Source: Candidatus Competibacteraceae bacterium | GTDB lineage: Bacteria; Pseudomonadota; Gammaproteobacteria; Competibacterales; Competibacteraceae | Assembly (NCBI GenBank): GCA_027492875.1 | Contig: JAPUDV010000076.1 | Location: 1 to 64,000, forward strand | Direction of reading: 5' to 3' | DNA: 64,000 bases | Shown: piece after piece, positions 1-64,000 of the stretch | How positions within the stretch are numbered: position 1 is the stretch's first letter | How the letters are laid out: each line of letters begins with the position of its first letter | Program-made: the position numbers and the translations under genes | The notes under the pieces: model-generated | What the model saw: the letters and a program-made list of their open reading frames with translations, nothing else | Told to the model about the DNA's origin: nothing | Databases searched by the model: none

Positions 1-205
1 TCAACCGATATGAATTTGGGGTTTTAGTATAAAACCCATGTCTGGAACACTACCGATTTCGTCCGGCTGGTCGCTCATCTGCTTTCCCATGTCGTTTTGT
101 CGTGCGGATAGTCTACTAGCGTATCTTGGCATAAGATTTCAAAGTTGAGCAGACTTGAGCAAACTTGGCATCACCTGAAGATGCCTGACCGACGAAGGAG
201 CAACG

Positions 206-3200
206 GTGGCATCCAACTACAAGGCGATCTGCGAGGAGAACCAGCGGCGCTACGGCACCGACATCGGCCGCATCGGCCCGATGCTGCTCGCCGACCGCTA
301 CGACGACCGGACGCACTTCATCTTCGAGCTGCTCCAAAACGCGGAAGACGCCCTCGGTCGGCGCGATGACTCGACCGGGCCGCGCAAGGTCACGTTCGAA
401 CTGGCCCCGACCCGGCTGTCGGTCTCCCACTTCGGCAGGCCGTTCGACGAGGCCGACGTACGCGGCGTGTGCGGCATCGCTGAAAGCACAAAGGACGAGT
501 TCTCGATTGGCCGGTTCGGCATCGGCTTCAAGTCGGTCTACACGTTTACCGACCGTCCGGAGATTCACTCCGGCGACGAGGATTTCGCCATCGAAGACTA
601 TGTGCAGCCGAAACGAGCTGATCGCACAGAACGTAGGGCGAGTGAAACGCAGATCGTCTTGCCCCTAAAATCGAACGACGACACCGCGCAGGAGGAGATC
701 ACTGGGGGCTTCCGGCACTTGGGTCCCCGCGCGCTGCTGTTCTTGCGGAACATCGAAGAGATCAACTGGAGCGTCGAAGGGGGTGCGTCAGGGTTCTACC
801 TGCGCAACAGCCCTGAAGCGTTTGGCGACAACGTCCATCACATCGCCGTAATCGGTCAAGAAACCGGCAAACCGGAGGTCGATCAGAACTGGCTGGTGTT
901 CCACCGCGACGTGTTCTCAGCCACGCAGGAAAAAGTCGGCTGCGTGGAAGTTGCCTTCTCGCTGGTCGCGGTCAAGGATGCGCCGGGCCGTTGGTCGGTG
1001 CAGCCCGTGGCTGCGTCGCCGCTGGTGGTGTTCTTCCCGACGGTGGTGCCGACCAATCTTGGCTTTCTCGTGCAGGGGCCATATCGCACGACGCCCAGCC
1101 GCGACAACATCCCGCGCGGCGAGCCGTGGAATCAGCATCTGGTCAAGGAGACGTCCAGCCTACTGGTGGAAGCGATGCGCTGGATGCGCGACAACGCGAT
1201 GCTGGACACGTCCGCCTTGCGCTGCTTGCCGCTCGGCCGCGAAAAGTTTTCCGAAGAGGCTATGTTCGCACCCATCTTCGAGGCCGTCCGGCAGGCGCTA
1301 TTGAACGAGCCGCTGTTGCCGCGCTTCGATGGAGGCTTTGTCGCGGCCTCGCAAGCGAAATTGGCGCGCACGCAGGAGTTGCGGGAACTGTTCAGTCCCG
1401 AGCAGATCGAGATGCTGTTCGGCTCCAAGGCATCGGCGTGGCTGACGGGCGACATCACCCAGGACAGAGAGCCAGAAATTCGCACCTACCTGATGCAGGA
1501 GCTTGGTATCACCGAAGTGACGTCAGCGACGTTGGTTCCGCGTCTGACCAAGGCGTTTCTCGAAGCCCAATCCGACGAGTGGATGCTTCGACTGTACGAG
1601 TTCCTGAGCGATCAAGAGGCCGCTTTGCGCCGCCACCTCGACACGATTCCGCTGATTCGCCTCGACGATGGAACCCACGTCGTCGCGCGTGAGAATGGGG
1701 CGGCAAAGGCTTTCCTGCCAAGCACCATCAAGACCGGTTTCCCGACGATACGCCGTGCAGTATGCGAAACGACCGATGCGAGGGGCTTCCTCATTTCGCT
1801 CGGCATCACCGAACCTGATCCAGTCGATGATGTGGTCTGGAACCTGCTGCCGAAATACCCGCGAGACGAAATCGATGTGGACGACGACGCCTACGCTGCC
1901 GACATCAAGCGCATCCGTGTAGCATTCAGCACCGACTCGAAGACGCAACGGGAAAAGCTCCTCACGGCGCTGCGCCAGACTTCTTTCGTGAGGGTCGTCG
2001 ATACCGGCGACGGCAAGGGCTGCGTCGCCAAACCTGGCGACATCTACATCGCCACGGATCGCTTGAGGCAGCTCTTTGCCGGTGTTCCTGATGTCCTCAT
2101 CGTCGATGACGGTTACGCCTGTCTGCGTGGCGAAGAGATACGCGAATTGCTGGAGGCGTGTGGTGCATTGCGTTATCCCCGCCCCGTGGAAGCACCAAAT
2201 GCCCTCACGCGGGACGAGCGCCACGAACTCCGGCGGCAAACAGGCTACGCAGAGACGTCCGGTTTCAACGACCGGATCGTCGACTGGCTGCTTCAAGGCT
2301 TCGACGCCTTGATCGAACTGCTGCCCAAGCTCTCTTCCGAGCAGCGTGCCGAACGTGCCCGTCTGATCTGGGAAAGCCTCGGCGATCTGGAGGAGCGTCG
2401 CGGGCGTGGCATCTTCGATGGTTCGTATAGCTGGTCGCACTACGGCGAACGTAAGACGCCACCTTTTCCTGCGGCCTTCCTGCGCCATCTCAACCAGGCT
2501 GCTTGGGTGCCTGACGTCACTGGTGATCTGGTGCCGCCGGGCCTTGTAGTGTTCGACAAGCTCGGCTGGAAACCCAATCCTTTTCTGCTGACCAAGATCG
2601 CCTTCAAGCCGCCGATCATCGACCAGCTGGCCAAAGAGGCGGGTATCGACCCAGCGGCCCTCGATTTTCTGCGAAAGCACGGCATCACCACGGAGGCTGA
2701 ACTGAAGTCTCGCCTCGGCATTCCTGATGCATCGCCCGAGGCTGATCCCGCACCCAGCACGACTCCCGACGAGGAGCCAGAAACCGCAGGTGAATCCAGC
2801 GGAGACGTATATGGCGACGCGCACGATCTGTACGGCGACGACATGCCGGACATTCCTCCCGGTACGCCTGACCCGGATGGCGGCGACGGCGCGACAGGTG
2901 GCGCAGGGCGCAGCGGTCAGGGGGGAACTGGCACTGGGACGCCACGCGGTGGCGGTCAGGGCAACGGTGGGGCACACGGTGGCTCTGGCGGCCACACCGG
3001 CGGCGGCAAAGGTAGCGGAACCGGAACCGGAACCGGAACCGGAACCGGTGGAGGTCAGGGAAAACGGACACCCGGCTCGGCTGGTGGAAGACCGTTCATT
3101 TCCTACCTTGGCGCTCATCCCGACGACGAGGAACCCGATCCCGATGGTCTCGATCAGGCAACACGGATGAAGATCGAGGATCAGGCCATCACCCTGATCA

Positions 3201-3526
3201 TTTCGCTCGAACCAGGACTGAAACGCACTCCCGACGGCAACCCTGGTTTCGACCTCTTCGAAGCCAACGGCGGCGGCCAGCAAGTTCGATGGGTCGAGGT
3301 CAAATCGATGACGGGCAGTCTGGAAAACCGGCCCGTAGGTCTTTCCCGCACGCAATTCGACTATGCCCGCGCGAAGGGCGATGCGTATTGGCTGTACGTG
3401 GTCGAGCACGCGACCGACCCAGAAAAGGCGCGGGTGCTCAGGATTCAGAACCCCGTCGCCCACGCGCGGACGTTCACGTTCGACAGTGGTTGGAGCCAGA
3501 TTGCCCGAACAGAGCCACCGGACTGA
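206..3526 (+). CDS. Sacsin-type GHKL ATPase with C-terminal NO VEIN (DUF3883) nuclease-like domain
   Basis: Large protein of 1106 residues. The N-terminal 150 residues carry the GHKL/HSP90-type ATP-binding signature: an N-box (FELLQNAEDAL, about residue 36) and a glycine lid (GRFGIGFKSVY, about residue 100), as in sacsin-like proteins. A long middle region has no recognised domain. A Gly/Thr-rich linker follows (about residues 890-955), encoded partly by a six-base tandem repeat near 3017-3048. The last 110 residues resemble the NO VEIN C-terminal domain, whose fold is PD-(D/E)XK-like; the candidate active site is the acidic FDLFE followed by WVEVKS. The GTG start at 206 is chosen because AAGGAG lies 5 bases before it. 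This architecture is common in bacterial defence islands. Role in defence is inferred; ATPase plus nuclease architecture is the visible part. Confidence 0.8.
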   Translation: MASNYKAICEENQRRYGTDIGRIGPMLLADRYDDRTHFIFELLQNAEDALGRRDDSTGPRKVTFELAPTRLSVSHFGRPFDEADVRGVCGIAESTKDEFSIGRFGIGFKSVYTFTDRPEIHSGDEDFAIEDYVQPKRADRTERRASETQIVLPLKSNDDTAQEEITGGFRHLGPRALLFLRNIEEINWSVEGGASGFYLRNSPEAFGDNVHHIAVIGQETGKPEVDQNWLVFHRDVFSATQEKVGCVEVAFSLVAVKDAPGRWSVQPVAASPLVVFFPTVVPTNLGFLVQGPYRTTPSRDNIPRGEPWNQHLVKETSSLLVEAMRWMRDNAMLDTSALRCLPLGREKFSEEAMFAPIFEAVRQALLNEPLLPRFDGGFVAASQAKLARTQELRELFSPEQIEMLFGSKASAWLTGDITQDREPEIRTYLMQELGITEVTSATLVPRLTKAFLEAQSDEWMLRLYEFLSDQEAALRRHLDTIPLIRLDDGTHVVARENGAAKAFLPSTIKTGFPTIRRAVCETTDARGFLISLGITEPDPVDDVVWNLLPKYPRDEIDVDDDAYAADIKRIRVAFSTDSKTQREKLLTALRQTSFVRVVDTGDGKGCVAKPGDIYIATDRLRQLFAGVPDVLIVDDGYACLRGEEIRELLEACGALRYPRPVEAPNALTRDERHELRRQTGYAETSGFNDRIVDWLLQGFDALIELLPKLSSEQRAERARLIWESLGDLEERRGRGIFDGSYSWSHYGERKTPPFPAAFLRHLNQAAWVPDVTGDLVPPGLVVFDKLGWKPNPFLLTKIAFKPPIIDQLAKEAGIDPAALDFLRKHGITTEAELKSRLGIPDASPEADPAPSTTPDEEPETAGESSGDVYGDAHDLYGDDMPDIPPGTPDPDGGDGATGGAGRSGQGGTGTGTPRGGGQGNGGAHGGSGGHTGGGKGSGTGTGTGTGTGGGQGKRTPGSAGGRPFISYLGAHPDDEEPDPDGLDQATRMKIEDQAITLIISLEPGLKRTPDGNPGFDLFEANGGGQQVRWVEVKSMTGSLENRPVGLSRTQFDYARAKGDAYWLYVVEHATDPEKARVLRIQNPVAHARTFTFDSGWSQIARTEPPD

Positions 3527-3650
3527 TGGTCTGCTTTGCATAGGCGCCTGGCTAAATGAGCGAAATAAAAAAAGCCCGACAAGCACTTGCGGACGTTCCA
3601 GCGCGGTGAAATGAGCAAAATGAGCTTCCACACTACGCAGGCCGGCACAA

Positions 3651-3890
3651 TCACGTCGGCGTGCCCGGCACATCGGCAGGCCGCTCGACCGAGCGCACGC
3701 CGATCTTGGGCGGCGTGCTGGCCAGCAGATGCTCTAGACTGGCGTCGATCCGTGTCTTGAGCACCTTGCCCTTGAAGCATTCGGTGCTGATCTGGCTGCA
3801 CGTAGCCCGGCTGCGTTCGTGCAGGAAGACCAGTATGCGGTTCGACAGTTCTAGCACCTGCGCCAGCTTCGCTTCCTCGGCGGCGCTGAT
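3651..3890 (-). pseudogene. C-terminal fragment of a larger protein (possibly DUF3987/primase-like)
   Basis: This reverse-strand frame encodes about 75 residues of convincing protein sequence (NISAAEEAKLAQ..., then RSRATCSQISTECFKGK, then a proline-rich tail ending PGTPT). It is closed upstream by an in-frame TAG just before the first shown residue, so only a C-terminal piece survives. A GTG inside the frame (3857) could start a 68-residue product, without a clear ribosome binding site. The tail recalls winged-helix ends of plasmid primase/DUF3987-type proteins, but that is a weak resemblance. Probably a relic of the mobile element that fills the next 15 kb. Confidence 0.3.
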
Positions 3891-3969
3891 ATTACTCTAC
3901 GCGCGAATCTTTCCCATTAGCCAAGCCCGCTCGACGCCGCCGCGCGATTGGCGGTCGAGAATCGACGGA

Positions 3970-5229
3970 CTATCTGAGGGCGCTGGACGATGAGCCACCG
4001 CGACCCGCGCGCGCCGCCCGCGCCGGTTCGATGATCCCTGGGAACACCGGACCGAGTTCCAGTCCGGCGTACAGGGCCGGCGCCAGCTTCAGGGCGGACA
4101 CGAAGCGCGGCAGCGGTTCTCCCGGCCCGGTCACGAACAGAGGCCAGATCCGCTGGCCGCCATACGTCACGATCAGATCCCGCTCGTCCAGCACGCGATA
4201 GAGCCACTTGCGGTTGCGCGATTCCGGTTGCGCCGCCACCTCGTCATGGGCTTGCAGGGCCTCGGCAAACGGTTTGGCCGCCACATAAAGTTCCCCGATC
4301 CACCAGCCCTCGCCGCTGTGGCGATTGAAGCGCGGATGGGCGACCCAAGCCGCCAGCGTCGCGCGGGCGATCGCGGCCAGGGGATCGTCCATCGACCCGG
4401 CAACGGCGGGGGTGGCCTCGGCCGGCGGCGCCATCGCCATGGCCGGCGCCGGAACGACGGCGGGCGGAACCGGTTCCTGTTGTACCGTGCTGGGCGTCGC
4501 TCCTGGACGCGGCACGGGGGGATACAGCGGAGACGAAGCGCTGGGCGTCCCCCCTGGATCCGGCGCGTCGCGACGAATCGGGTCTGGGTCCGGCGCGGCC
4601 GGCGCGATCCCCAGCTCGCGCCAGAACGCGGTCGGATGCACCCAGTCCACGCCGGCGGCCAGCGCCTCGTAAAGGCACTGCTGACCGGCTTCCGGCAACC
4701 GCGAGCCGAGCACCAGCGCGCCCAAGCCCTCGCTCGACGGCGGCAGGCGATCGCGCGGCGGGCGCGGCGGACGAGGCGCGAAATGGGTATCGGGCACCTC
4801 GGTCAGCGGACAATGCGTGCTCCAACCCTGTTGCCACACCTGGCCGTAAGCGGCTTCCAGGGCATCGCAGGCGGTCCGCAGAAAGATCAAATACCGCCAG
4901 GCCAGCGCGGGCGCGCGACACGGCACCGGCAGCGGTTCGGGCCAGGCTTCCAGGACATCGAGCGCCGCCGTCAGCCAAGCCAGGGGGGTGGGATTCGGCA
5001 CGGTCTCATCGGTCAGGCGGGGGCGGGCCGCCACCAGCGCGGGCACGCTGGCTTGAGCCAGCGCCACCTGAGCCGGTAATTCCCGTGCGAACCAGCGCGC
5101 GACGCGGGCCTGGATCGCCTCGACGGGGACGGACCCGTCGGCATCCGCCGAACCCGGTGGGCGGGCGTCGGGGGTCTTGACGCGAGGGGCTCGCCGGTGG
5201 CGAAACCAGGTACCCAGTGCAGTCAGCAT
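3970..5229 (-). CDS. Hypothetical protein, possibly related to the TraI_2/MobH C-terminal region
   Basis: 419 residues. The N-terminal half (about residues 30-210) is helical and rich in Ala/Leu/Trp. A Pro/Ala-rich linker follows (about residues 230-300), then a compact C-terminal domain of about 110 residues beginning at the ARATLAAW segment and containing GEGWWIGELYV and RKWLYRVLDERDLIV. That domain looks like a winged helix of the kind found at the end of MobH/TraI_2 relaxase-associated proteins; the resemblance is weak. No relaxase histidine cluster is visible, so it should not be called a relaxase. It is transcribed away from the leader-controlled module downstream. Base composition matches its neighbours. 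Confidence 0.5.
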   Translation of the reverse strand: MLTALGTWFRHRRAPRVKTPDARPPGSADADGSVPVEAIQARVARWFARELPAQVALAQASVPALVAARPRLTDETVPNPTPLAWLTAALDVLEAWPEPLPVPCRAPALAWRYLIFLRTACDALEAAYGQVWQQGWSTHCPLTEVPDTHFAPRPPRPPRDRLPPSSEGLGALVLGSRLPEAGQQCLYEALAAGVDWVHPTAFWRELGIAPAAPDPDPIRRDAPDPGGTPSASSPLYPPVPRPGATPSTVQQEPVPPAVVPAPAMAMAPPAEATPAVAGSMDDPLAAIARATLAAWVAHPRFNRHSGEGWWIGELYVAAKPFAEALQAHDEVAAQPESRNRKWLYRVLDERDLIVTYGGQRIWPLFVTGPGEPLPRFVSALKLAPALYAGLELGPVFPGIIEPARAARAGRGGSSSSALR

Positions 5230-5730
5230 GGTGGTCCTATTTTTTTGCCGTTGCCGCCCACAAGTGGCGGCTGTGTTCCGAAAACACGACGCTTAAGCAG
5301 TTTACCACTCCGATGATCGCGGACCCGTGTCGCCGTCCGATTCCCGTCGCGCGACTTGACCGCTTCCCGACGCGCTGCCATAGTGAAATGGCTCTCAATA
5401 GGTTTCCTCGCACCTATCGAAAAAAACGAGGGCGGGTGGCTCGGTCCGTTAAATCGACGAGCTCAAGTTGGTTATCCCATCCAACAGAAAAAAATCGGCG
5501 TAGCGGTCGGATCTACGCAAAAAACCGACCATGGGTGCCGCTCGCTCGGCGGCCATATCAACGCAAGGAGGCGCATCCGGGGTTAAGGTGGGAAACCCGG
5601 TAAAATCCGCCACTGGAGGCCGTCATCTGAAATCCCGAGCCAAGGCCGATGCCCAAGGGCATCGATCCGAGGGAGAACGGAGACGTCCAATCGCCGGCTA
5701 GACCGGTCGCGCGCAGTACAGAGTTTTCAT
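5230..5730. other. Intergenic region with unassigned GC-rich hairpins
   Basis: About 500 bases between the divergent genes at 5229 and 5809. ORFs here lack ribosome binding sites or homology-like content. The part from about 5560 to 5720 is rich in short self-complementary segments, for example GATGCCC/GGGCATC at about 5648-5664, and could be a structured RNA or relic DNA. I could not match it to a known family. Confidence 0.3.
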
Positions 5731-5787
5731 CCCAACTGGGGACCGCCGTATCCCCAGTCTGGGGGCGTGGTGTGTCCCCTTTTTTCT
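5731..5787 (+). promoter_or_regulatory. Structured leader copy 1 (radC-motif-like RNA)
   Basis: The outer stem pairs GGGGAC (5738-5743) with GTCCCC (5774-5779). The inner hairpin pairs CCCCA with TGGGG (5752-5764). The conserved GCGTGG lies in the 3' internal loop. A T-tract (5780-5785) follows at once, then the ribosome binding site of the gene at 5809. Confidence 0.65.
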
Positions 5788-5808
5788 TTTGAAAAAGGAG
5801 ACATCGCC

Positions 5809-6396
5809 ATGTTGTATCGTGCCCTTCTGTTGTTCCTTGGACTCGTCCTCGGACAGGTCCAACGGTATCCCTTGCGGACTCTCGGTGCCCTCCAGGTGCG
5901 GGTGGTTCGTTATTCATTAATGATGGTCACCGCCCTCAAGCCGCTCGTCTGCCTTCCGTGGCGGGCCTGGCGGGTGATCGACGGTCCAACGGCCCGCGCC
6001 TTCACGCTGGTGATGGGGCTGATCGTGCTGACCAATCTGCTGGCCAGCAGCAGTGCCCTGGCAGGCTGGGCGACGCTGTTCATCGTCGGTGCATCCCGTG
6101 GTTTAACGGGTCCGCTCCGCCGTGGGCATCCGACCGCTTGGCGTTGGCAATCCGCCACGCCGGCCGCTACCCCAGTCCCAGCGCCGTTCGACGCGGCCGC
6201 CTACGCCGCCACGTTGGCGCCGTTCTCCGACCCGGAGCTACGGCGCCAGGCGCGCGACATCACCCAGGCGTTGCGCGGTGGCGATCCATCCTTGACGGAA
6301 GAAGATCGCTACATCCGCGTCCAGCAGCGGCGGGTGATCTACGAGACGCTGGACGCCCGCCGGGCGGCCCAGGGTGGATCAGCGCGTCGACCATAG
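5809..6396 (+). CDS. Small membrane protein of the mobile-element module
   Basis: 195 residues from the ATG at 5809, which follows AAGGAG at optimal spacing; an earlier in-frame ATG at 5767 lies inside the structured leader and is rejected. Two hydrophobic stretches are visible (about residues 3-16 and 65-82), suggesting an inner-membrane protein, followed by a soluble tail of about 100 residues with the segment FSDPELRRQARDITQALRGG. No family was recognised. The gene is the first of the leader-controlled units and its 3' end overlaps the convergent gene at 6379 by 18 bases. Confidence 0.65.
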   Translation: MLYRALLLFLGLVLGQVQRYPLRTLGALQVRVVRYSLMMVTALKPLVCLPWRAWRVIDGPTARAFTLVMGLIVLTNLLASSSALAGWATLFIVGASRGLTGPLRRGHPTAWRWQSATPAATPVPAPFDAAAYAATLAPFSDPELRRQARDITQALRGGDPSLTEEDRYIRVQQRRVIYETLDARRAAQGGSARRP

Positions 6397-6816
6397 CCGC
6401 TGGAGGGCCCGCCAAATCCCGCCAAGTACCTCCATCGGAGGTTCGACGGGACGCGGCGGGCGGTCGGCGGCGGGTAAGTCGAGAACCCACTGCATCGCTT
6501 GGTGCTGCCTTGCACGGCGCTCCGCCAGCGGTCGCGGTGGAAAACCGTGCAGGGGATAAGCGACGAACTGCAAGTCGTAGATCTCCTGCACGAGGGCGCT
6601 GTCGGTTCGTTGCTCGGGCGTCAAGGCGTTGTACTCGAACACGATCACCTTGGCGATGGCATTCTCGATGTCCTCGCTCGTGCGCAAATCGTCCAACTGG
6701 ATGCCGCGTCGCGCAAAGCGGGGTCCCAGATCTTCCCGTGCTTTCCGGGTCCATCGGAACTGCTCCGGGCGGCCCGGCGGGAAGAGGAAGTCGTTCGGGG
6801 TGAGCCGCGCATCCAT
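6379..6816 (-). CDS. Hypothetical protein, member 1 of a local four-gene paralogue family
   Basis: 145 residues from the ATG at 6816, preceded by AGGAG; the longer frame to 6912 has no ribosome binding site. The N-terminal 50 residues match the pattern shared by the reverse-strand genes at 6891, 7212 and 7805: a short aromatic strand, an (F/S)xWT or RFT motif, a basic helix, then (G/K)PRFAxxGI or RKRFAxFGI and a second helix. Here the core is FRWTRKAREDLGPRFARRGI. The remaining 90 residues are unrelated to the paralogues. Function unknown; the small helical domain might bind nucleic acid, which is only inference. Confidence 0.6.
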   Translation of the reverse strand: MDARLTPNDFLFPPGRPEQFRWTRKAREDLGPRFARRGIQLDDLRTSEDIENAIAKVIVFEYNALTPEQRTDSALVQEIYDLQFVAYPLHGFPPRPLAERRARQHQAMQWVLDLPAADRPPRPVEPPMEVLGGIWRALQRLWSTR

Positions 6817-6890
6817 CGGAATCTCCTGACAACAGTCGTTGCTTCGATCCTCGCATGGATCGGGAGACCGGCAAGGCTCTTTTGGAGCGG

Positions 6891-7148
6891 TTAATCGCGC
6901 CACTCCGGCCACTCAGCCATCACGGTGTCGAGCGCCGGATCGCGGCCTTTCAGATCCGCCGCCAGCGCCATCAGTTCCTGATGGGCGACTTCGGCGGCGG
7001 CGGCACGGGCCTGCGCCAGCGTTTTGAGGGATCGCAGGTCGATTCCGGCGCGGGCGAAACGCGGCCCTAACACCCGGCGTCCGGTGGCGGTGAACCGCAA
7101 CCGGCCTGTCGCCGGGTCGATCAGAAAGCAACCTTCGGGCGTGTTTAT
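6891..7148 (-). CDS. Hypothetical protein, paralogue 2; expected start codon is ATA
   Basis: 85 residues if translation begins at the ATA at 7148-7146. That codon sits 7 bases after GGAG, exactly where the paralogues start, and the first residues (FLIDPATGRLRFTATG) align with FYRLDADGRLSWTAEG of the next gene. No ATG, GTG or TTG exists at that position; the first conventional start is TTG at 7100, which would remove the conserved first strand. Either this is a rare AUA start or the start codon has mutated and the gene is dying. The core GPRFARAGIDLRSLKTL is intact. Confidence 0.5.
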   Translation of the reverse strand: MNTPEGCFLIDPATGRLRFTATGRRVLGPRFARAGIDLRSLKTLAQARAAAAEVAHQELMALAADLKGRDPALDTVMAEWPEWRD

Positions 7149-7211
7149 ACGGAGTCTCCAGCAATGGAGCCGGCATGACGCGACCCGACGACGCGCAGTT
7201 TTTGGCGGGTC

Positions 7212-7505
7212 TCAAACCGGCGTCGGGCCTTTGCGATTGGCCTCGGCATCGCCGATGAACACCGCCACCAGCAGCTCGCGCCAGGGTTTTCCTCGTGCGC
7301 GCTCGGCCAGTGGTTCCAGCGTGTCCTCGACCAACACGCGGGCCGACAGCTGCATCGCCGTTCGGTAGTCCTCGAAGGCCTCGATGGCCTCGATGCGAAT
7401 GCCGAAGCGGGCGAAGCGCTTGCGGTAGGTACGCAAGCCTTCCGCAGTCCAGCTCAGGCGGCCGTCGGCGTCCAGCCGGTAAAACGGTTCGTCTTGTTCT
7501 TGCAA
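7212..7505 (-). CDS. Hypothetical protein, paralogue 3
   Basis: 97 residues from the TTG at 7505, chosen because GGGAGGAG lies 7 bases upstream; the longer ATG frame would run back through the structured leader at 7547-7598. The N-terminal 60 residues are closely similar to the product at 7805: both read FYR(L/V)D, GRLSWT, RTYRKRFA, FG(I/L)RIEAI, then a DYRTA helix. The similarity is high enough for recent duplication. The tail differs. Function unknown. Confidence 0.6.
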   Translation of the reverse strand: MQEQDEPFYRLDADGRLSWTAEGLRTYRKRFARFGIRIEAIEAFEDYRTAMQLSARVLVEDTLEPLAERARGKPWRELLVAVFIGDAEANRKGPTPV

Positions 7506-7546
7506 AGCGGTTCTCCTCCCAAAGCGGCGGTGAGCACATTGAATCC

Positions 7547-7598
7547 CATCCCAACGGGGACGCATCCGTCCCCATGGGGCGTGGTGCGTCTCCATTTT
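7547..7598 (+). promoter_or_regulatory. Structured leader copy 2
   Basis: The outer stem pairs GGGGACGCA (7556-7564) with TGCGTCTCC (7585-7593), and the inner hairpin is CCCCATGGGG (7570-7579). ATTTTG follows, then GGAGGT before the start at 7614. Confidence 0.65.
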
Positions 7599-7613
7599 GA
7601 TTGGAGGTGCATC

Positions 7614-7808
7614 ATGAATCGTGAAGATTGGCGGGGTTTCTATCGCTGGCTGGACACCGCCAGCTTGGAAGAATTGCGGGAGAAGCTGCAGAAAATCGAA
7701 GCCCTCCTCGCCGCGTTGAAGGACCGCTTCGTGCGCGCGGACGCCTTGAAAATGCGCCGTGAAATCGAAGCGGAAATTCTAGGCCGGGTTCGCGGGTCGG
7801 GCGACTAA
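7614..7808 (+). CDS. Small helical protein of unknown function
   Basis: 64 residues starting at the ATG at 7614 behind GGAGGT. The sequence is almost entirely predicted helix (ASLEELREKLQKIEALLAAL, then a second charged helix), with heptad-like spacing that suggests a short coiled coil. It has its own structured leader. Its end overlaps the convergent paralogue at 7805 by 4 bases. No family recognised. Confidence 0.6.
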   Translation: MNREDWRGFYRWLDTASLEELREKLQKIEALLAALKDRFVRADALKMRREIEAEILGRVRGSGD

Positions 7809-8161
7809 TCGACCACCCGCAATTCCAGCGCGTTTCGCCGTTCAAGGAGGCGGAACAGCCGCTGGTACTCGGCGTCATCCCCTCGGGCGATCGCGACCAA
7901 CAAGTTGCGTTCCAGCGAGGGTGGGCCATGTGTGGCCGTGGCCATCAACTGATCCTGGAAACCCGCGGCGGAAAGCGTCAACGCCGTCCGGTAGTCCTCC
8001 AGGGTCGCGATAGCCTCGATGCGGAGGCCGAACTGGGCGAAGCGCTTGCGGTAGGTCCGTATGCCCGCCTCGGTCCAGCTCAGGCGACCGTCGTTATCGA
8101 CCCGGTAAAACGGTTCGAGGGTGTCGTCTTCGCATCGAGTCGTTTCTTCGTTGGCGTGCAT
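7805..8161 (-). CDS. Hypothetical protein, paralogue 4
   Basis: 118 residues from the ATG at 8161, with GGGAG 8 bases upstream. Residues 17-62 carry the family core (EPFYRVDNDGRLSWTEAG, RTYRKRFAQFG, LEDYRTALTLSA). The C-terminal 40 residues (ERNLLVAIARGDDAEYQRLFRLL...) are unlike the paralogue at 7212 in detail but share the LLVA and GDA spacing, so the two may be full-length homologues. Function unknown. Confidence 0.6.
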   Translation of the reverse strand: MHANEETTRCEDDTLEPFYRVDNDGRLSWTEAGIRTYRKRFAQFGLRIEAIATLEDYRTALTLSAAGFQDQLMATATHGPPSLERNLLVAIARGDDAEYQRLFRLLERRNALELRVVD

Positions 8162-8213
8162 GGAGGATCTCCCGCTAAAGGGACCCTGTCAGCATAGCAC
8201 GCCCTGATTTTCG

Positions 8214-8271
8214 ACCACCCCCACGGGGACGACTTCGTCCCTCTGGGGGCGTGGTGCGTCCCCTTTTTTTG
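8214..8271 (+). promoter_or_regulatory. Structured leader copy 3, upstream of radC
   Basis: The outer stem pairs GGGGACG (8225-8231) with CGTCCCC (8257-8263) and is followed by seven T (8264-8270). GGCGTGG sits on the 3' side of the internal loop. GAGGAGG and the radC ATG follow within 20 bases. Confidence 0.7.
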
Positions 8272-8284
8272 TTGAGGAGGCACC

Positions 8285-8761
8285 ATGGATCTGTACGTCC
8301 GAGAAGCAACCGGCAACTACCGTGTCGCGCGCCCCCGGGAAGTCCTCGACAGCGCCCGCGACTGTGTGGGCCAAGTGTTCGGCAAAGGCCGGCACATTGA
8401 AAAGCCCGCTGTGGCGGCGGGATTGTTCGCCGGCAAGCTGGCTGGCCTGGAGTCCGAGCGGTTTGCGGTGCTGTTTTTGAACCAACAACATCGTGTCCTC
8501 GCTTACGAGGAGCTGTTTTTCGGCACCATCGACGCCAGCGCGGTTTACCCGCGCGAGGTGGTGAAACGAGCATTGCATCACAATGCGGCGGCGGTGATCC
8601 TCGGACACAACCATCCGTCCGGGAACACCGTCGCGAGTGAGGGCGATATCCGCATCACGCGAACGTTGGCGTCCGCACTTGCGCTGATGGACATCACGGT
8701 GTTGGACCACATCATCATCGGTGATGGTCACACATCGATGAAAGAAAACGGGTTGTATTGA
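8285..8761 (+). CDS. radC: RadC-like JAB-domain protein
   Basis: 158 residues starting at the ATG behind GAGGAGG. Residues 35-158 form the RadC/JAB1 metalloprotease-like fold. The metal-binding signature is present: HNHPSG (about residue 117) followed by SEGDIRITRTLASAL, with an acidic residue and FLNQQHRV upstream. It lacks the N-terminal helix-hairpin-helix region of chromosomal RadC, which is usual for copies carried by plasmids and integrative elements. The cellular role of RadC is not established; mobile-element copies lie among recombination and anti-restriction genes, as here. Confidence 0.9.
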   Translation: MDLYVREATGNYRVARPREVLDSARDCVGQVFGKGRHIEKPAVAAGLFAGKLAGLESERFAVLFLNQQHRVLAYEELFFGTIDASAVYPREVVKRALHHNAAAVILGHNHPSGNTVASEGDIRITRTLASALALMDITVLDHIIIGDGHTSMKENGLY

Positions 8762-8793
8762 TCGTATCGCCCGATAGCACTTGATTTTCGACA

Positions 8794-8848
8794 ACCCCCA
8801 GGGGGGACGCATCCGTCCCCCCTGGGGCGTGGTGCGTCCCCTTTTTTC
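8794..8848 (+). promoter_or_regulatory. Structured leader copy 4
   Basis: The clearest copy. The outer stem pairs GGGGACGCA (8803-8811) with TGCGTCCCC (8833-8841) with no mismatch, the inner hairpin pairs CCCC with GGGG, and six T (8842-8847) follow. A second, exclusive hairpin GGGGACG/CGTCCCC could form within the 5' half. Confidence 0.7.
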
Positions 8849-8865
8849 GTTGAGGAGGCACCCTG

Positions 8866-9366
8866 ATGGAATTGAGAAGTTTGATCGGGAAACTGCAATC
8901 GCCGTCGTTTCAGACGGTGGTGGCGATTGCCCAGCACGCCGGTCCCGGCATGGCGGTGGAACGACTGAAGTCAATCCGCTTTCCGGTGGGAACCGTGCAG
9001 GTCTGGGAGCTGATCCCCAAGCTCCCGCCCCTGGACCGGGAACCCTGCGTCATGACGGTGCTCATCCGCCAGCACCGGTTGGCGTCCTGGGCGCCGTCGG
9101 TGATCCAGGATTTCGAGGGGTCGATCACCCACTTCACCCGGCTCGCCGCGGAGACCTGGGAAAAAGCCCGCGCTCTGGCAACGGACCGGGAAACCTTGCC
9201 CGCGTCACCCACGCCCGTCTTAGTCGCGTCACCCGCGCCCACGCGGACCGTGGCGATTCCCGGTCTGCCGGCCGGCGTGCGGATCACCACCACCGGTCGC
9301 CCCCTAACCCTGGGCGGCCAGCCGGTGACGGTGGCCACCGCCGTGCCGGCGGAGGCGTCCGCATGA
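8866..9366 (+). CDS. Hypothetical protein, first gene of an operon with a PD-(D/E)XK nuclease
   Basis: 166 residues. The first 110 form a compact mixed domain (SFQTVVAIAQHAGPGMA, then FPVGTVQVWELIPKL and MTVLIRQHRLASW). A Pro/Thr/Ala-rich region follows, ending in a small beta-rich tail (LPAGVRITTTGRPLTLGG). The stop codon overlaps the ATG of the next gene (ATGA), so the two are translationally coupled. No family recognised; the partner suggests a DNA-processing role. Confidence 0.65.
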   Translation: MELRSLIGKLQSPSFQTVVAIAQHAGPGMAVERLKSIRFPVGTVQVWELIPKLPPLDREPCVMTVLIRQHRLASWAPSVIQDFEGSITHFTRLAAETWEKARALATDRETLPASPTPVLVASPAPTRTVAIPGLPAGVRITTTGRPLTLGGQPVTVATAVPAEASA

Positions 9367-10232
9367 TCCGCCTCTCGCCGACGGCGGTGCTCAAGTACGA
9401 GACCTGCCCCTACCAGTACCTCCTGGAGGAGGTGCTGCGCATCCGGCCCGCCCATCGGGCGGCCAATCTCGTCTTCGGCACGGTGCTGCACCGCACCGTC
9501 GAAGACTGGTTGCGGGGCGAGCTGACCGGCGCCGCGCCCGATCCGGTCGCGGTTTTCGACCGGGATTGGGCGGCGGCGCGCAACGCCGGTGGGGTCGAGT
9601 ATGCGGCGACTCAATCGCCGGAGTCCCTGACCGCCACCGGGCGTGCCCTGATCACGGGTTTCGCAACCGCTTGGCCGACCTTCCAACGGCTGCTGGCGGT
9701 CGGTACCGACGGCACGCCGCTGCTGGAGCTCAAGCTGGAAGTCCAGCTCGGTCCCCGGCTGGTGTACGTCGGCCGGAGCGACCTGCTGACCTTCAACCGG
9801 GACGGCGAATTGGAGTGCCTGGATCTCAAAACCCCCAGCACCCCGACCGACCTGGGTTGGCTGGCCAACGCCGATCAGCTCACCGGCTACCAGTTGTTGC
9901 TGGACGCCCATGTCGAGCGATTGGAACTTCCACCGGTCGAGCGTCTGGGCCTGCTGGAGCTGGTCAAGCGCAAGGTGCCGACCAGGACCGGCAAAGGCCC
10001 GGAAGTCCTGGCCCCGATCGCGGTGCCTCGTCGTTCGGCCACCGAAATGACCGACTACGCCCAGAAAGTACGCTGGGTGGCGGAGGACATCGAGCGGGGC
10101 CGGTTCCCCAAACGCGGCCTGATGGCGCACAACACCCCGTGCGAGCTGTGCGCGGTACGAGGTCTGTGCCGATCCGGCGACCTGGAAGGCTTGATCGTGC
10201 CGCCGAAAACCGCCCTCGCCAGCGTCGCCTAA
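9363..10232 (+). CDS. PD-(D/E)XK nuclease of the RecB/Cas4/AddB type with a four-Cys cluster
   Basis: 289 residues. It opens with the classic SPTAVLKYETCPYQYLLEEVL segment, which supplies the first cysteine. GTVLHRTVEDWL contains the conserved histidine. The catalytic pair lies in YVGRSDLLTF (Asp) and LECLDLKT (Asp...LxxK), followed by the QLTGYQLLL helix (QxxxY motif). The C terminus carries CELCAVRGLC, giving four cysteines in all, as in Cas4/AddB proteins that hold a 4Fe-4S cluster. It probably acts as a DNA exonuclease within the element's recombination module. It is far from the CRISPR locus, so I do not call it Cas4. Confidence 0.85.
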   Translation: MIRLSPTAVLKYETCPYQYLLEEVLRIRPAHRAANLVFGTVLHRTVEDWLRGELTGAAPDPVAVFDRDWAAARNAGGVEYAATQSPESLTATGRALITGFATAWPTFQRLLAVGTDGTPLLELKLEVQLGPRLVYVGRSDLLTFNRDGELECLDLKTPSTPTDLGWLANADQLTGYQLLLDAHVERLELPPVERLGLLELVKRKVPTRTGKGPEVLAPIAVPRRSATEMTDYAQKVRWVAEDIERGRFPKRGLMAHNTPCELCAVRGLCRSGDLEGLIVPPKTALASVA

Positions 10233-10254
10233 AAAAGCGCGCGCGGGGTTGACC

Positions 10255-10305
10255 TCAATCGGGGATATTTTCCGTCCCCGGCGGGGGCGGGATGTGTCCC
10301 CATTT
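10255..10305 (+). promoter_or_regulatory. Structured leader copy 5
   Basis: GGGGATA (10261-10267) pairs with the 3' arm TGTGTCCCC (10293-10301) using a G-U pair where other copies have C-G. The T-tract is weak (ATTTATG). Confidence 0.55.
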
Positions 10306-10320
10306 ATGGGATGCTTCACC

Positions 10321-10635
10321 ATGAACAGATTGAAAGAGCTTGGATTTTTTGTGCGGGCGCTGCTGGCTGGATGCCAGGGTATCCAAGCACTCGATGAGCG
10401 TATTTCGGAGCGCATCCGTCGCTCCGATGGGCTCAAGCCGGAAACCACCGTGGCGGTGGTGGCGACGACCCGAATGCGCAGCGGTCCGGGTACGGAATAC
10501 CCGGTCATTCGCACGCTGAAGAAAGGCGTCGAAGTCGTGCCCTTGGGTACGACGGGGACGTGGCGGGCCATTCGTATCGGCCCGGAAAGCGGGTTCATCC
10601 GCCGTCGTGATCTGGAGCCGGTCGCACGGCCCTGA
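10321..10635 (+). CDS. Small protein with a bacterial SH3-like domain
   Basis: 104 residues. After a 40-residue helical start (MNRLKELGFFVRALLAG...), the remainder is an SH3b fold: VAVVATTRMRSGPGTEYPV, then LKKGVEVVPLGTTGTW, then SGFIRRRDLEPV. The N-R-SGPGT-YPV signature is typical of SH3_3 domains. The first 20 residues are weakly hydrophobic but not a clear signal peptide, so the location is uncertain. Such domains often bind peptidoglycan or peptides. It has its own leader and stands alone. Confidence 0.75.
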   Translation: MNRLKELGFFVRALLAGCQGIQALDERISERIRRSDGLKPETTVAVVATTRMRSGPGTEYPVIRTLKKGVEVVPLGTTGTWRAIRIGPESGFIRRRDLEPVARP

Positions 10636-10764
10636 TCGTAACAACTCATCGTCGAGATCGAGCCGGGTCGGCTCGACCGGTTTCGACGTATCAACCCGAG
10701 GCGTGGGCCTGGGCAAACCCCCATTCGGGAGAATGAAACCCGCTTAAGCGCGCCTTTCGATTCA

Positions 10765-10821
10765 GCAACCCCTTGAGGGACGTCCGCGTCCCCCTGGGGG
10801 CCTGGGCGTCTCTTTTTTTTT
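10765..10821 (+). promoter_or_regulatory. Structured leader copy 6
   Basis: GGGACG (10777-10782) pairs with CGTCTC (10807-10812) through one G-U pair. The inner hairpin pairs CCCC with GGGG around 10790-10799. A run of T (10813-10820) follows. Confidence 0.6.
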
Positions 10822-10833
10822 GGAGAGAGGCCC

Positions 10834-11238
10834 ATGGAGATCTCGTTGTCGCTGTTCGACGACCCGCCGGCGGTCGCGTCCACCCGGACCCGACCCGCCG
10901 CGCCCGTCGCCAAGACCCCAACCCGTCCCCATGCCCATCGCCAGTACGAGGATTGGCAGTGTGATTTAAACCAATTAGCCGATGCCTGGGAAGCACTGCA
11001 TGTCGGGTTCCTCCGGCGTCACCTGAAGCTGCTCGCCTCGGTGCATACCGAGCGGGCCGAGCGGGACGACATCCTGGCGTGGCTGGAAGCGCCGGTCACG
11101 ACCGGGCCACCGGCGGCGTTGAGCGCCCAGGCCTGCCTGGCGATTTACGATGGCCGTATCGACCTGCTGGCGTTTCAGCGGGCGGTGCGGCTCTTGAGTC
11201 AACGTGTGGCGGTGCAACAACGCCGCGCGGCGGCCTGA
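10834..11238 (+). CDS. Hypothetical helical protein
   Basis: 134 residues. A Pro/Ala/Thr-rich N-terminal tail of about 35 residues precedes an all-helical domain (DWQCDLNQLADAWEALHVG, FLRRHLKLLASVHTERAERDD, FQRAVRLLSQRVAVQQRR). GGAGAG lies before the ATG at 10834. No family recognised. It sits alone between two structured leaders, so it is a separate unit of the module. Confidence 0.6.
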   Translation: MEISLSLFDDPPAVASTRTRPAAPVAKTPTRPHAHRQYEDWQCDLNQLADAWEALHVGFLRRHLKLLASVHTERAERDDILAWLEAPVTTGPPAALSAQACLAIYDGRIDLLAFQRAVRLLSQRVAVQQRRAAA

Positions 11239-11246
11239 TCCTGTTT

Positions 11247-11314
11247 TAACCCCCCTGGGGGACGGTTCACCACGTCCTCCTCGGGGAGGCGTGCGTCGAG
11301 CCGTCCCCTTTTCC
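11247..11314 (+). promoter_or_regulatory. Structured leader copy 7
   Basis: GGGGACGG (11258-11265) pairs with CCGTCCCC (11301-11308), a compensated change from the GGGGACGCA arm of other copies. The inner hairpin pairs CCTC with GAGG. TTTT follows, then the ribosome binding site. Confidence 0.65.
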
Positions 11315-11334
11315 TTGCCTTTCGGAGAGAGAAG

Positions 11335-12300
11335 ATGACCATGACGACGCAACAGCAGACCGAAATTCAGGTCAACCGAGCCTTTGGTATCAAAGCCCCG
11401 GACACGATCCGGGTGCCGGGATTCGATTCACCGGGGCCATTCACGCCACCGCTCAAGGCGGACTATCAGTTCCGGTCAGGACTGCTGTCGGACCTGTTGT
11501 GCTGGCATCGCGGTATCGCCGCCGGCCAGCATCATGACGGCCTGTGGCTGACCGGTCCCATGGGCGCCGGGAAGTCCAGTCTGATCGCCCAAACCGCCGC
11601 CCGGCTGAACCTGAATCTGATTCAGGTCAACGGCCGTCGGCGACTGGAAATCGCCGACCTGCTGGGCCACCTCACCGCCATCGGCGGGGACGTGTTGTTC
11701 CAGGATGGCCCGCTGACCACCGCCGCCCGGCTGGGGGCCTGGTTCCTGTTCAACGAGGCGGACCTGGTGGAACCCGGCGAGTTGGCCGGGCTCAACACGG
11801 TCCTGGACGGCGGACCGCTGGTCCTCGCCGACAACGGCGGCGAGGTCGTCACCCCGGCCCCCGGTTTTGGGATCGTCTGCACCGCCAATACGGCGGGGCA
11901 AGCCGATGCCACCGGGCTGTACGCCGGCGTGCAGCGGATGAACGGCGCGCTCCTCGATCGCTTCTGGGTGGTCGAAGTGGACTATCCGGAACCGGACCAG
12001 GAGGCGGACCTCATCGCCCAGGCCGTCCCGGCCCTGCCGACCGAGATCGTCCACAAGATGATCGAGGTGGCCGGCGAGGTCCGCCGCCTGTTCGTCGGTC
12101 AGCGCGACGACGGACCGGCGATCGAGCTGACCTTGTCCACTCGGACCTTGGTGCGGTGGGCCTACCTCACCCTCCAGTTCAAGGGGGCGCCCCAACCGCT
12201 CGATCACGCCCTGAAACGGGCGCTGACCGGCCGGGCCGAACCGGAAACGGCCGAGGCCATCCACGGCATCGTCCAGCGCCTCTGCGGGGGGACGCCCTAA
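11335..12300 (+). CDS. CobS/MoxR-like AAA+ ATPase
   Basis: 321 residues. The Walker A motif is GPMGAGKSS (about residue 75), preceded by the QFRSGLLSDLLCWHRGIAAGQ helix. Walker B lies in AWFLFNEADLVEPGEL, and sensor 1 in GFGIVCTANTAG. The arginine-containing segment MNGALLDRFWVVEVDYP follows, as in CobS and MoxR proteins. This ATPase type works with VWA proteins as a chaperone or metal-insertion pair; here the DUF3150 and VWA partners lie downstream in the same order seen in other plasmids and integrative elements. TAATG overlap couples it to the next gene. An ATG at 11341 is an alternative start. Confidence 0.85.
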   Translation: MTMTTQQQTEIQVNRAFGIKAPDTIRVPGFDSPGPFTPPLKADYQFRSGLLSDLLCWHRGIAAGQHHDGLWLTGPMGAGKSSLIAQTAARLNLNLIQVNGRRRLEIADLLGHLTAIGGDVLFQDGPLTTAARLGAWFLFNEADLVEPGELAGLNTVLDGGPLVLADNGGEVVTPAPGFGIVCTANTAGQADATGLYAGVQRMNGALLDRFWVVEVDYPEPDQEADLIAQAVPALPTEIVHKMIEVAGEVRRLFVGQRDDGPAIELTLSTRTLVRWAYLTLQFKGAPQPLDHALKRALTGRAEPETAEAIHGIVQRLCGGTP

Positions 12301-13046
12301 TGGCGGCCCCGGCGATCACGGTGCATCTGTACCGGATGGGGAATCCGGACGGCACGTCCAAGGACTGGGCCGTGCCGACGGTGCTCGATCCTCAGCGGTT
12401 GACGGTCTATTTCGGCCGCACCGGTTCGACCTTGCGTCAGGCCGAGACCCCGGCCGGACGGTGCCGGGACGGCATCCCGATCCGGGAAGCCGAAGACCGC
12501 ATCCGGGAGAAAGCGGCCAAGGGCTACCAAGCCCTGGGCACCTTTCGGTTGGCGACCAACCGCCGGGATTTGACGCCGGAATCCGCGTGCCAGGATGACG
12601 CGGGGCACGGGCAGGACGCGTCGGACACCCCGAACGCGGTCCCCGCGCTGTACTGGCGCTTGCACGCCCCCGCCACGGTGACGGGGACGCGGTTCGAGAC
12701 CGCCGTCCAGGACACGAACGAGCGGTTGGCCACGGTGGGGTGGAGCCTACCGGGGAGTCGGCCGGACGATGCGGGCAACAGGCTGTGGTTGCGCGCCATC
12801 GGCCCGCCGGCATCGTCCCATGGCCTGGTGCCGCTGACGGACGATCACCGGCCGTTGATCGCCTTCTTCCTGTTGCTGGCGCGACAAGAGGTGGGGTTGA
12901 CGGTGGCGGATGAGCAGGGCCAGGTGATCACCGCCTGGCCCGCCGAATTGCCGATCGAGGCGGAAGTTCTGGAAACCCTGGGATTGAAGCCCAAAGACCT
13001 GAATCAGTGGCTCGCCAGCACGAACGGCGACGATTGGTTCTTCTGA
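12300..13046 (+). CDS. WGR-like domain protein with an acidic-aromatic tail
   Basis: 248 residues. Residues 1-80 resemble a WGR domain: a HLYRMGNPDGTSKDWAV strand, LTVYFGRTGST for the central strands, then AEDRIREKAAKGYQALG, the helix and KGY end typical of WGR. WGR domains bind nucleic acid or accompany ADP-ribosyl transferases; no transferase is present. The rest contains a second mixed domain. The protein ends NGDDWFF, almost the same as the C terminus of the gene at 13150. The start overlaps the upstream ATPase stop codon by one base. Confidence 0.6.
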   Translation: MAAPAITVHLYRMGNPDGTSKDWAVPTVLDPQRLTVYFGRTGSTLRQAETPAGRCRDGIPIREAEDRIREKAAKGYQALGTFRLATNRRDLTPESACQDDAGHGQDASDTPNAVPALYWRLHAPATVTGTRFETAVQDTNERLATVGWSLPGSRPDDAGNRLWLRAIGPPASSHGLVPLTDDHRPLIAFFLLLARQEVGLTVADEQGQVITAWPAELPIEAEVLETLGLKPKDLNQWLASTNGDDWFF

Positions 13047-13061
13047 GGGGTTCCACGTTGT

Positions 13062-13127
13062 TCCACGTCCGGGGCGGACGCCGACGTTCGCCCCGAGGGG
13101 GTGCGCGTGGCGTCCGCCTTTTCTTTT
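13062..13127 (+). promoter_or_regulatory. Structured leader copy 8
   Basis: GGCGGACGCC (13073-13082) pairs perfectly with GGCGTCCGCC (13109-13118), a fully compensated outer stem. CCCCGAGGGG forms the inner hairpin. TTTTCTTTT (13119-13127) follows. Confidence 0.7.
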
Positions 13128-13149
13128 GAATTGAGAAGGAGAAGGCGCC

Positions 13150-14358
13150 ATGCCGACACCAGCGATGCAACCGCAATCCCTGGATGGGCTGTCCGATCAG
13201 TTGGTGTTTGTGAATCTCGACCTCACCTGCTGGTCGGGCAAGAAGACCCTCACGCCCGAAGACCTCGGGTTGGACCGGACCCAGCTTCCCCCGGAGACCC
13301 TGGTCTCCCTGGGGGAGAAACAACTCATCGACCCGGAGGCGCTGCGGACTTTCACCTCGATCCGCAGCGCGGCCCGCCGCCGGTGTCTGGCGGTGGGGAC
13401 GCGCTTCCTGGGTGGCTATGCCGTGCCGGTGGCGAAAGCGCCGGCGCTGCTGGCCGAACTGGACGCACTCGGCCAGCGCTATCAGGACGCCCGCGCGGCG
13501 TTCCTGGCCGGATACGACGACCAACTGGCCGCCTGGACCCAGCAACAGCCCCAAGAATGGCAAAAGCTGATCCGGGACGCGCTGGTTCCGGTGGAGTACG
13601 TCGGCGGCCGGCTGAGCTTCGCCGTCCAGGCCATGCGTTTCGCCGCGCCGGATCCGGCGGTGGTGACCCACGACGGGCTGAACCAGGCGCTGTCGAGCCT
13701 CGGCGACCAGGTGTTCCACGAGGTGGGGCAACTGGCGCGGGAGGCCCTGGAGCGATCCTTTCAGGGCAAGGACGCGGTCACCCGGCGGGCGCTCAGCCCG
13801 TTGGCGTCGATCCGCGACAAGCTGGACGGGCTGGCCTTTCTCGACCGCCGCTTTCGGGCGGTGGTCGGGGAAATCGACCGGCTGGTCTCCCAAGTGTCGG
13901 CCCAAGGGCCGATCGCCCACGGTGTGTTGGCGGCGCTGACCCAGTTCTTCAGCCTGGCGGCCCAGCCGGCCGGGCTGCGGACCTGGGCGGCGAACGCTTC
14001 GGTCTGGCAAGCCCCGCAAGCGTTCCTGGGGCTGCCCGACCCACCCGCCGCCACACCGGCGTCCAGCGTGGACCCGGCGGAAGCGGCCAAGAAACCCACG
14101 TTCATCCCGGCGCCCGAGCCGGCTTCGGCATCCACGGTGGACGCGGACGCTCCAGCGTCCATTGAGGATACCGAGAGCGACACGTCGACCCCGGCTCCCG
14201 CGCCCACGGTGGACGCGGAGGCCGATCCGCTGACCTTGCACTGGAAGCCGGTCGTGAAGGCCGTGGAGGAGGTCATGACCTCGGTCGAGGCATCGGCCGA
14301 GTCCACCGAGTCCACCCCGGCGCCGGCGCCGGCGACCGACGACGCCTGGTTCTTCTGA
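13150..14358 (+). CDS. DUF3150 family protein
   Basis: 402 residues. Residues 15-250 match the DUF3150 layout: LTPEDLGL, VSLGEKQLIDPEALRTF, then RCLAVGTRFLGGYAVP, and a long helical region. This family regularly sits between a CobS-like ATPase and a CobT-like VWA gene on plasmids and integrative elements, as here. The C-terminal 120 residues are Pro/Ala/Glu/Ser-rich and contain imperfect repeats around DA.AS.ED or PAPAPTVDA. The protein ends DDAWFF, matching the tail of the gene at 12300. GAGAAGGAGAA precedes the ATG. Confidence 0.85.
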   Translation: MPTPAMQPQSLDGLSDQLVFVNLDLTCWSGKKTLTPEDLGLDRTQLPPETLVSLGEKQLIDPEALRTFTSIRSAARRRCLAVGTRFLGGYAVPVAKAPALLAELDALGQRYQDARAAFLAGYDDQLAAWTQQQPQEWQKLIRDALVPVEYVGGRLSFAVQAMRFAAPDPAVVTHDGLNQALSSLGDQVFHEVGQLAREALERSFQGKDAVTRRALSPLASIRDKLDGLAFLDRRFRAVVGEIDRLVSQVSAQGPIAHGVLAALTQFFSLAAQPAGLRTWAANASVWQAPQAFLGLPDPPAATPASSVDPAEAAKKPTFIPAPEPASASTVDADAPASIEDTESDTSTPAPAPTVDAEADPLTLHWKPVVKAVEEVMTSVEASAESTESTPAPAPATDDAWFF

Positions 14359-14377
14359 GCCGGGCGCCACTGCATCC

Positions 14378-14430
14378 AGCCCTCTGGGGACGCATCGTTC
14401 CCCCAGGGGGCGCGGTGTGTCTCCTTTATT
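14378..14430 (+). promoter_or_regulatory. Structured leader copy 9
   Basis: GGGGACGCA (14386-14394) pairs with TGTGTCTCC (14416-14424) through two G-U pairs. The inner hairpin pairs CCCC with GGGG. TTTATTTTT and GGAGGT follow. Confidence 0.65.
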
Positions 14431-14444
14431 TTTGGAGGTACGCC

Positions 14445-16157
14445 ATGAAAAAGAACCCGCTACTGGGCGCCTTGCCGATCATCGCCACCCTGCTGGGCCA
14501 GAAGCTCGGCGTGAAGGTGGTGATCGGCGGCCGCCAGGCCGCCACCGACGGCCAGGTGATTGTTCTGCCGTCGCTCCCGGCGGACGGCGATCCGAGCCTG
14601 GCGGTGTTGGCCAACGGCTACATCGATCACGAAGCCGCCCATATCCGTTACACGGACTTCTCGATCCCCAAGCCCGCCGGCTTCATCGGCCTGATCACGA
14701 ATATCCTGGAAGATGTTCGCATCGAGCGGCGATTGGGAGAACGCTTTCCCGGCAGCCGCCACAACCTGGCGGCCCTGATCGATCGGCTGGAGTCCCGGCA
14801 ATCGCTCGTGCCGCCGGCGGAGGCGTCCGTCGCCCAACAGGTGAGCGCCGCGTTGTCGGCGCTGCTCCGCGCCCGGCTGCTGGGTCAGACGGGCCTGGCC
14901 GTGGCGGCCGATACCCTGGAGGCCCGGATCGACGGGCTACTCCCGCCGGGCCTGGTCACCCAGCTGCTGGCCCTGGGGTTCGAGGTGCGAAAGGCCGCCT
15001 CGACCGCCGAGGTCATCGGCCTGGCCCGGCGCATCGTGGCCCTGCTGGAGGAAGAAGCGAATTCTCCGGCGGATACCGGCCCACAGGGCGGCGCCGATCC
15101 ACAGGGCGGTGCCGATCCACAGGGCGGTGCCGATCCACAGGGCGGTGCCGACCCACAAGGCGGCGCCGATCCACAGGAGGGTGCCGACCCACAAGGCGCT
15201 ATCGATCCACAGGGGGGTGCCGGCTCACAAAGCGGTACCGGTCCACAGGGCGGTGTCGGAGCCGCGCCCAACGATCCTCGTCGTGCGGCCTTGACCGAGC
15301 TACTGACCGCTCGGGGCGACGAAGCCGACGGGATCGATGTCGGGACGCGAACGGCCCAGTGGCTCGATCAGGCACGAGAAATGGCGGATCGGCCGGTCAC
15401 GATGTCCCGCCTGGACCCCATGCCGGCCAACGGCGACCCCCAGAAGGCGGTGGCCGACGCGCGCGCCGCCACGGCCTCGTTGCGCCGCCGCCTGGGCGTG
15501 CTGGTGGAGTCCCGCCAGCGCGGCGCGGACTGGCGGAGCCGCCGGGGCCGGCGGCTGGACCCGGCCGATCTGTACCGGCCGGCGGTGGGGCAATCGATCC
15601 GTTTCGTCCGCCAGGACGAACGGCCGGCGCCCAACACCGCCCTCGCGCTGCTGCTGGATCGCAGCGGCTCGATGAGTGGACGACTGGCCCTGGCGGGGCA
15701 GGCCGTGCTGTCCATCCTGCTCGCCCTGGACACCCTCCCGGGCGTGGCGAGCTGGGCGGCGGCGTTCCCGGGGTCGGCGGATGACCGCATCGTGCCGCTC
15801 AAGGGCTTCGAGGAGCGGGCGACCCGGATCGCCGGGCGGTTCACCGGATTGTACGCCACGGGCGGCACGCCCTTGGCCAACGCCCTGTGGCGGACCGGTC
15901 ACGAACTGCTCCAGCGGCCGGAACCCCGCCGCTTGGTCGTGGTGGCCACCGATGGCCAACCCGACAATCTCGATGGCGTCAGCGACATCCTCGCCCGCTG
16001 TCGGGCCAGCGGCATCGAAGTCGTCGGGCTCGGGATCGGCCAAAGCCTGGACCACGTTCAGGCGGTCTTCGGAGTCCGGCACGCCGTCTCGATCGCCACG
16101 ATCGAGGCGCTGGCCCCGGCGCTGTTCGCGGTATTGGAACGGCAACTCCTGGCGTAG
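14445..16157 (+). CDS. CobT-like VWA-domain protein
   Basis: 570 residues from the ATG at 14445 behind GGAGGT; the frame opens earlier at 14415 inside the leader and that start is rejected. The N-terminal part has IDHEAAHIRYTDF, like the zinc-protease-like motif of CobT proteins, then NILEDVRIERRLGERFPG. A low-complexity hinge of GADPQG repeats follows. The C-terminal VWA domain has an intact metal-ion site: DRSGSMSG, a threonine in YATGGTPL, and ATDGQPDN. Together with the CobS-like ATPase and DUF3150 protein it should form an ATPase/VWA machine; its substrate on mobile elements is unknown. Confidence 0.88.
   Translation: MKKNPLLGALPIIATLLGQKLGVKVVIGGRQAATDGQVIVLPSLPADGDPSLAVLANGYIDHEAAHIRYTDFSIPKPAGFIGLITNILEDVRIERRLGERFPGSRHNLAALIDRLESRQSLVPPAEASVAQQVSAALSALLRARLLGQTGLAVAADTLEARIDGLLPPGLVTQLLALGFEVRKAASTAEVIGLARRIVALLEEEANSPADTGPQGGADPQGGADPQGGADPQGGADPQGGADPQEGADPQGAIDPQGGAGSQSGTGPQGGVGAAPNDPRRAALTELLTARGDEADGIDVGTRTAQWLDQAREMADRPVTMSRLDPMPANGDPQKAVADARAATASLRRRLGVLVESRQRGADWRSRRGRRLDPADLYRPAVGQSIRFVRQDERPAPNTALALLLDRSGSMSGRLALAGQAVLSILLALDTLPGVASWAAAFPGSADDRIVPLKGFEERATRIAGRFTGLYATGGTPLANALWRTGHELLQRPEPRRLVVVATDGQPDNLDGVSDILARCRASGIEVVGLGIGQSLDHVQAVFGVRHAVSIATIEALAPALFAVLERQLLA
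15076..15260 (+). repeat. Tandem repeat coding for GADPQG units
   Basis: About ten copies of an 18-base unit encoding Gly-Ala-Asp-Pro-Gln-Gly lie in frame inside the VWA gene. The central copies are nearly identical at DNA level and the outer copies diverge. This is a flexible hinge and a likely site of copy-number variation. Confidence 0.85.
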
Positions 16158-16206
16158 TGGCGTCCGGGCGGCCCAAAGCCGCCCAGACGCCGGATTGACA
16201 GCGTTT

Positions 16207-16275
16207 TAACCCAACCCGTCCGGGGGGCGTGTCTCCACCCCGACGGGGGGCGCGCCGCTCGGACGATCGTCGCGC
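16207..16275 (+). promoter_or_regulatory. Structured leader copy 10 (divergent)
   Basis: The most diverged copy. CGTCCG (16217-16222) pairs with CGGACG (16260-16265) and the inner hairpin pairs CCCC with GGGG (16238-16248). The T-tract is absent. GGAGGAG and the ATG at 16292 follow. Confidence 0.5.
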
Positions 16276-16291
16276 AAGTGGAGGAGAGCAG

Positions 16292-17125
16292 ATGAGCAAG
16301 ATCGTCGAGTGGTTCACGCCCGAGGGCGAGGTGACGCAATACCGCCCGCTGTCGGCCCGGCTCCCCGCGTTCCTGGCCGTTTACGGTCCGGAGCGAGGCT
16401 TCTCGGTGGACACCGAGATCGTGGACAGCCTCAGTCTGAAGCCGGGGCTGTTGAAACTGTACGAGATCGTCCTGCACGGCGGGCGCAAGCCCGAGGACGC
16501 CGGATTGCCGCCGCTGAATGGGACCGGTCAGATCCTGGTCGGTCGCGCCACCTTGCGCGATCCAGCGGGGCGCGTCCTGGCCACTGCCACGGCGGCCAAG
16601 CCCATCCAGTCCTACAAGGACCTGGAGGTGCTGGAAACCGCCGCGCGTCAGCGTTTGCTGGCGGCTTTGGGCTTCGGTGGCGAGGTCCTGGACACGGACG
16701 AAACCCGGGATCAGACCGATCAGGGCTGGGTATCCCGGCCGATCGTTCCAGCCGTTCCAGCCACCAGAGCCGTGGGGGCGACGCCGATCGTCCCCCCGCC
16801 GTCCATCCAGGACACGGCGGGGACTCCAGCGTCCATCCAGGATGCGGCGGAGGCCCCGGCATCCAGCCAGGACGCTCCGGTGGCCGAGGTCGCCGAGGGG
16901 GTGATGCCGTTGGCTGTGGCGGCCGGGATTCCCCCGGTCGCTTCGCCGCCCGCCGCTCCGGCTCCGGTCGCGGCGCCGCCCGTGTCCGACCGCGACGCCC
17001 GTGCCCTGACGGCCCTGATCCGCCAGATCGAGCAGCAGGCGAGGGTGCGCGGCATCGAGCCGCCGGTGGTCACCACCCGGCAAGAAGCCCAGGTCGCGCT
17101 CCAGCGCTTGATGCGCCACGTCTGA
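16292..17125 (+). CDS. Possible ssDNA-annealing (ERF/Rad52-like) protein
   Basis: 277 residues from the ATG at 16292 after GGAGGAG. Residues 1-130 include YKDLEVLETAARQRLLAALGFG, which resembles the AETxAxGRALAxxGFG segment typical of ERF and related phage annealing proteins, preceded by a beta-rich stretch (GQILVGRATLRDPAGRVLATATA). A Pro/Ala-rich linker with repeated SIQDA or SSQDA units follows, then a C-terminal helix that could contact partners. Such proteins anneal single strands in recombination. The neighbouring nuclease and RadC fit this. The call rests on a short motif only. Confidence 0.45.
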   Translation: MSKIVEWFTPEGEVTQYRPLSARLPAFLAVYGPERGFSVDTEIVDSLSLKPGLLKLYEIVLHGGRKPEDAGLPPLNGTGQILVGRATLRDPAGRVLATATAAKPIQSYKDLEVLETAARQRLLAALGFGGEVLDTDETRDQTDQGWVSRPIVPAVPATRAVGATPIVPPPSIQDTAGTPASIQDAAEAPASSQDAPVAEVAEGVMPLAVAAGIPPVASPPAAPAPVAAPPVSDRDARALTALIRQIEQQARVRGIEPPVVTTRQEAQVALQRLMRHV

Positions 17126-17168
17126 GGGTCCTGACCCTGGCCCCCGCGAGGGGGCGGAGGTTGGGCGC

Positions 17169-17291
17169 ATGGAAAAAACGATCCGGGCTGGCCCGACCGT
17201 TGTTCCCTGCGACGCTGAAATCCGAACCGAGTTGGCCCTTCGGTTCGCCATCGCTTCCGCCTTGATGCGGACCGGGAGGGGAACCCGGTGA
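17169..17291 (+). CDS. Small 40-residue protein coupled to the TraU-like gene
   Basis: The ATG at 17169 has GGAGG 8 bases upstream, and the stop TGA overlaps the ATG of the next gene (TGATG at 17289-17293). The product is 40 residues with one hydrophobic helix-like stretch (LALRFAIASALM). A GC hairpin (17140-17156) lies just upstream and may be a decayed leader. Function unknown; it may serve mainly to couple translation. Confidence 0.45.
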   Translation: MEKTIRAGPTVVPCDAEIRTELALRFAIASALMRTGRGTR

Positions 17292-18733
17292 TGACTTCCC
17301 GTCTGACCCCGGAGGTGAGCGCTTGGGCCGCGCTCGCTCATCCGGTTTTTCAAAAGTTGCCTGGAGTGCCGATCCTCATGACCTTTCTGACGCCATTCTG
17401 GCTCTATCAACCCCTGAAGCGGACGGTGATACCGGTTTTCCTCGGCGCCCTGCTGCTGATCGCAAGCGGCGTCGCGTGCGCCCAAAGCGCCGATGCGGGC
17501 ATTCGCTACCACACCCAGACCCTGATCGTCGATACCGTCAAGGCCTTGCCCGAATGTCTGCGCTATTGCCTGTTGGGCTTCGAGATTCGGGTCCGTTATA
17601 CCGGCGTCAGCGTCGAAATCTACGTCGTGCCTCGGGTCGAACACTACATGACCGCGTTGCATGTGATGACCTCGGACCGTTTTCCCAAGGAAGCGTATAT
17701 CGAGTGGGCGGCCACCGTCGGCGAACTGCAAAAAAAACTGCTGGATGAAATGGCGCGCGTCGTGCCGCCGCTGTTGGGCGGCACCCCGATCCAGGAAAGC
17801 AGCGGCGGTCGTACCCGCTATGGCCAGTATGGCCATCATCAAAGCACCAATTTCAAGGAAGCCGAGTTCATGGGGCATCCCGTGGCGGTGCTGCCCGCCC
17901 TGGTCGATAAGAACGGCGACATGACCGCCGATACCTATACCGAGGGCGAAACCGGCAGCGATGATTTTGGCGTCTGGAACGCCGATGTGACGAACTTCTT
18001 CAATCAGTGGGTGGCCTGGTCGCAAGGCTGTTTCGTGGACCCCAATGCCTGTGCGGCGCCGCCGCTGTTTCCCGGGCATTGGGCGATGGATCAGTTCGAC
18101 ATGGAAAAGATCATCCCGATGATCATCGAGGCGGTGGAGGCGAGCAAGATCAATTTCAAGGGCCTCTCCAAGACCCTGCACGACATCGGCACGATCGTGG
18201 CCGATAACGTCGGCGCGGGCGGTGGCGTCAAGATCGATCGCCTGCTGTGCCCGAATGACGTGGACTATTTCTTTCCCTATTACCTGTCCGGGGTGGACGC
18301 GCTGTTCTGGCGCTCCGGGTGGCCGATCACCGATGGGGAATACACCACGACGCTGTTCAATCCCTTCTCCGGGGATCGAATTGGCACCGGGGGCGCGATC
18401 TGGGCGCATATCTATCCGCGCCATGGCTTCGTCAACAACGATCATCCCGGCCGCACCGCGCCGGCCATCGCCGATCGCGGCGCCCATCTGCTGGCCGATT
18501 CCAGCGTTCGGTTGCGCCCCAAACGGACCACGGTTTACGCGCGGGGCGACTGGCAGAATCTCTCGCCGGAGCCCACGGATTATTGTGAAGGCAATATCGC
18601 CGATTTGCCCACGCCGATCGATGCCGAGGGCGGTTACGCCCATAACCTCTGGCCCAAGTTCACCTGTCCATTGAGCGAGATCGGGGTGATGATCGGGTTC
18701 ATTCCCTACCGCTATTGCTTCCATTGGGGCTGA
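17291..18733 (+). CDS. TraU-like integrating conjugative element protein (TIGR03756/PFL_4710-type)
   Basis: 480 residues. A signal peptide-like segment (LKRTVIPVFLGALLLIASGVACA) ends near residue 60, so ATG 17378 (MTFLTPFWLYQP) is an alternative start. The mature part has the periplasmic TraU-type pattern with conserved cysteines (PECLRYCLLG, GCFVDPNAC, LLCPNDV, TDYCEGN, FTCPL, YRYC) and signature segments WAHIYPRHGFVNNDHP and LWPKFTCPLSEIG. In integrating elements it belongs to the mating-pair formation apparatus. It is the only transfer gene left here; the next gene is truncated after 13 codons, so transfer from this locus is probably lost. Confidence 0.75.
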   Translation: MTSRLTPEVSAWAALAHPVFQKLPGVPILMTFLTPFWLYQPLKRTVIPVFLGALLLIASGVACAQSADAGIRYHTQTLIVDTVKALPECLRYCLLGFEIRVRYTGVSVEIYVVPRVEHYMTALHVMTSDRFPKEAYIEWAATVGELQKKLLDEMARVVPPLLGGTPIQESSGGRTRYGQYGHHQSTNFKEAEFMGHPVAVLPALVDKNGDMTADTYTEGETGSDDFGVWNADVTNFFNQWVAWSQGCFVDPNACAAPPLFPGHWAMDQFDMEKIIPMIIEAVEASKINFKGLSKTLHDIGTIVADNVGAGGGVKIDRLLCPNDVDYFFPYYLSGVDALFWRSGWPITDGEYTTTLFNPFSGDRIGTGGAIWAHIYPRHGFVNNDHPGRTAPAIADRGAHLLADSSVRLRPKRTTVYARGDWQNLSPEPTDYCEGNIADLPTPIDAEGGYAHNLWPKFTCPLSEIGVMIGFIPYRYCFHWG

Positions 18734-18736
18734 ACC

Positions 18737-18778
18737 GTGAACGCGCAACCGTGGGCGATTCGCTGGTTGAGTGCTTAG
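18737..18778 (+). pseudogene. Truncated start of the next conjugation gene
   Basis: Four bases after the TraU-like stop, GTG opens a frame of 13 codons (VNAQPWAIRWLSA) that ends in a TAG provided by the inverted repeat of the element at 18774. The tight spacing and the sudden stop at the repeat indicate that the following operon gene was cut off by insertion or rearrangement. Confidence 0.5.
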
Positions 18779-18911
18779 AAGCTGTACAAAAACCACCTTT
18801 TTACCAATCAATATGTTATGTGTGGAAGCGGGCTTGTCCGTAATGATTTTCCGCCATCGCCGGCAAGCTTGGCGGAACAATCAACAACTTAGTTTTTGTA
18901 CAGCTTCTTAG
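18774..18911. mobile_element. 138-bp miniature element with 20-bp terminal inverted repeats
   Basis: CTTAGAAGCTGTACAAAAAC at 18774-18793 is the inverse of 18892-18911 with one mismatch. The interior is more AT-rich than its surroundings and has no ORF. I see no target-site duplication. It looks like a MITE or the joined ends of a deleted insertion sequence. It interrupts the conjugation operon and supplies stop codons on both sides, including that of the gene at 18908. Confidence 0.7.
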
Positions 18912-19786
18912 GCGGATCGGGCCGACTGCATCCGCTGCACGGTGAGCTTCAGCAAGGTCATCACCCCCTGATCGCTGAGCCAGGGCGCGGTCTTGCGCAG
19001 TTGGCGCAGGCACAAGGCGCCCAGCGCGTAGCTGTCGACGGCGGTCACCGGGACGGCCACCACGCCGCGATCCTTCTGAAACACGCGCACGAACAGGTGG
19101 GTGCCCTGATGCACGATCTCCAGGCCCTTGTCCTGGTTCGGGCCGTGATTGTTGTAGGCGCAGCGCGGCAGCAGCCCCAGCACGGTCGCGGCGATCACCG
19201 GCAGTTCCTCGCGGGTCAGTTGCAGCGTGAGCTTTTGTCGCCAGTCATACTCGCGGGGCGCGGTGGCGCGGGCGGCCTCGATGCGCAACGTCGGTTCGCC
19301 CTGGCGGGTTTCGTCGGTCTCGATGCACAAGGCCGCCTTGCCGCCGTACACTCGGCATCGAACGCGATCGGGGGGCGCGGTCGCCGCCGGGGACGCAAGA
19401 CCCGGAGGTTGAGATTCGGCCACCGTCATGACTCCGTTCGGCGTCGCCGCTGGACGCGGCGCGGCGGGAGTCGTGGTGACTGGTCTTGTCACCGCCGCCG
19501 GGGGATGCTGGGGCGCGGAGGCTGGAGCCGTATCGGCGTTCGGCATCGCCGTGGGACGCTGGGGCGCGGGTCCCGAAGCGGGCAAGTGCTTCGACAGAAA
19601 CCGCCAGGCGCCCTGATCGCCGCCTTCGGCTTTGCGCAAGGCGTGCTCGATGCGATCCTGGCTCATCAAGGCGGGCAGTGCCGCCAGGCGCGCGGCGGTC
19701 TGTGCCGGCAGGTTCTGGGCGGCCAGCCGGTGATTGAGAGTAGCGAGGTCAAGGTCGGTGGCGGGAGTCACGGTGGCGGGAAGCAT
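18908..19786 (-). CDS. Hypothetical protein
   Basis: 292 residues. A helical N-terminal domain (residues 1-70, LNHRLAAQNLPAQTAARLAAL...) is joined by a Pro/Ala/Thr linker to a C-terminal domain of about 150 residues (WRQKLTLQLTREELPVIAATVLGLLPRC, then KGLEIVHQGTHLFVRVFQK, and VDSYALGALCLRQLRKTAPWL). The stop codon lies inside the inverted repeat at 18892-18911, so the natural C terminus may have been lost or replaced. No family recognised. The ribosome binding site is weak. Confidence 0.55.
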   Translation of the reverse strand: MLPATVTPATDLDLATLNHRLAAQNLPAQTAARLAALPALMSQDRIEHALRKAEGGDQGAWRFLSKHLPASGPAPQRPTAMPNADTAPASAPQHPPAAVTRPVTTTPAAPRPAATPNGVMTVAESQPPGLASPAATAPPDRVRCRVYGGKAALCIETDETRQGEPTLRIEAARATAPREYDWRQKLTLQLTREELPVIAATVLGLLPRCAYNNHGPNQDKGLEIVHQGTHLFVRVFQKDRGVVAVPVTAVDSYALGALCLRQLRKTAPWLSDQGVMTLLKLTVQRMQSARSA

Positions 19787-19908
19787 GATCGAGGCCCTCT
19801 GGGTGATGGTCTGGATTCAGCTTCTCACGGTTTTGGAAAGGGGCCAGGGCGTGTGGAATGCGCGCCCACTGCAACCCATCGATCCAGCGGCAACATCGGC
19901 GCCGCGCG

Positions 19909-20701
19909 CTAGCGGGAAGCGTCCACCCGCGCCCGCACGCGGTTCAGTAAGTCCTCGCCCGAGGTGCAGAGGATGATCCATTCGCCGATTGGAGTCAGTT
20001 CCTCCGGGTCGTTCACCGGCTCCAGCAGCGGCGCCAAGGCGTCCGCCGTTTCCGCATCGAAGCGCAGGCCGACCATGCGGAGGAGGGTGGAGCGCTCATT
20101 GCTGAGTCCCTTGGCAAGGCCCTCCGCCAGTCCTTCCGCCCGCCACTCCTGTTTCCATTGTTGTATCCGTTGCGCCAACATCGCGGGTAGCTCCTCAAGT
20201 TCTATCAGCGGGCCGCTGGCGATAGGGTCGTTGTCTGGCGGGAACATCTGCTGTATCCATACTGAAAAGGCTCGCCGCGGGCTCGCCAACCGTTGTTCCC
20301 GGTATGCGTATTCATCCAAAAGGAAATAGCGCTGCTGGGGCTGAAAAGCCTGTAGCTCGACGGGAATCGGTTCTAACAGTTCGGAGAGTTCCACTGCTGC
20401 TGTCCAGCGCGTGTCGCCATTGTATAACACGATCGGCAACACCGGCGGCAAGCGATCCTGGTGGAGGGACTGGCCGCGAATCAGGTCCTGATACAGCAGA
20501 CCGGTGTCGCTGAGAATCCGCACCGCCATGCAGCGATCCACGGTGGACTGGAATTCCAGCAGCAGATACACATACAGCCAGTGATCCCGAAACCGCACCC
20601 GCCAGACGACATCGTCGTGGCGGCGGATCATCGGCCACAGAGCTGGCGTTGACCTTCTCCAGCGTCGAGAAATCCAGCGCCTGGACCCAGGACCGCGGCA
20701 T
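19909..20701 (-). pseudogene. Frameshifted Rpn-family nuclease/transposase-like gene
   Basis: The product matches the Rpn (PD-(D/E)XK, PF04754-type) pattern in two frames. The start, PRSWVQALDFSTLEKVNAS, is in one frame (about 20701-20645). The rest, RHDDVVWRVRFRDHWLYVYLLLEFQST through the EWRAEGLAEGLAKGL tail, is in another, shifted near 20640-20650. The usual N-terminal segment before LDFSTLEKVNAS is missing too. Family members promote recombination-like DNA breakage; this copy is dead or greatly altered. Confidence 0.75.
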
Positions 20702-20707
20702 GCTGGA

Positions 20708-20925
20708 TCATTCACCGGCCTCGGCCCACCGCCGCAAGCGTTGTGCCTCGGCGCGGGCCTCGGCCAGCAACCGGTTCCAATCATCCGGTGGATGCCCGCT
20801 TTCCAGCATCTTGCGAAACACCCGGTAGGCATCGTCCCCGCTCTGGTGGGCGCGCTGGCTGTCTTCGTCGTTGACCCACGCGAACACGATCACCTGGCTT
20901 CCGGCGTGGTACGGGTCTGCTCACG
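20708..20925 (-). pseudogene. Remnant of a YhaV-family toxin
   Basis: The last 61 codons (IVFAWVNDEDSQRAHQSGDDAYRVFRKMLESG... PPDDW) match the conserved C terminus of YhaV-type RNase toxins. In the same frame YHAGSQ precedes it, as in intact toxins, but stops and degraded sequence lie further upstream and the N-terminal two thirds are absent. No PrlF antitoxin gene is found. Confidence 0.65.
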
Positions 20926-21032
20926 AAACGGACGAAATCGTACGCTAAGGACTTGCAGCCCTTTTTAAACAAAGGCTTCTGATGATTACCTGCTTCCGAT
21001 GTCAGATTGGAGCGTACTTCAACTGGACAGGC

Positions 21033-21314
21033 TCAATCGAAAAGCTCGCTGTGCGAGCCAAGCCGCGCCAGTCTGAGGGTGTCAGCATCCGACTTGCGGT
21101 AGATCAGCAGCAAGTCGGGTTTGACGTGGCATTCCCTGTAGCCTGCCCAATCGCCGCTCAGGTCATGGTCGCGGTAGTTGGCATCAAGCGGCTGGTCGGT
21201 CGCCAAAGCGACGAGAACAGGCCTCAGATCGCTATCGAGCGTGGCCCGGTGCTGGCCCTTGGCCTCGCGCTTGTAATCGCGCTTGAAGGCTGAGGCGCGA
21301 TCAATCGTCCGCAT
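21033..21314 (-). CDS. RelE/YafQ-family toxin
   Basis: 93 residues, the usual length of YafQ-type mRNA interferases. The pattern is intact: FKRDYKREAKG at the start, LDANYRDHDLSGDWAGYRECHVKPDLLLIYR in the middle, and LRLARLGSHSELFD at the end, including the catalytic-type histidines (HDL, ECH, GSHSE). YafQ cuts mRNA on the ribosome. Its start overlaps the antitoxin gene by 14 bases, the usual antitoxin-first order on the reverse strand. It probably helps maintain the element. Confidence 0.88.
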   Translation of the reverse strand: MRTIDRASAFKRDYKREAKGQHRATLDSDLRPVLVALATDQPLDANYRDHDLSGDWAGYRECHVKPDLLLIYRKSDADTLRLARLGSHSELFD

Positions 21315-21567
21315 GCAGGTCTGCCATCAAATCATCAACGCTGCTGAACCGCTTGCCCTTCCCGGCCTCAAGCTCGGCAATGGCCTTGCGTGTGGTCGCG
21401 TTGGGGGCCTTCACATCGAAGGGCATCCGGCGCTCATCGGCTATGCGCAGCATCAGCAAGCGGATAGCGTCCGAGATGGACAAGCCCATTGCTTCGAGCG
21501 CGTCAGCGGCGCGCTCCTTGGTGTGGGTGTCGATGCGAGCGCGGACATAGGTATCGGCGGTGCTCAT
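21301..21567 (-). CDS. RelB/DinJ-family antitoxin
   Basis: 88 residues from the ATG at 21567 (MSTADTYVRARID), preceded by AAGGGAAGC. The ribbon-helix-helix N terminus (YVRARIDTHTKERAADALEAMGLSISDAIRLL) is typical of DinJ, and the C-terminal part wraps the toxin. It is expected to bind the operator upstream and repress both genes, as known for the family; the operator itself was not identified. Confidence 0.88.
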   Translation of the reverse strand: MSTADTYVRARIDTHTKERAADALEAMGLSISDAIRLLMLRIADERRMPFDVKAPNATTRKAIAELEAGKGKRFSSVDDLMADLHADD

Positions 21568-21885
21568 GGTGGCTTCCCTTGAGGGTTTCAGATGTTCCAT
21601 TGTGGTCCCGTTGTGACTACAAATCAAGGGCGATACCGGATTACTTACCGTGCTCTATTTTCCGTTTTCTGAGGCGACCCCCACCAGTTCGCCTGACCGT
21701 GCTGGCTCGAGGTACCCCCGAGTTACCTTTGCGACGCCGTCCTGGATCTGGCCAAAGGGCAGGCCGTCGGCGTCACGATCCACCGCCGGTTCCCAAGCGC
21801 TCTGGATCGGCTTGCGACGCGCCCGTGATCTCGCTTGGGCGATGCCATTGGCATCCGATCTCCATGCCCAATCAACCGGTTAGCG
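21568..21885. other. Intergenic region without a supported gene
   Basis: Frames here are short and have no ribosome binding site. It may hold the toxin-antitoxin operator next to 21567 and degraded sequence from the missing N-terminal part of the Toprim gene. Nothing firmer is visible. Confidence 0.4.
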
Positions 21886-22662
21886 ATGTGTGGAATGGAC
21901 AGCCTCGAACCCACCCTCGGCTTTTTGGAGGCCGTGGCGCGGCTGACCGCTGGACCGGTGGTGAAACGGGAACCCATTCCCGAGCAGCCCCGACGCACCC
22001 GTCCCGCCCGCTTGCCGCAGACGCGCGCCGACCGCCACGCCGGGCGGGTCTACCTGCACGGGCGCGGGATCTCGTCGGACACGCTGGACCGTGCCGAACG
22101 CACCGGCTTTTTGCGCTACACCCGGGGCGGCGTGCTGTTCGTCGGGCGGGATGTCCAAGGCGCGGCGCGCAACGTCACCCAACGGCTGATCCAGCCCGGT
22201 CCCGACGACAAGCCGAAACGCGATCTGGCGGGCAGCGACAAGACCGATCCGCCTCGCCTGCCGGGCAACCCGCGCGTGATCTGGATCGTGGAGGGCGGCG
22301 TCGATGCCCTGGCCGCGCAAGACCTGGCCCGGCGGCGCGGCAAGGCCCCACCCACCGTGCGGGTCAGCGGCGGGGCCGGCGTGCGCTGCTTTCTGGATCA
22401 CCCGACCGTGCAAACCCTGCTGCCGCGCGCCGAGGCGGTGGTGGTGGCGCGGGACAACGAGAGCACAGCGAAGCGGCAAGCCGAAACCGACGCGGCCCAC
22501 GATCTCCAGATGGCGCGTATTCGGGAACCGCGGGGGGACTGCGCCGACTGGCGACCGCCGGTCGGGGTCAAGGACGTGGCGGAATTGAATTGGCGGGAAG
22601 GGGCGAGCGCGGGTGCCGGACCATCGGGATCGGCCCTTGCCTCGCCGGCGCGCGGGCGCTAG
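21886..22662 (+). CDS. Toprim-domain (DUF3991-type) protein, probably N-terminally truncated; target of a local CRISPR spacer
   Basis: 258 residues. A linker region precedes a DUF3991-like segment (YLHGRGISSDTLDRAERTGFLRYTRGGVLFVGRDVQG) and a Toprim fold (VIWIVEGGVDALAAQDLA with the catalytic-type Glu and Asp, VRVSGGAG, then AVVVARDNE). Full-length relatives carry more N-terminal sequence, and the ATG here has no ribosome binding site, so the start may be an artefact of truncation. Such proteins occur with plasmid primases or relaxases. Bases 21945-21983 are identical to the reverse complement of the CRISPR spacer at 35833-35871. Confidence 0.65.
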   Translation: MCGMDSLEPTLGFLEAVARLTAGPVVKREPIPEQPRRTRPARLPQTRADRHAGRVYLHGRGISSDTLDRAERTGFLRYTRGGVLFVGRDVQGAARNVTQRLIQPGPDDKPKRDLAGSDKTDPPRLPGNPRVIWIVEGGVDALAAQDLARRRGKAPPTVRVSGGAGVRCFLDHPTVQTLLPRAEAVVVARDNESTAKRQAETDAAHDLQMARIREPRGDCADWRPPVGVKDVAELNWREGASAGAGPSGSALASPARGR

Positions 22663-22669
22663 CGCCTCG

Positions 22670-23044
22670 ATGCGAACCGCCTCGTTCTTCACCGATACCA
22701 CCAGTCCCGGCCGGATCAGCATCGCCCGCTGGGCGCCGCGTGGGACGCCGGCCGGTTTCGCGGTCTATCGGCCCCTCAACCCGACCGCGCCGATGTTGAA
22801 GATGGCCCGCGCCGATTACGAGCCGCTGTATTGGGCCATCCTGTCCCGCTTGGACCCCCGCCGGGTGGTCGAGGACCTGTACCGGCTGGCCGATCCGCAC
22901 GAGCCGGTGTTGCCGTGCTGGGAGCGGTCGCCGTTTTCGGAAACCGTCTGGCGCCACCGGCGGCTGGTGGCCGCGTGGCTGGAACGCGAACTGGGGCGGG
23001 TCGTCCCCGAGATCGCGCCGCATCTGACCGATTCAGCCGGTTGA
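22670..23044 (+). CDS. DUF488-like protein
   Basis: 124 residues. It resembles DUF488-type proteins: [21 protein letters not shown], a middle helical part ([19 protein letters not shown]), LPCWERSPF with a cysteine in the expected position, and [15 protein letters not shown] at the end. The start (MRTASFF) lies 8 bases after the Toprim stop. These small proteins are frequent on mobile elements; their function is not established. Confidence 0.65.
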
Positions 23045-23070
23045 TCCAGACGAAAACCCGCGAGCCCGTG

Positions 23071-23190
23071 ATGGCTGCCTCCCACATCGAATGGACCGAA
23101 CCAACCGGGAACCCGGTCACCGGTTGCACGAAAGTCTCGCTCGACTGCAAACACGGTTACGCCGAGACGCTGGTACGACGGCTGTGCGGC
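23071..23190 (+). pseudogene. N-terminal fragment of a DUF5131 (phage Gp37/Gp68-like) gene
   Basis: The first 40 codons ([20 protein letters not shown], then [13 protein letters not shown]) are the start of a DUF5131 protein. In the family the segment reads CKHCYAE; here the second cysteine is glycine, so the metal-binding motif is broken. Homology stops near 23190 and the remaining open frame is not family-like. Confidence 0.7.
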
Positions 23191-23326
23191 CAGCGAATCG
23201 CCTACTGCCACATGCGGCCTGGCCAGCCCGCGCCTGAGTCGATAGGCCCTCCAACTGCCTCGCTCCGCCCGGCACGGGCGATTCCTGCTATGCTCGGCCC
23301 GAGAGTCTCACGGGAGGTTCCCCGCC

Positions 23327-23728
23327 ATGCACGCCTTTCAACGTCGCCCCGCCCCCTCGACCGCGGAACTCGCGCTCGACCAGGAATGGGCGCATGGATT
23401 TTGTTATATCGCCCGGCAAAGCCGGCTCGTTTTCGGCCACGACCGGCGCCAGCCGGTGGACTGGCGGCCGGTGGTATCGCTGAAACGGGAGGGTGTTGAT
23501 TACTTCGTGCTGCCCGGCACCCGCCAGGTCAACCCGAATTTTTTCCACCTGACCCCGCGGGACGCGCTGTTCAAGCAGGCCCACCCGGAGGCCGGCGACA
23601 CCTACCTCTGTCCTCGGTACGAGGCGTTGAACCGAATCGATCTGAAGGAAATTGGCCTGTTGCATCATCCAGTGAGGATTCGGTTGATGGAGTGGCTGCG
23701 AAGCGGAATAGCGGCCTCACCAAGGTAG
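23327..23728 (+). CDS. Hypothetical small protein convergent with the CHAT gene
   Basis: 133 residues behind GGAGG and ATG at 23327. Beta-rich pattern: [51 protein letters not shown]. The overall look recalls a small PemK/MazF-like barrel, but no catalytic pattern is certain. The last 12 bases overlap the 3' end of the CHAT gene on the other strand. No antitoxin is seen beside it. Function unknown. Confidence 0.55.
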
Positions 23729-25978
23729 CAGGCGGGCAGCAACCAAGGCATTCCAGTCCGGCGGCTCAGTCCCCAGCAGCAGATCGCGTTCTCGGAATTC
23801 CCGATCGCGCATGTCGTCGGGCCACGTTTCGGGAAGCTCGGATCGCAGCCAAGCCGGTAGATTTTCCGGCGCCAAGGCGTCCAACGCATCGCGACGCTCT
23901 CGGTGATGGTGGGTCAGCCACGCTTCGGTTTCCGATTGAGGTCGGTCCAACAAGCGGCTGAAAATCGCCAGTTCGAGGAAATAGCGACCCTCTTCGAGGG
24001 CCACCCGAATTTCGTCCCAGGCCGGTAGGGCGAGCGCGCTGCGTCCATCCCACCGGTCGAGGTGGAGATAAGCCAGCGCGAAGCCAACCGGCCCGATGTC
24101 CTGACGGCTGTACAGTCGCGCTTCCAGTTCGGGCAACCAGGCGGCCAGCGCATCCCGTGCGTCCGCATCCTGTCGTTGCCACGCCCAGGCGGTCAAGGCG
24201 CGCAACAGATAGAGTACGTCGTCATTGCCGGGTCCCGGCTCGGGACGGCCCGCCAGAATCGCCCGGCATTCCTCGGCCCACTGGAGATCGCCGTTTATCG
24301 GCCCCACCAGAGCGGCGGCATACAGCAGCCACGCCAGTTCGCGCCAACCCCTTTCTTCGTGTTCGGGCGCCTGGGCGCGTTTGTGGCGGAACCGGGCCAG
24401 CGCTTCCCGGTACTCGCCCCGCCGCAGCGCCAGCCGTCCCCGACTTTCCAGATCCTTGAATTTTTCCTGTTCGGCAAATGTACCGTCCATGCGATCCAGT
24501 CGCTGTTCCCGCAAGCCGAGCAGCGCTCGACCCGGTTCCGGCAGGTTGAGGTCGATCAGGATGAGAATCAGCAGACCCAGCAGTCGGACCGAAATCTCGT
24601 CCGTCCCGGTGGCGCCACGCAGTCCATCGACGATAGCGACCGCCGTCTTGGCGTAGTGGCCTCGGCGGTATTCGGCCTTGGCCCAGTCGGCGTATAGGCC
24701 AGCGAATTCGGGATGCGCGCGCGCTAGTTGCGCCAACTGTCGCCGACAGTCATTTAGACGTGCGTGGTCGTGTTGCTCGGCCAAATGGGCCAGCAAGGGC
24801 GAGACCCAAAGCCGGGTCAGGGTCGGCAAACCATCGACGAGCGGCCATAGCCGTTCCAGCAGCGACCGGTTTTCCGCTGGAGCACCCAACTCGGGGACGC
24901 CGAGATGCTCGCGCAGGCGCTGGGTTGCCCGGCTGGGTTCGCCGGCGGCGAGAAACGTCTCCAGCGTCAGACGCGGCAGCAGTTCCCCGAGGACAGCGTC
25001 TTGGCCGGCGCGGGCATGTTCGGCGAGCCGGTCAGTCGCCAGATCGGCCCACGTCGGAGCATCGCTCATCCGCAATTCACCGGCGCCCAGCAGACACAGC
25101 CGACCCCGGCCTTGCCACGTCACCGCTGCTTGGGCGGCATCCAGGGCATCGCCGATCCGCTCTCCCGCCAACCAGCCCTGTAACAGCCTGGGCAGCAGCG
25201 CCTTTGCGTCGCGGGCGTCCAGTTGGCCCAACGCGGCCAGCACCGTACTCGCGCCGCGTTCCAGCAGGGTGGCGGCATAGTCCAACAGGTTGCCATTGCA
25301 ATCGCCGCAGGCCGACAGGATGACCAGCGGAGGCAAGGGTTGGGTCAGCGGCAGCTCCCAAAGCAGGCGGTCCGGCAGGCGAAACGGCGGCGCATCGGCG
25401 CGCTCGCTACCGTGCACGACCAGGTACAGCGCGCTGAAGCGGCGCGGATCTTGGGTGCGCAGCAGGGTTTTCACCAAGCGATGGCCGTCGTAGCGATGTA
25501 CCTGGGCGGGAGAAAGCGCGAGATCGACGAGGGGTTGCACCGCTTCGTCGGGCGGCCAGAGGTTCAGCAACGCCACGGGCGCGGTTCGGGCGGGCGAGAC
25601 CGGTTCCGCCGTGCGGGGGACGTGACGCCAGACCCGCAGGCGGTCGTGCAGTGGCTGACCATCCAGAGTCAGCCACTCATACGGAAAGCGCTGCCAAGCG
25701 TCTGGCAAGTCGGCGCTCAGACACAGATGCAGCCGGGAAGGCGTCTGGCGCAATGGTGCGGCCAGCCATTCGGCCAGCGGGGTGGGTAGCGCTGCTTCCA
25801 GCGCCTGAGTCCTGGAACCGTCGATCAGGCAACGGGGATCGATGGGCGTAGTCAGGCCCGCACGGTTGCTGGCCAATTTGGCGAGTCGTTCGGTATGGTC
25901 CGGCGCCCAGACCCGCAGATCTTCGTTATCCCGCCCTTCCGGCCACAGCCAGACCATCGGTTCAGTCATGAGGCTCAC
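23717..25978 (-). CDS. CHAT-domain caspase-like protease with C-terminal helical repeats
   Basis: 753 residues. The CHAT domain is N-terminal: after RFPYEWLTLDG, the catalytic His lies in LYLVVHGSE (residue 189) and the catalytic Cys in VILSACGDCNG (residue 224), followed by LDYAATLLERGASTVLAALG. From about residue 300 to the end the protein is helical with TPR-like pairs (AKTAVAIVDGLRG, LALRRGEYREALARF). Known CHAT proteases are activated by a partner and cut a specific protein. The start GTG at 25978 overlaps the stop of the upstream gene; ATG 25969 is the alternative. The order sigma-like gene, unknown gene, CHAT gene suggests a proteolytic switch. Confidence 0.8.
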   Translation of the reverse strand: MSLMTEPMVWLWPEGRDNEDLRVWAPDHTERLAKLASNRAGLTTPIDPRCLIDGSRTQALEAALPTPLAEWLAAPLRQTPSRLHLCLSADLPDAWQRFPYEWLTLDGQPLHDRLRVWRHVPRTAEPVSPARTAPVALLNLWPPDEAVQPLVDLALSPAQVHRYDGHRLVKTLLRTQDPRRFSALYLVVHGSERADAPPFRLPDRLLWELPLTQPLPPLVILSACGDCNGNLLDYAATLLERGASTVLAALGQLDARDAKALLPRLLQGWLAGERIGDALDAAQAAVTWQGRGRLCLLGAGELRMSDAPTWADLATDRLAEHARAGQDAVLGELLPRLTLETFLAAGEPSRATQRLREHLGVPELGAPAENRSLLERLWPLVDGLPTLTRLWVSPLLAHLAEQHDHARLNDCRRQLAQLARAHPEFAGLYADWAKAEYRRGHYAKTAVAIVDGLRGATGTDEISVRLLGLLILILIDLNLPEPGRALLGLREQRLDRMDGTFAEQEKFKDLESRGRLALRRGEYREALARFRHKRAQAPEHEERGWRELAWLLYAAALVGPINGDLQWAEECRAILAGRPEPGPGNDDVLYLLRALTAWAWQRQDADARDALAAWLPELEARLYSRQDIGPVGFALAYLHLDRWDGRSALALPAWDEIRVALEEGRYFLELAIFSRLLDRPQSETEAWLTHHHRERRDALDALAPENLPAWLRSELPETWPDDMRDREFRERDLLLGTEPPDWNALVAARLLPW

Positions 25979-27141
25979 TCCGCCAGCGGCCAGTGCAGTC
26001 GCTCGCCGCTTTCATCCAGCAGCGCCAGTTCCGTACCCGGCGCGGCCTCGATCAGCAGCCGGGTTTCTTGTTGTCCCACCAGGATGTGTTCCTGGTAAAC
26101 CGTATGCTGACGTATCACCTGGATCCGGCAGGTCGTCGCTTGGAGGTTACGGATCCGCAGCGTGAACAGGTCTGTTTCTTCCGGCAATTCCTGCAACTCC
26201 AGTTCCAGCCAGTCACCCAGTCGCTGGATCTCGGCGATGACCTCACCCATGACCGGGGCCGGCGCGGGGAGTAGATCCAAGCCGAGCGCCGCACCCACCG
26301 CGCGCAAACGGTCGAGCAGCCGCTCCACCCGGCTGGGTTGCCGCTGCGCCAGCCGCACCGGTTCCCGTAGCAGCTCGGCGGCGGCCCGATACAGGGTCCG
26401 GTAGTGGCGGCGGGGATCGTCGGCGCTACCCAGCGGGGTGCCGGTCAGCACCCCATGCCCCTGGGAGGTGCGCCGTTCGACCAGAACGCCGGGCTCGGGC
26501 TGCAACGCCGGCGGCGGCTGGGTAAGAAAATCCAGCGCCAGGGCGCGAACGGCCGCCAGTCGCGCCGGCGGCAGTTGCGCCAACACCTTCTTGGCCGACG
26601 GCACGTAGAGATAGACCGGGTTCCAGAGTTGCACCAGACCGGCCAACGGGTCGCGAGGGCCGTCGGCGTCGTCCAGGATCAGGTCGGCGTCGCTGGCATA
26701 GTCGGTTTCCGGCGCGACCAGCCAGCCGTACCAGACCCCGGCGGTTTCGGTCGGTTCGCCGAGCAATACCGCCAAGGGGTAGGGTTGATCGTGCTCCAGC
26801 GGACCCTCCGGGCCGATGGCTTCGTCCACCCGGACGATCTGGCCGGCGGTGGGGATGGGAGCGAAGGTGGTCCGTTGCGCCTGGACTCGCTGCTGGATGC
26901 GTTCCCGCAGCCAGCGGGGCGGATCGGCGATCGGCGGGTTGGCGCCGCCCACGGGTTCCCGATCCGGCGGCGGCGCGTCCCAGTCCGCGCGGCGGGACCG
27001 GGCGAGGGGATCGGCGTCCAGGGCGGCGCGGGTGACGGCGGGCAGCGAGGGATCGTTGTCCAGCCAGCGGCGCAGCAGGGCGTCGGAGGGGGCGAACAGG
27101 TGGGCCTCGATCAGGTTCAAGGCGGGGTGCAGGGTACGCAT
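25975..27141 (-). CDS. Unknown middle protein of the sigma-CHAT operon (candidate protease substrate)
   Basis: 388 residues. No membrane segment. The N-terminal 90 residues are helical; the central part is beta/alpha (YPLAVLLGEPTETAGVWYGWLV, then LAGLVQLWNPVYLYVP). A helical stretch follows (HYRTLYRAAAELLREPVRL), and the last 90 residues look like a beta-sandwich (TLRIRNLQATTCRIQVIRQHTV, then LILIEAAPGTELALLDE-like strands). It faintly recalls DUF1822-type proteins, which I cannot confirm. It overlaps the CHAT gene by 4 bases and follows the sigma-like gene by 74. By position it could be the anti-sigma or protease substrate; this is inference only. Confidence 0.6.
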   Translation of the reverse strand: MRTLHPALNLIEAHLFAPSDALLRRWLDNDPSLPAVTRAALDADPLARSRRADWDAPPPDREPVGGANPPIADPPRWLRERIQQRVQAQRTTFAPIPTAGQIVRVDEAIGPEGPLEHDQPYPLAVLLGEPTETAGVWYGWLVAPETDYASDADLILDDADGPRDPLAGLVQLWNPVYLYVPSAKKVLAQLPPARLAAVRALALDFLTQPPPALQPEPGVLVERRTSQGHGVLTGTPLGSADDPRRHYRTLYRAAAELLREPVRLAQRQPSRVERLLDRLRAVGAALGLDLLPAPAPVMGEVIAEIQRLGDWLELELQELPEETDLFTLRIRNLQATTCRIQVIRQHTVYQEHILVGQQETRLLIEAAPGTELALLDESGERLHWPLAE

Positions 27142-27215
27142 GGTTCAAAACTCCTGGCCCGTCGATCCGGTCGGGGGCCGGCGGACGACGAACGGGGTCG
27201 AGATCGGCGCGCGGT

Positions 27216-27980
27216 TCATGGGGATGCGGCGGCCGATCCGCCGTACAAAGCGGCCTGACAGAGCAGTTGCAGGGCGATTCGGACCCGCGCCGGCGCGTCG
27301 TCGTTCAGGTCGAGGCCGAGTTGGTTGAGCCAGCGGCCGAGGTGGGTGGCGCGGAAGGCGTCCCGGTTGGGGAAGCCGCCCTTGGCGGCGGTGATGCCGA
27401 GTTGCCGGGCCTTGTAATGGTGGGAGGGGATGTCGAGCCGGCGGGCCAAGGCGGACAGAGCTTCGCTCTTGTCGGCGCAGAAGTGGCGGGCGAGGTAGGG
27501 CTGAATCCACCACAACTCCCCGGCGAGGTGGTCCCAAGGCGGGCGGGCAGCCAGAAAATCGTCCGCCGCCCGACGGATCGAGTCGTCGGTCAGGCCGTGA
27601 TCGTCCAGCTGTTCGAGCGGGGGAGCCTCCGCGGCCGCTTCATCCGGCGGATCGTCGATTTCCACTCGGCGCTGCCGCCACGGATCGCGTAGCCGGTCGT
27701 GGAGATAGTGCCGAAACATGGTCACCAGATAACCGAGGGTCACGGGCTTGCTCTCCCCCGGTGAGTTTTCCTTGGCCGGGTCAAAAATTCGGTCGCTGAA
27801 AAAGTCATCGATACAGGTTTCCTTGTCGTCCGGCAGCCCCGCCAGTTCGCTGAACCGGCAGGGGCGCAGGGTTTCGTGAACCAGTTGACGGAAAGCCAGC
27901 CATTGCTTGTCGTCGAGTTGGTGGCGGCGGCGCCAGAATTCGTCGAACCGGGCGTTGGGATCGGTGTGTTGCTCGGGCAT
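27216..27980 (-). CDS. Sigma-70-like (ECF-type) regulator
   Basis: 254 residues. Two parts look like an RNA polymerase sigma factor: TLGYLVTMFRHYLHDRLRDPWRQRR resembles region 2.3-2.4 (the xxIARNxxxDxLRR pattern), and EALSALARRLDIPSHHYKARQLG resembles the region-4 helix-turn-helix. They are separated by an acidic Pro/Glu linker (IDDPPDEAAAEAPP), as in ECF factors. The similarity is by pattern only. A promoter-like motif shared with the cas operon lies upstream (28061-28088), which would fit autoregulation. First gene of the sigma-CHAT operon. It could instead be a DNA-binding protein of another type. Confidence 0.5.
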   Translation of the reverse strand: MPEQHTDPNARFDEFWRRRHQLDDKQWLAFRQLVHETLRPCRFSELAGLPDDKETCIDDFFSDRIFDPAKENSPGESKPVTLGYLVTMFRHYLHDRLRDPWRQRRVEIDDPPDEAAAEAPPLEQLDDHGLTDDSIRRAADDFLAARPPWDHLAGELWWIQPYLARHFCADKSEALSALARRLDIPSHHYKARQLGITAAKGGFPNRDAFRATHLGRWLNQLGLDLNDDAPARVRIALQLLCQAALYGGSAAASP

Positions 27981-28060
27981 GGGCGAGGTCGGGAGTCGGG
28001 AAGGTTGCTTAAGGATAGGCCAACCCCTGTTGCCCCGCTCAGCTCGATCGTTCCTGTCCG

Positions 28061-28088
28061 TTTAACGGGGATGAGCGCGGGATTTTCA
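28061..28088 (-). promoter_or_regulatory. Shared ECF-like promoter motif, sigma-CHAT operon
   Basis: On the reverse strand TGAAAAT (28088-28082) and CGTTAAA (28067-28061) are separated by exactly 14 bases. The same boxes and spacing occur at 37636, 46091, 46334 and 53857. It lies about 80 bases before the sigma-like gene start. Confidence 0.5.
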
Positions 28089-28090
28089 AA

Positions 28091-28122
28091 CCCGCGTCGG
28101 TGGTGACGATAACCGACGCGGG
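28091..28122. promoter_or_regulatory. Perfect 11-bp inverted repeat next to the shared promoter
   Basis: CCCGCGTCGGT and ACCGACGCGGG flank a 10-base centre. It ends two bases before the -35-like box of the sigma-CHAT promoter and 45 bases from the CRISPR array. It could be an operator, or a terminator for array transcription coming from the right; no T-tract follows on either strand. Confidence 0.5.
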
Positions 28123-28167
28123 CATGGGGTGAAAGGGCGGAGATGGTTGCGGCGATCCGAAAGTGAC

Positions 28168-31100
28168 GGCACAAAGCCCTATTAGCGGGCGAGTGTTTCT
28201 GAGGTTCCGTCGAAGGATTTCCCCGCTTTGAGAAAGGGGTCACAAAGCCCTATTAGCGGGCGAGTGTTTCTGAGCAATCAGATGGGTTGGATTCCATGCT
28301 AACTCTTTTGGTCACAAAGCCCTATTAGCGGGCGAGTGTTTCTGAGTCATCAGATTATTAATTGCCCACTATGGGCTGGAGAAGTCACAAAGCCCTATTA
28401 GCGGGCGAGTGTTTCTGAGTGGTGATGTTTTGAGGAGTGGCATGGATGATGATTCGTCACAAAGCCCTATTAGCGGGCGAGTGTTTCTGAGAGTTTGAGC
28501 TTCTTCACAGTGGCAACATGATGTGCGTGTCACAAAGCCCTATTAGCGGGCGAGTGTTTCTGAGATTTGAAGATTGGCAACTGTCCAATATCAAGAAGTT
28601 TGAGTCACAAAGCCCTATTAGCGGGCGAGTGTTTCTGAGATGATGGTGTACTGGAAGGGGTAAAGTATTCTGGTGCAGTCACAAAGCCCTATTAGCGGGC
28701 GAGTGTTTCTGAGCCACTTTAAGACCGCTTCATCCCATCGATGGCGCGCAGTCACAAAGCCCTATTAGCGGGCGAGTGTTTCTGAGGTATCTCGTTCTGC
28801 ATCGGTTACGGTGCGATTGGACTCGTCACAAAGCCCTATTAGCGGGCGAGTGTTTCTGAGAATTTCGTATCTTCCACCATGATCCAAGTCCCCACAATGT
28901 CACAAAGCCCTATTAGCGGGCGAGTGTTTCTGAGAAGAGTCTAATTGGAATGATGGAATTATTGCGGATTTGTCACAAAGCCCTATTAGCGGGCGAGTGT
29001 TTCTGAGGAATCAGATTGTTGCTGAAGTTGCTGAGGTGACTGGTGTCACAAAGCCCTATTAGCGGGCGAGTGTTTCTGAGGAGATTCCCCGTGGTTCGAT
29101 CTGGTCAGTTGGAAAAGTCACAAAGCCCTATTAGCGGGCGAGTGTTTCTGAGAAAGCAGAAACTTGGACAGCAACCATGCAATCGCTCAGTCACAAAGCC
29201 CTATTAGCGGGCGAGTGTTTCTGAGAAGAATTGATTGATGCTGGACATGAATGGGCGATCTGTCACAAAGCCCTATTAGCGGGCGAGTGTTTCTGAGAAG
29301 GAAGCGATTGAATCGGAACCGACCAAACCCAAGGTCACAAAGCCCTATTAGCGGGCGAGTGTTTCTGAGCTGAGATCACCGGTTTCGTGCTGAAGCGTGG
29401 GAAGGTCACAAAGCCCTATTAGCGGGCGAGTGTTTCTGAGGTGTAAGGTGGATGAAAACATCTACGTCATGGATGAGTCACAAAGCCCTATTAGCGGGCG
29501 AGTGTTTCTGAGTTGGATTGATTGCTGGACTGGATTGGGCTGCTGTGGTCACAAAGCCCTATTAGCGGGCGAGTGTTTCTGAGTACGTAAAGCCCCCAGA
29601 TGGGGCACCCGTCTTATGGGTCACAAAGCCCTATTAGCGGGCGAGTGTTTCTGAGTTGTACGTCGGGACGCTGCAAGCGCGGATCGCGAACCGTCACAAA
29701 GCCCTATTAGCGGGCGAGTGTTTCTGAGCAAATTTCGATATACCGTTTGTGCTTCCGACGATAATTGTCACAAAGCCCTATTAGCGGGCGAGTGTTTCTG
29801 AGGAGGAGATAGCACATGAAAGAAATTTTCCTTGAAGAGTCACAAAGCCCTATTAGCGGGCGAGTGTTTCTGAGCATTCCGACCGCCGCCAGACCTCCGA
29901 CCGTGGCGATGTCACAAAGCCCTATTAGCGGGCGAGTGTTTCTGAGCACTGCCCGTCAGATCGATCGCGACATTGGCGCTATCTGTCACAAAGCCCTATT
30001 AGCGGGCGAGTGTTTCTGAGAAGATTATCCGCCTGGCGGCCACGCATGGCGCGCAAAGTCACAAAGCCCTATTAGCGGGCGAGTGTTTCTGAGTTTAATA
30101 AAGGACGACGACTACTGGTGGATTGAATAGGTCACAAAGCCCTATTAGCGGGCGAGTGTTTCTGAGTCGAGATCGAATTCAATTAAACATGGAGAGTTAA
30201 AATGGTCACAAAGCCCTATTAGCGGGCGAGTGTTTCTGAGTTACGCTGGCACAATCCCACAATGGGTCAACCGCAAAGGTCACAAAGCCCTATTAGCGGG
30301 CGAGTGTTTCTGAGGATGTCGAAGGTTTTGTGCTTTATGAAGATTGGGAAATGGTCACAAAGCCCTATTAGCGGGCGAGTGTTTCTGAGAACGCGATCGA
30401 ACTGCGGCTGAATCAGATTTTCGCTGTCACAAAGCCCTATTAGCGGGCGAGTGTTTCTGAGCGCATGTGCATTGGTTCGGAAGTTTCACCCGGACGTGTC
30501 ACAAAGCCCTATTAGCGGGCGAGTGTTTCTGAGATTTCAGATTTGTTGGAAGAGGGGATGGACCCCGTCGTCACAAAGCCCTATTAGCGGGCGAGTGTTT
30601 CTGAGATTTCGTATCTTCCACCATGCTCAAAACTCCAATGTTGTCACAAAGCCCTATTAGCGGGCGAGTGTTTCTGAGTGGATCGTACTTATACGAGGAA
30701 AACAGGATCATGGAGTCACAAAGCCCTATTAGCGGGCGAGTGTTTCTGAGCATCACTGGAACTGAAGGTGAACCGCATCGAAATTAGTCACAAAGCCCTA
30801 TTAGCGGGCGAGTGTTTCTGAGCCACCAAAGATATTTTATTAGCGGTTCGTTTGAAAAGTCACAAAGCCCTATTAGCGGGCGAGTGTTTCTGAGGCTTTA
30901 AATATTGAACTAAAACTGCCACAGTTCATTGTCACAAAGCCCTATTAGCGGGCGAGTGTTTCTGAGACGTAAAGCCCCCAGATGGGGCACTCGTCTTATG
31001 GGTCACAAAGCCCTATTAGCGGGCGAGTGTTTCTGAGCAACCTGAATGGCTTGAATCTTTCGATAATTTTTTGTCACAAAGCCCTATTAGCGGGCGAGTG

Positions 31101-34100
31101 TTTCTGAGCTAGTGTCACGCGGATGTGGCGAACAGCCCCTTCCAGTCACAAAGCCCTATTAGCGGGCGAGTGTTTCTGAGTTAGACACCGTGGATTTCGC
31201 TAATTTGGATTGAGCCGTCACAAAGCCCTATTAGCGGGCGAGTGTTTCTGAGCTATCGAAGCAGCAACCGAACGTCTCGCTGACGAAAAAGTCACAAAGC
31301 CCTATTAGCGGGCGAGTGTTTCTGAGCATAGGCGGTTTTGTGATTATTCCGCACGATGTGAATGAGTCACAAAGCCCTATTAGCGGGCGAGTGTTTCTGA
31401 GCTACGCCGACAGCACCGAGAGCGAGGCGATCATCGAGTCACAAAGCCCTATTAACGGGCGAGTGTTTCTGAGTGGAGAGTACATCCCCAATTGGCAAGA
31501 TCGCGTAATGTCACAAAGCCCTATTAGCGGGCGAGTGTTTCTGAGGGATTACTTAGAGCGTTACTAGACGCTGGAGACTCTGCGTCACAAAGCCCTATTA
31601 GCGGGCGAGTGTTTCTGAGAGATTAAGTTCGTTGCTTAATGCGATGAATATCTGTGTCACAAAGCCCTATTAGCGGGCGAGTGTTTCTGAGCGCGGCCAC
31701 GGCGGACTGGGTTTCCTCGGCGATCTTGCGTCACAAAGCCCTATTAGCGGGCGAGTGTTTCTGAGGCCGAACTGGCCGAGGCCCAGGGACAGGACGCCAA
31801 AGTCACAAAGCCCTATTAGCGGGCGAGTGTTTCTGAGAAGATTCGTGCTGTGGATTCTACGGATACCGTAGCGTCACAAAGCCCTATTAGCGGGCGAGTG
31901 TTTCTGAGTCCTCTTTCGTCCAGGGTTTTTGATGACGGTCAATAGGTCACAAAGCCCTATTAGCGGGCGAGTGTTTCTGAGCCGGTTTGCGCGGCGCGCA
32001 GCAGGCTCAAGAGATGCGTCACAAAGCCCTATTAGCGGGCGAGTGTTTCTGAGGAGATCGGTACTGCGAAATTCGACCAATCAACCGGAGAGTCACAAAG
32101 CCCTATTAGCGGGCGAGTGTTTCTGAGGGTGAGTTTCAATTTAATCCAGTAGATACTCATTCGTCACAAAGCCCTATTAGCGGGCGAGTGTTTCTGAGAA
32201 CTGCACGGCGTACTGGGCGCCAAGCCGGCGCCACCGGTCACAAAGCCCTATTAGCGGGCGAGTGTTTCTGAGTACAACGTGGGAAATACTACGGGTTGGT
32301 ACATCTTGGTCACAAAGCCCTATTAGCGGGCGAGTGTTTCTGAGCATGGAATCACACAATTTTGGGAGCAGACGCAGATGGAGTCACAAAGCCCTATTAG
32401 CGGGCGAGTGTTTCTGAGGACATGCGGGGGGGCGCCGTACACGTCGGCGGCCACCACGTCACAAAGCCCTATTAGCGGGCGAGTGTTTCTGAGAGCACCG
32501 AGTTCGAGTGGAACCCGGTGACTGCGGGCGGGTCACAAAGCCCTATTAGCGGGCGAGTGTTTCTGAGCGCCTCGCTCACCTGCTCATCGATTTCGGCGAA
32601 TAGTCACAAAGCCCTATTAGCGGGCGAGTGTTTCTGAGCGATCTATGGCGATTCCTGGATACCATGATCCCTTGTCACAAAGCCCTATTAGCGGGCGAGT
32701 GTTTCTGAGTGCAGAGTAATTTGGATGTGGGACCAGGATCTGGTGCGTCACAAAGCCCTATTAGCGGGCGAGTGTTTCTGAGAATGAACTGCTCGTACAG
32801 CTCACTGCCGAAAAGCGGGGTCACAAAGCCCTATTAGCGGGCGAGTGTTTCTGAGTCATGAGACGATTTTGACAGCTTACCAGACGAAATATGTCACAAA
32901 GCCCTATTAGCGGGCGAGTGTTTCTGAGCGGTCAGATCGGGATCGGTGTAACGCGCCTCGGGATGTGTCACAAAGCCCTATTAGCGGGCGAGTGTTTCTG
33001 AGAAATGAAAAAACCGTTGAGTCATATAACTCACCCTTGTGTCACAAAGCCCTATTAGCGGGCGAGTGTTTCTGAGGCATTACCCGTGATCGTGAGAGTT
33101 CCGGACGAGCCGTCACAAAGCCCTATTAGCGGGCGAGTGTTTCTGAGCGAAGGATGGTATTTGTTACATCCCATATCTGGATAAGTCACAAAGCCCTATT
33201 AGCGGGCGAGTGTTTCTGAGATTAAAGAGCGTGGATCATCCAAAATCATGATAAAAGTCACAAAGCCCTATTAGCGGGCGAGTGTTTCTGAGCAGAGAAA
33301 TCGACCGCGAACGGATGCGGGAAGGCCAGTCACAAAGCCCTATTAGCGGGCGAGTGTTTCTGAGGCCGGACGTTTGAATCTCAAAACGCCAATCGACAAG
33401 TCACAAAGCCCTATTAGCGGGCGAGTGTTTCTGAGGAGAAAGTGTCCAATTCATCAAAATTTGGGAGCAGAGTCACAAAGCCCTATTAGCGGGCGAGTGT
33501 TTCTGAGATGGTAGAAAAGTATCCGTACATCGGCATATCTGGAGTCACAAAGCCCTATTAGCGGGCGAGTGTTTCTGAGCAATCGGTCTTGTGATCGACC
33601 CAATGCAATCTGAGTTGCGTCACAAAGCCCTATTAGCGGGCGAGTGTTTCTGAGCTCCCGGTGAATATGTCATTAAGAAAGATCGAGTTGTCACAAAGCC
33701 CTATTAGCGGGCGAGTGTTTCTGAGTGATTTCAGAATCACTCGTTCGTAAAAACTCCGACAAGTCACAAAGCCCTATTAGCGGGCGAGTGTTTCTGAGGG
33801 CCCCAAAGCGCTTGCCGCGCGACGGCCCCTCGGGGTCACAAAGCCCTATTAGCGGGCGAGTGTTTCTGAGTAACCCAGTCTCGCGCCGTTGCATCTGCGG
33901 AGTTGGGTCACAAAGCCCTATTAGCGGGCGAGTGTTTCTGAGTATGTATGTTACCATTTTCTGGACCACATTTAGAGTAGTCACAAAGCCCTATTAGCGG
34001 GCGAGTGTTTCTGAGTTATCCAGATGGTCGATGTATGACGCTTCAACAAGTTCTGGTCACAAAGCCCTATTAGCGGGCGAGTGTTTCTGAGTTGTTTAAC

Positions 34101-35907
34101 CACGGAGAAAACACATGAACCAAATCAGTCACAAAGCCCTATTAGCGGGCGAGTGTTTCTGAGACTAAACGTTCCCAAACTCCACCGCAACGATAATTTG
34201 TCACAAAGCCCTATTAGCGGGCGAGTGTTTCTGAGTCGAAACTGGGAATTTCAACATAAAGAAGTACCAGTCACAAAGCCCTATTAGCGGGCGAGTGTTT
34301 CTGAGATGATGGAGATTTTCGGTTCGGATTGGGACGACCGACTGTCACAAAGCCCTATTAGCGGGCGAGTGTTTCTGAGCAGATAAAGCTTGTTGATTAC
34401 TTTCCCAACTTGTTGTGTCACAAAGCCCTATTAGCGGGCGAGTGTTTCTGAGCTCGTTGATTTGATAAGGTTTGGTACAATGGCAAGTAGTCACAAAGCC
34501 CTATTAGCGGGCGAGTGTTTCTGAGCAAGGCAACAAGGGTCATGGCCGCGTCTCCGCGGATATCGTCACAAAGCCCTATTAGCGGGCGAGTGTTTCTGAG
34601 TCTTCCATTGATAATCATCAAATTCCACAATCGCTTGAGTCACAAAGCCCTATTAGCGGGCGAGTGTTTCTGAGTCGGGCGTTTGTGCTGCGGGCGGCGC
34701 GGGAATGCCGCGTCACAAAGCCCTATTAGCGGGCGAGTGTTTCTGAGTCCGTATGCTTCCACGAACCCACAAGAGCTTATCAGTCACAAAGCCCTATTAG
34801 CGGGCGAGTGTTTCTGAGTCCACCGGAAACGCCGCGCCGATCACGTTGAAGTCACAAAGCCCTATTAGCGGGCGAGTGTTTCTGAGAGATGTCCGGCACA
34901 ACAATCGTACTGGAATGGGTCTTAGTCACAAAGCCCTATTAGCGGGCGAGTGTTTCTGAGAGATTGCCAGATTGGCTGTGGAAAACTTACTCAGCCAAGA
35001 CGTCACAAAGCCCTATTAGCGGGCGAGTGTTTCTGAGAAATACTTCGATCCAGAAAGCCCGAAGTGTTGAGCGGTCACAAAGCCCTATTAGCGGGCGAGT
35101 GTTTCTGAGCTTTGATTACCTGCTTCATTGGTCACGGCTACTTTGGTCACAAAGCCCTATTAGCGGGCGAGTGTTTCTGAGATCAAAACTCCCAAACTTT
35201 GGATTAAAGGTCATAGGTCACAAAGCCCTATTAGCGGGCGAGTGTTTCTGAGTCATTCCAGATCTAAAGAACGCTGCATTCCATCCTGAAGTCACAAAGC
35301 CCTATTAGCGGGCGAGTGTTTCTGAGTGATTTAACAAAATGAAATAAACCCATACTTGGAGGTCACAAAGCCCTATTAGCGGGCGAGTGTTTCTGAGAAA
35401 GCCATGATGGCGGAACTCAACGGAGAATTAGCATGGTCACAAAGCCCTATTAGCGGGCGAGTGTTTCTGAGCATTCATACGGAGTAACACTGGGTTACTC
35501 CTAAAAATGTCACAAAGCCCTATTAGCGGGCGAGTGTTTCTGAGAAGTGTTTCGTACATTTTCCAGAATGATTCTGCATCGTCACAAAGCCCTATTAGCG
35601 GGCGAGTGTTTCTGAGAAACAATTCGGGATAACTTTTCACAAACTCTTGTAGGTCACAAAGCCCTATTAGCGGGCGAGTGTTTCTGAGAATTCGGGCAAA
35701 CATCCGGGCGCAGGCATTGCGCCAGGTCACAAAGCCCTATTAGCGGGCGAGTGTTTCTGAGGGCATTCGGTAATTGCTGTCCGTCCAGGTAGCTTCGTCA
35801 CAAAGCCCTATTAGCGGGCGAGTGTTTCTGAGTCGGGAATGGGTTCCCGTTTCACCACCGGTCCAGCGGTCGTCACAAAGCCCTATTAGCGGGCGAGTGT
35901 TTCTGAG
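28168..35907. CRISPR. CRISPR array: 107 repeats of 36 bp, 106 spacers
   Basis: The repeat reads GTCACAAAGC...GTTTCTGAG on the + strand (36 bases) and spacers are about 34-40 bases. I counted 107 repeat starts. All repeats appear identical except the first (28168, second base G instead of T) and the one at 31438 (G to A at repeat position 18). A GCCC/GGGC pair allows a small hairpin. The uniform repeats indicate an active or recently active array. The cas1-cas2 pair lies beyond the right end. Orientation is not settled; see findings. Spacers are more AT-rich than the chromosome, as expected for phage DNA. Small ORFs inside the array are artefacts. Confidence 0.97.
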
Positions 35908-36291
35908 CCCATTTTTCAGAGTGAAAAAATCCATTCCCTACGGCCAAAACAGCGCTTCCAGCCTTCTGACTCTGACCTTGGTCAGGATAGCACTTCTCAC
36001 CCAGCGCGCTCCAGCGCCTTCTCCACCGCGCGTAAACCTCAATCACCCGCCACGACCCCGCGCTTTTGCGTTCGGCCGCCAGGATCGCCGCTCCCTCGGC
36101 GATCTCCGGGGCTTCTTCGCCCGCACCACCCTTCAAACTCCGGGTCGCCGTCCGCCAAAAGCGATTCATTTCAGACGGTTGCCCCTGCGATCTCGCATTT
36201 GAAAGCCTCCATGCCCAACATCCTGAAAAATCATTCTTTTCCCTCATACTGATAGCCTCACCCGGCATCGTGGCCTCGACGGATCGCATCC
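35908..36291. promoter_or_regulatory. Region between array and cas1, candidate leader
   Basis: About 380 bases with no supported gene. The first 55 bases next to the array are AT-rich (TTTTT and AAAAAA tracts). CTGACC/GGTCAG form a small inverted repeat at 35972-35985. If the array is read right to left, this would be its leader and promoter. A reverse-strand frame across it runs into the repeats and is not believed. Confidence 0.45.
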
Positions 36292-37272
36292 CTAACGTCC
36301 CAGCGCACTCAAGGCCAGCGGATGAAATGGTTGTGCCGGATCGTCCAGACACCGGGCCAGCTCACCGGCCTGGGCCTGGATAATCGCCCGGTAAGCTTGA
36401 TGTTCCTCTTTCCACAACACGCGCTCGACCAGCCACGCTTCCCAAGCCCGATAAAACTCGCCGCGCCGCCCGTCCCGCAGCAGGCACGCGCCATCTTCGT
36501 GGATCTCGAAATCCTCGGGCGTGTAGTGATGCCGCGCCAGCCGGATCGCCAGGCGGTCCACCAACGGCCGCAGCGGCTCCATTAAATCCAGCGCGCAGGA
36601 CGGCTGCCCGCCATCGCTGGCGTGGAACACCCCCGCGAACGGGTCCAGCCCATAACCGTGCAGGGCATTACGCAGCTCGCTCAACAGCAGCGTATAGCCT
36701 AACGACAACAAGGCGTTCACCGGATCGGTGGCCGGCCGCTTGCGCCGCCCCGGAAATCCAAACGCCGTCCCGGCCAGCAGCGTGGGAAACGCCGCAAAGT
36801 ACGCCCGCGCCCCGCTGCCCTCGATACCGCGCAGACTGTCGGCGCTTTCGGCGTGCTCGGCCCGCTCGATGAACGGCTCCAGACCCGCCGCCATCTCGCC
36901 CTGATCCAGCGTGCGCAACAACCAGCGCTGGTTGCGCAACTTGACGTCCACCAGCGCGCGGGCGAACGGCAAGGCCAACGCCGGTTCGCGGATCAACTCA
37001 TACTGCCGCGCCCGCCGCCGCACCTGCCCGCCGCAATCGCCCAGCACATGACCGCGCAACCAGCCCCGACTGCTCAGCAGCGTCGTCGGCACGCCGCGCT
37101 CCAGCAACGCATCCAGCGCGTCCGTGGTCACTTGCACCCGGCCATAGACCATCACCCGCTCCACCTGCTCCAGCGGCAGGGACTGCTCGCCGCCCTCCCG
37201 GTCCTGCACCACCAAGCGCCGGCCGGCCTTGCACAGCCGCGCGCCCTGCTGATCCAGATACAAGGTACACAT
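36292..37272 (-). CDS. cas1: CRISPR integrase Cas1
   Basis: 326 residues from ATG 37272 (MCTLYLDQQG) behind GGAG; GTG 37281 overlapping the cas2 stop is the alternative. It shows the Cas1 layout: beta-rich N-terminal domain (VVQDREGG, VERVMVYGRVQVT), then the helical domain with the metal-binding residues in GIEGSGARAYFAAF (Glu), FHASDGGQPSCALDLMEP (His, then the Glu of LMEP). Together with Cas2 it inserts new spacers. The length is normal and there is no fused reverse transcriptase. Adaptation genes are often absent from type III-C loci, so this one may serve the type III array directly. Confidence 0.95.
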   Translation of the reverse strand: MCTLYLDQQGARLCKAGRRLVVQDREGGEQSLPLEQVERVMVYGRVQVTTDALDALLERGVPTTLLSSRGWLRGHVLGDCGGQVRRRARQYELIREPALALPFARALVDVKLRNQRWLLRTLDQGEMAAGLEPFIERAEHAESADSLRGIEGSGARAYFAAFPTLLAGTAFGFPGRRKRPATDPVNALLSLGYTLLLSELRNALHGYGLDPFAGVFHASDGGQPSCALDLMEPLRPLVDRLAIRLARHHYTPEDFEIHEDGACLLRDGRRGEFYRAWEAWLVERVLWKEEHQAYRAIIQAQAGELARCLDDPAQPFHPLALSALGR

Positions 37273-37277
37273 CGCCC

Positions 37278-37562
37278 TCACTCCACAATCATGACCGCCG
37301 CCGGGTCCAGTGCCGCCGCCAGCGCCCGACTTTCCCCCAGCGATTGCGCATCCTCAACCCGAAACCAATCCAGCCGATCCCCAGGCTCCAGCGGCTCGCG
37401 TCGCAGCAACACCTCCAATCGCGCCCGGCGCCGCGCATCCAGCGGACACACGAACACCGACTTCTGCACCGCCTCGCCGAAACCCCAGAGCAGCTTATGC
37501 AAACGGGTCCGCCGCCGCTGATCGGCAATGTCATACGCCACCAACCACCATTGCGCGGACAA
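37278..37562 (-). CDS. cas2: CRISPR-associated Cas2
   Basis: 94 residues. TTG at 37562 is chosen because GAGGAGG lies 6 bases before it, giving a protein that begins SAQWWLVAYDIADQRRR; the conserved Asp is in YDIAD. RLHKLLWGFGEAVQKSVFVCPLDARRR completes the ferredoxin-like fold. Cas2 dimers hold two Cas1 dimers during spacer capture. cas1 follows with overlap or a few bases. The operon runs toward the array, away from the divergent RAMP operon. Confidence 0.93.
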   Translation of the reverse strand: MSAQWWLVAYDIADQRRRTRLHKLLWGFGEAVQKSVFVCPLDARRRARLEVLLRREPLEPGDRLDWFRVEDAQSLGESRALAAALDPAAVMIVE

Positions 37563-37635
37563 CGCGGGCCTCCTCAATCATCCCTTCCTGGTTCTACAAC
37601 GCGGCGTGGCGCGAAATTTTTAATGGCATCCGGTT

Positions 37636-37663
37636 TGAAAAATTCATCCGTGGCTCCGTTGAG
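37636..37663 (+). promoter_or_regulatory. Shared ECF-like promoter motif, type III cas operon
   Basis: TGAAAAA (37636-37642), 14 bases, CGTTGAG (37657-37663). Same boxes and spacing as upstream of the sigma-CHAT operon. It lies 40 bases before the TTG start of the first RAMP gene. Confidence 0.5.
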
Positions 37664-37703
37664 GGGATGAACGCCTTGCAATTCCGCCAAAGGAGGATTT
37701 AAC

Positions 37704-38738
37704 TTGAGCGTGACAACTGCAAAGCACCGACAAGGACCACTCAAAATGAACGTGCTGGCTGAACTGCGAAGCCCGGACAGCGCCGTCCTGACCCTTCGTA
37801 CCCTCACTCCGCTCTACACCGGCGGCGTCGGCCAGCACGGCGACCAGATCCATCCCGCCGGCCTGCTGGGCGGGTTGCGCCGGTTTTCGTGCCTGTTGGC
37901 CGCTGCCGTGGGCGATGCCGGGTTTGAATACGCAGTTTGGGGCACGCCCACCGATGCGAAAAACCATTACGCCAAGCGGATCGGATTGCGGCTGGATCCC
38001 GCGGGTCTGGAAAAAATCAAACCGGTTGCCGGCAAGGGTTGCCTGAACTGGTCGCGCCCCGATGGACAACCGCGACAAGGCTGGTATTACAACGTCGCCC
38101 ACGAAGGGACGCTTCGCCTCACCCTGACCCGGCGCGGCATCAGTGACCCCCACTGGCAACTGCTGCTGCTGGCGCTGCGGATTCAGCTCAACCACGCCAC
38201 GTTCGGCAGCCGGGATCAATGGGGATTGGGCGTGCTGGCCGCTGACGATCTCCCGGCGGTGGACCCATTACAGCCGCCCTTGACCGCGCCGTTGCCCGAC
38301 CGGCCCGGCCTGCATCGCGCCCTGTTCGCCGAGATTCGGTTCAGCCCCCCGTTGCCGCCTAACTGGTCGGCTCGACTGGAACAAGGTCTGCGCTGGCGGG
38401 AAAAGCTTCGCAACAGCTTCCGCCAACCCGGAGCGGATGACTTGCGCCACTACCTGTTCGGTCAACTCAACCGCCACGGCAGCGCCATCAACTTTTCGGC
38501 GCTGTACCCGCACGGTGACAACGGCTGCGCATTGCGGATTTGGGGTGTGATCCCACATACGACGCCGTCCCAGTTCGGTGACCGGCGCGCCCAAGTCGTG
38601 CAAACGCTGCGGCAGGCGATGCGTCAGGGACCGGACGAAGTATGGCCAGGGGAACGCCGGATCGTCTGGCAGGACGGCGCGGAGCATCAAGCCAACTTGG
38701 CCAACTGGATTAACCAACTGGCGGGAGTCACCGCATGA
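37704..38738 (+). CDS. cmr1: Cmr1-like RAMP (Cas7 family) protein
   Basis: 344 residues. The TTG at 37704 is the start because AAGGAGG lies 7 bases upstream; ATG 37746 is the alternative. The N-terminal segment LTLRTLTPLYTGGVGQHGDQIHPAGLLGGLRRFSCLLAA is the Cmr1 hallmark (TPLYTGG, then SxxGxLRxW-like helix). Cmr1 caps the target-recognition end of type III-B complexes. First gene of a seven-gene operon whose members overlap or nearly touch; the next start overlaps its stop (ATGA). Confidence 0.8.
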   Translation: MSVTTAKHRQGPLKMNVLAELRSPDSAVLTLRTLTPLYTGGVGQHGDQIHPAGLLGGLRRFSCLLAAAVGDAGFEYAVWGTPTDAKNHYAKRIGLRLDPAGLEKIKPVAGKGCLNWSRPDGQPRQGWYYNVAHEGTLRLTLTRRGISDPHWQLLLLALRIQLNHATFGSRDQWGLGVLAADDLPAVDPLQPPLTAPLPDRPGLHRALFAEIRFSPPLPPNWSARLEQGLRWREKLRNSFRQPGADDLRHYLFGQLNRHGSAINFSALYPHGDNGCALRIWGVIPHTTPSQFGDRRAQVVQTLRQAMRQGPDEVWPGERRIVWQDGAEHQANLANWINQLAGVTA

Positions 38739-40060
38739 ACTTCGATATGCTGGCGGATGAGAATTTCCAGCCCAAAAAAGACGACTGGCTCCAGCAGGGC
38801 GCGCGACTGCGGCGCACGGTTCGCAAAAATAAGGATCTCACGGATCGGCGTACTGAGTTCCTGCGCCAATACGCCGTGATTGACGCCAACGGAATGGGTC
38901 AGGGCGAGGCGGCAATCCATCGTTGCAACAGCTCCGCATTGCTACCGACGGGGTTCAATACCACCGCCCGTCCGATGGAACAGGCGCTGGCCGCCTTCCC
39001 CCGCTACAGCGCCCGGCTACTGCTGACCTTCCGCCTGCTAACCCCGCTACTGACCAAGGACGACGACCCGTTCTATTTATTCGACAACCCGACACGCAAG
39101 GATCATTTGCTGGGTCTGCCCTATCTGTCCGCCGCCAGCCTCAAGGGCTTGTCGACCGATGCTTATCAGCGGGCATTTCCGGGCGCGACGCCCTGGACCG
39201 AACTTGGCGACAGCGACAAGGACCCCGACCGAACCCGCCTCTTCCGCCACGCCGATCCCCATGCCAAGCGGTTGTTCGGCATCGCCGACGACGGCGCAAA
39301 GATCGAGAGCGAAAAAGGCCGACTGCACTTCTCGCCGGTCTGGTTCAACCGCTTGCAATTGCTGGTGATGAACCCCGGTAATCCCGAAAACGCCATCGGC
39401 ACGCTGCCGATCCAGTTTGAAGCGGTCGCTCCCGACCAGACTGGTGTCCTGGAAGTGGTCTACTTCAATCCGCATGGCGTGAAAGACAGCGACGAAGCCA
39501 CCGTGCGCGCGGATCTGGCCCGCTGGCTGGCGGCGGTCGCCACCTGGTGGCCTGCGCTTGGATTGGGCGCAAAACGGCTGGCTGGTTATGGCGCCATCGA
39601 TATCGTGAAGGCGCAATTGCAGGCGGTCGGCTGGTCGGACATGGCCGGTGGCGCCTCAACGACGCCGGCCGCGCCGGCTCAGATCGAACCTCCACCCTAT
39701 TATCAGGAGTATCTACACGATGGCGGACCGCTGAACCAGGAAGCGTTTAATGCCAAGCTCCAAGCCGAACTGAAGCGATTGGATGCGGAAATGAGCCGGC
39801 TCAATCATGAAGCTCATGGCAAAGATGCCAAGATACGCAAACGAGCGCAACGGGAACTCAAAAGAGCCACGAACCAACGTACTAGCCGTGAACAGGAGTG
39901 GCTAGGTCAATACCGCAAGGTGCTGGAATATTGGACACAGTTCGGATCAACCACCACCGTCGAAGCGGCGGCTCCAAGGCTATTGCTGGCTTCCCACGAG
40001 GAAAAAGGGGAGGACAGTTGGATGAAATTAGCCCATTGGATTGCAGGAGAACAGCCATGA
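38735..40060 (+). CDS. RAMP-superfamily subunit with charged helical extension
   Basis: 441 residues. The RAMP fold is visible in LLLTFRLLTPLLTKDDDPFYLFDN, YLSAASLKGLSTDAYQRAF, GRLHFSPVWFNRLQLLVMNP and LGLGAKRLAGYGAIDI (the last a RAMP-type glycine-rich end). A C-terminal extension of about 130 residues is highly charged and helical (LQAELKRLDAEMSRLNHEAHGKDAKIRKRAQRE-like heptads), probably a coiled coil. It could be the Cmr6 or a Cas7-like subunit. Between Cmr1 and Cas10, with ATGA overlaps on both sides. The exact subunit name is uncertain. Confidence 0.65.
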   Translation: MNFDMLADENFQPKKDDWLQQGARLRRTVRKNKDLTDRRTEFLRQYAVIDANGMGQGEAAIHRCNSSALLPTGFNTTARPMEQALAAFPRYSARLLLTFRLLTPLLTKDDDPFYLFDNPTRKDHLLGLPYLSAASLKGLSTDAYQRAFPGATPWTELGDSDKDPDRTRLFRHADPHAKRLFGIADDGAKIESEKGRLHFSPVWFNRLQLLVMNPGNPENAIGTLPIQFEAVAPDQTGVLEVVYFNPHGVKDSDEATVRADLARWLAAVATWWPALGLGAKRLAGYGAIDIVKAQLQAVGWSDMAGGASTTPAAPAQIEPPPYYQEYLHDGGPLNQEAFNAKLQAELKRLDAEMSRLNHEAHGKDAKIRKRAQRELKRATNQRTSREQEWLGQYRKVLEYWTQFGSTTTVEAAAPRLLLASHEEKGEDSWMKLAHWIAGEQP

Positions 40061-43056
40061 GCGAAGGACAGATGGACGCCCGCCACCGCGACTTGATTCT
40101 GGCGGCGGAAATCAGTGGACTCATCCACGATACAGGAAAAGCGCGGGAAGAGTTTCCTCAGGAGAAACTGAGTGGCGGCTTAGGTTCAAAGCAAAAGAAA
40201 AAGAAATTTGATGAGCCGGCTAAAAAATGCCATCAGCGCGAAGCGCATGGCGCAATCCTGGAGGAAGGCCGCGCTTATCCGCCTGCGGACGAAGAGATTT
40301 GGTTGAAAAAAATCAAGCAGCACGAAGACTGGGCAGAGGTGCTGCGGTTACCGGAAAAGTGGATTAAAGCTAAAACTATTCAAGCCCACGGTTTGGGCGA
40401 TCCTCTGCGTCAACACCATGCGACCGGCAACTTCCCCCATGATCAGCTTACTCTGTTGGGCGATCTTTACACGCTTGGGGCTGACACTCGCGATTCCGCT
40501 TTGGATAAAGGCTCAGGCGGGACTGATTCGGGTAAGCAAAAGTCTGAATGTGGTTTTATTGCTGACAGTTTCGGCAATGAACATGAAACTTATAGTCAGG
40601 ATAAGTTGCGTGAACTGTGGCCCAAGGTTCGGGAAGCGATTGAACAAATACTGTTCAAGGACAGTGGGTGGCAAAATGTTCCCAAAACCCGTGAAAAGCT
40701 ACTTGACGCCATTGAACCGCTTTTTCGTCAGGCGCTGGGCGAAACACGCCGCCCCACTAATGATGTCACGCTTTGGCACCATAGCTATTCGGCTGCCAGC
40801 CTGTTCAAGGCAGCGGTTGCCGAGGGTGTTCTACGCCAGGACTTCCGTCACTGGCAAGATGATGATGGGCTCTTCAACCTGCCTCAGATGGGCCGGGTTC
40901 GCTTCCGGTTACTAGGGATTCGCTGGGATTGGGTCACGCTTGTCGGCGGCGCTTTGCAACCGGTCGTGTTAACCGCGTTGGCGAATCATCGGCAGCAAGC
41001 CATCACTGATCTGCGCCGGCGGCTGGAGGTGGGCTATCCCGTCGGGAACCTGATCTACGAGGACGATAACGGCGCCGTGTTCGTGGTCGGTGGTTTTTAC
41101 CATGGGCCGGAAGACCCCGACGGCCGGAAGACCGAAGCGCTGTTCCAACAACATATTCTGAACCCGCTGCAAGCCGGCATTCTGCAAGACCTCGCGCCAC
41201 TGGGCGCTGGCGTAGCGGTGCGGCTGGCGTGGACGCGACCGCGTCTGTATCTCACCGATTACCCGGAAGTCATGGCGACCGGCTGGACCCAGGACAGCGC
41301 GGATCGCCAACGACTCTTGCAAGTGGGCGAGGATGAGTTGCGCAAGCTCTGGGCCAGGCAGACCGGCGAAGGCCAGCAGGTGCAAATCTGCCCGCAATGC
41401 GGTTTGCGTCCGGGCTTGGCCCGGGAACTGGCGCTCAACGAAAGTGGGCTGAACGCCGACGATCCGAGCGGGCCAAGTGGCTTCTGCGACCATTGCCAGA
41501 CGCTCGTGGCGGACAGCGCCTACAGCCAGCGCCGCCGCGAAGCGGATCGGTTATTCGGCTTCGAACCCGAGAGCTTCAATCTGCAAGAGATCCGCCAGCG
41601 CAATCCGGCCGGCAACGCCCGGGTTGTTATGCTCTCCGTGCGCGTCAACCCTGAAATCATCGCGACTGGGGCAGTGTTGCTGACGCAACTGGCACGGCCT
41701 ATGGCGGATTTAACGGGAATGCGGGTGATCCGCGCGTCTCTGGCGGAGCAGGCCGGCGATGATCTGGAAAGACAGGTCTTGAAGTGCTTGCGTGAAGGCG
41801 GCGACGAACCAACGCTCTACAACCAGATTTCTCCCGAATTAGCCAATGATGCCCGTCTTCTGGTCGGTGACGATTATTGGTTGGACTTCCAGAAACAAGA
41901 GCGCAAGGTTAAGGGAAGTGATGGACGAGTGATGGGCGCACCGGCGGAAAAAGCGTTGCGCCTGCTCGACGAATTTTTCCTCCGTGAATCCATTCCCGCT
42001 GATGCCGGCCTTTACCGCCACGATGGCGACAAGTTATTGCTGTTTGGAATGCGAAAACACGCCTCGCCGGGTCGGCTGGTCCGCACCTGGGACGACTTGC
42101 GGCAAATCTGGCGGCAAATCCTCTGGGACATCGCCGGTGACACCCAGCACTGGCTGATGCCGCTGTCACTGGACGCCGGCGGTTTCCGCGTCATCGTGGC
42201 CGCTCACGATGCCCGCCAGGCCCTGAATCGGATTCATCGGCAGGTGAACAAGACCCTCGGCAAGGTGCGCGCCGGGCTGGACGTGCATGTCTCGGCCTTG
42301 GCCTTTCGCGAGAAATTCCCGCTGTACGTGGCCCTGGACGCGCTGCGCCGCATGGAACGCCGCATCGTCACCATCCCTCCGCAAACCTGGACCCTGCGCT
42401 CGGCCCTGGACCGCAACGGGACGCTCACTCTCAACTGGGACACCGAGGGGCAGGGTCTGGTGCAATGGACGGTGAACCTGCGCACCAGCGACCCCGAGCA
42501 ACCCGACCTCTGGTATCCCCACGCGGTGTGCGCTTCCCGCCCGGCAGGACCGGGACGGCTGGTCCGCCTGGATCAAATCGAACCGGGCGAAACCATCCGT
42601 CTGCGTCCGTCGACCTTCGACTTCCTGGTGCTGGACGGCACCGCCCGCCGTTACGACTTGCGTTATGACGCCACCGGTCGCCGCCCGCATTTCGTCCTGG
42701 GCGAACCGGGGCGACGGTCCTACCTGCTGGAACAGTTGCCGGAGTTGCTGACGCTGGCCGGACAGACCGGCTGGAACGCCAGCCAAGTCAAGGGCATTGT
42801 GGGCCAAGTCATCGAATGCTACGAAAAGTGGGTGCGTGATGTGCCTGCCGACTTGCGGGCGCAAGGCCGCGATGCCTGGCAGACGCACGGCGCCGCCATC
42901 TTTCGCCGTTACCTCAAAGACCGGCCCGAGGTCCGCGATCGCCTGATCGCGCTGCTCCAGAACGAAGAACGCGCCGGTCTGCTGTTCGATGCGTTCGAGT
43001 GGAGTGGATTGATTGAAAAAGACGCCCATTCGCTCGTTGTAGAAGAAGAAGCCTAA
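40057..43056 (+). CDS. cas10: Cas10 (Cmr2-like) with intact HD motif and inactivated cyclase site
   Basis: 999 residues. The N-terminal HD nuclease motif is present (LIHDTGK, His24-Asp25). A Cys4 zinc finger follows (Cys445, 448, 477, 480). The palm domain aligns well around LDAGGFRVIVAAHDARQALNRIHRQV and HVSALAFREKFPLYVALDALRRMERR, but the catalytic GGDD is Gly708-Gly709-Phe710-Arg711, so metal binding for cyclic oligoadenylate synthesis should be lost. Loss of the cyclase is the mark of type III-C. No CARF-domain effector is in the window, which agrees. The complex should still bind RNA and may cut DNA with the HD domain. Confidence 0.88.
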   Translation: MSEGQMDARHRDLILAAEISGLIHDTGKAREEFPQEKLSGGLGSKQKKKKFDEPAKKCHQREAHGAILEEGRAYPPADEEIWLKKIKQHEDWAEVLRLPEKWIKAKTIQAHGLGDPLRQHHATGNFPHDQLTLLGDLYTLGADTRDSALDKGSGGTDSGKQKSECGFIADSFGNEHETYSQDKLRELWPKVREAIEQILFKDSGWQNVPKTREKLLDAIEPLFRQALGETRRPTNDVTLWHHSYSAASLFKAAVAEGVLRQDFRHWQDDDGLFNLPQMGRVRFRLLGIRWDWVTLVGGALQPVVLTALANHRQQAITDLRRRLEVGYPVGNLIYEDDNGAVFVVGGFYHGPEDPDGRKTEALFQQHILNPLQAGILQDLAPLGAGVAVRLAWTRPRLYLTDYPEVMATGWTQDSADRQRLLQVGEDELRKLWARQTGEGQQVQICPQCGLRPGLARELALNESGLNADDPSGPSGFCDHCQTLVADSAYSQRRREADRLFGFEPESFNLQEIRQRNPAGNARVVMLSVRVNPEIIATGAVLLTQLARPMADLTGMRVIRASLAEQAGDDLERQVLKCLREGGDEPTLYNQISPELANDARLLVGDDYWLDFQKQERKVKGSDGRVMGAPAEKALRLLDEFFLRESIPADAGLYRHDGDKLLLFGMRKHASPGRLVRTWDDLRQIWRQILWDIAGDTQHWLMPLSLDAGGFRVIVAAHDARQALNRIHRQVNKTLGKVRAGLDVHVSALAFREKFPLYVALDALRRMERRIVTIPPQTWTLRSALDRNGTLTLNWDTEGQGLVQWTVNLRTSDPEQPDLWYPHAVCASRPAGPGRLVRLDQIEPGETIRLRPSTFDFLVLDGTARRYDLRYDATGRRPHFVLGEPGRRSYLLEQLPELLTLAGQTGWNASQVKGIVGQVIECYEKWVRDVPADLRAQGRDAWQTHGAAIFRRYLKDRPEVRDRLIALLQNEERAGLLFDAFEWSGLIEKDAHSLVVEEEA

Positions 43057-43070
43057 CCGCCGAGAGACCT

Positions 43071-43970
43071 ATGAAATCCCATCCTCTTTACCTGTTCGCG
43101 CTCGATCCCACCCACATCGGCGCGGGCGGCTACCGGCTGGGCCGGGTGGACAACACCATTCTGCGTGATGCCGCCACCGGCCTGCCCAAGCTTCCCGGCA
43201 GTTCGATCAACGGCGCCACCCGCTCCGCCGCGATCTATTCCCTGCCCGATGGCGAGCGGGAACCGGCGATGCAGTACGCCCGCGCCATCCTCGACGAGCA
43301 GAACAAGAAGCGCCCCCATCCCGGCGCCAAGGATCCGGTCGCGCGGGTGTTTGGCTACGCCGAGGGCGATGCCGAGGGGCAATCCCGCATCGGTCTGGTC
43401 TCGTTCCGCGACGCCGAAATCCTCGCCTTCCCGGTCCCGACCATGACCGGGCCGCGCTGGATCACCACGCCCGCCCTGCTGGAGGCCGCCGGTTGCCAGG
43501 ACGTCCCGAAGATCAACGATCCGACCAAGATCATCACCCAAAGCGTCGGCACCCCACCATCCCGGCTCAACCTGGGCTGGATTCTGCTGGACGCGGCACC
43601 CAAGCCAATTCCCTTCCCGGCTTTCCTGAACGATCAACCGGGCATGGCTCATGCCCGCGCCAACCTGGTGCTGGTTCACGACAGCCTGTTCCCCAGCCTG
43701 GTCAACGCCAATCTGGAAACCCGTACCTCGGTGTCGATCGACTTCGAGACCGGCGCCGGGGCGGATGGGCTGCTGTTCACTTACGAAGCCGCCCCGCGCG
43801 GCACGCTCTACCGGGGGCAGGTGGATTTCGACGACCAGCGCTTTTCCGCCGAATACCCGGGTGCGCTGGCGCTGGTGAAAAAGGGACTGATGCTGGCTTG
43901 TCAACTGGGCCTGGGTGCGATGACTACCCGGGGTTTTGGGCGGATGCAACCGATGCTGGCGGAGGCGTGA
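43071..43970 (+). CDS. cmr4: Cmr4-like Cas7 backbone subunit
   Basis: 299 residues. The Cmr4 start is clear: LYLFALDPTHIGAGGYRLGRVDNTILRDAATGLPKLPGSSING (the HIGAG and LPGSSxxG motifs), then RVFGYAEGD, SFRDAEILAFPVP, and a final GLGAMTTRGFGRM glycine-rich loop. Multiple copies form the crRNA-binding backbone and cut target RNA at six-base intervals; the catalytic Asp in this family lies in the first third, and VDNTIL supplies a candidate. 14 bases after Cas10, 1 base before Cmr5. Confidence 0.85.
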   Translation: MKSHPLYLFALDPTHIGAGGYRLGRVDNTILRDAATGLPKLPGSSINGATRSAAIYSLPDGEREPAMQYARAILDEQNKKRPHPGAKDPVARVFGYAEGDAEGQSRIGLVSFRDAEILAFPVPTMTGPRWITTPALLEAAGCQDVPKINDPTKIITQSVGTPPSRLNLGWILLDAAPKPIPFPAFLNDQPGMAHARANLVLVHDSLFPSLVNANLETRTSVSIDFETGAGADGLLFTYEAAPRGTLYRGQVDFDDQRFSAEYPGALALVKKGLMLACQLGLGAMTTRGFGRMQPMLAEA

Positions 43971-43971
43971 C

Positions 43972-44361
43972 ATGATCAATCTCGAACCGCTGGCCGCCAG
44001 GGCCGCGCAAGACATGGTGATTCCCACCACCCCCAAGGACTCGCTCAATCTCATCAACAAGGCGTTGATGGTGCTGGCCGAACAGGGCTTGTTCGCCTTC
44101 GGCTTGTTTCTGAACAGTCGCAAGGACCGGGAAGACGCCCTGGCCCGGCAAATCCACGCCGCCGTCAGCCGGTTGCTGGTGGACGCTAGCCTGGCCGCCA
44201 CGCCACCGAATGGCCTAGCCATCGCCGACTACTACAAGGCGCTGACCGAATCCCGCCCCAACGAGCCGGACGCTCAGGCCCTGCAACGGCTGATTCTCAC
44301 CAAACAGGTGGTGGAAACCGCCCTCACCTACGGGCGGTATCAGGCCCGATCGCTGACCTGA
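43972..44361 (+). CDS. cmr5: Cmr5-like small subunit (Cas11)
   Basis: 129 residues, all helical, matching Cmr5: an N-terminal helix (LEPLAARAAQDMVIPTT), then LAEQGLFAFGLFLNSRKDREDALARQI and the second half QRLILTKQVVETALTYGRYQARSL. Cas11 subunits line the inner belly of the effector next to the target strand. Start ATG 43972 chosen because it lies directly after the Cmr4 stop. Confidence 0.85.
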   Translation: MINLEPLAARAAQDMVIPTTPKDSLNLINKALMVLAEQGLFAFGLFLNSRKDREDALARQIHAAVSRLLVDASLAATPPNGLAIADYYKALTESRPNEPDAQALQRLILTKQVVETALTYGRYQARSLT

Positions 44362-44371
44362 GGCGCGCGCC

Positions 44372-45211
44372 ATGCCCTTTACCGGTCTGACCTTGGAACT
44401 GGAAACGCCGCTGCACATCGGCGCCGGACGGAGCGGGATGCTGGCGCGGGGTCACGGTTTCGTGCCGGGCCACGTCATCAGTTACGCGCTGGTCGCCACC
44501 ATTGGCAAAGCCCGTGGGGGCCAATCCGCCGATTTCGTCCGCGCCCTGACGGCCGTCTTGCAGGATGTGCGTTGCGGCCCGTTTTTCCTGCTGGACGCGG
44601 AAAAGCAACACCCTCTGTTGCCCCGGCGCGACCGGGAGCGCATCGAAAACCAGCATCTGACCGCCCGCAACCAGGTCACTCTCGACCCGCACGCCGGTAG
44701 CGCGGTGGAAAGCGCCCTGTTCGAGGTGGAAAGCATCGCCGCCCGGGTACTGCACGGTCCCCGGCGTGGCCAACCCGTGCAACTGGCCGGCGGTCTCTGG
44801 CATCGTGTTCCCCACCTGGCCGGGAAACCGCTCCAGGACTGGTTTTGTGCTGGCCTGCTGCTCGGCGGCGAACTCAAGACTGGGATGGGTCGGGTCAAGC
44901 TGGCGCGACAAGGCTGGCGACCGAACGGACCGCATTACGCCCAGCATCCCGGCTGGCCGGCGGACGAACGCGGTCTGCATTTGACCAAAGATACCCTCCT
45001 GCCCGGTCCCAGCCTGGACGGCGCGACCGATGCGCCACTGCAACCCTGGCTGGGCCGGTTGTTCGACCCACAACAGGGCTTCGGGCGACGCTTCAGCCCG
45101 CCGGCGCTGGTCCGGCTGGACGGCACGGTTCGGGAAGCCGGTGTGTTTCTGCCGAGCGATCGCGAGGTGGGTCTGGGCTGCTGGACGAGAACCGATGCCT
45201 CGGCTGACTGA
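44372..45211 (+). CDS. RAMP subunit, Cas5/Cmr3-like or Cmr6-like
   Basis: 279 residues. It starts with LTLELETPLHIGAGRSGMLARGHGFVPGHVISYALVATIG, a RAMP beta strand and glycine loop, and has LLLGGELKTGMGRVKLARQGW in the last third, a loop typical of Cas5/Cmr3 and Cmr6 proteins. No catalytic residue can be named. The operon has no other clear Cas5 candidate, so this is my first choice for the crRNA-handle binding subunit. Its 3' end overlaps cas6 by 17 bases. Confidence 0.65.
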   Translation: MPFTGLTLELETPLHIGAGRSGMLARGHGFVPGHVISYALVATIGKARGGQSADFVRALTAVLQDVRCGPFFLLDAEKQHPLLPRRDRERIENQHLTARNQVTLDPHAGSAVESALFEVESIAARVLHGPRRGQPVQLAGGLWHRVPHLAGKPLQDWFCAGLLLGGELKTGMGRVKLARQGWRPNGPHYAQHPGWPADERGLHLTKDTLLPGPSLDGATDAPLQPWLGRLFDPQQGFGRRFSPPALVRLDGTVREAGVFLPSDREVGLGCWTRTDASAD

Positions 45212-46049
45212 TTTCCACGGTCTGCGGATCTACGGTCTCGACTGCACCCTGCACAGTTCCCAGCCGTTGACGATGCGCGGCTATTACGGCGGCTGGCTGC
45301 GTGGTGTCCTCGGTCATGCCCTGTTTCGCGGCAACTGCGTTTACCCGGAACCTCGTTGCGCCGGATGCGCCCTCAGCAGCGGCTGTCCCTATCCCCAGGT
45401 GTTCAAGCCGCACTTGCTACCCGGCCAGGACAACCGGCTGCCACCCTACCTGTTGCACCACTGGAACCTCCTGGCGACCGGCACCCGCTTCAGCCTGCTG
45501 CTGCTCAATCCAGCGCTGGGTTACGCCGAGAACTGGCTGCGCCAACTCGACCGCTTCCTGCCGGACCTGGACATCGGCGGCCAGCGCGGCGTCCGGCTGA
45601 GCGAGGTCCGCGACCTGGCCAGCGGCCAAGTCGCCTTCCGCGCCGGCCAATTCGTCCCGGGCGCCCGACTCAACCCTCTGCACCCTCCACTCCCCACGGA
45701 CGAGCGCCTCACCGTGCGACTGCTCACCCCGCTGGTCAGCAAGCACCAGCACGCCGATCCGCTGTGGGGCGCCCTGCGTACCCGACTGCAGCGGCTGGTC
45801 AACGCCTACGGCGACGGCCAGCCGGTGATCGCGCCCGATGCCACGCCCTGGCGGCTGGCGACCGCCCGCCTGGAACCTCACACCGTTATCCAGGGTCTCG
45901 ACTCCCGCCGGGGCATCCGCGGCGTGCGCGGCGAATTGGCACTGACCGACCTGACGCCGGTGGGCGCGCAACTGCTAGCCGCCGGCAACCTGCTCCATGC
46001 GGGCGGCGAAGCCACCCTGGGTTTTGGGCGCTACGCCTGGCAATCCTGA
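45195..46049 (+). CDS. cas6: Cas6-family crRNA-processing endoribonuclease
   Basis: 284 residues from ATG 45195 inside the previous gene. Signature: an early MRGYYGGWLRGVLGHAL segment, a cysteine-rich knuckle (CVYPEPRCAGCALSSGCPYPQVF) typical of this Cas6 branch, and the glycine-rich C-terminal loop GGEATLGFGRY. Cas6 cuts the repeat transcript into crRNAs with an 8-base 5' handle. A histidine near the N terminus (GHALFRGNC) might be catalytic. Last gene of the operon. Confidence 0.8.
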   Translation: MPRLTDFHGLRIYGLDCTLHSSQPLTMRGYYGGWLRGVLGHALFRGNCVYPEPRCAGCALSSGCPYPQVFKPHLLPGQDNRLPPYLLHHWNLLATGTRFSLLLLNPALGYAENWLRQLDRFLPDLDIGGQRGVRLSEVRDLASGQVAFRAGQFVPGARLNPLHPPLPTDERLTVRLLTPLVSKHQHADPLWGALRTRLQRLVNAYGDGQPVIAPDATPWRLATARLEPHTVIQGLDSRRGIRGVRGELALTDLTPVGAQLLAAGNLLHAGGEATLGFGRYAWQS

Positions 46050-46090
46050 CCCGCCTACCTCGTTCCTCACCGACCCGCTCCCCGAAATTT

Positions 46091-46118
46091 TGAAAATCTC
46101 GTCGTCTCCCGCGTCGTA
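46091..46118 (+). promoter_or_regulatory. Shared ECF-like promoter motif A
   Basis: TGAAAAT (46091-46097), 14 bases, CGTCGTA (46112-46118). It lies 42 bases after cas6 and 49 before the small ORF at 46167. A CCGCTCCCC element upstream is also found before copy B. Confidence 0.45.
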
Positions 46119-46166
46119 GCCATGGAAAGCCTGGGCAAGCGCGCCTAGCTCAGGGATGGAGCCAGC

Positions 46167-46283
46167 ATGGACGCCCTCGCCCCGCTCTCGTCGTTTCCCC
46201 TTCCCACGTCGAACCCGGCGCCGCCCGCTCGGCGCAAGGTACTGGCCATCGACGCCCAGTACGCCAAGCGCGCGGCGATATGA
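46167..46283 (+). CDS. Small 38-residue ORF downstream of motif A
   Basis: ATG at 46167 with GGAG 9 bases upstream; the product is proline-rich at the start and ends RRKVLAIDAQYAKRAAI. The end could be the beginning of an RNase H-like strand (VLAIDxxY) cut short by the TGA, so this may be the 5' stump of a longer gene. Included because it is the first possible product of promoter motif A. Confidence 0.3.
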   Translation: MDALAPLSSFPLPTSNPAPPARRKVLAIDAQYAKRAAI

Positions 46284-46333
46284 CTCCGGGGTGAAATCGT
46301 TTGCCCCGCTCCCCAGCGATCACAAAATCGTTT

Positions 46334-46361
46334 TGAAAATCCGCGCCCCCGCCGCGTTGTA
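46334..46361 (+). promoter_or_regulatory. Shared ECF-like promoter motif B
   Basis: TGAAAAT (46334-46340), 14 bases, CGTTGTA (46355-46361), followed by AGAGAGCC. It lies 36 bases before the gene at 46398. The -10-like part and AGAGAGC are repeated upstream of 53922. Confidence 0.5.
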
Positions 46362-46397
46362 AGGATAGAGAGCCAAGAAACTCAGAGGAAGAACGGG

Positions 46398-46670
46398 ATG
46401 AACCGACCGCAACAAGTCCGCGCCGTGTTTCAGGAGCTGCGTCAGACTCTAGGCGACCGCTACAGTGCGGGAGAATTACTGGAGCGGGCTGCCGCGTTGG
46501 TGGATCTGTTAACGGACGAGGATGATCCTCTCGACCGGGAATGCATCACAGGTCGGATTCCCTTCGAGGAACGGGATCTGCATGAGGCGATGGCGGATGG
46601 CGGATGGCGCATTCTGAACACAGCATATCGCCATGAACGCCATCTCTTTGATGAGCAGGTGTTTGAATGA
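46398..46670 (+). CDS. Small acidic hypothetical protein
   Basis: 90 residues, strongly acidic (LTDEDDPLDRE), helical at the start (PQQVRAVFQELRQTLG, AGELLERAAALVDLL). GAGGAAG precedes the ATG. It is the first gene after promoter motif B and is followed by the HTH gene after 43 bases. An acidic small first gene might be an inhibitor or an antitoxin-like partner, which is speculation. No family recognised. Confidence 0.55.
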   Translation: MNRPQQVRAVFQELRQTLGDRYSAGELLERAAALVDLLTDEDDPLDRECITGRIPFEERDLHEAMADGGWRILNTAYRHERHLFDEQVFE

Positions 46671-46713
46671 AAATCCGCGAGAACGAGGGCCATGAAGCGG
46701 ATGGGAGCACGGT

Positions 46714-46998
46714 ATGGCTAAACCCGTGAATATCACGAGGCATGGCATGACCTTGGCGGTGCGGGAACACCTCGCCGCTGGTCAGTCCATCACCCGCCTG
46801 GAAGCTCTGGTGTTGTTTGGGGTCGCCAATTTGCCGGCCATCATCAAGGAGATGCGCGATCAGGGTTGGGTAATTCAATCGCGCTGGATTCCCTACGCCA
46901 CGGCGGTGCGGCGCATCAATGAACACGCCGTGCTGCAACCACCCGCCAACCTGCCGGTGCGGGAGATTCAGCTGACGGAGTACTGGGTCAATCGATGA
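46714..46998 (+). CDS. Helix-turn-helix-type small protein
   Basis: 94 residues. SITRLEALVLFGVANLPAIIKEMRDQGWVI resembles a winged-helix DNA-binding core of the kind seen in small phage and plasmid regulators (start TRxxALxxxGxxNLxxxIxxLRxxGW). GGAG precedes the ATG. The stop codon overlaps the start of the helicase gene (ATGA), so the two are probably co-translated. It may bind DNA near the operon or assist the helicase. Confidence 0.65.
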   Translation: MAKPVNITRHGMTLAVREHLAAGQSITRLEALVLFGVANLPAIIKEMRDQGWVIQSRWIPYATAVRRINEHAVLQPPANLPVREIQLTEYWVNR

Positions 46999-48866
46999 AG
47001 CGCCGTTTCTCGATGCGCCAGCGACGGATGCTCGCCTGGATCGCGGCGGGACGTTGCCAGCAATGCGATCAACCTCTGGAACCCGGATTTCATGCCGACC
47101 ACCGCCGCCCGTTCGCTCAAGGCGGACCGACGCTGATTCAGAATGGCCAGGCCCTGTGCGGACCCTGTAACCGCAGGAAAGGAACGACGATGCCCACGCT
47201 CAAGCTCCGCCCCTGGCAACAGGATGCTCACCACAAAGCCCTGACCTGGCTGGTCCAGGAACGCCAGGATCGACGGTTTCTGATCAATGCCGCGCCGGGG
47301 GCCGGCAAGACCCGGGTGTCGTGTGCCATTGCCCAGACCCTGCTGGCGATAGGGGAAATCGACCGGGTGGTCGTCATCGCCCCGCGCGCCGAGGTGGTCC
47401 AGCAATGGGCCGATGACTTCCGACAGGTCACCGGACGTTTCATGAGCAAGGTCACCGCGCGGGATGGCGAGATCCACCGTCTGGGCCTGGATGTCTGCGC
47501 CACCTGGGCCGCCATCCAGGGCTTGCAGGATGCCCTGCAAGCCGTGTGTCGCGCGGCCCGGGTGCTGGTGATCTGCGACGAACACCACCATGCCGCCGTG
47601 CAGGCCGCCTGGGGCGAAGGCGCGGACAGCGCCTTCACCGACGCCACGTTTGCCCTGGTGCTGACCGGCACGCCGATCCGCTCGGACGGGGCGGAATCGG
47701 TGTGGCTGCCTTACGATGACGCCGGAGCGATCGACCATCCCGAGGGTGGTACCTACACTCTGACCTATGGCCAGGCGGTCGATCTCGGTTACTGCCGGCC
47801 GGTGACCTTTCATCGCCATGAAGGCCGGTTCACCGTTGACCTGGAGGATGGGCAGACGGTGCAGGTCTCCGGTCGGCAACCGGCTACCTTCCCCCGGCCG
47901 CTGGCCCGGATTCCCGGCTTGCAACGGGCGCTCGATTTCTATCGATTGGCCTGTACGCCGCAGTACGCCGCCGATGGGCGCACCCCGTTGGCGACCGGCT
48001 ATCAGGCCACCATGCTGGACAGCGCCGCGCAGAAACTGGATGAGCTGCGGCTGCGGTTGCCCAACGCCGGCGGGCTGGTGATTGCGCCCTCCATCGAGAT
48101 GGCCGAGTACATAGCCCGGCTGATCGAGCAGGTGGAAGGCGAAGCGCCGGTGTTGGTGCATAGCCAGATGCCCAACCCCGACCTCAAGATCAAGACCTTC
48201 AAGAACACCGCCAAGCGCTGGCTGGTGTCGGTGGCCATGATCTCGGAAGGCGTCGATATCCCGCGCTTGCGGGTGCTGGTCTATCTGCCCAGCGCCCTGA
48301 CCGAACTGGCGTTCCGTCAAGCCATCGGCCGGGTGGTGCGGACCTATGGTCCCGACGACGACACTCGCGCTTATGTGGTGATGCCCTCGTTCGACACTTT
48401 CGAGCGCTACGCTCGGCGGGTCGAGGAGGAAATGCCGGCCGCGCTGCGGGTCCATCGCGAACCGCGGAGCAAGCGCTGCCCGATCTGCGGCGAGGAGTGT
48501 GCGCTGGGCGCGCAGGAATGTTCCGGTTGCGGCCATGAGTTCCCGGTCGCTGCCGCGAGGTTTAAGCCGTGTCCGACCTGCGGGGCGCTAAATGCCAAGA
48601 GCGCCGTCACCTGTACGACCTGTGGCGCAGGGTTCGCCAGCGGCTTCACCCTGACCCTCGACGAGGCCCTGCGCACCGGCGCGATCGTGCGTGGCATGGA
48701 CCTGGGTGAGAGCGAGGTTCGCGAAGCCGAACAAATGGCGCCGCTCATTCGCCAGCGCGTGTTGCACAGCGGCGACGAGAAGCTGGTGCACATCTTGAGG
48801 GTTTTACCCGACGAAAGCTGGGCGCGGTTGCGGGATATTCTGGCGGTTCCGGGTCGCGCATTGTAG
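46995..48866 (+). CDS. HNH nuclease-SF2 helicase fusion with C-terminal zinc ribbons
   Basis: 623 residues. Residues 15-63 form an HNH domain: Cys21/Cys24, the HxDH of His33-Asp35-His36, Asn50, Cys55/Cys58. A DEAD/DEAH-type SF2 helicase follows: GAGKT (102-106), DEHHH (195-199), LTGTPIRSD, and the motif VI segment QAIGRVVR. The last 140 residues carry two zinc ribbons (CPICGEEC, CSGCGHEF; CPTCGALN, CTTCGAGF). Such fusions occur in phage replication and in restriction-like defence systems; nuclease plus translocation on DNA is the expected activity. Third gene after shared promoter motif B. Confidence 0.85.
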   Translation: MKRRFSMRQRRMLAWIAAGRCQQCDQPLEPGFHADHRRPFAQGGPTLIQNGQALCGPCNRRKGTTMPTLKLRPWQQDAHHKALTWLVQERQDRRFLINAAPGAGKTRVSCAIAQTLLAIGEIDRVVVIAPRAEVVQQWADDFRQVTGRFMSKVTARDGEIHRLGLDVCATWAAIQGLQDALQAVCRAARVLVICDEHHHAAVQAAWGEGADSAFTDATFALVLTGTPIRSDGAESVWLPYDDAGAIDHPEGGTYTLTYGQAVDLGYCRPVTFHRHEGRFTVDLEDGQTVQVSGRQPATFPRPLARIPGLQRALDFYRLACTPQYAADGRTPLATGYQATMLDSAAQKLDELRLRLPNAGGLVIAPSIEMAEYIARLIEQVEGEAPVLVHSQMPNPDLKIKTFKNTAKRWLVSVAMISEGVDIPRLRVLVYLPSALTELAFRQAIGRVVRTYGPDDDTRAYVVMPSFDTFERYARRVEEEMPAALRVHREPRSKRCPICGEECALGAQECSGCGHEFPVAAARFKPCPTCGALNAKSAVTCTTCGAGFASGFTLTLDEALRTGAIVRGMDLGESEVREAEQMAPLIRQRVLHSGDEKLVHILRVLPDESWARLRDILAVPGRAL

Positions 48867-48918
48867 CGACCGAAAGTATATAATATCAAAGTTGATACAA
48901 CTGTTCTGGGGAATTCCG

Positions 48919-51900
48919 ATGTCCATCGTTGACCTGCTGGACCGCCTGCCATCGCCGGTTGCGTTTCCGCTCCAAAGCTACCTGGAGGAATCTCACCCGC
49001 ATCTGAAGCTGTGGGCGATCTGCGACTCGGTGGAACTCCTGCTGCGGCTGCTGGTGTTCGTCGGCATCGCCGATCTGGCGGGTCAGGACGGGAAACCGCC
49101 CCAAGCGCTGCGGGCCAAGCTGCGCGAGCCGATCGAGCGGCCGACCTTCGGCGGCTGGTGGGGCATGGCGGAGGCCGTTACCGAGGCCTTGGAACGGCAA
49201 CCGGACAGCCTCGTTCCAGAGCTGGCGCCCTGGGTACGCAACACCCTGGCGCCATTATTGAAAAGTGGAGGCCATCATGCCGAAAACTCCTTGCTGGCGT
49301 TGCGCAACCGCCTCGCCCACGGCGGCGGGGTGACACGGGCGTTGGCGGAGAAACTGCTGGCGGTTTGGCGGGAGCCGTTCGAGCAGGCGATGCAGACGAT
49401 CGCCTGGTTGGGTGAGCTGACGTTGGTGGTGCCAGGACTCCATGGTTACAGCTGCCTGCGGGGTCCGACACCGGAAGGGGTTCCCTACACGCCCGGCAAT
49501 CTGGCGACGGTGGCTGAAGCGCTGGCGCGAGCGGACGCCGTGGCCGTGGTGCGGGGCGACCGCGCCCTGCCGCTGTGGCCGCTGCTGTTGTATGGCCCAC
49601 CCGGCAACCCCTACGACGACCACCCCAGCGGGGAGAGCGTGCCGCAAGTCTACGTGCGCCAAGGCGATATCCGCTTGCAATACACGCCGCTGGGCGCGGA
49701 AGTGTGTCACAGCGAAGCCGGCGACGCCGCGCTGGCCCGATTCCAGGAGTTGTTCCACATGGATCGAGCACCGTCACCCACTCGTCAAGCGCGCTTCCAG
49801 GTCCGGGATTTCCGGGACCGAATTCGCAGTCTCGCCGACCGACTAGTGGGGCGGACGGTGGAGTTGGCGACCCTCCGGGGCGTGCTGGAGGCGACCGCTG
49901 AAGGCGTGATCTGGGTAGCCGGGACGGCCGGCATCGGTAAATCCAGCCTGCTGGCGCGGATCGCCCAGGACTATCTGGAAGCGCCACCCTCCCATATGTG
50001 GGTGTTGCCTTACTGGTTCGATGCCGGCGACGCGCGGTGCCAGCGCGAGATGTTTCTTCGCTTTGCCATCGAACGGTTGCGAGACTGGCTCTGCGTCGCA
50101 CCCCCGGACGCGGGCCAGGACCCGCCCAAGCCGCTGATCCAGTTGCGCACGCTGCTCCAGCAAGGCCACGGTCAGCGCGTCGTCTTCATCCTCGATGGGC
50201 TGGATGAAATCACGAGCCGCGATCGTCATTTTGCCCGCGATATCCCGCTCAGTTTACGCCTGCCCGGCGTGGTCTGGCTGTGCGCGGGGCGACCGGAACA
50301 GGGCTTGTCTGAGCAGTTCAATCCGGAGATCGCACATCATCCCTTCCCGAACGGGTTGCCGCCGATGCGTGAGGGCGATATTCGAGAAATGTTGCTGAAC
50401 AATCTGACGGGGGAGTTGTGTAAACGGCTGATCGGTCATGATCAAGAGCGTGGTGAGCAAGTAAAAAATCCGTTCATCGACAAGGTTGCTAAGGCCGCGC
50501 ATGGCCTGCCGTTGTATGTGCGCTATGTGATTAACGATATTTGGGCGGGCCGTTACCGCCTGCTCGATGCGGGCGAACGCTTGCCGCCCAGTTTGAACGC
50601 TTATCATGAAGAACATTTACGGCGTTGTAGCGTGAGCAGCTTGCACCAAGTCCTGACGCCTATCGTGGCCTTATTGGCGGTGATGTATGAAGAACCGACC
50701 GTGGACATTCTCGCGGCGTTGCTGCGGCAACGCACATTGATTCCCGCCGGCGAACGGGGACTCGCGTTGGTGCAGGAGGGATTGAACGCGCTGGAGTCCA
50801 TGATCAAGCGTAAGCGAGATGAGGACGGACAAATTTACTATGCCTTGCATCATCACTCGTTACGCCAGCATATCCAGAACAGTCCACCTACACGTCAGGC
50901 AGTGGAAACGGCGCGGGAATTTTTGGGCGATGCGGCGCTGCAAGTGAAGCCGGATGCTGCGGCGCATTATCTTTATCGCTATGGCATTGATCATTTGGTC
51001 GAAGAAGAAATGGGGCGGCACCAAGACGCCTTACGCTTGCTGACACGATTTGATTATCTGATGGCGCGGTTTCACATCTTGCAGGACACTCCAGTAGCAG
51101 CAGATCTGCGTATTGACTGGCAAACCTACCTGGAAACGGGTGGAGTTTTGGATGATGAAGCGCGGATTTGGCAAGCATTTTTCCGGGAGAACGAGCATAT
51201 CCTGCGGCGCGGGGATGAAGACTGGCCTGCCTATAAGATTTTACTGCAACTGGCCATCGAACATGCGGATGATAGCCCGATTACGCAACAAGCCGAAGCA
51301 TGGCTGGCGCAACCCGGGAATTGTGATTGGGTGTGGCTGCGGAATCCGTGTCGGCCAGAGCATGTTCCCTTTAATCCCGTAGTACAAATCTTTGAAGGTC
51401 ATGCTGATACGGTTAATGGCGCACTGGAACTCAGTGACGGGCGTATTTTATCCTGGTCTGAAGACTGTACGTTGCGAATTTGGGATCGTGATGATAGCAG
51501 TCGTTTTATTGAATTAAAAGGACATACTCGTGCGGTCACTGGCGCGAAGGAATTACCCGATAATCGTATTATCTCATGTTCTAAAGATGGTACTTTACGA
51601 TTCTGGGACAGCACGACAGGCTATTTATTAGAAGAGTTATATTTGAATGAAAATGAATTATCTGGTGTCGATATATTGCCTAATGGAAAAATAATTTTCT
51701 ATACAAACAAATATCTACTCAAACTTATAGATATTGATGGAAAAATTATTAGTCTAAATAAATCAAGTGAGCATATACATAATTTCAATGTATTGCCGGA
51801 TAATACTATTGTTTCTTGGAACTACCAGCAATATTATTGTTGGAATGGTGAAACGGGAGAACAGGTTTCGAGAGACGAAAATATGTTGAAAAATATTCGA

Positions 51901-53811
51901 GAAAATAAAGAAATTACATCAAAATTTGATGATAATGTCTTAGAAATTTTGAGTTCTCTTGCCGAAGATTTTTGTTATCACTCCTCTTTAGAAAAGATAT
52001 ACACATTATCAGATCAATATAAAATATTAGAATTAGGTTTTGGTGCGTTATGGCTTCTCGATTATAGAAATATGAATGTTGTACTCAGACAAGTCTATAA
52101 TGAAAAAATTAGTGGGATAGAAATTTTATCAAAAAATGATATTCTAATTTGGGAAGATAAATATGTTCGGATATTGCATATTTCATCTAATTTGCCATTA
52201 GTAGAATACCAGGAAATAGGAAAATATATATCTCAAGATGACGATAAAAGAACAGCAACAAATGTAAAGCGACACTTTGCGGAAGAGCAAAATGTTAAAC
52301 TATTAGAAAATAATCGTGTGCTATCTTGGGACTATGCCACTATGGGTATTTGGGACAGTGACACGGGAAAAAATATTTCAGTATACCTTTTTAATCCAAC
52401 CTCTGATGATGTACTTTCAATATTAGATGTTGAAGTACTAAATAACAGACTATTTCTATTGCAATCTGGTGGTGGTTACTATTTGTTCAATGACAACAGC
52501 TTTTATGAAATAATGGCAACAAATTTTATTCAACTTCCCGATCAAAACTTTGCTTGCATTTATTTTAATAATCAAATAGCAATACGTTGCGGAAGAAGCG
52601 GTAAAATTATAAATCAACTAAAGGGGCACCTAAAACGAATAAATGATATAAAGTTGCTGCCTAACGAACAAATTCTTTCATGGTCAGAAGACTGCACATT
52701 ACGTCTATGGGATTTTACAACCGGTGAGTGCATAAAAGTAATGCAAGGTCATATAGATACTATTAATGGAGTCCATATAGTATCAAACGAGCGTATTGTT
52801 TCATGGTCAGAAGATCGCACATTGCGTCTATGGGATTCTACCACTGGCGAATGTATAAGAGTTATGCGAGGTCATAAAAGTGCTATTACAGGAGTACATC
52901 TATCAGATGAATATATTTTCTCTTGGTCCGGGTCTGAAGATATTTGGTGTTTATGGGATGTGATTACCGGGCAATTCACAAACAGCATAAATGTTATGGA
53001 TAAACATATTGATATTATTATAAAAACATATCTTTTACCAAATGAATTTATTCTGTCAATTTCGAAAGATGGAGTTCTCTGTTTGTGGAGCATTAAAAGT
53101 TGTGATTTTATTGAAAATATAGTAGTTAAAGGGAATGATATACACAATGTTATTGAATTAACTAATGGTAATTTTTTGGTTTCAATAAAAAATTTAGAGT
53201 GTTATGAGTCATTAAGTAATACTGAATTATGTATTATTAGCAAAACAGAAAAAAGATTTACTGCTACAATTCCAAGCTACTACGATCAAAAAATTGAAAC
53301 ATTAGATGATGGCAACTTCATTCTTTGGTCTAATTATAGATCTAGCTTTAGTTCAAAGATTGTAAATGGATTTACGGGGAAAATTATTAGTACTCTGGCT
53401 GATAAAGAAAATTATATAGAAAAAATTTATATTGAAGATAACAATATTCTTGTCCTCATCAATAATGAGCATTTCTGGACCGTAAAATTTTTTTATTGTG
53501 ATGAAAATTATATAGAAAATGAAGAAAAACGCATCTTAGTATATAAAGATGATTATTATATATGTAATGAACTTTTTTATTCTTTATTTGGTGTTAAAAT
53601 GATAAATCACGAATCAAATGATAGAGCAGTTAAAATAGTTGAGTTCAGTATCTATTGGCACGCAGACTGCGTAATTAAATACAATATTATGTCCGATGAC
53701 GGAACCTATATCGTCTCCACCGCCGATGGGCGAATCGTTTGTCTCAAGCTCTATCGAGGGGCAAGCCGCATCACCATTGATGAACTTGCAGATGATTACG
53801 ATCAATCATAG
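48919..53811 (+). CDS. STAND ATPase with N-terminal HEPN-like motif and AT-rich WD40 sensor region
   Basis: 1630 residues from ATG 48919. The N-terminal 270 residues contain RNRLAH (Arg129 to His134), the Rx4H spacing of HEPN RNases, in a helical context. The NTPase core has GTAGIGKSS (Lys341) and LDGLDE (residues 425-430), followed by winged-helix-like and helical parts. WD40-type repeats start near residue 820 (IFEGHADTVNGALELSDGRILSWSEDCTLRIWD). From about 51580 to 53690 the reading frame is strikingly AT-rich, while the start and the last 100 bases are GC-rich. STAND proteins with WD40 repeats sense invaders in bacteria; a TATAAT box at 48879 may drive it. Confidence 0.8.
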   Translation: MSIVDLLDRLPSPVAFPLQSYLEESHPHLKLWAICDSVELLLRLLVFVGIADLAGQDGKPPQALRAKLREPIERPTFGGWWGMAEAVTEALERQPDSLVPELAPWVRNTLAPLLKSGGHHAENSLLALRNRLAHGGGVTRALAEKLLAVWREPFEQAMQTIAWLGELTLVVPGLHGYSCLRGPTPEGVPYTPGNLATVAEALARADAVAVVRGDRALPLWPLLLYGPPGNPYDDHPSGESVPQVYVRQGDIRLQYTPLGAEVCHSEAGDAALARFQELFHMDRAPSPTRQARFQVRDFRDRIRSLADRLVGRTVELATLRGVLEATAEGVIWVAGTAGIGKSSLLARIAQDYLEAPPSHMWVLPYWFDAGDARCQREMFLRFAIERLRDWLCVAPPDAGQDPPKPLIQLRTLLQQGHGQRVVFILDGLDEITSRDRHFARDIPLSLRLPGVVWLCAGRPEQGLSEQFNPEIAHHPFPNGLPPMREGDIREMLLNNLTGELCKRLIGHDQERGEQVKNPFIDKVAKAAHGLPLYVRYVINDIWAGRYRLLDAGERLPPSLNAYHEEHLRRCSVSSLHQVLTPIVALLAVMYEEPTVDILAALLRQRTLIPAGERGLALVQEGLNALESMIKRKRDEDGQIYYALHHHSLRQHIQNSPPTRQAVETAREFLGDAALQVKPDAAAHYLYRYGIDHLVEEEMGRHQDALRLLTRFDYLMARFHILQDTPVAADLRIDWQTYLETGGVLDDEARIWQAFFRENEHILRRGDEDWPAYKILLQLAIEHADDSPITQQAEAWLAQPGNCDWVWLRNPCRPEHVPFNPVVQIFEGHADTVNGALELSDGRILSWSEDCTLRIWDRDDSSRFIELKGHTRAVTGAKELPDNRIISCSKDGTLRFWDSTTGYLLEELYLNENELSGVDILPNGKIIFYTNKYLLKLIDIDGKIISLNKSSEHIHNFNVLPDNTIVSWNYQQYYCWNGETGEQVSRDENMLKNIRENKEITSKFDDNVLEILSSLAEDFCYHSSLEKIYTLSDQYKILELGFGALWLLDYRNMNVVLRQVYNEKISGIEILSKNDILIWEDKYVRILHISSNLPLVEYQEIGKYISQDDDKRTATNVKRHFAEEQNVKLLENNRVLSWDYATMGIWDSDTGKNISVYLFNPTSDDVLSILDVEVLNNRLFLLQSGGGYYLFNDNSFYEIMATNFIQLPDQNFACIYFNNQIAIRCGRSGKIINQLKGHLKRINDIKLLPNEQILSWSEDCTLRLWDFTTGECIKVMQGHIDTINGVHIVSNERIVSWSEDRTLRLWDSTTGECIRVMRGHKSAITGVHLSDEYIFSWSGSEDIWCLWDVITGQFTNSINVMDKHIDIIIKTYLLPNEFILSISKDGVLCLWSIKSCDFIENIVVKGNDIHNVIELTNGNFLVSIKNLECYESLSNTELCIISKTEKRFTATIPSYYDQKIETLDDGNFILWSNYRSSFSSKIVNGFTGKIISTLADKENYIEKIYIEDNNILVLINNEHFWTVKFFYCDENYIENEEKRILVYKDDYYICNELFYSLFGVKMINHESNDRAVKIVEFSIYWHADCVIKYNIMSDDGTYIVSTADGRIVCLKLYRGASRITIDELADDYDQS

Positions 53812-53856
53812 TAGCTATTGATTTATTTGATCTTTCACAAAAAATCATCGATTTTT

Positions 53857-53884
53857 TAAAAATTCCCCCTCGTCCCTCGTTGAT
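53857..53884 (+). promoter_or_regulatory. Shared ECF-like promoter motif C
   Basis: TAAAAAT (53857-53863), 14 bases, CGTTGAT (53878-53884), then AGAGAGC as after motif B. It stands 37 bases before the start of the four-gene operon. Confidence 0.45.
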
Positions 53885-53921
53885 GTTGTAGAGAGCAAAA
53901 CCAACACCGAGGCCCACGCTC

Positions 53922-54158
53922 ATGTACAAATGGATCAAGCTAGCGATTGACCTACTATTTCTCCTGATCAGTGGAACGATCCTGACTTATCTTTACCTGC
54001 TGAATCAGTCACGCCCGATCGACGGCCCCAACAAGATGCTGTCGGCGACGCCATCCATCGTGCAGGTCAAGCAGAATGCCGGGCCGCCAACGTCGGGCAC
54101 GATTGCCGCAGACCTTCTCGTCAACATTCCGCTTCTCATGGAGATCGAGCTTGATTGA
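53922..54158 (+). CDS. Small single-pass membrane protein
   Basis: 78 residues. One clear membrane helix (LAIDLLFLLISGTILTYLYLL, about residues 7-27) follows a short basic start, and a soluble tail of about 45 residues carries no motif. First gene of a four-gene operon; the next start codon (TTG 54151) lies inside its end. Small membrane proteins of this kind often act as effectors or anchors in defence operons, which is inference here. Confidence 0.65.
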   Translation: MYKWIKLAIDLLFLLISGTILTYLYLLNQSRPIDGPNKMLSATPSIVQVKQNAGPPTSGTIAADLLVNIPLLMEIELD

Positions 54159-54876
54159 TCGCGCCACGCTGCAACAGGTGATCGAACGCGCCGAGCGGAT
54201 TTTTCTAACGCCACGACCACAGTATGCTTGGCAGGGGATCGTCACCGGGGTCGAGGTTAGCGATTCTCGCGGCGGCACACAAAAGCTCGCCGCCGTCAGT
54301 CAGAATACTTGGCGCGGTTTTCACAAGATCAACAAGGAATTCCCCGGCGCCGCCGAGGGGTTTCGCGGCTATTGGCTCGAAAATGGGGTGCGGTTTCTGC
54401 GCGAACTGGGCGACGTCGGGTCTGAAACGGATCTGGATGCGCTGGTGGATCGGGTTGGAGAAGCCGTGAAAGCCCGACTGACCAACATCCGGCCCACGAT
54501 GCTGCGTTCGTACAACAAAATCCGCAAGCCATTGGACTTGTACGTCGAACATGGAGTAGCGATGGCCGGCGAACTGGCCGAAGTCCGGTCGCGGTTGGTG
54601 CCCTGGTTGCGCCTGCCGCTGGACAGCCAAATGTTCCAGTTGCCGGACCTGTTCTCCGATGGGGATTTGCGGCGACTGCATCTATCCCGGCAATCGACCT
54701 ACCGGGAGGTCGATTCCATCGATCAGTATCACGCCCTGCAACTACTCGTGAAGAATCGCACCCGCGAATTCAGTGCGCTGGCCGGTCTGCCCTTCCACCC
54801 CATTTACTTCGATTTGTGGTGGAACGACCGTCATCGCCGTTCGGGCGGCAACCTGTTTGAGGTGAATCTTGGTTAG
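54151..54876 (+). CDS. Hypothetical protein of the four-gene operon
   Basis: 241 residues from TTG 54151, which has GGAG 7 bases upstream and overlaps the previous gene by 8 bases; no ATG fits. Mostly helical: RATLQQVIERAERIFLTP, WRGFHKINKEFPGAAEGFRGYWLENGVRFLREL, ARLTNIRPTMLRSYNKIRKPLDLYV. The C-terminal part (FHPIYFDLWWNDRHRRSGGNLFEVNLG) looks like a compact cap. No catalytic motif or family recognised. Confidence 0.6.
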   Translation: MIDRATLQQVIERAERIFLTPRPQYAWQGIVTGVEVSDSRGGTQKLAAVSQNTWRGFHKINKEFPGAAEGFRGYWLENGVRFLRELGDVGSETDLDALVDRVGEAVKARLTNIRPTMLRSYNKIRKPLDLYVEHGVAMAGELAEVRSRLVPWLRLPLDSQMFQLPDLFSDGDLRRLHLSRQSTYREVDSIDQYHALQLLVKNRTREFSALAGLPFHPIYFDLWWNDRHRRSGGNLFEVNLG

Positions 54877-54909
54877 CATTCAAAGCGTGGCAACGTGGAG
54901 ACCGCGGGC

Positions 54910-55788
54910 ATGAGCGACTGGCTGGCCGTCGGCGATGAAACCGGCAACTGGGACGAACTGCACAACCCCGGCGCGTTTCTGGGCGTGGCACTGGTCATGG
55001 GCCGCATCGAGGACTGGCGAGAGGCATTGGCAGAGAAGCTCGGCGACCAGCGAATCCAGGAACGACTGCAAGCACCGCCCCGGCATCTGCCTTCCGAGTT
55101 CCGAAAACCCGGCGGCCATCACTTATTCGACACGCTCAACTGCTGGAAAGCCCAAAAACTTGAGGGGGACTGGTCCCTGGCCGAGCCTGGGAACGATCCA
55201 CTGCGCCAAGAGGTATTTGCCACCCTGCGCTGGCTGGCCGAACATCCCAACCTCGCCACTTTGGGGCTCTGGCTCAAGGGTACGGACATGCGGCGGGACC
55301 TGTTTCGCAGCGGCGATCCGGCCGTGGCACTGGGTCGGGCCTACGGTTTGCTGGCCGCCCTCACGCTGCCGTTCCTCAACCCATCAGATCGCTTGCTGGT
55401 ACACCCGGGCTTGCGGTCCGAGGCCGCGTACTCCCCCGCGAAGCAGCGGGCCGCTGTCGCCAAAGATCAAAAAAATGCCGATTCCCGCTCGCACGGCGAC
55501 ACGCGCAGTACTATTTCGGTGTTGGTCGAGGAAGGACAGCGCCACCGCGATGCCTGGCGTGGCGGTGCCATCGCCGTTCTTGAAGCGGGCACGCTGGATC
55601 ATCTGCGAGGACTGTGCGAGCCGTTGCAACAAGCCTGGCTGCCCAACGCCGTCCTCAACGCCATGGCCGATCTGGGCGCGGGCCTGCTACGCCTGTCCTG
55701 CCAGCCGGGAACCGCGCGGTTTAGCCTGTGCCGTGATTCCTCCTGGAATAACGCGGTGTTTCATTCGCTCGAGGAGATTACCTCATGA
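54910..55788 (+). CDS. Possible RNase H-fold (DUF3800-like) protein
   Basis: 292 residues from ATG 54910 (GTG 54895 is an alternative). It begins with WLAVGDETGNWDELHNPGAFLGVALVMG, like the first strand of DUF3800 proteins with its Asp-Glu pair, and has HHLFDTLNCWK and DRLLVHPGLRSEAAY where further acidic or basic active-site residues could lie. DUF3800 proteins are RNase H-like and occur in defence contexts. The match is by pattern and weak beyond the first strand. The stop overlaps the next start (ATGA). Confidence 0.4.
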   Translation: MSDWLAVGDETGNWDELHNPGAFLGVALVMGRIEDWREALAEKLGDQRIQERLQAPPRHLPSEFRKPGGHHLFDTLNCWKAQKLEGDWSLAEPGNDPLRQEVFATLRWLAEHPNLATLGLWLKGTDMRRDLFRSGDPAVALGRAYGLLAALTLPFLNPSDRLLVHPGLRSEAAYSPAKQRAAVAKDQKNADSRSHGDTRSTISVLVEEGQRHRDAWRGGAIAVLEAGTLDHLRGLCEPLQQAWLPNAVLNAMADLGAGLLRLSCQPGTARFSLCRDSSWNNAVFHSLEEITS

Positions 55789-57587
55789 AATGGCGCATCG
55801 ACCGCACCCTGCACGCGCCGGCGTCCGCGTTGCCGGTCGGGAAACGCACTTGGCCCTGCGTGCTCGCACTGGGGAGCCCGCGGTTCGCGCTGCAACCGGC
55901 TTCGGCCGAAGACGACCTCTCGCGCACCCTCGGAGATCTGCTCGGTGAGGCGGCTTTTTCGGTGCGCTGGGCCTCCGAGCCAGCGTGGGAGGATCGCCCG
56001 CCGCCGCCTTGGCGCGGCTATCTGACCGACGCGGATCCGACGGCGATGGTCGGTGCCCATCTCGGCTACGGCGAAATCGCCTTGACCCTGCGGCTGTTGC
56101 CACTCAGCGAGTGGCGGCGACGGCAACCCCTGGATGGGACCGAGATCGGCGCGGCACTGCAAGCCGGTGGTCCCCTGCCACAGCGGCTGCGTGAGGCCTT
56201 CGCCTTCGCTCTGTTCGAACCCAACGGTCCCTGGGATCCCGATGACGAATTGCTGATGGGTTGGACCCAGGCGGTGCGCGCCACCCTGCATCAGCGTCGG
56301 TCATTCACGCAGGTTCTACGCCCGGCCTCCCGCTGGCTGGCATGGGGCTATCGTCTGCTGGAGGTCGTTTCAAACTTGCGCGCCACGCGCCCCACCTTCA
56401 CCGAAATCGAGACCGACTGGCAAGCGTTGCAACCCCCGGGCGATGAATCGTTGCCCCACATGTTCGCCGTGGTGTACTGGGGAGAAGGCGCTTACCGGCT
56501 GCTCGAATGTGGAGATACTGCCGGGGCGGCCGACGCTCTGGACCGGCAGACCACCGCCGCTCAAGCCCTGATCGCGGTGCTGCCCGATTTGGCGGACACC
56601 TTGGACGGCGGCCTGTGGCGGCATCACTTGGGGCAACTGGCCTACTACCGGGGCGACTTCCCGGAGGCGCTGCGCCAGTTTCAGCAGGAATGGCGGCTGC
56701 AGGCCCAGCGCCCGCTGACCAGCCTCCGGGGGCGGTTGCAGCGCAGCTTGGGCAACGTGCTGACCGACCTGGGTCTGCTGGCCAGCGCCCGGCGGCTGAC
56801 CGAGGCTGGTCTGGCCCAACAGCGGGTCCGCGACGACCCGGAACTGTTCAAGACCTTGGGCCGGCTCGCTGAAATCCGGTTGCGGCAGGGGGACTACCCC
56901 ACGGCCCGCGCCGCCTACGAGGAATCTTGGCAGCGGCAGCAGCCGGATCAGCGCGAAGGGCGCACCGCCGTCTATCTCGGTCATCTGGCCCTGCTGGAAG
57001 AGTACCCGGACGAGGCCGACACTTGGTACCAGAAGGCGGAACAGGCCGACCGAGCGCGGGGGATCGTGTTCAATCCCTATCTGGTGATGGGCCGCATCGC
57101 CCTAGCCTGGCGGCGGGGCGACCGGAGCGAGATTCAGCGGTTGTGGGACTTTCACCAAAACGAATTGGACGCCCTGCGTGACGAAAAGGTGCTACCGGCG
57201 GCGGTGGCGGCCTTGACCGTTGCGCTGGACACCGGCAATCCCAAATTGGCTGGCCAGTACGTCGAACGCCTGTTGAAGAACCAGTACCTGTTGGAAGCCC
57301 TCTACTCGCTGGCGCGCTGCGTGGCCATTCCCAGTGCGGTGGCGTCCTGGTTGCAACAGATCGCCGCTAGCCTTCGGGCATGGCAGGCCGCCCTGGACGA
57401 AGCCGCTCGCGACATCGGCGACCTGAACCCGGACGAGGACGGCGCGCCCGGTCAGGTGGTGGCGCGGATCGAGCAGGCGCAGGCGGCCGATGACTGGCAA
57501 CCGCTGGCGACCGATCTGGCACGGGCGTTTCCGATGAACCTGCTGGACGTTCCGGACAATCCGGCCGATCGCCCGTCCGGTCGGTAA
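55785..57587 (+). CDS. TPR-repeat protein
   Basis: 600 residues. The N-terminal 230 residues are mixed (FALQPASAEDDLSRTLGDLLGE..., GEIALTLRLLPLSEW). Residues 230-480 form TPR-like helix pairs: AVVYWGEGAYRLLECGDTAGAADAL, HLGQLAYYRGDFPEALRQFQQEW, LGRLAEIRLRQGDYPTARAAYEESW, LALLEEYPDEADTWYQKAEQA. Its C-terminal part is helical. TPR proteins bind peptides or partner proteins, so it may be the sensor or adaptor of the operon. Last gene of the four; the sequence then turns into debris. Confidence 0.75.
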   Translation: MKWRIDRTLHAPASALPVGKRTWPCVLALGSPRFALQPASAEDDLSRTLGDLLGEAAFSVRWASEPAWEDRPPPPWRGYLTDADPTAMVGAHLGYGEIALTLRLLPLSEWRRRQPLDGTEIGAALQAGGPLPQRLREAFAFALFEPNGPWDPDDELLMGWTQAVRATLHQRRSFTQVLRPASRWLAWGYRLLEVVSNLRATRPTFTEIETDWQALQPPGDESLPHMFAVVYWGEGAYRLLECGDTAGAADALDRQTTAAQALIAVLPDLADTLDGGLWRHHLGQLAYYRGDFPEALRQFQQEWRLQAQRPLTSLRGRLQRSLGNVLTDLGLLASARRLTEAGLAQQRVRDDPELFKTLGRLAEIRLRQGDYPTARAAYEESWQRQQPDQREGRTAVYLGHLALLEEYPDEADTWYQKAEQADRARGIVFNPYLVMGRIALAWRRGDRSEIQRLWDFHQNELDALRDEKVLPAAVAALTVALDTGNPKLAGQYVERLLKNQYLLEALYSLARCVAIPSAVASWLQQIAASLRAWQAALDEAARDIGDLNPDEDGAPGQVVARIEQAQAADDWQPLATDLARAFPMNLLDVPDNPADRPSGR

Positions 57588-57828
57588 ACGCGCGCGGCAC
57601 GGAGGGATGCAATCGGTCTGGTAGGCAATCCGCTCCAGGGTCGCTCGGGGATTTCAAGACCGGGGGATCGGCTTCGGCGCGGCCGCCCGGTCATCGACGG
57701 GGCGTCGGATAATCCGACCGAAGTTTTCTTCCCTGCGCTGCTCGATTCCCAACCATGCCATCTCCTTGCCGCGTCCTATGATGATCGCCACTCCCGCTGA
57801 TGCACAGCGTGCGAGGAGAGAATCGACC

Positions 57829-58041
57829 TCAATACCGCACGGCGAAGCTGGCGCTTTCCCGATAGTGCAGCGTGCGCTTGTCGTACATCTTGGTGGTGGC
57901 GATATGCCGGTGCCCGACGGAGGCCTGCACCGCCTCGATCGGGCACTTGCGATCCAGGGCCTCGGTGATGAAGGTGGCGCGGGCGCTGTGCGGGGTAACC
58001 CCGAGCGGCAATCCGGCGTCCCGCGCATGACGGTGAAACAA
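57829..58041 (-). pseudogene. C-terminal stump of a tyrosine recombinase
   Basis: About 70 residues remain: TPHSARATFITEALD holds the HxxR motif, VGHRHIATTKMYDKR the second His and the nucleophilic Tyr. The 5' side ends exactly where the left inverted repeat of the Tn3-family element begins (58042), so the insertion removed the N-terminal part. This was probably the integrase of an earlier element. Confidence 0.85.
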
Positions 58042-58085
58042 CTTGGCTATCTAAGCCCATCCCCTCGAAAAGGTAAAAATTAGCT
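58042..58085 (+). repeat. Left terminal inverted repeat of the Tn3-family element
   Basis: 44 bases, outermost CTTGGCTATCTAAGCCCA, inner end AAAAATTAGCT. Beyond it a further GCTAAT is also shared with the right end. Confidence 0.88.
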
Positions 58086-58147
58086 CTTGCTAATATTCCA
58101 GGTGCCTCTCTGGCCCTCCGGAATCCAGAGATCGGAGTCTCTGGAGA

Positions 58148-58696
58148 CTACTCCTTGCCCAGCAGCTCCCCTTGGATCGGTTGACTCTCGATCAAGTTCG
58201 GCTCCCTTCTCAACTCGCCTTCGATGATCGAGGACAGGAGACCGTAACTGACTTTCCATCGCATCGCGCCGACCAGCACACCCGCTGTTTTCGGGTCCAG
58301 TTTGATCACCTCGCCGAATTGCTCGTTGCCCTTGCGATCCTTGAAGGCCACTTTGTCGCCAACCTTCAGGCTGTTTCGGTCGAACTTGCCGCTCGAATTC
58401 GAGATCGCGACATCAGCGCGATCAAGGTTGATGAGGTAAAAGGGGATGTTCCAGAGTTCCCCGTCGTGACGATTCTTGACCAAGACCTTCGTCCTTTTCA
58501 GCTCGACAATGGCCGCCTCGATCAGTCGGTTCTCATCCGCCTCGAAGTACTCGATATCCTGCCCCACCCTCAACGAATTCTTGATCTGCCTGGTTCTGGC
58601 GGGATCTTCCAGACTGCGGCGAATGGCTTGCTGCAGGCGATAGAGCTCGAACAGGGAAGCCCTGTTCAGCGCTTCGAGGATCTGGGAATAGTTCAT
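58148..58696 (-). CDS. Passenger gene of the Tn3-family element, hypothetical
   Basis: 182 residues. The N-terminal half is helical (YSQILEALNRASLFELYRLQQAIRRSL) and the centre is beta-rich with a KOW/SH3-like segment (LKVGDKVAFKDRKGNEQFGEVIKLDPKTAGVLVG). Its ATG overlaps the resolvase stop (ATGA), so it is co-translated. The fold suggests nucleic-acid or ribosome contact, with no direct proof. It may be an accessory transposition gene instead of cargo. Confidence 0.6.
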   Translation of the reverse strand: MNYSQILEALNRASLFELYRLQQAIRRSLEDPARTRQIKNSLRVGQDIEYFEADENRLIEAAIVELKRTKVLVKNRHDGELWNIPFYLINLDRADVAISNSSGKFDRNSLKVGDKVAFKDRKGNEQFGEVIKLDPKTAGVLVGAMRWKVSYGLLSSIIEGELRREPNLIESQPIQGELLGKE

Positions 58697-59301
58697 GCGA
58701 TGCGCTCGCTCCCACCGGCATGGGCCTTCTTGTGCTTGGCCAGGTAAGAGAAGAAAGTCCGTCGTCCGACGCCGGCAACCGCGCAGGCCTCGGCGGCGGT
58801 CTTCCCCGAGTTCTCATACAGGATTCTGGCGTTCTCGAGCTTTTTCGCATCGGTCCGCGGTCGCCCGCCGGTCTTTCCTCGGGCCCTCGCCGAGGCGCGA
58901 CCCGCTGCAGCTCGCTCGGCGCGCAGTTCCCGCTCCATCTGGTGGATGGCACCCATCATCGACAGGAAGCAGCGCCCCGTGGCGCTTGCAGTATCGATGC
59001 GCTCGCGCAATGACACCCAATCGATCCGGCGTTGCTGGAGTGTCTTGGCCGTTTCCAGCAGATCCAGCAGCGAGCGCGTCATGCGGCTGAGCTCGGTGAC
59101 CACCAGGGTATCGCCGGAACGCAGGTAAGCCATCATCTGTTCCCAGCCGGGCCGGTCTAACCGCGATCCGGTCATCCGGTCGGTAAAGATCTTCTCGCAA
59201 CCGGCCTCGCGCAGCGCATCCATCTGCGAGTCGAGATTCTGACCCTGGCTGCTGACACGGGCGTAACCGATTCGATTTGCTGATGGTGTCGTGGTGGGCA
59301 A
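58693..59301 (-). CDS. tnpR: Serine recombinase (Tn3 resolvase)
   Basis: 202 residues. The catalytic domain has GYARVSSQGQNLDSQMDAL with the nucleophilic Ser, DRMTGSRLDRPGWEQMMAYLRSGDTLVVTELSRMTRSLLDLL, and the long E helix (MGAIHQMERELRAERAAAGRASARARG). A C-terminal helix-turn-helix (AAEACAVAGVGRRTFFSYLAKHK) binds res. It resolves cointegrates formed by the transposase. It is transcribed divergently from tnpA across the res region. Confidence 0.93.
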   Translation of the reverse strand: MPTTTPSANRIGYARVSSQGQNLDSQMDALREAGCEKIFTDRMTGSRLDRPGWEQMMAYLRSGDTLVVTELSRMTRSLLDLLETAKTLQQRRIDWVSLRERIDTASATGRCFLSMMGAIHQMERELRAERAAAGRASARARGKTGGRPRTDAKKLENARILYENSGKTAAEACAVAGVGRRTFFSYLAKHKKAHAGGSERIA

Positions 59302-59469
59302 GGTGCTGGCCCGGATGGTGCAAAAAACTGTCGTGCCTGTAGTATAAATGCACGATGATTACAGCAACAGTTTTTGCACTGATCCAGACGGGAGAAGACG
59401 CGCGCTCGGACGGCATGGAGCCGCCGTGCAAGAAGTGTACTTTCTGCACTCCCTGAGCCTCGCCGTCCG
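59302..59469. promoter_or_regulatory. res-like site and divergent promoters of tnpR and tnpA
   Basis: TGCAAAAAACTGT (59319-59331) and ACAGTTTTTGCA (59367-59378) form an inverted repeat, and the segment is AT-rich compared with the flanks. In Tn3 elements this divergent space holds the resolvase binding subsites and both promoters. Confidence 0.7.
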
Positions 59470-62400
59470 ATGGCCGCCGATTCGCGCCGCCTGTCGATCC
59501 TGACCGCATCGGAGATCGACGACCTCTACGGCCTGCCGCGTTTCACCGAGGACGACCGGCAGCTCTATTTCGAGCTGAGCCCGGCGGAGCGGGAGGCCGT
59601 GGATGGCGTGCACACCACCTCGGCCGCCGTCCATCTCGTTCTTCAGCTCGGCTACTTCAAGGCGAAGCGGCGGTTCTTTGCCTACGAGCACACGGCGGTG
59701 CTCGAGGATCTGCAACACATCCTGCGGCGTTACTTCCCCGAGCGCGACCTGGATACCGTCAAACTCCTGTCCAAGCCAACCCGCCTCGGTCAGCAGGAGA
59801 TCGTGCTCGGCTTGTTCGCCTATCGTCTGTGCGACGCCGCCGCCCGAGCGGATCTGGAGCGCAAGGCACAGCGAGTCGCCATGCTCTCGACGCAGCCGGT
59901 CTATATCCTGCGTGAGGCGCTGAAGTATTTGGAACAGCAGCGCCTGGTCGCACCGGGGTATAGCTTTCTGCAGGATCTGGTCGGCCGGGTCGTCTCCGGT
60001 GAGCGCCAACGACTCACGCAGCTGCTCGAGCAAGCCCTGACACCAGAGGTGCGGCGGCAACTGGACGACTTGCTGGAGGCGGACGAAGGCATCTACCGCA
60101 TCCGCGCGCTGCAACGCGAGGCCAAGAGCTTCGCCTACATGGAGCTGCACCAGGAGGTCGAGCGTCGCCAAGCCTTCGAGCCGTTGTACCGGTTCGCGCA
60201 CGAGTTCCTGCAGACCACTAGCCTATCCAACGAGAGCGTCAAATACTACGCTTCCCTGGTGCCGTTCTACACCATCTACAAGCTGCGGCGCATGGCCGTG
60301 GCAACGACGCGTCTGTATCTACTGTGCTTCGCCCATCAGCGCTTTGGCCAGATCAACGACAATCTCACCGACGCGTTCATCCATCTTGTCGATCAGTATG
60401 AGAAACAGGCCAAGCAGGCCGCCAAGGAGGCGGCACGGCAGTCGCTGGATGAGGCGAGCGAGCACCTGAAGTCCGCCGGAGCGGTGCTGAATCTCTTCGT
60501 CGACCCCTCCATCCCGGCCGAGGTCCCCTTCGAGCAAGTGCGAGCACAGGCGTTCGACCTGCTCGAGCCCGAGCGATTCGAGCAGGTTTCAGCCTATCTG
60601 CGCGACGTCGAGTTCGACAAGGCCGCCAGTGAATGGGCGCACTACAAGACCCTGTCGACGCACTTCAAACGGAATCTGCGCCACCTGTTCGCCGCCCTGC
60701 AGTTCGCCGGCAGGGTCGAGGATGCCCCATTGATGGAGGCCGTGGTTTTCCTGCAGGCTCTGCTACGCAGCGGACGCGCACCGCGGCGCGTCGATCCGGC
60801 CACCTTCCCCACGGCGTTCATACCGAAGACCTTGCGCCGGCACCTGTTCGTCGAGACGGACGATGCCCCGAAGAAGAAGCGCCTGCAGATCGACCTCTAT
60901 GAGTTTCTCGTCTACCGCCTGGTGCATCACGCCTTGGAGGCGGGCGACCTGTATGTGGCGGACAGTACCGAGTTCCGCCGCTTCGAGGACGATCTGATCA
61001 GCGACACCCGCTGGCAAGATAAGGACGCGGTGCTGCGCGAGGTCGGCGCCCCGATGCTCACAGCCCCGATCGAGGAGACCCTGGCGGCCTTCCGCAAGGA
61101 GTTGAACGCCAAGTTCGAATCGGTCAATGAGAACATCGACAGCGGTCGGAACAAACACATCAAGATCACCGGCGCCGGCGAGAAACGCCGCTGGACACTG
61201 AGATCCCCCGGCATCGAGCAGCCGACCGAGAGTCCCTTCTACAGCCGGTTGCCGGTGATCGGCATCGCCGACTTGCTGTGGTTCGTCGCCGAGAAAACGG
61301 GGTTCATGGACCGCTTCACCCATGTCCTCGACCGCTACGTCAAGTACGAGTCCGATGCCCGGAACATCCTCGCCTGTATCGTCGCCATGGGCACTAACAT
61401 GGGGCTGTGGAAGATGGCCGAAGTCTCGGGACTCGGTCATCCGTCACTGGTGAGCGCGGCGCGCAATTACCTGCGCCTCGAGACCCTGCATGTGGCCAAC
61501 GACGCGTTGACCAACGCCATCGCCGCGCTGCCGATGTTCCGCCAGTACGACATCCGCGACGAGCTGCACTCCAGCAGCGACGGTCAACGCCTCGAGACCC
61601 AGATCGAGACCATCAACGCCCGACATTCGAGCAAGTATTTCGGCCTGAAGAAGGGGGTGAGCTCCTACACGCTGGTGGCCAATCATGTGCCGATCAACGC
61701 CCGGATCATCGGCACTCACGAGCATGAGAGCCACTTCGTGTTCGACCTGCTGCACAACAACACCACGGACGTCAGGCCCGAGCGCCACTCCACCGACACG
61801 CACGGCACGAACCAGGTCAACTTCTGGATTCTGCGTGTGTTCGACTACCTGTTTGCGCCGCGTTACCGCAATCTTCGCAAGAAGACCGAGCGCCTGGTCG
61901 GATTCCGGCATTCGAAGCACGATGCCGACAGCCTCATCAAGCCGTCGCGCAAGGTGCTCGAGTCGCTGATCTGCAGCGAGTGGCCAAATATTCAGCGGAT
62001 CATGGCGTCACTGGCGCAAAAAGACGTGACACAAGCGACCATGGTGCGGAAACTGAATGCCTATGCCCGGCAGAACCGGACCAAGAAGGCCTTGGCGGAA
62101 CTCGACAACATCTGTCGCACCCTCTACATCCTCGACTACATCGACGGCGTCGTGTTGCGCCAGAGCGTGCAGAAGGCCCTGAACCGTGGCGAGGCCTATC
62201 ACCGTTTCCGCCGCGCCATCGCCTACGTCAATTCCGGCAAGTTCCGGGTGAAGACCGAATCCGAACAACAGATCTGGAGCGAGTGCTCGCGGCTGATCGC
62301 CAACGCGGTCATTTACTACAACACCGCGTTGCTGTCGCGGATCTACGAGCAAAAGCAAACCGCCGGCGACGTGGAGGCCCTTGAGATTCTCGGGCATATT

Positions 62401-62559
62401 TCGCCCGTCGCCTGGCAGCACATCAATCTGTTCGGACGGTTCGAGTTCACGCATACAGGGTCGGGCGTCGATCTCGACGCGCTCGCCGAGCGCTACAATG
62501 ATCCAGACTTCTGGGAGCGAGCACTGCGAGAAGAGGGACTGGACGAGCAAGTGTATTAG
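59470..62559 (+). CDS. tnpA: Tn3-family transposase
   Basis: 1029 residues, the usual length. The N-terminal DUF4158-like region (LSILTASEIDDLYGLPRFTEDDRQLYFELSPAE) binds the inverted repeats. The C-terminal DDE domain is recognisable: LLWFVAEKTGFMDRF, ACIVAMGTNMGLWKMAEVSGLGHPSL, DEL...SSSDGQRLETQIETINARHSSKYFGLKKG (first catalytic Asp), and HGTNQVNFWILRVFDYLFAPRYRN (TDTHGTNQ holds the second). The stop lies 4 bases before the right inverted repeat. Frame intact, so probably active. Confidence 0.95.
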   Translation: MAADSRRLSILTASEIDDLYGLPRFTEDDRQLYFELSPAEREAVDGVHTTSAAVHLVLQLGYFKAKRRFFAYEHTAVLEDLQHILRRYFPERDLDTVKLLSKPTRLGQQEIVLGLFAYRLCDAAARADLERKAQRVAMLSTQPVYILREALKYLEQQRLVAPGYSFLQDLVGRVVSGERQRLTQLLEQALTPEVRRQLDDLLEADEGIYRIRALQREAKSFAYMELHQEVERRQAFEPLYRFAHEFLQTTSLSNESVKYYASLVPFYTIYKLRRMAVATTRLYLLCFAHQRFGQINDNLTDAFIHLVDQYEKQAKQAAKEAARQSLDEASEHLKSAGAVLNLFVDPSIPAEVPFEQVRAQAFDLLEPERFEQVSAYLRDVEFDKAASEWAHYKTLSTHFKRNLRHLFAALQFAGRVEDAPLMEAVVFLQALLRSGRAPRRVDPATFPTAFIPKTLRRHLFVETDDAPKKKRLQIDLYEFLVYRLVHHALEAGDLYVADSTEFRRFEDDLISDTRWQDKDAVLREVGAPMLTAPIEETLAAFRKELNAKFESVNENIDSGRNKHIKITGAGEKRRWTLRSPGIEQPTESPFYSRLPVIGIADLLWFVAEKTGFMDRFTHVLDRYVKYESDARNILACIVAMGTNMGLWKMAEVSGLGHPSLVSAARNYLRLETLHVANDALTNAIAALPMFRQYDIRDELHSSSDGQRLETQIETINARHSSKYFGLKKGVSSYTLVANHVPINARIIGTHEHESHFVFDLLHNNTTDVRPERHSTDTHGTNQVNFWILRVFDYLFAPRYRNLRKKTERLVGFRHSKHDADSLIKPSRKVLESLICSEWPNIQRIMASLAQKDVTQATMVRKLNAYARQNRTKKALAELDNICRTLYILDYIDGVVLRQSVQKALNRGEAYHRFRRAIAYVNSGKFRVKTESEQQIWSECSRLIANAVIYYNTALLSRIYEQKQTAGDVEALEILGHISPVAWQHINLFGRFEFTHTGSGVDLDALAERYNDPDFWERALREEGLDEQVY

Positions 62560-62563
62560 CGTC

Positions 62564-62607
62564 AGCTAATTTTTACCTTTTCGAGGGGTTGGGCTCAGAT
62601 AGCCAAG
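62564..62607 (-). repeat. Right terminal inverted repeat of the Tn3-family element
   Basis: The inverse of 58042-58085 with two mismatches. Its outer end supplies the last codons and stop of the truncated macrodomain gene. Confidence 0.88.
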
Positions 62608-63143
62608 ACCGGAACGTCGGGTGAATAAATCGCCCAATCGCTCGATTCGGGCCGTTGCTGTTTTCGGTGCGCCGCGTACATGGGGTCACCGACCAGGGTC
62701 TGATAGAGCGCGCTGGATCGACACAACACTTCTTCCTGCGCCAGCGCGCCGCAGCGAAAACCGCCACCCGGATTTTTCCCATTGGCGAAGTTGAGCGCCA
62801 GGGGGCGCAATCCGCGCTCGACGAGCCGAAGCGATGCCTTCAAGGTGGTTTCATTGCGGACCTGAATGTGCGTTTCCGTGGAGGGACGGTGTTCGACGGC
62901 GGGTAGCGGGGCATCCGGGGGGAGACTCCGCTTGGCGGCGCACGCTGCGGCCACCGCGTCACGCCAATCGACTTTGGCGCCGGTCCCATCGATGTAATAC
63001 CCTTGGCAGGCCGCTTCCACCGCGGATCGACCGAGTGCGCTGGCCACCCCTCGGGAGAGGTTTAGCGCGCGTTGCCGGGCGGCGGCCAGGTCCGCTGAAT
63101 CCAGGCAATGCAGCACATTGAACGGATTGGTTTTTTCGATCAT
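62595..63143 (-). pseudogene. Macrodomain/PARG-like (TIGR02452, DUF2263) gene truncated by the transposon
   Basis: 182 residues remain. The family core is clear: LNFANGKNPGGGFRCGALAQEEVLCRSSALYQTL is the ADP-ribose-binding loop with the GGGxxxGALAQEE catalytic segment of microbial PARG-like enzymes, then WAIYSPDVPV. Directly after VPV the frame enters the right inverted repeat (62607) and stops, so about the last third, including the end of the macro fold, is missing. Before truncation it would have removed ADP-ribose or bound NAD derivatives. Confidence 0.85.
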
Positions 63144-63209
63144 GGGCTTGCTTGGGTGAGCGGGGGTTGCGCGCGGGTTGACACCATGCGCACCGATTCG
63201 ACCCAGGAA

Positions 63210-63464
63210 TCACATCGGGGGTGGACTGTACGAATCATGGTCGTGGTGACTGTCATGACGACTGTCATGACTGCATACCCAAGCGGCATCGGTATGCGGG
63301 TTGTGATCTTGCGCCATTCGCGGGAATGCTTCCGAATCCTCCACCGGTTCAGCATGATGGGCTGAGGAGTGATGCCGATGTCTCCCAGAGTCGCCCAATA
63401 ACCTTAAAATAACGACGATGATGCCTACCACCAGGATCAGGATGAGAAAAGGACCGAAGGACAT
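63210..63464 (-). CDS. Small membrane protein with a histidine-rich tail
   Basis: 84 residues from ATG 63464 (MSFGPF), which follows GAGGAGG; the upstream ATG at 63479 overlaps the ribosome binding site. One membrane helix (FLILILVVGIIVVILRLLG) is followed by a tail rich in His and Asp (GRHRHHSSAHH, then HDSRHDSHHDHD). Such tails bind metal ions such as nickel, copper or zinc. No partner transporter is in the window. Confidence 0.65.
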   Translation of the reverse strand: MSFGPFLILILVVGIIVVILRLLGDSGRHRHHSSAHHAEPVEDSEAFPRMAQDHNPHTDAAWVCSHDSRHDSHHDHDSYSPPPM

Positions 63465-63503
63465 GGAAAGCCTCCTCAACGTTTTTCGTAACTACCTACT
63501 GCC

Positions 63504-63802
63504 TCATGCCATTGTGGCAGCGAGGGGCGAAAATAACTCACGCAACCGGGCAAAGACGCCCTCGCCTTGTTTGCGCAAGGTGGAGATGATGGCCTGAAGG
63601 CGAGCATAGACGTAGGCCCCCTCAACGGTGCGAAACCCACCGCTGACCTTGAGTTTCACCTTGGCAGGGCGTAAGTCGCGTTCCGCCTGGTTATTGGTGA
63701 ACGGAACTCCTGCGTCCAAGGCAAAGGCGAGAACCCCGTCTTGGTGCGTTCGCAAGCGGTCCAGAAGGTTGCGCCCTGGCGTTTGCTTGGGTTTTCCCCG
63801 TG
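63504..63802 (-). pseudogene. C-terminal fragment of an IS66-family transposase
   Basis: About 100 codons: RGKPKQTPGRNLLDRLRTHQDGVLAFALD, VPFTNNQAERDLRPAKVKLKVSGGFRT with the catalytic Glu of the DDE domain. The upstream part is cut at the miniature element at 63803. IS66 elements need TnpA and TnpB too; neither is here. Confidence 0.85.
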
Positions 63803-63901
63803 GGTTCTGTTGCATTAATCGCGTTGAGCACAACATATAGTGGTCATCATTGAGCGATAGCGACCACAGGCGGTGTTATTGGAAATTAATGCAACAGAGC
63901 C
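63803..63901. mobile_element. 99-bp miniature element with IS6-like inverted repeats
   Basis: GGTTCTGTTGCATTAAT (63803-63819) is the inverse of ATTAATGCAACAGAGCC (63885-63901) with one mismatch. GGCTCTGTTGC ends are typical of the IS6 family. No transposase lies between them. It cuts the IS66 gene fragment. Confidence 0.65.
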
Positions 63902-64000
63902 GCAGATATTCGTTCGAACTGGCGCTCGAACCCCATCAACTACGCCTCTTGCGGTCGGCTTAGACGGATCGTTGGATTTTTCGCCAACTCTAAATGAACC

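Follow-up and report, generated by a model that had tools for sequence, protein, structure and literature searches.

Why do two otherwise unrelated neighbouring proteins end in almost the same acidic-aromatic peptide? In the window (the whole stretch of 64,000 nucleotides analysed here), four forward-strand genes are arranged in the order AAA+, X, DUF3150 and VWA, which is the order of the SXT- and IncA/C-type module in R997 and pALVIN02. The first gene (11335..12300) encodes a CobS/CbbQ-type (MoxR) AAA+ ATPase (PF07728, 8.3e-16; CbbQ_C PF08406, 1.4e-14), a candidate receptor that ends in CGGTP and has no tail. The second (12300..13046), whose start overlaps the stop codon of the ATPase gene, encodes X, a putative WGR-type protein of 248 aa, and the third (13150..14358) encodes a DUF3150 protein of 402 aa with a folded part at about residues 11-287 (PF11348, 1.6e-80; 270.6 bits, above the gathering cut-off of 24.9). 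The fourth (14445..16157) encodes a CobT-like VWA protein (CobT PF06213, 5.2e-10; VWA PF00092, 2.7e-6), which is the other candidate receptor and ends, also untailed, in QLLA. Its MIDAS residues (DxSxS and the T and D positions) were invariant in VWA alignment A6, and the window thus holds a MoxR AAA+/VWA pair, that is, an AAA+ gene of the CbbQ/NorQ type close to a gene for a MIDAS-bearing VWA protein. Identity of this pair with the cobaltochelatase CobS/CobT was rejected (TIGR01650, 83.3 bits against a cut-off of 558.55; TIGR01651, 22.7 against 759.05). A RadC-like protein (8285..8761, forward strand; RadC HMM match) with the untailed end KENGLY is encoded in the same neighbourhood, and radC also adjoins the module in the SXT-type element R997 and in pALVIN02. 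HMM searches for ssb, bet and exo gave no match within the window, and no exonuclease match was obtained in genome G000.

The near-identical ends reported in the earlier note were confirmed: DDWFF of X (13029..13043) and DDAWFF of DUF3150 (14338..14355), both on the forward strand, are in frame at the exact C-termini. The two proteins also proved otherwise unrelated by the tests made, DUF3150 matching PF11348 and the window X matching no Pfam family, WGR included. The disordered stretch said to precede both tails was found in DUF3150, in which residues 288-402 (14011..14355, forward strand) form a predicted C-terminal tether with a pLDDT of about 40, but X has only a short one, its last predicted helix ending at residue 240 of 248. 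The AlphaFold model of DUF3150 did not dock the tail onto its own body, and F401 was invariant among 31 aligned sequences. In the 3.83-Mb genome, the W-F-F-stop pattern occurs at 11 places, of which four have TGG instead of a stop, five end stop-to-stop frames of only 11-75 codons and two are the window genes; X and DUF3150 are the only credible reading frames that end in WFF. Because about 0.06 such ends are expected per 3500 proteins (a rough figure based on general residue frequencies), two credible genes are more than chance would give.

SXT/R391-type elements and IncA/C plasmids also carry the module of CobS-like AAA+, WGR protein, DUF3150 and CobT-like VWA, together with a lambda-type exonuclease. 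This exonuclease is a third tailed protein, so the tail extends beyond the window pair. The locus set, found nearly entirely via DUF3150, included the best 80 of 173 relatives, and the loci were clustered because about half of these 80 were near-identical SXT-type copies. Seventeen short loci (mostly from G genomes) were removed, about 14 of them in exchange for longer stretches of the same places; L001 and L009 were among those removed and were replaced by the window itself. Across the resulting 113 loci (30 clusters), a strict tail was present on the exonuclease in 13/18 clusters, on X in 15/16 and on DUF3150 in 22/30, while elsewhere in the loci it was found in 0/28 clusters for AAA+, 0/30 for VWA, 0/7 for RadC, 1/14 for Bet and 0/15 for SSB. 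The earlier note would have been contradicted by tails lacking conservation in homologues; they were kept in nearly all of them. We also examined 298 annotated CDS of four elements: a 50-kb part of the IncC plasmid (135.8 kb), 100 kb of pTHAF38_a (102.7 kb), the whole of pALVIN02, and R997 minus its cut traN gene. All 12 exonuclease, X and DUF3150 proteins were tailed, compared to 5 of the other 286 CDS (Fisher P = 8e-18). Moreover, none of 90 exonuclease homologues from loci without a module gene had an aromatic end (39 distinct ends), and the AAA+ gene was present in all 13 records checked. The exonuclease failed the strict rule in five of its 18 clusters, weak DUF3150 tails (TGFGI, NALGF, TLELVL and VVEF) occurred despite the presence of AAA+, and on a complete V. 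furnissii plasmid that gave no VWA match DUF3150 ends in NNEWFF and the exonuclease in PRSFQ. The tag was kept in the window and in five Geobacter-type loci, in none of which an exonuclease or Bet was found; together with the AAA+ gene in all records checked, this counts in favour of the AAA+/VWA pair as the receptor. Acidity was modest and variable, the mean net acidic count at residues -12 to -4 being 1.93 for DUF3150, 1.62 for X and 1.18 for the exonuclease, compared to 2.40 for SSB, 1.00 for AAA+ and -0.57 for VWA.

Within one locus the tails agree with each other, for example SLYF/SLYF/SLYF or WFF/WFF. In permutation tests of BLOSUM similarity conditioned on an aromatic end, this agreement gave P values of 5e-5 to 1e-4 for the pairs exonuclease-DUF3150 (n = 14), X-DUF3150 (n = 15) and exonuclease-X (n = 10). 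Without the aromatic-end condition, the values were 5e-5 (n = 18), 5e-5 (n = 16) and 3e-4 (n = 12), respectively. The tail statistics exclude the L021 DUF3150 and, for L057 and L063, the exonuclease frame with the best score (both loci have a second exonuclease frame with a normal tail); they include, as additions by hand, the X proteins of L121, L125 and L126 as well as the L119-genome exonuclease. When DUF3150 body distance was controlled in partial Mantel tests, the correlation persisted for X-DUF3150 (r = 0.53, P = 2e-4) and exonuclease-DUF3150 (r = 0.29, P = 0.016), and that for exonuclease-X was not significant (r = 0.25, P = 0.097, n = 12). About 12 kb separate the exonuclease from DUF3150 in genome G089, and the exonuclease nevertheless ends in FDFEWFF beside LDWFF. 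SXT-type loci carry NSFYF/QNYYF/SSFYF unchanged in many host genera. Across loci, identical tail residues use the same codon in only 31/58 cases; since the codons differ, a DNA-level signal behind the tails was ruled out and selection acts on the protein. These results collectively demonstrate a real and conserved tag that is largely restricted to the exonuclease, X and DUF3150, goes with the module and changes jointly among the proteins that bear it.

Since unrelated proteins alter their tails jointly between elements, the common docking partner proposed in the earlier note is well supported, though indirectly, and we consider it highly probable that the tails are a tag for docking on an element-encoded partner. 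The SSB-binding pocket, one of the sites suggested for it, is disfavoured, given that no listed tail of the trio ends in Pro-Phe and the SSBs of these loci keep DDIPF- or EPDF-type ends. The tag would consist of acidic or polar residues followed by two or three aromatic or hydrophobic ones at a free C-terminus, in most cases on a flexible tether. It would mark the proteins of a recombination complex, namely the WGR-type protein, DUF3150 and, in loci that have it, the 5'-3' exonuclease. The tagged proteins may all dock at one type of site on a single partner. Its likeliest identity is the CobS-like AAA+ hexamer acting with the CobT-like VWA adaptor, a machine that would gather and remodel them at DNA ends. 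Docking could take place either at the VWA MIDAS metal site, filled by the acidic residue beside the aromatics, or in the AAA+ ring, where the aromatics would occupy its six equivalent subunits. We judge the chance that the AAA+/VWA machine is the common partner to be about even, and hold the same balanced view of the explanation as a whole, that is, one C-terminal docking tag with this machine as its likeliest partner. A sliding-window covariation analysis (partial correlations) with the DUF3150 tail found no significant site in AAA+ (n = 27, P = 0.54) or VWA (n = 28, P = 0.30); the top VWA window, at this P of 0.30, adjoins the first MIDAS aspartate. A supposed absence of AAA+ where the tail is lost (L004 and L120) was dropped, as AAA+ is encoded at another place in that record or genome.

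Alternatively, the receptor could be the body of DUF3150 (or X), with the tails self-assembling a DUF3150-centred scaffold on which AAA+/VWA acts in some other way. DUF3150 is always present, since nearly all loci were found through it, and a partly degraded plasmid locus without VWA retains the DUF3150 tail. Next to phage AAA+/VWA pairs that lack DUF3150, tailed proteins were not clearly enriched (9/857 ORFs, compared to 5/1185 at control phage loci), and the AAA+/VWA pair by itself may thus not be the receptor. However, the low-confidence tail was not placed on the DUF3150 body by AlphaFold, in a single-chain model that cannot show contact in trans, and we regard this arrangement as rather unlikely. 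Mimicry of the SSB C-terminal or clamp-binding peptide, by which the tails would dock on host SSB-binding enzymes or the sliding clamp, agrees with the acidic residues before a C-terminal aromatic, as in SSB-Ct, with a viral DUF3150 that ends in GYDDDEEEF, and with the tails LLLF, IFLF and SLMF, which we take to resemble clamp motifs. It is nevertheless improbable, as none of the listed exonuclease, X or DUF3150 tails has a Pro-Phe end, the SSB ends of the same loci do not follow the tail of the element, and the constancy of the SXT-type tails over many host genera, with a flavour that tracks the element, is unexpected for a host receptor. Hydrophobic peptides at the C-terminus often serve as signals for proteases or unfoldases, and the tails, which sit at the extreme C-terminus, might set protein amount as degradation or unfolding signals; but element-specific co-variation is not expected of a host protease, and a Pfam scan found no protease domain in the module's AAA+ and VWA genes, which makes this slightly less probable still. 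Coincidence, shared lineage ancestry or a DNA-level repeat at gene ends is very improbable in view of the codon usage, the permutation and partial Mantel tests and the 12/12 against 5/286, even though the window tails are 85% identical in DNA over 27 bases and the clusters are not independent.

Returning to the docking tag, we asked what kind of protein X is. Pfam WGR matched 1 of the 35 members of X alignment A8 (3.4e-9), the X-slot protein of L125 (1.6e-11) and a displaced 129-aa protein of L121 (2.1e-4). The N-terminal 95 residues of the predicted X model had 2ra8 as the top structure match (Z 8.5, 72 residues, rmsd 2.5), followed at ranks 2-20 by WGR-containing chains of PARP1/2/3 (Z 5.2-6.4), the next unrelated match having a Z of 4.3; Foldseek E-values were weak. 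These matches indicate a predicted WGR fold for X, with moderate weight because the model itself is predicted, and X is probably a binder of DNA ends or nicks. Sequence searches found no solved relative of X, PADLOC, PHROGs and NCBIfam returned nothing for the X and DUF3150 families, and no solved structure was convincingly related to DUF3150 (best Z 7.8, a helical bundle).

No earlier description of the shared tail was found in the literature searched, and a full-text search for DUF3150 returned no paper. The AAA+, DUF3150 and VWA genes reside in SXT/R391-type ICEs and IncA/C plasmids, which are major carriers of resistance genes, and the shared tail links them to a Red-like exonuclease via a removable three-residue handle, making the role of the CobS/CobT-like pair in these elements directly testable. 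It would also exemplify unrelated proteins that hold one short C-terminal motif in step. More tentatively, the tails may be an element-specific C-terminal address code with which each family of mobile elements tags its own recombination crew for its own receptor ring, a possibility that we consider doubtful; if true, the crew would assemble as an AAA+-driven machine apart from the host SSB-centred network and the machines of other elements.

Among known systems, the phage CobS/CobT-like MoxR-vWA pairs belong to the same AAA+ and VWA families (phrog_249 and phrog_1576); one phage MoxR-vWA pair is described in PMC7824862. However, DUF3150 was absent from phage loci L215-L292 by HMM; the DUF3150-based scan (A1) found no relative on viral contigs, although contig L214, reached by the AAA+ scan, does encode DUF3150. 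The Red-like system (ssb-bet-exo) of SXT/R391 and IncA/C elements occupies the same gene neighbourhood, whereas the window has the AAA+/X/DUF3150/VWA core, with bet and exo not found. According to the parts of the reports consulted, SXT bet and exo (s065 and s066) promote hybrid ICE formation (PMC2786100) and SXT-Exo is an alkaline exonuclease (PMC3118119); those parts mention neither the tail nor the AAA+/VWA genes. The window resembles NorQD and CbbQO in pairing an ATPase with AAA_5 and CbbQ_C domains with a MIDAS-bearing VWA protein. In the available portions of the NorQD work, the MIDAS of MoxR/VWA machines such as NorD is proposed to bind acidic client residues (PMC9976466), and the hydrophobic C-terminus of NorD touches the postS1 loop of NorQ (PMC9976466, PMC13036017). 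The clients of those machines are a metalloenzyme or Rubisco, whereas the neighbours of window-type pairs are an exonuclease, a WGR protein and DUF3150, and the portions seen describe no common tail on neighbours for NorQD or CbbQO. A shared docking peptide is familiar from DNA repair, in which the SSB tail, with acidic residues and a Pro-Phe end, docks many partners. The module tails share with SSB-Ct the acidic or polar residues (of modest and variable acidity in the module tails), the aromatic C-terminus and the flexible tether, but they lack Pro-Phe, are carried by three unrelated families instead of one, are specific to the element and co-vary.

The contig of which the window forms positions 1-64000 is 66.3 kb long and belongs to a 3.83-Mb genome. 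Here a CobS/CbbQ-type AAA+ gene (11335-12300) is overlapped by the gene for the 248-aa protein X (12300-13046), which ends in NGDDWFF, and these are followed by a DUF3150 gene (13150-14358; PF11348, 270.6 bits), whose product ends in ATDDAWFF, and by a CobT-like VWA gene (14445-16157). When the whole genome was searched for the pattern W-F-F-stop, 11 places were found, and the only credible coding frames ending in WFF were those of X and DUF3150; the remainder comprised five frames with a true stop, 11-75 codons long from stop to stop, and four with TGG and no stop. The near-identical ends that the earlier note had read on these two proteins are borne out, and no other credible coding frame of the genome shares their WFF end. 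Also borne out, by prediction, is the disordered stretch ahead of the DUF3150 tail: the AlphaFold model is ordered up to about residue 287 and disordered over residues 288-402, and the tail is undocked on the protein's own body. Structure comparison gave no convincing match of DUF3150 to solved structures. The AAA+ and VWA proteins are CobS- and CobT-like, yet score far under the NCBIfam cut-offs set for the true chelatase. Inside the VWA gene, an 18-bp tandem repeat of about 10 units (15061-15276) encodes a (GADPQG)n linker joining the CobT-like part to the VWA part. A repeated leader was also observed upstream of genes (8218-8287, 8796-8865, 10769-10838 and 14379-14448), in which a GC-rich hairpin (GGGGACG...CGTCCCC) is followed by a run of T and then, immediately 5' of the start codon, by a GAGG-type ribosome site, with a possible looser relative, judged by eye, at 13050-13148; it matched no Rfam family, and the related locus L017 has comparable leaders.

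X had no Pfam match; some of its same-slot relatives match Pfam WGR. In the predicted structure, its N-terminal 95 residues are WGR-like: the best structural match is 2ra8 (Z 8.5), ranks 2-20 are taken by WGR-bearing chains of PARP1/2/3 (Z 5.2-6.4), and the first unrelated fold comes at 4.3. Because structure titles describe PARP WGR domains as binders of DNA breaks, X may by analogy bind DNA ends or nicks.

Relatives of the module were found in pALVIN02 (a plasmid of Allochromatium vinosum), the SXT-like element R997, IncC and IncA plasmids and many gammaproteobacterial and Geobacter-type genomes, often downstream of ssb, bet and a lambda-type (YqaJ) exonuclease gene. HMM searches found none of these three in the window, and a genome search found no exonuclease match. 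Given its kinship with element-borne modules and a weak, below-cut-off TraU match adjoining it, we infer that the window copy is part of a mobile element.

To follow the tail in homologues, we gathered 116 loci and searched them with iterated HMMs, grouped 113 DUF3150 loci into 30 clusters at 60% identity, and defined a strict tail as an aromatic last residue with at least two aromatics among the last three. The tail was kept: by cluster, it occurred in 15/16 for X, 22/30 for DUF3150 (28/30 with an aromatic last residue) and 13/18 for the exonuclease, versus 0/28 for AAA+, 0/30 for VWA, 1/14 for Bet, 0/15 for SSB and 0/7 for RadC. Unclustered, it was present in 82 of 83 X proteins, all three IncC-type X proteins, 103 of 114 DUF3150 proteins and 78 of 86 exonucleases; the exceptions include TGFGI, NALGF, VVEF and TLELVL for DUF3150 and PRSFQ, VDFC and YKYL for the exonuclease. 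As background, 17 of 298 annotated CDS of four elements carried it, namely 12/12 of the trio (exonuclease, X and DUF3150) and 5/286 of all others (IncC Bet, a LexA-family protein, IHF-beta, a 91-aa IncC protein ending in ELEDFYF and RepB). These CDS come from 50 kb of the 135.8-kb IncC plasmid, 100 of the 102.7 kb of pTHAF38_a, the whole of pALVIN02, and R997 except its truncated traN gene. Searches by title and abstract, covering SXT/R391 recombination, MoxR/VWA/WGR, CobS/CobT, conjugative elements and C-terminal phenylalanine, returned no earlier description of the tail, with subscription literature mostly outside their reach, so that one may exist; the word DUF3150 was not found in the literature searched by full text.

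Several other ends were observed. Some 4 kb downstream of the VWA gene, a small protein of IncC/IncA plasmids (L326, 44337-44612; L107, 15613-15936) has an acidic aromatic end, ELEDFYF or DLEDFYF, and is possibly a further tagged protein. Bet of the IncC/IncA-type plasmids L006, L105 and L107 ends in YY (GSYY, DHYY, GCYY), and Bet of other clusters differs. In L124, an unrelated PD-(D/E)XK nuclease (PF12705; 1350-2297) and a 354-aa protein lacking any Pfam match (2381-3445) carry the aromatic ends EAFW and TSFW next to the DUF3150 ending in NALGF.

Tails of unrelated proteins were more alike within one locus than between loci: SLYF/SLYF/SLYF in L118, WFF/WFF in the window, AWFY/DWFY in L017, SFYF/NYYF/SFYF in R997, DFWF/DHWF/DYWF in Methylomonas, QFAW/CVYW/EVIW in L125 and LLLF/IMMF in L101. 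Shuffling partners between clusters (20000 shuffles, lowest attainable p 5e-5) gave p 5e-5 for exonuclease-DUF3150 (n=14) and X-DUF3150 (n=15) and 1e-4 for exonuclease-X (n=10). Clusters are not fully independent, so DUF3150 body distance was additionally controlled; X-DUF3150 stayed strong (r 0.53, p 2e-4), exonuclease-DUF3150 was moderate (r 0.29, p 0.016) and exonuclease-X was not significant (r 0.25, p 0.097, n=12). No such similarity to the DUF3150 end was found for AAA+, VWA or Bet ends. Where two tails of a locus have the same residue, the codon is shared in just 31 of 58 cases, so the likeness lies in the protein and not in the DNA. Several module copies in one Methylomonas genome (L020, L022, L064, L080) have tails of the same flavour; therefore, closely related copies are not separated by their tails, which limits any reading of the tails as an element-specific address code. 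A VWA-adjoining protein with a weak AP-endonuclease TIM-barrel match (L125, 3982-4956; L126, 11344-12258) ends in RPFFF/RPVFF, which mismatches the W-ending tails there.

The exonuclease tail depended on the module. In loci lacking module genes, the 90 homologues (from 76 viral and 14 genomic loci) have 39 distinct ends, none of them with an aromatic last residue; the genomic loci are stretches of about 4 kb, and module absence there means no DUF3150 match in these genomes. The tail was present on each of six exonucleases whose locus or genome also has module genes (SSYF, SLFW, SCFW, QFAW, EWFY, EWFF); two of the six, from L293 and L294, duplicate loci already in the set. Tails still matched in genome G089 despite a distance of about 12 kb between exonuclease and DUF3150. 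The WGR protein of L121 is displaced to a place next to ssb and still ends in SEWFF.

Because tails persist without a detected exonuclease or Bet (the window and Geobacter-type loci) and without a detected X (e.g. L100, L101, L122), the candidate partners narrow, from sequence, to AAA+, VWA or DUF3150 itself. The AAA+ gene was present in 13/13 records checked and the VWA gene in 12/13; nearly all loci were found via DUF3150, so its presence is by construction. DUF3150 stays a candidate receptor, since a direct covariation scan found no significant site on AAA+ or VWA and phage AAA+/VWA pairs showed no clear excess of tailed neighbours. On the viral contig L214, which encodes AAA+, DUF3150 and VWA, the DUF3150 protein (5562-6713) has a hyperacidic end, GYDDDEEEF, nearer an SSB-like one. 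Docking on an SSB-type or host receptor, the SSB-binding pocket having been suggested in the earlier note, is argued against by trio tails that lack a Pro-Phe end, by SSBs of the same loci that retain their own ends, and by SXT-type copies that carry identical, unchanged tails across many host genera. The SSBs of the Methylomonas-type loci L027, L030, L077, L080 and L085 end in DDIPFF, with one Phe more than DDIPF, and the other tails there end in WF.

We favour the AAA+/VWA machine as the tail partner, at roughly even chances, because NorQD offers a model for it. In that system the VWA MIDAS is proposed to bind acidic residues of the client, and NorD touches the postS1 loop of the ring with its hydrophobic C-terminus (PMC9976466, PMC13036017); by analogy, an acidic residue of the tails could fill the MIDAS, or their aromatics could sit in the subunits of the ring.

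Follow-up and report, generated by a model that had tools for sequence, protein, structure and literature searches.

A spacer in a Competibacteraceae type III-C CRISPR array matches a truncated relaxase remnant and may be tolerated through its orientation

The type III-C locus and its array

The DNA analyzed here (the window) is a stretch of 64,000 nucleotides from contig JAPUDV010000076.1 of a Candidatus Competibacteraceae bacterium (assembly GCA_027492875.1), in which a CRISPR-Cas locus occupies positions 28168-46049. Its array (28168-35907, minus strand) comprises 107 repeats of 36 nt, 105 of which are identical, and 106 spacers, all different and 32-41 nt long. A putative leader (35908-36291, minus strand) separates the array from cas1 (36292-37281, minus strand), and cas2 (37278-37577) is found next to cas1 on the same strand. 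The plus strand carries cmr1 (Cmr1gr7, 37704-38738), cmr6 (38735-40060), cas10c/csx11 (40057-43056), a cmr4-like RAMP gene in the cmr4 position (43071-43970), a probable cmr5 for the small subunit (43972-44361; placed by position and by conservation in relatives, with no family match), cmr3 (44372-45211), and cas6 (45195-46049), of which cmr1, cmr6, cmr3, and cas6 were recognized by PADLOC. The same tool identified the product of 40057-43056 as Cas10c (2.5e-67), and a match of this protein to the NCBIfam Csx11 family (4.1e-53) reached 180.9 bits, which is under the curated cut-off of 248.95 bits. Judging from this gene content (Cas10c/Csx11 together with Cmr1, Cmr3, Cmr6, a RAMP protein in the cmr4 position, and the small subunit), this is a CRISPR-Cas locus of type III-C that has a Cas1-Cas2 pair of its own.

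Homologous loci were detected in four other genomes of the family, whose Cas10c proteins are 70-80% identical, and all cas genes of the locus are open and conserved, sharing ~56-88% identity with those of as many as four relatives. Cas10c has the HD motif LIHDTGK and DGDK in place of the GGDD palm (cyclase) motif; among the five family members compared, all keep the HD motif and all have a degenerate palm of the form (D/N)GD(K/R/Q), and thus cyclic oligoadenylate signalling by Cas10c would not be expected. As Cas1 has no fused reverse transcriptase, acquisition from DNA would be expected. A PAM is rarely seen for type III arrays that have cas1-cas2 genes of their own (PMC8482600). Similar to the type III-C loci of Methanothermobacter and Methanosarcina mazei (PMC7694759), the system combines a Csx11-type Cas10 with Cmr-type subunits, but it belongs to a Competibacteraceae branch and has cas1-cas2 genes of its own, an array of 106 spacers, and the degenerate palm motif.

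Several other features of the region and the array were noted. Directly downstream of the operon, a gene at 46995-48866 encodes an HNH and superfamily 2 helicase protein, which was not found near the four related type III-C loci in the stretches fetched, and a 1639-codon open frame follows (48892-53811, plus strand) that has neither a normal codon-usage signal nor a PADLOC match. Within the array, spacers 20 (29584-29619) and 39 (30967-31001), 19 positions apart, differ by one mismatch and a one-base shift, which could reflect either two samplings of the same site from variants or a duplicated and then mutated spacer. Spacers 10 (28861-28898) and 34 (30606-30642) have 20 bases in common (ATTTCGTATCTTCCACCATG) and then diverge; no match was found in viral contigs. 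Neither a search of the whole array against plasmid and phage records in distant mode nor a search of three spacer cores against viral contigs gave a match.

A separate type I system is encoded on another contig (C36; L062 8477-17234), with a cas3-like gene, its own cas1, and an array of 21 complete spacers whose last repeat is degenerate and lies beside a G-rich stretch near the contig end. The repeat of this array (ATTCGCCC...ATTGAAAC) differs from the type III-C repeat, and the two systems therefore do not share the repeat that DNA-targeting self-recognition through the type I effector would involve. A search of the 21 type I spacers against the genome gave no self-match, a control of little power.

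Spacer 106 and the relaxase remnant that it matches

The spacer nearest cas1, spacer 106 of 106 (35833-35871, minus strand, 39 nt), is the exact reverse complement, in all 39 of 39 bases, of positions 21945-21983 (plus strand). The match, which the earlier note had placed in a Toprim gene, was confirmed: when the 3.83-Mb draft genome was searched allowing up to 3 mismatches, the spacer sequence was present in two copies only, and since the chance of such a match is ~1e-17 (hand calculation), coincidence can be excluded. Spacer 106 is thus a self-matching spacer in the full sense, with a unique exact counterpart of its whole length elsewhere in the genome. No PAM-like flank was seen at the protospacer. 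The earlier note had also considered that the match might be an assembly error. However, spacer and protospacer lie 14 kb apart on one contig of 66.3 kb, and the identity spans the whole spacer and stops exactly at the repeat borders with no extension into the repeats, as would be expected of real acquisition and not of an assembly overlap. It is also highly improbable that the draft genome is a composite of two kinds of cell, some carrying the spacer and others the element: the draft does consist of 146 contigs, but the single contig, the exact borders of the match, and an estimated contamination of 0.58% all speak against such a mixture.

The protospacer falls within the sense strand of an open frame at 21886-22662 (plus strand), which was assigned by coding score and homology to the DUF3991/Toprim C-terminal domain of an IncQ2/MOBP-type relaxase. 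The encoded protein is 51% identical, over 90% of the query, to an IncQ2/MOBP plasmid relaxase and aligns to residues 555-787 of an 823-aa open frame in pBRST7.6; a match was also found on NZ_SPMZ01000075.1. The relatives from Contendobacter and Competibacter (76-82% identity) extend at least 30 residues further at the N-terminus. The homology to these relatives stops abruptly at ~21903, and no N-terminal relaxase piece could be found upstream of this point in any frame. The N-terminal nuclease domain (PF03432) expected of an IncQ2/MOBP relaxase (MobA) was found in the plasmid protein only. What the earlier note called a Toprim gene is therefore not intact but a 5'-truncated remnant among other pieces of mobile elements. 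Two long overlapping open frames, 21489-22799 (plus strand) and 21880-22722 (minus strand), were rejected as the gene here, as they had no family match and were not picked by the coding-score model.

The surroundings of the remnant were also inspected. A YafQ/RelB toxin-antitoxin pair (21033-21627, minus strand) lies directly upstream, and downstream (23080-23196) is the start of a DUF5131 protein that is cut off after ~40 residues; the Toprim and DUF5131 pair occurs in the same order in some relatives. A CHAT-domain protein (23717-25978) is encoded between the mobile remnants and the array. To the left, positions 1-20000 contain genes of an integrating conjugative element, including that of a TIGR03756 family protein (17288-18733), and a CbbQ-type ATPase is encoded at 11335-12300.

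The source of spacer 106 could be either the chromosomal remnant or an unsampled element identical to it over these 39 bases, because the closest relatives differ at 11-12 of the 39 protospacer positions. It is possible, if somewhat doubtful, that the spacer was taken from an incoming mobilisable plasmid with the same relaxase piece and that the chromosomal match is incidental or arose later. Relatives of the Toprim domain do occur on IncQ2 plasmids, and a second spacer, spacer 104, likewise matches a plasmid mobilisation-type gene (see below); against a plasmid source stand the differences in the nearest sampled relatives and the lack of any match when the Toprim protein and the protospacer were searched in viral contigs. 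Such an origin would concern the source only and is compatible with the tolerance proposed below, which it would leave unchanged.

Direction of array transcription

The strand of the crRNA decides how the match in the remnant is to be read. If the array is transcribed from right to left, the crRNA of spacer 106 has the same sense as the Toprim mRNA and would be ignored by a type III complex; if it is transcribed from left to right, the crRNA would target this mRNA. Both options had been put forward in the earlier note. The only terminal mutation in the array is a single one in the left, leader-distal repeat (28168-28203, minus strand), at handle position -2, in a handle that, read from right to left, would be used by no crRNA. 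The repeat closest to cmr1 in L066, a related type III-C array, is without its 5' half and keeps the stem-hairpin and the handle; this loss is limited to an unused 5' part and fits a first repeat in the same reading direction. Read from right to left, the repeat forms a hairpin (-9.4 kcal/mol) followed by an 8-nt tail, the handle UUUGUGAC, and 8 nt is the usual size of a crRNA handle made by Cas6. Furthermore, the spacers are purine-rich on the plus strand (66/100, p = 0.0018), as would be expected if crRNAs read from right to left were antisense to purine-rich mRNAs. Type III spacers in general have a coding-strand bias of ~65%, which is a different measure from the purine bias (PMC8482600).

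In the first 50 bases adjoining the array, the putative leader on the cas1 side is A+T-rich, and richer in A+T than the left flank. A scan of this putative leader for sigma-70-like promoters found none, and a comparison with relatives showed no clear conservation. Counts of open frames on each strand of the spacers gave no strand signal, and SD-ATG motifs in the spacers (6 on the plus and 3 on the minus strand, with 2.5 in shuffles) are too few to count.

Taken together, the terminal repeats, the 8-nt handle, and the purine bias indicate that the array is transcribed from right to left, that is, from the cas1 side. Under this polarity spacer 106 is leader-proximal and would be the newest, which supports the earlier suggestion regarding the spacer on the cas1 side, and its crRNA, GACCGCTGGACCGGTGGTGAAACGGGAACCCATTCCCGA, would be identical in 39/39 bases to the plus strand at 21945-21983. 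A crRNA of the same sense as the Toprim gene cannot pair with Toprim mRNA, and thus spacer 106 would not be complementary to a transcript of its target, as functional type III self-targeting would demand. Transcription from left to right is unlikely, distinctly so. In that case the crRNA would be antisense and would truly target the Toprim mRNA, and this self-targeting would be tolerated because the remnant is silent, or would serve to silence the element; a remnant that lacks its start region may indeed not be transcribed, and on the opposite strand the repeat can fold into a comparable hairpin (-8.9 kcal/mol). However, the terminal repeats of both this array and L066 contradict this direction, the tail after the hairpin would be 13 nt instead of 8 nt, the A+T-rich flank on the cas1 side and the purine bias favour the opposite direction, and two further self-matches, in GH94 and ParA-like genes (see below), would become antisense. 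The terminal repeats and the handle position thus favour the option of the earlier note in which a sense crRNA is ignored, and disfavour its alternative of a targeted Toprim mRNA.

Other self-matching spacers and tolerance of host-derived memory

By searching the other spacers against the genome, three more exact matches (100%, all on other contigs) and one near match (91%) were detected. With transcription from right to left, the crRNA would be antisense for spacer 56 (32199-32236, minus strand), whose match on contig C106 (L047) lies in a gene for a CheA-type hybrid kinase. It would be sense for spacer 59 (32419-32457, minus strand; GH94 gene, contig C65, L046), for spacer 104 (35689-35725, minus strand; contig C142, L048), whose target in a mobilisation module is a plasmid-type gene for a ParA-like ATPase, adjacent to a NikA-like mobilisation gene, and for the near match, spacer 66 (32929-32966, minus strand; 30/33 bases, RoxA-like JmjC gene, contig C105, L049). 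Contig C142 was rejected as a closed circle, as its ends do not overlap. No shared PAM was seen in the flanks of the four exact protospacers. Spacers 1-49 had no match in the genome, all four exact matches (56, 59, 104, and 106) and the near one falling within spacers 50-106; the one-sided probability for the exact ones is 0.08 (hand calculation). Homologous stretches of the targets are 85-95% identical in other Competibacteraceae, implying that several of the targets are ordinary chromosomal genes. Two spacers (32929-32966 and 34819-34850) also match Competibacteraceae genes inexactly, at 85-95% (L049; G004:C322:10724-10755), which may possibly be memory of DNA from related bacteria.

The crRNA would be sense in four of the five self-matches (106, 104, 59, and 66) and antisense only for spacer 56; the excess is not significant by itself (one-sided binomial 0.31 for three of the four exact matches, 0.19 with the near match included). 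Handle/flank pairing has been proposed to suppress self-recognition in type III systems (Marraffini and Sontheimer 2010, as cited in PMC5576922). For spacer 56, the 3' flank of the target RNA, CUCAAACC, pairs with the crRNA handle at positions -2, -3, -4, and -6. Pairing at -2, -3, and -4 is the self-protection pairing of type III-A systems and blocks Cas10 activation. The sole antisense self-match thus resembles type III-A self-discrimination, although it differs in being a type III-C case, a single one examined post hoc and read from sequence; three Watson-Crick pairs at -2 to -4 arise by chance with a probability of 1/64. Such pairing would still permit cleavage of the target RNA by the Cmr4-type subunit. 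Apart from one wobble, the target flank of spacer 106 pairs with the handle at a single position, which would leave this match unprotected by the handle; this is irrelevant if there is no complementary RNA.

These observations lead us to consider it probable that host DNA is acquired in either orientation and that only spacers with harmless orientations or flanks survive, spacer 106 being inert and tolerated. A type III-C system with its own Cas1-Cas2 and without reverse transcriptase would sample DNA without regard to orientation, sometimes host DNA, and spacer 106 would be the newest insertion. Its source would be a piece of Toprim sequence that a mobilisable element had carried as part of its relaxase gene, either the remnant at 21886-22662 or a copy in an unsampled element with the same 39 bases. 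Transcription of the array from the cas1 side would then yield a crRNA of the same sense as the Toprim transcript, and a complex that requires complementary RNA would stay silent, so that the spacer is tolerated. The same filter could account for the sense crRNAs of spacers 59 and 104 and of the nearly matching spacer 66, and for spacer 56, whose antisense crRNA would meet a target flank pairing with the handle at -2 to -4. As the simplest account, this needs no new mechanism; judged by its orientation, spacer 106 is most probably a slip of memory formation that the cell tolerates, rather than a suicide signal or a regulator. The self-matches are too small in number for proof of a survival filter.

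It is unlikely that the type III-C system is inactive in interference, such that orientation is irrelevant and self-matches build up neutrally. Four exact self-matches among 106 spacers and the degenerate palm of Cas10c could be explained in this way, but the cas genes are all open and conserved in relatives, the HD motif is intact, the near-uniform repeats speak for recent use, and a palm degenerate in all five family members compared is not a local lesion. At the other end, we regard as very speculative the broader idea that type III-C arrays of Competibacteraceae routinely keep host spacers, with a cyclase-dead Cas10 and tolerance through sense orientation or handle pairing, and that spacers of the spacer 56 type serve as Cmr4 RNA silencers, for example of the CheA-type kinase, without DNA damage.

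Tolerance by orientation has a parallel in the type III-B system of Marinomonas mediterranea, for which Silas et al. 2017 (PMC5576922) showed that spacers derived from the host are lost by selection when antisense and persist when sense. That system likewise combines a type III effector with acquisition genes of its own, and its surviving host-gene spacers mostly give crRNAs unable to pair with mRNA; however, RT-Cas1 was overexpressed experimentally there, whereas the present case is a natural type III-C array with a Cas1 lacking reverse transcriptase, interpreted from sequence. The orientation selection described by Silas et al. seems to have a natural type III-C counterpart in the Competibacteraceae array. 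Self-targeting spacers in general also match the host chromosome or integrated elements exactly (review PMC6990116), but the orientation of spacer 106 should prevent targeting altogether, and its array holds several self-matches that are consistent with the same rules of tolerance. Type III-C systems have hardly been studied, and our literature search found no paper on self-targeting in type III-C. Beyond the match first noticed, the analysis adds three further exact self-matches and a near one, and the identification of the target as a truncated relaxase remnant. The four exact self-matches (three in what would be an inert orientation and one with what would be a protective flank) would make it straightforward to test how host-derived memory is tolerated in type III systems, and the array may also serve to examine whether the orientation filtering seen in an overexpressed system acts in nature.

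What the first reader, a model, noticed from the sequence alone, without database searches (positions are those of the whole stretch)
51580..53690. AT-rich sensor region spliced into a GC-rich STAND gene
Within one uninterrupted frame, composition falls sharply from GC-rich to strongly AT-rich for about 2.1 kb over the WD40 region, then returns to GC-rich for the last 100 bases. The ATPase half matches the genome. This looks like replacement or transfer of the ligand-sensing domain from an AT-rich donor, as expected in an arms race over target recognition.
Basis: seen in the sequence. Interest (0 to 1): 0.72.

Follow-up and report, generated by a model that had tools for sequence, protein, structure and literature searches.

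The report
AT-rich sensor in mosaic bacterial NLR-like gene
One bacterial defence-type gene has a GC-rich switch-and-effector half like the rest of its genome and a strikingly AT-rich sensor half, most likely because the sensor portion was exchanged with AT-rich relatives; the same pattern arose separately in a distant relative, so it looks like repeated sensor swapping rather than a single splice.

Summary
The composition break is real and extreme. Gene 48919-53811 (1630 aa) encodes HEPN-like effector – NACHT switch – WD40 sensor, beside a type III-C CRISPR-Cas operon. GC3 is 0.79 up to 50368, 0.58 to 51361, 0.23 to 53641, then 0.50 in the tail. No other 1-kb stretch in about 0.4 Mb of sampled host sequence is below 40% GC. 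The drop is graded, not a clean splice: it starts inside the NACHT/linker part, which is still orthologous to a GC-rich Thiocapsa copy. Twenty-six other WD40 ORFs from relatives show no such drop. GC-rich copies in Thiocapsa and Contendobacter share the first blade and the C-terminal tail, so the AT-rich piece sits between native ends. The only other intact HEPN-NACHT-WD40 gene found (another order) carries a different linker+WD40 module, yet shows the same step (0.66 to 0.23 to 0.73). Caballeronia has the same chassis with a non-WD40 C-terminus of uniform GC3. Sensor turnover on a conserved chassis is therefore supported. A single recent AT-rich donor is not shown: no donor was found, and in-situ AT drift is not excluded.

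The parts
48919..53811 (+). HEPN-like – NACHT – WD40 STAND gene, 1630 aa (ATG 48919; upstream TTG at 48892 possible)
48919..49410 (+). N-terminal HEPN-like helical effector domain; RX4H motif RNRLAH at 49303-49320 (residues 129-134), invariant in Thiocapsa, Contendobacter and Caballeronia; G786 has RNDLAH
   Evidence: alignments; G786 sequence; model; VIA-align top rows are HEPN toxins, Z 7.3-6.7
49906..50292 (+). NACHT P-loop NTPase (GTAGIGKS Walker A)
   Evidence: Pfam PF05729 6e-11
50368..51360 (+). intermediate-composition segment (GC3 0.58): C-terminal NACHT half and helical linker; residues 690-812 are 62.6% identical to GC-rich Thiocapsa
51361..53640 (+). AT-rich segment (GC3 0.23-0.25): WD40 propeller region, regular and degenerate blades
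52663..52902 (+). two adjacent, most regular WD40 blades, 79% identical over 117 nt, 123 nt apart
53641..53811 (+). C-terminal tail (GC3 0.50), homologous to the tails of the GC-rich Thiocapsa and Contendobacter copies
36292..46049 (.). type III-C CRISPR-Cas genes (Cas1, Cmr1, Cmr6, Cas10c, Cmr4, Cmr5, Cmr3, Cas6) upstream; CRISPR array at 28167-~36000
46995..48866 (+). HNH + ResIII/SF2 helicase gene between cas6 and the STAND gene

Best explanation
The gene is an NLR-like STAND receptor: a HEPN-like effector (predicted RNase), a NACHT switch, and a C-terminal WD40 propeller region that would hold the switch off and detect a ligand. By family analogy, ligand binding would release and oligomerise the NACHT part and activate the HEPN part, arresting the cell. 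Its chassis (effector, NACHT, linker, first blade, C-terminal tail) belongs to a lineage with GC-rich copies in Thiocapsa and Contendobacter. The WD40 interior was most likely exchanged, in frame, with AT-rich relatives of the same linker+WD40 type, probably by recombination tracts that also reached back into the NACHT/linker part, giving the 0.79/0.58/0.23/0.50 staircase. Sensor exchange on this chassis has happened more than once. Shown: architecture, composition, native ends, different sensors in homologues. Inferred: donor exchange, defence role, HEPN catalysis, activation mechanism.
For: Extreme synonymous-codon anomaly confined to the 3' part, with codons 1-500 host-like. First blade and tail match GC-rich Thiocapsa and Contendobacter copies, at 0.62-0.64 GC in the tail. 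26 other WD40 ORFs show no drop greater than 0.09 in GC3, and 44 NACHT genes of the family have a mean N-to-C difference of 0.01 (sd 0.07) against 0.44 here. Best WD40 matches lie in AT-richer loci: G450 (GC 0.36) for blades 1-2 and G423 (GC 0.43) for the regular blades; both genes carry a related linker on a different effector, DUF4062-like by recalled similarity. Homologous chassis carry different sensors: another linker+WD40 type in G786, non-WD40 in Caballeronia. Drops of at least 0.15 occur in 11/55 NACHT genes against 0/37 background genes.
Against: No donor sequence found by DNA or protein search. The decline starts inside orthologous NACHT/linker sequence and a smooth curve fits as well as steps. 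AT-rich matches may partly reflect shared amino-acid bias. G786 shows the same step with another sensor type, which could point to a common cause acting on sensors rather than to donors. The enrichment test is one of two versions; the first, with a cruder gene classification, was not significant (p = 0.12-0.16).
Confidence: 0.55

Rival explanations
1. In-situ AT drift: the sensor region evolves fast, with weak codon selection and AT-biased mutation, so it becomes AT-rich in any host without a donor. The composition reflects a mode of evolution, not an origin.
For: Graded decline rather than a clean edge; AT shift within orthologous linker sequence; same step in G786 with an unrelated sensor type; 3' GC3 drops enriched in NACHT genes; degenerate blades without recognisable relatives.
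Against: Conserved regular blades are as AT-rich as degenerate ones. Other WD40 and NACHT genes of the same family stay at host composition. Some NACHT genes rise instead, e.g. 0.33 to 0.62. An 815-codon frame stays open, so selection on the protein is not relaxed.
Confidence: 0.25
2. Ready-made mosaic: the whole gene arrived already mosaic from another bacterium, and the step is older than its presence in this genome.
For: Rare, patchy gene on chromosomes and a megaplasmid. G786 shows the same profile, and its chassis is GC-richer than its host (GC3 0.66 v 0.49).
Against: The chassis 5' part fits host codon usage. A 45-codon relic of the same N-terminus lies directly after cas6 in the corresponding CRISPR locus of another genus of the family (G018), suggesting a resident gene. 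G786 has a different linker/WD40 type.
Confidence: 0.15
3. Assembly artefact: the AT-rich piece is foreign sequence joined by misassembly of the draft genome.
For: The genome is a 146-contig draft.
Against: The frame is continuous across the whole AT-rich piece; the piece encodes WD40 blades; the sequence on both sides of it, first blade and tail, matches two independent genomes.
Confidence: 0.03

Closest known systems
Antiviral STAND receptors (Avs) and bacterial NACHT (bNACHT) proteins
   Same: Tripartite effector – STAND NTPase – variable C-terminal sensor, as summarised in PMC10907252
   Different: No PADLOC model matches; the sensor is WD40; strong composition step inside the gene; no tested antiphage activity
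HEPN-STAND fusions (HEPN superfamily survey, PMC3710099)
   Same: N-terminal HEPN fused to a STAND/NACHT NTPase in bacteria
   Different: The text passages read describe STAND fusions with TPR, S1 or OB-fold parts; the WD40 combination here was not seen in them
DUF4062-NACHT-WD40 proteins (NWD1/TEP1 type; bacterial Swarozyc, PMC13174449)
   Same: G423 and G450 genes carry a related linker+WD40 sensor module; their DUF4062-like start was recognised by eye, not by profile search
   Different: The effector here is HEPN-like, not a TIR-like NADase
DGR-diversified STAND sensors of Thiohalocapsa (PMC10907252)
   Same: Sensor part of NACHT genes diversifies while the NTPase is conserved
   Different: Those are C-type-lectin domains with small variable regions; here whole WD40 propellers, and no DGR was identified beside the gene

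Membership tests
STAND NTPase, NACHT clade | NACHT P-loop NTPase domain above curated cut-off | tested here: met
   PF05729, 42.9 bits v cut-off 26.7
STAND NTPase, NACHT clade | C-terminal superstructure-forming repeats | tested here: met
   WD40 PF00400 2.5e-25, five stretches
HEPN superfamily effector | RX4-6H motif | tested here: met
   RNRLAH in the window gene, Thiocapsa, Contendobacter and Caballeronia; RNDLAH in G786
HEPN superfamily effector | HEPN four-helix fold | tested here: inconclusive
   model pLDDT 60 overall, about 64-89 in the helical part; best VIA rows are HEPN toxins at Z 7.3-6.7 but unrelated helical bundles follow closely; no Foldseek match at E <= 0.001
Known Avs / PADLOC defence systems | match to a PADLOC-DB model | tested here: not met
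   0 families
Antiphage defence receptor | ligand-triggered protection against phage | not testable with these tools
   needs experiment
Type III CRISPR accessory gene | conserved location in type III loci | tested here: inconclusive
   beside III-C in the window, relic after cas6 in G018; Cas genes not seen around the Contendobacter, Thiocapsa or G786 copies in the ORF lists read
DGR-diversified sensor | adjacent DGR reverse transcriptase with template/variable repeats | tested here: inconclusive
   one RVT_1 match in the genome, on another contig (G000:C145), its type not established; repeat search of 25-64 kb gave no template/variable pair

The most novel reading that the evidence does not exclude
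Bacterial NLR-like genes repeatedly replace their sensor halves from compositionally foreign, often AT-rich pools while keeping effector, switch and C-terminal tail, so that intragenic composition steps mark sensor-exchange events and can be used to find them across genomes.
Probability: 0.3. Interest if true: 0.62.

Novelty: new member of a known kind. Interest (0 to 1): 0.42.

Why it matters
Sensor variability of STAND receptors is well known, but direct traces of how sensors are exchanged inside one gene are rarely pointed out. This gene and its G786 counterpart mark the position of exchange inside the coding sequence, with native sequence kept at both ends. A composition scan could therefore reveal sensor-exchange events genome-wide.

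Tried and rejected
Donor search by DNA and protein in plasmids, phages and viral contigs: no donor found; WD40 matches were only generic. First genome-contig scan with the full protein found no relative. More intact homologues by profile search in 369 class and 398 phylum genomes: none besides the window gene and G786. Structure of the WD40 region from one sequence was poor (pLDDT 40) and not used to count blades. Sharp-splice model rejected as unproven. First STAND-versus-background test used a loose regular expression that misfiled several NACHT genes and was not significant; repeated with genes defined by the NACHT hits. DGR hypermutation considered: no diversity-generating pair near the gene, and a 2.3-kb tract is far larger than a variable region.

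Full report
Observation. The frame 48919-53811 encodes 1630 aa without interruption. Pfam finds NACHT at 330-443 and WD40 repeats from about 822. GC3 along the gene is best described as 0.79 (48919-50367), 0.58 (50368-51360), 0.23 (51361-53640) and 0.50 (53641 on), but a smooth cubic fits equally well, so 'sharp' is too strong. The AT-rich part is exceptional for this genome: in 412 kb of it the lowest-GC 1-kb windows are the ones here, and outside the window sequence none falls below 0.40. Holding amino acids constant, codons 901-1500 fall at or below the 0.1st percentile of host chunks, while codons 1-500 are ordinary. Among ORFs of at least 500 codons in the loci fetched by then, this gene has the largest GC3 split.

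What the gene is. The N-terminus carries RNRLAH, also present in Thiocapsa, Contendobacter and Caballeronia, and RNDLAH in G786. A three-sequence AlphaFold model is a helical bundle whose best structural matches are HEPN toxins, at modest Z. HEPN-STAND fusions are known (PMC3710099). PADLOC has no model for it. Upstream lie a large CRISPR array and a type III-C operon. In another genus of the family (G018), the corresponding operon is followed directly by a relic of the same N-terminus, 67-70% identical over about 45 codons.

Homologues. The chassis is rare. Contendobacter SCELSE-3-Con (G024/L091) has a 480-codon derivative lacking the Walker A region and most WD40 blades. Thiocapsa imhoffii (L090) has a decayed, frame-broken copy; its matches cover residues 10-275, 419-569, 603-856 and the tail 1578-1622. 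Both are GC-rich in the first blade and the tail. Caballeronia pSBC2-1 has an intact 1349-aa relative with a non-WD40 C-terminus and flat GC3 of 0.69. G786, from another order and a host of about 49% GC, has an intact HEPN-NACHT-WD40 gene, 38% identical over residues 7-689. Its GC3 is 0.66 to codon 799, 0.23 to 1129 and 0.73 in the last 15 codons. Its linker does not match the window's but matches linkers of cyanobacterial NB-ARC proteins.

Interpretation. If the step were inherited from a common ancestor, the two sensors should be the same module; they are not. If AT-richness were general for WD40 or NACHT genes here, relatives should show it; 26 other WD40 ORFs and 44 NACHT genes do not, apart from G019:C226 and weaker cases. 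Yet GC3 drops toward the 3' end are enriched in NACHT genes compared with other long genes, 11/55 v 0/37 (a looser version of the test was not significant). Recurrent exchange of sensor parts from AT-rich pools explains most of this. The related linker+WD40 module on another effector in the AT-richer genomes G423 and G450 fits. The graded onset inside orthologous NACHT/linker sequence (at identical residues GC3 falls from about 0.9 to mostly 0.5-0.7 while Thiocapsa stays at 0.7-1.0) means that exchange tracts reached beyond the sensor, or that drift contributed. No donor was found.

Mechanism, inferred by family analogy (APAF-1-like and Avs-like receptors, PMC13174449 and PMC10907252): the WD40 region holds the NACHT switch off; ligand binding permits oligomerisation; the HEPN part cleaves RNA and stops the cell. 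None of these steps was tested here.

Noticed in passing
L031:6258-6527 (G018:C70): A 45-codon relic of the HEPN start, 67-70% identical, directly follows cas6 in the corresponding type III CRISPR locus of another genus, as if the STAND gene was lost there.
   Followed up: partly
L091/L002 (Contendobacter) and L090 (Thiocapsa): Both GC-rich homologues have lost the Walker A region and almost all WD40 blades while keeping the first blade and the tail; the deletion limits differ, which suggests parallel inactivation of the switch.
   Followed up: partly
L168 (G019:C226), about 751-3399: An unrelated AAA/TPR STAND gene in the same family shows GC3 falling from 0.80 to 0.43 (minimum 0.27), followed by a GC-richer tail.
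   Followed up: partly
L260, L261 (G788), L252 (G784): STAND genes in the order of G786 show GC3 shifts inside the gene in both directions: 0.33-0.34 to 0.62 in genes with regular WD40 arrays, 0.50 to 0.23 in L252.
   Followed up: partly
window 28167-~36000: Very large CRISPR array with about 107 repeats of GTCACAAAGCCCTATTAGCGGGCGAGTGTTTCTGAG.
   Followed up: no
window 54076-57587: Three genes downstream (266, 297 and 600 aa) without informative family matches apart from TPR in the third.
   Followed up: no
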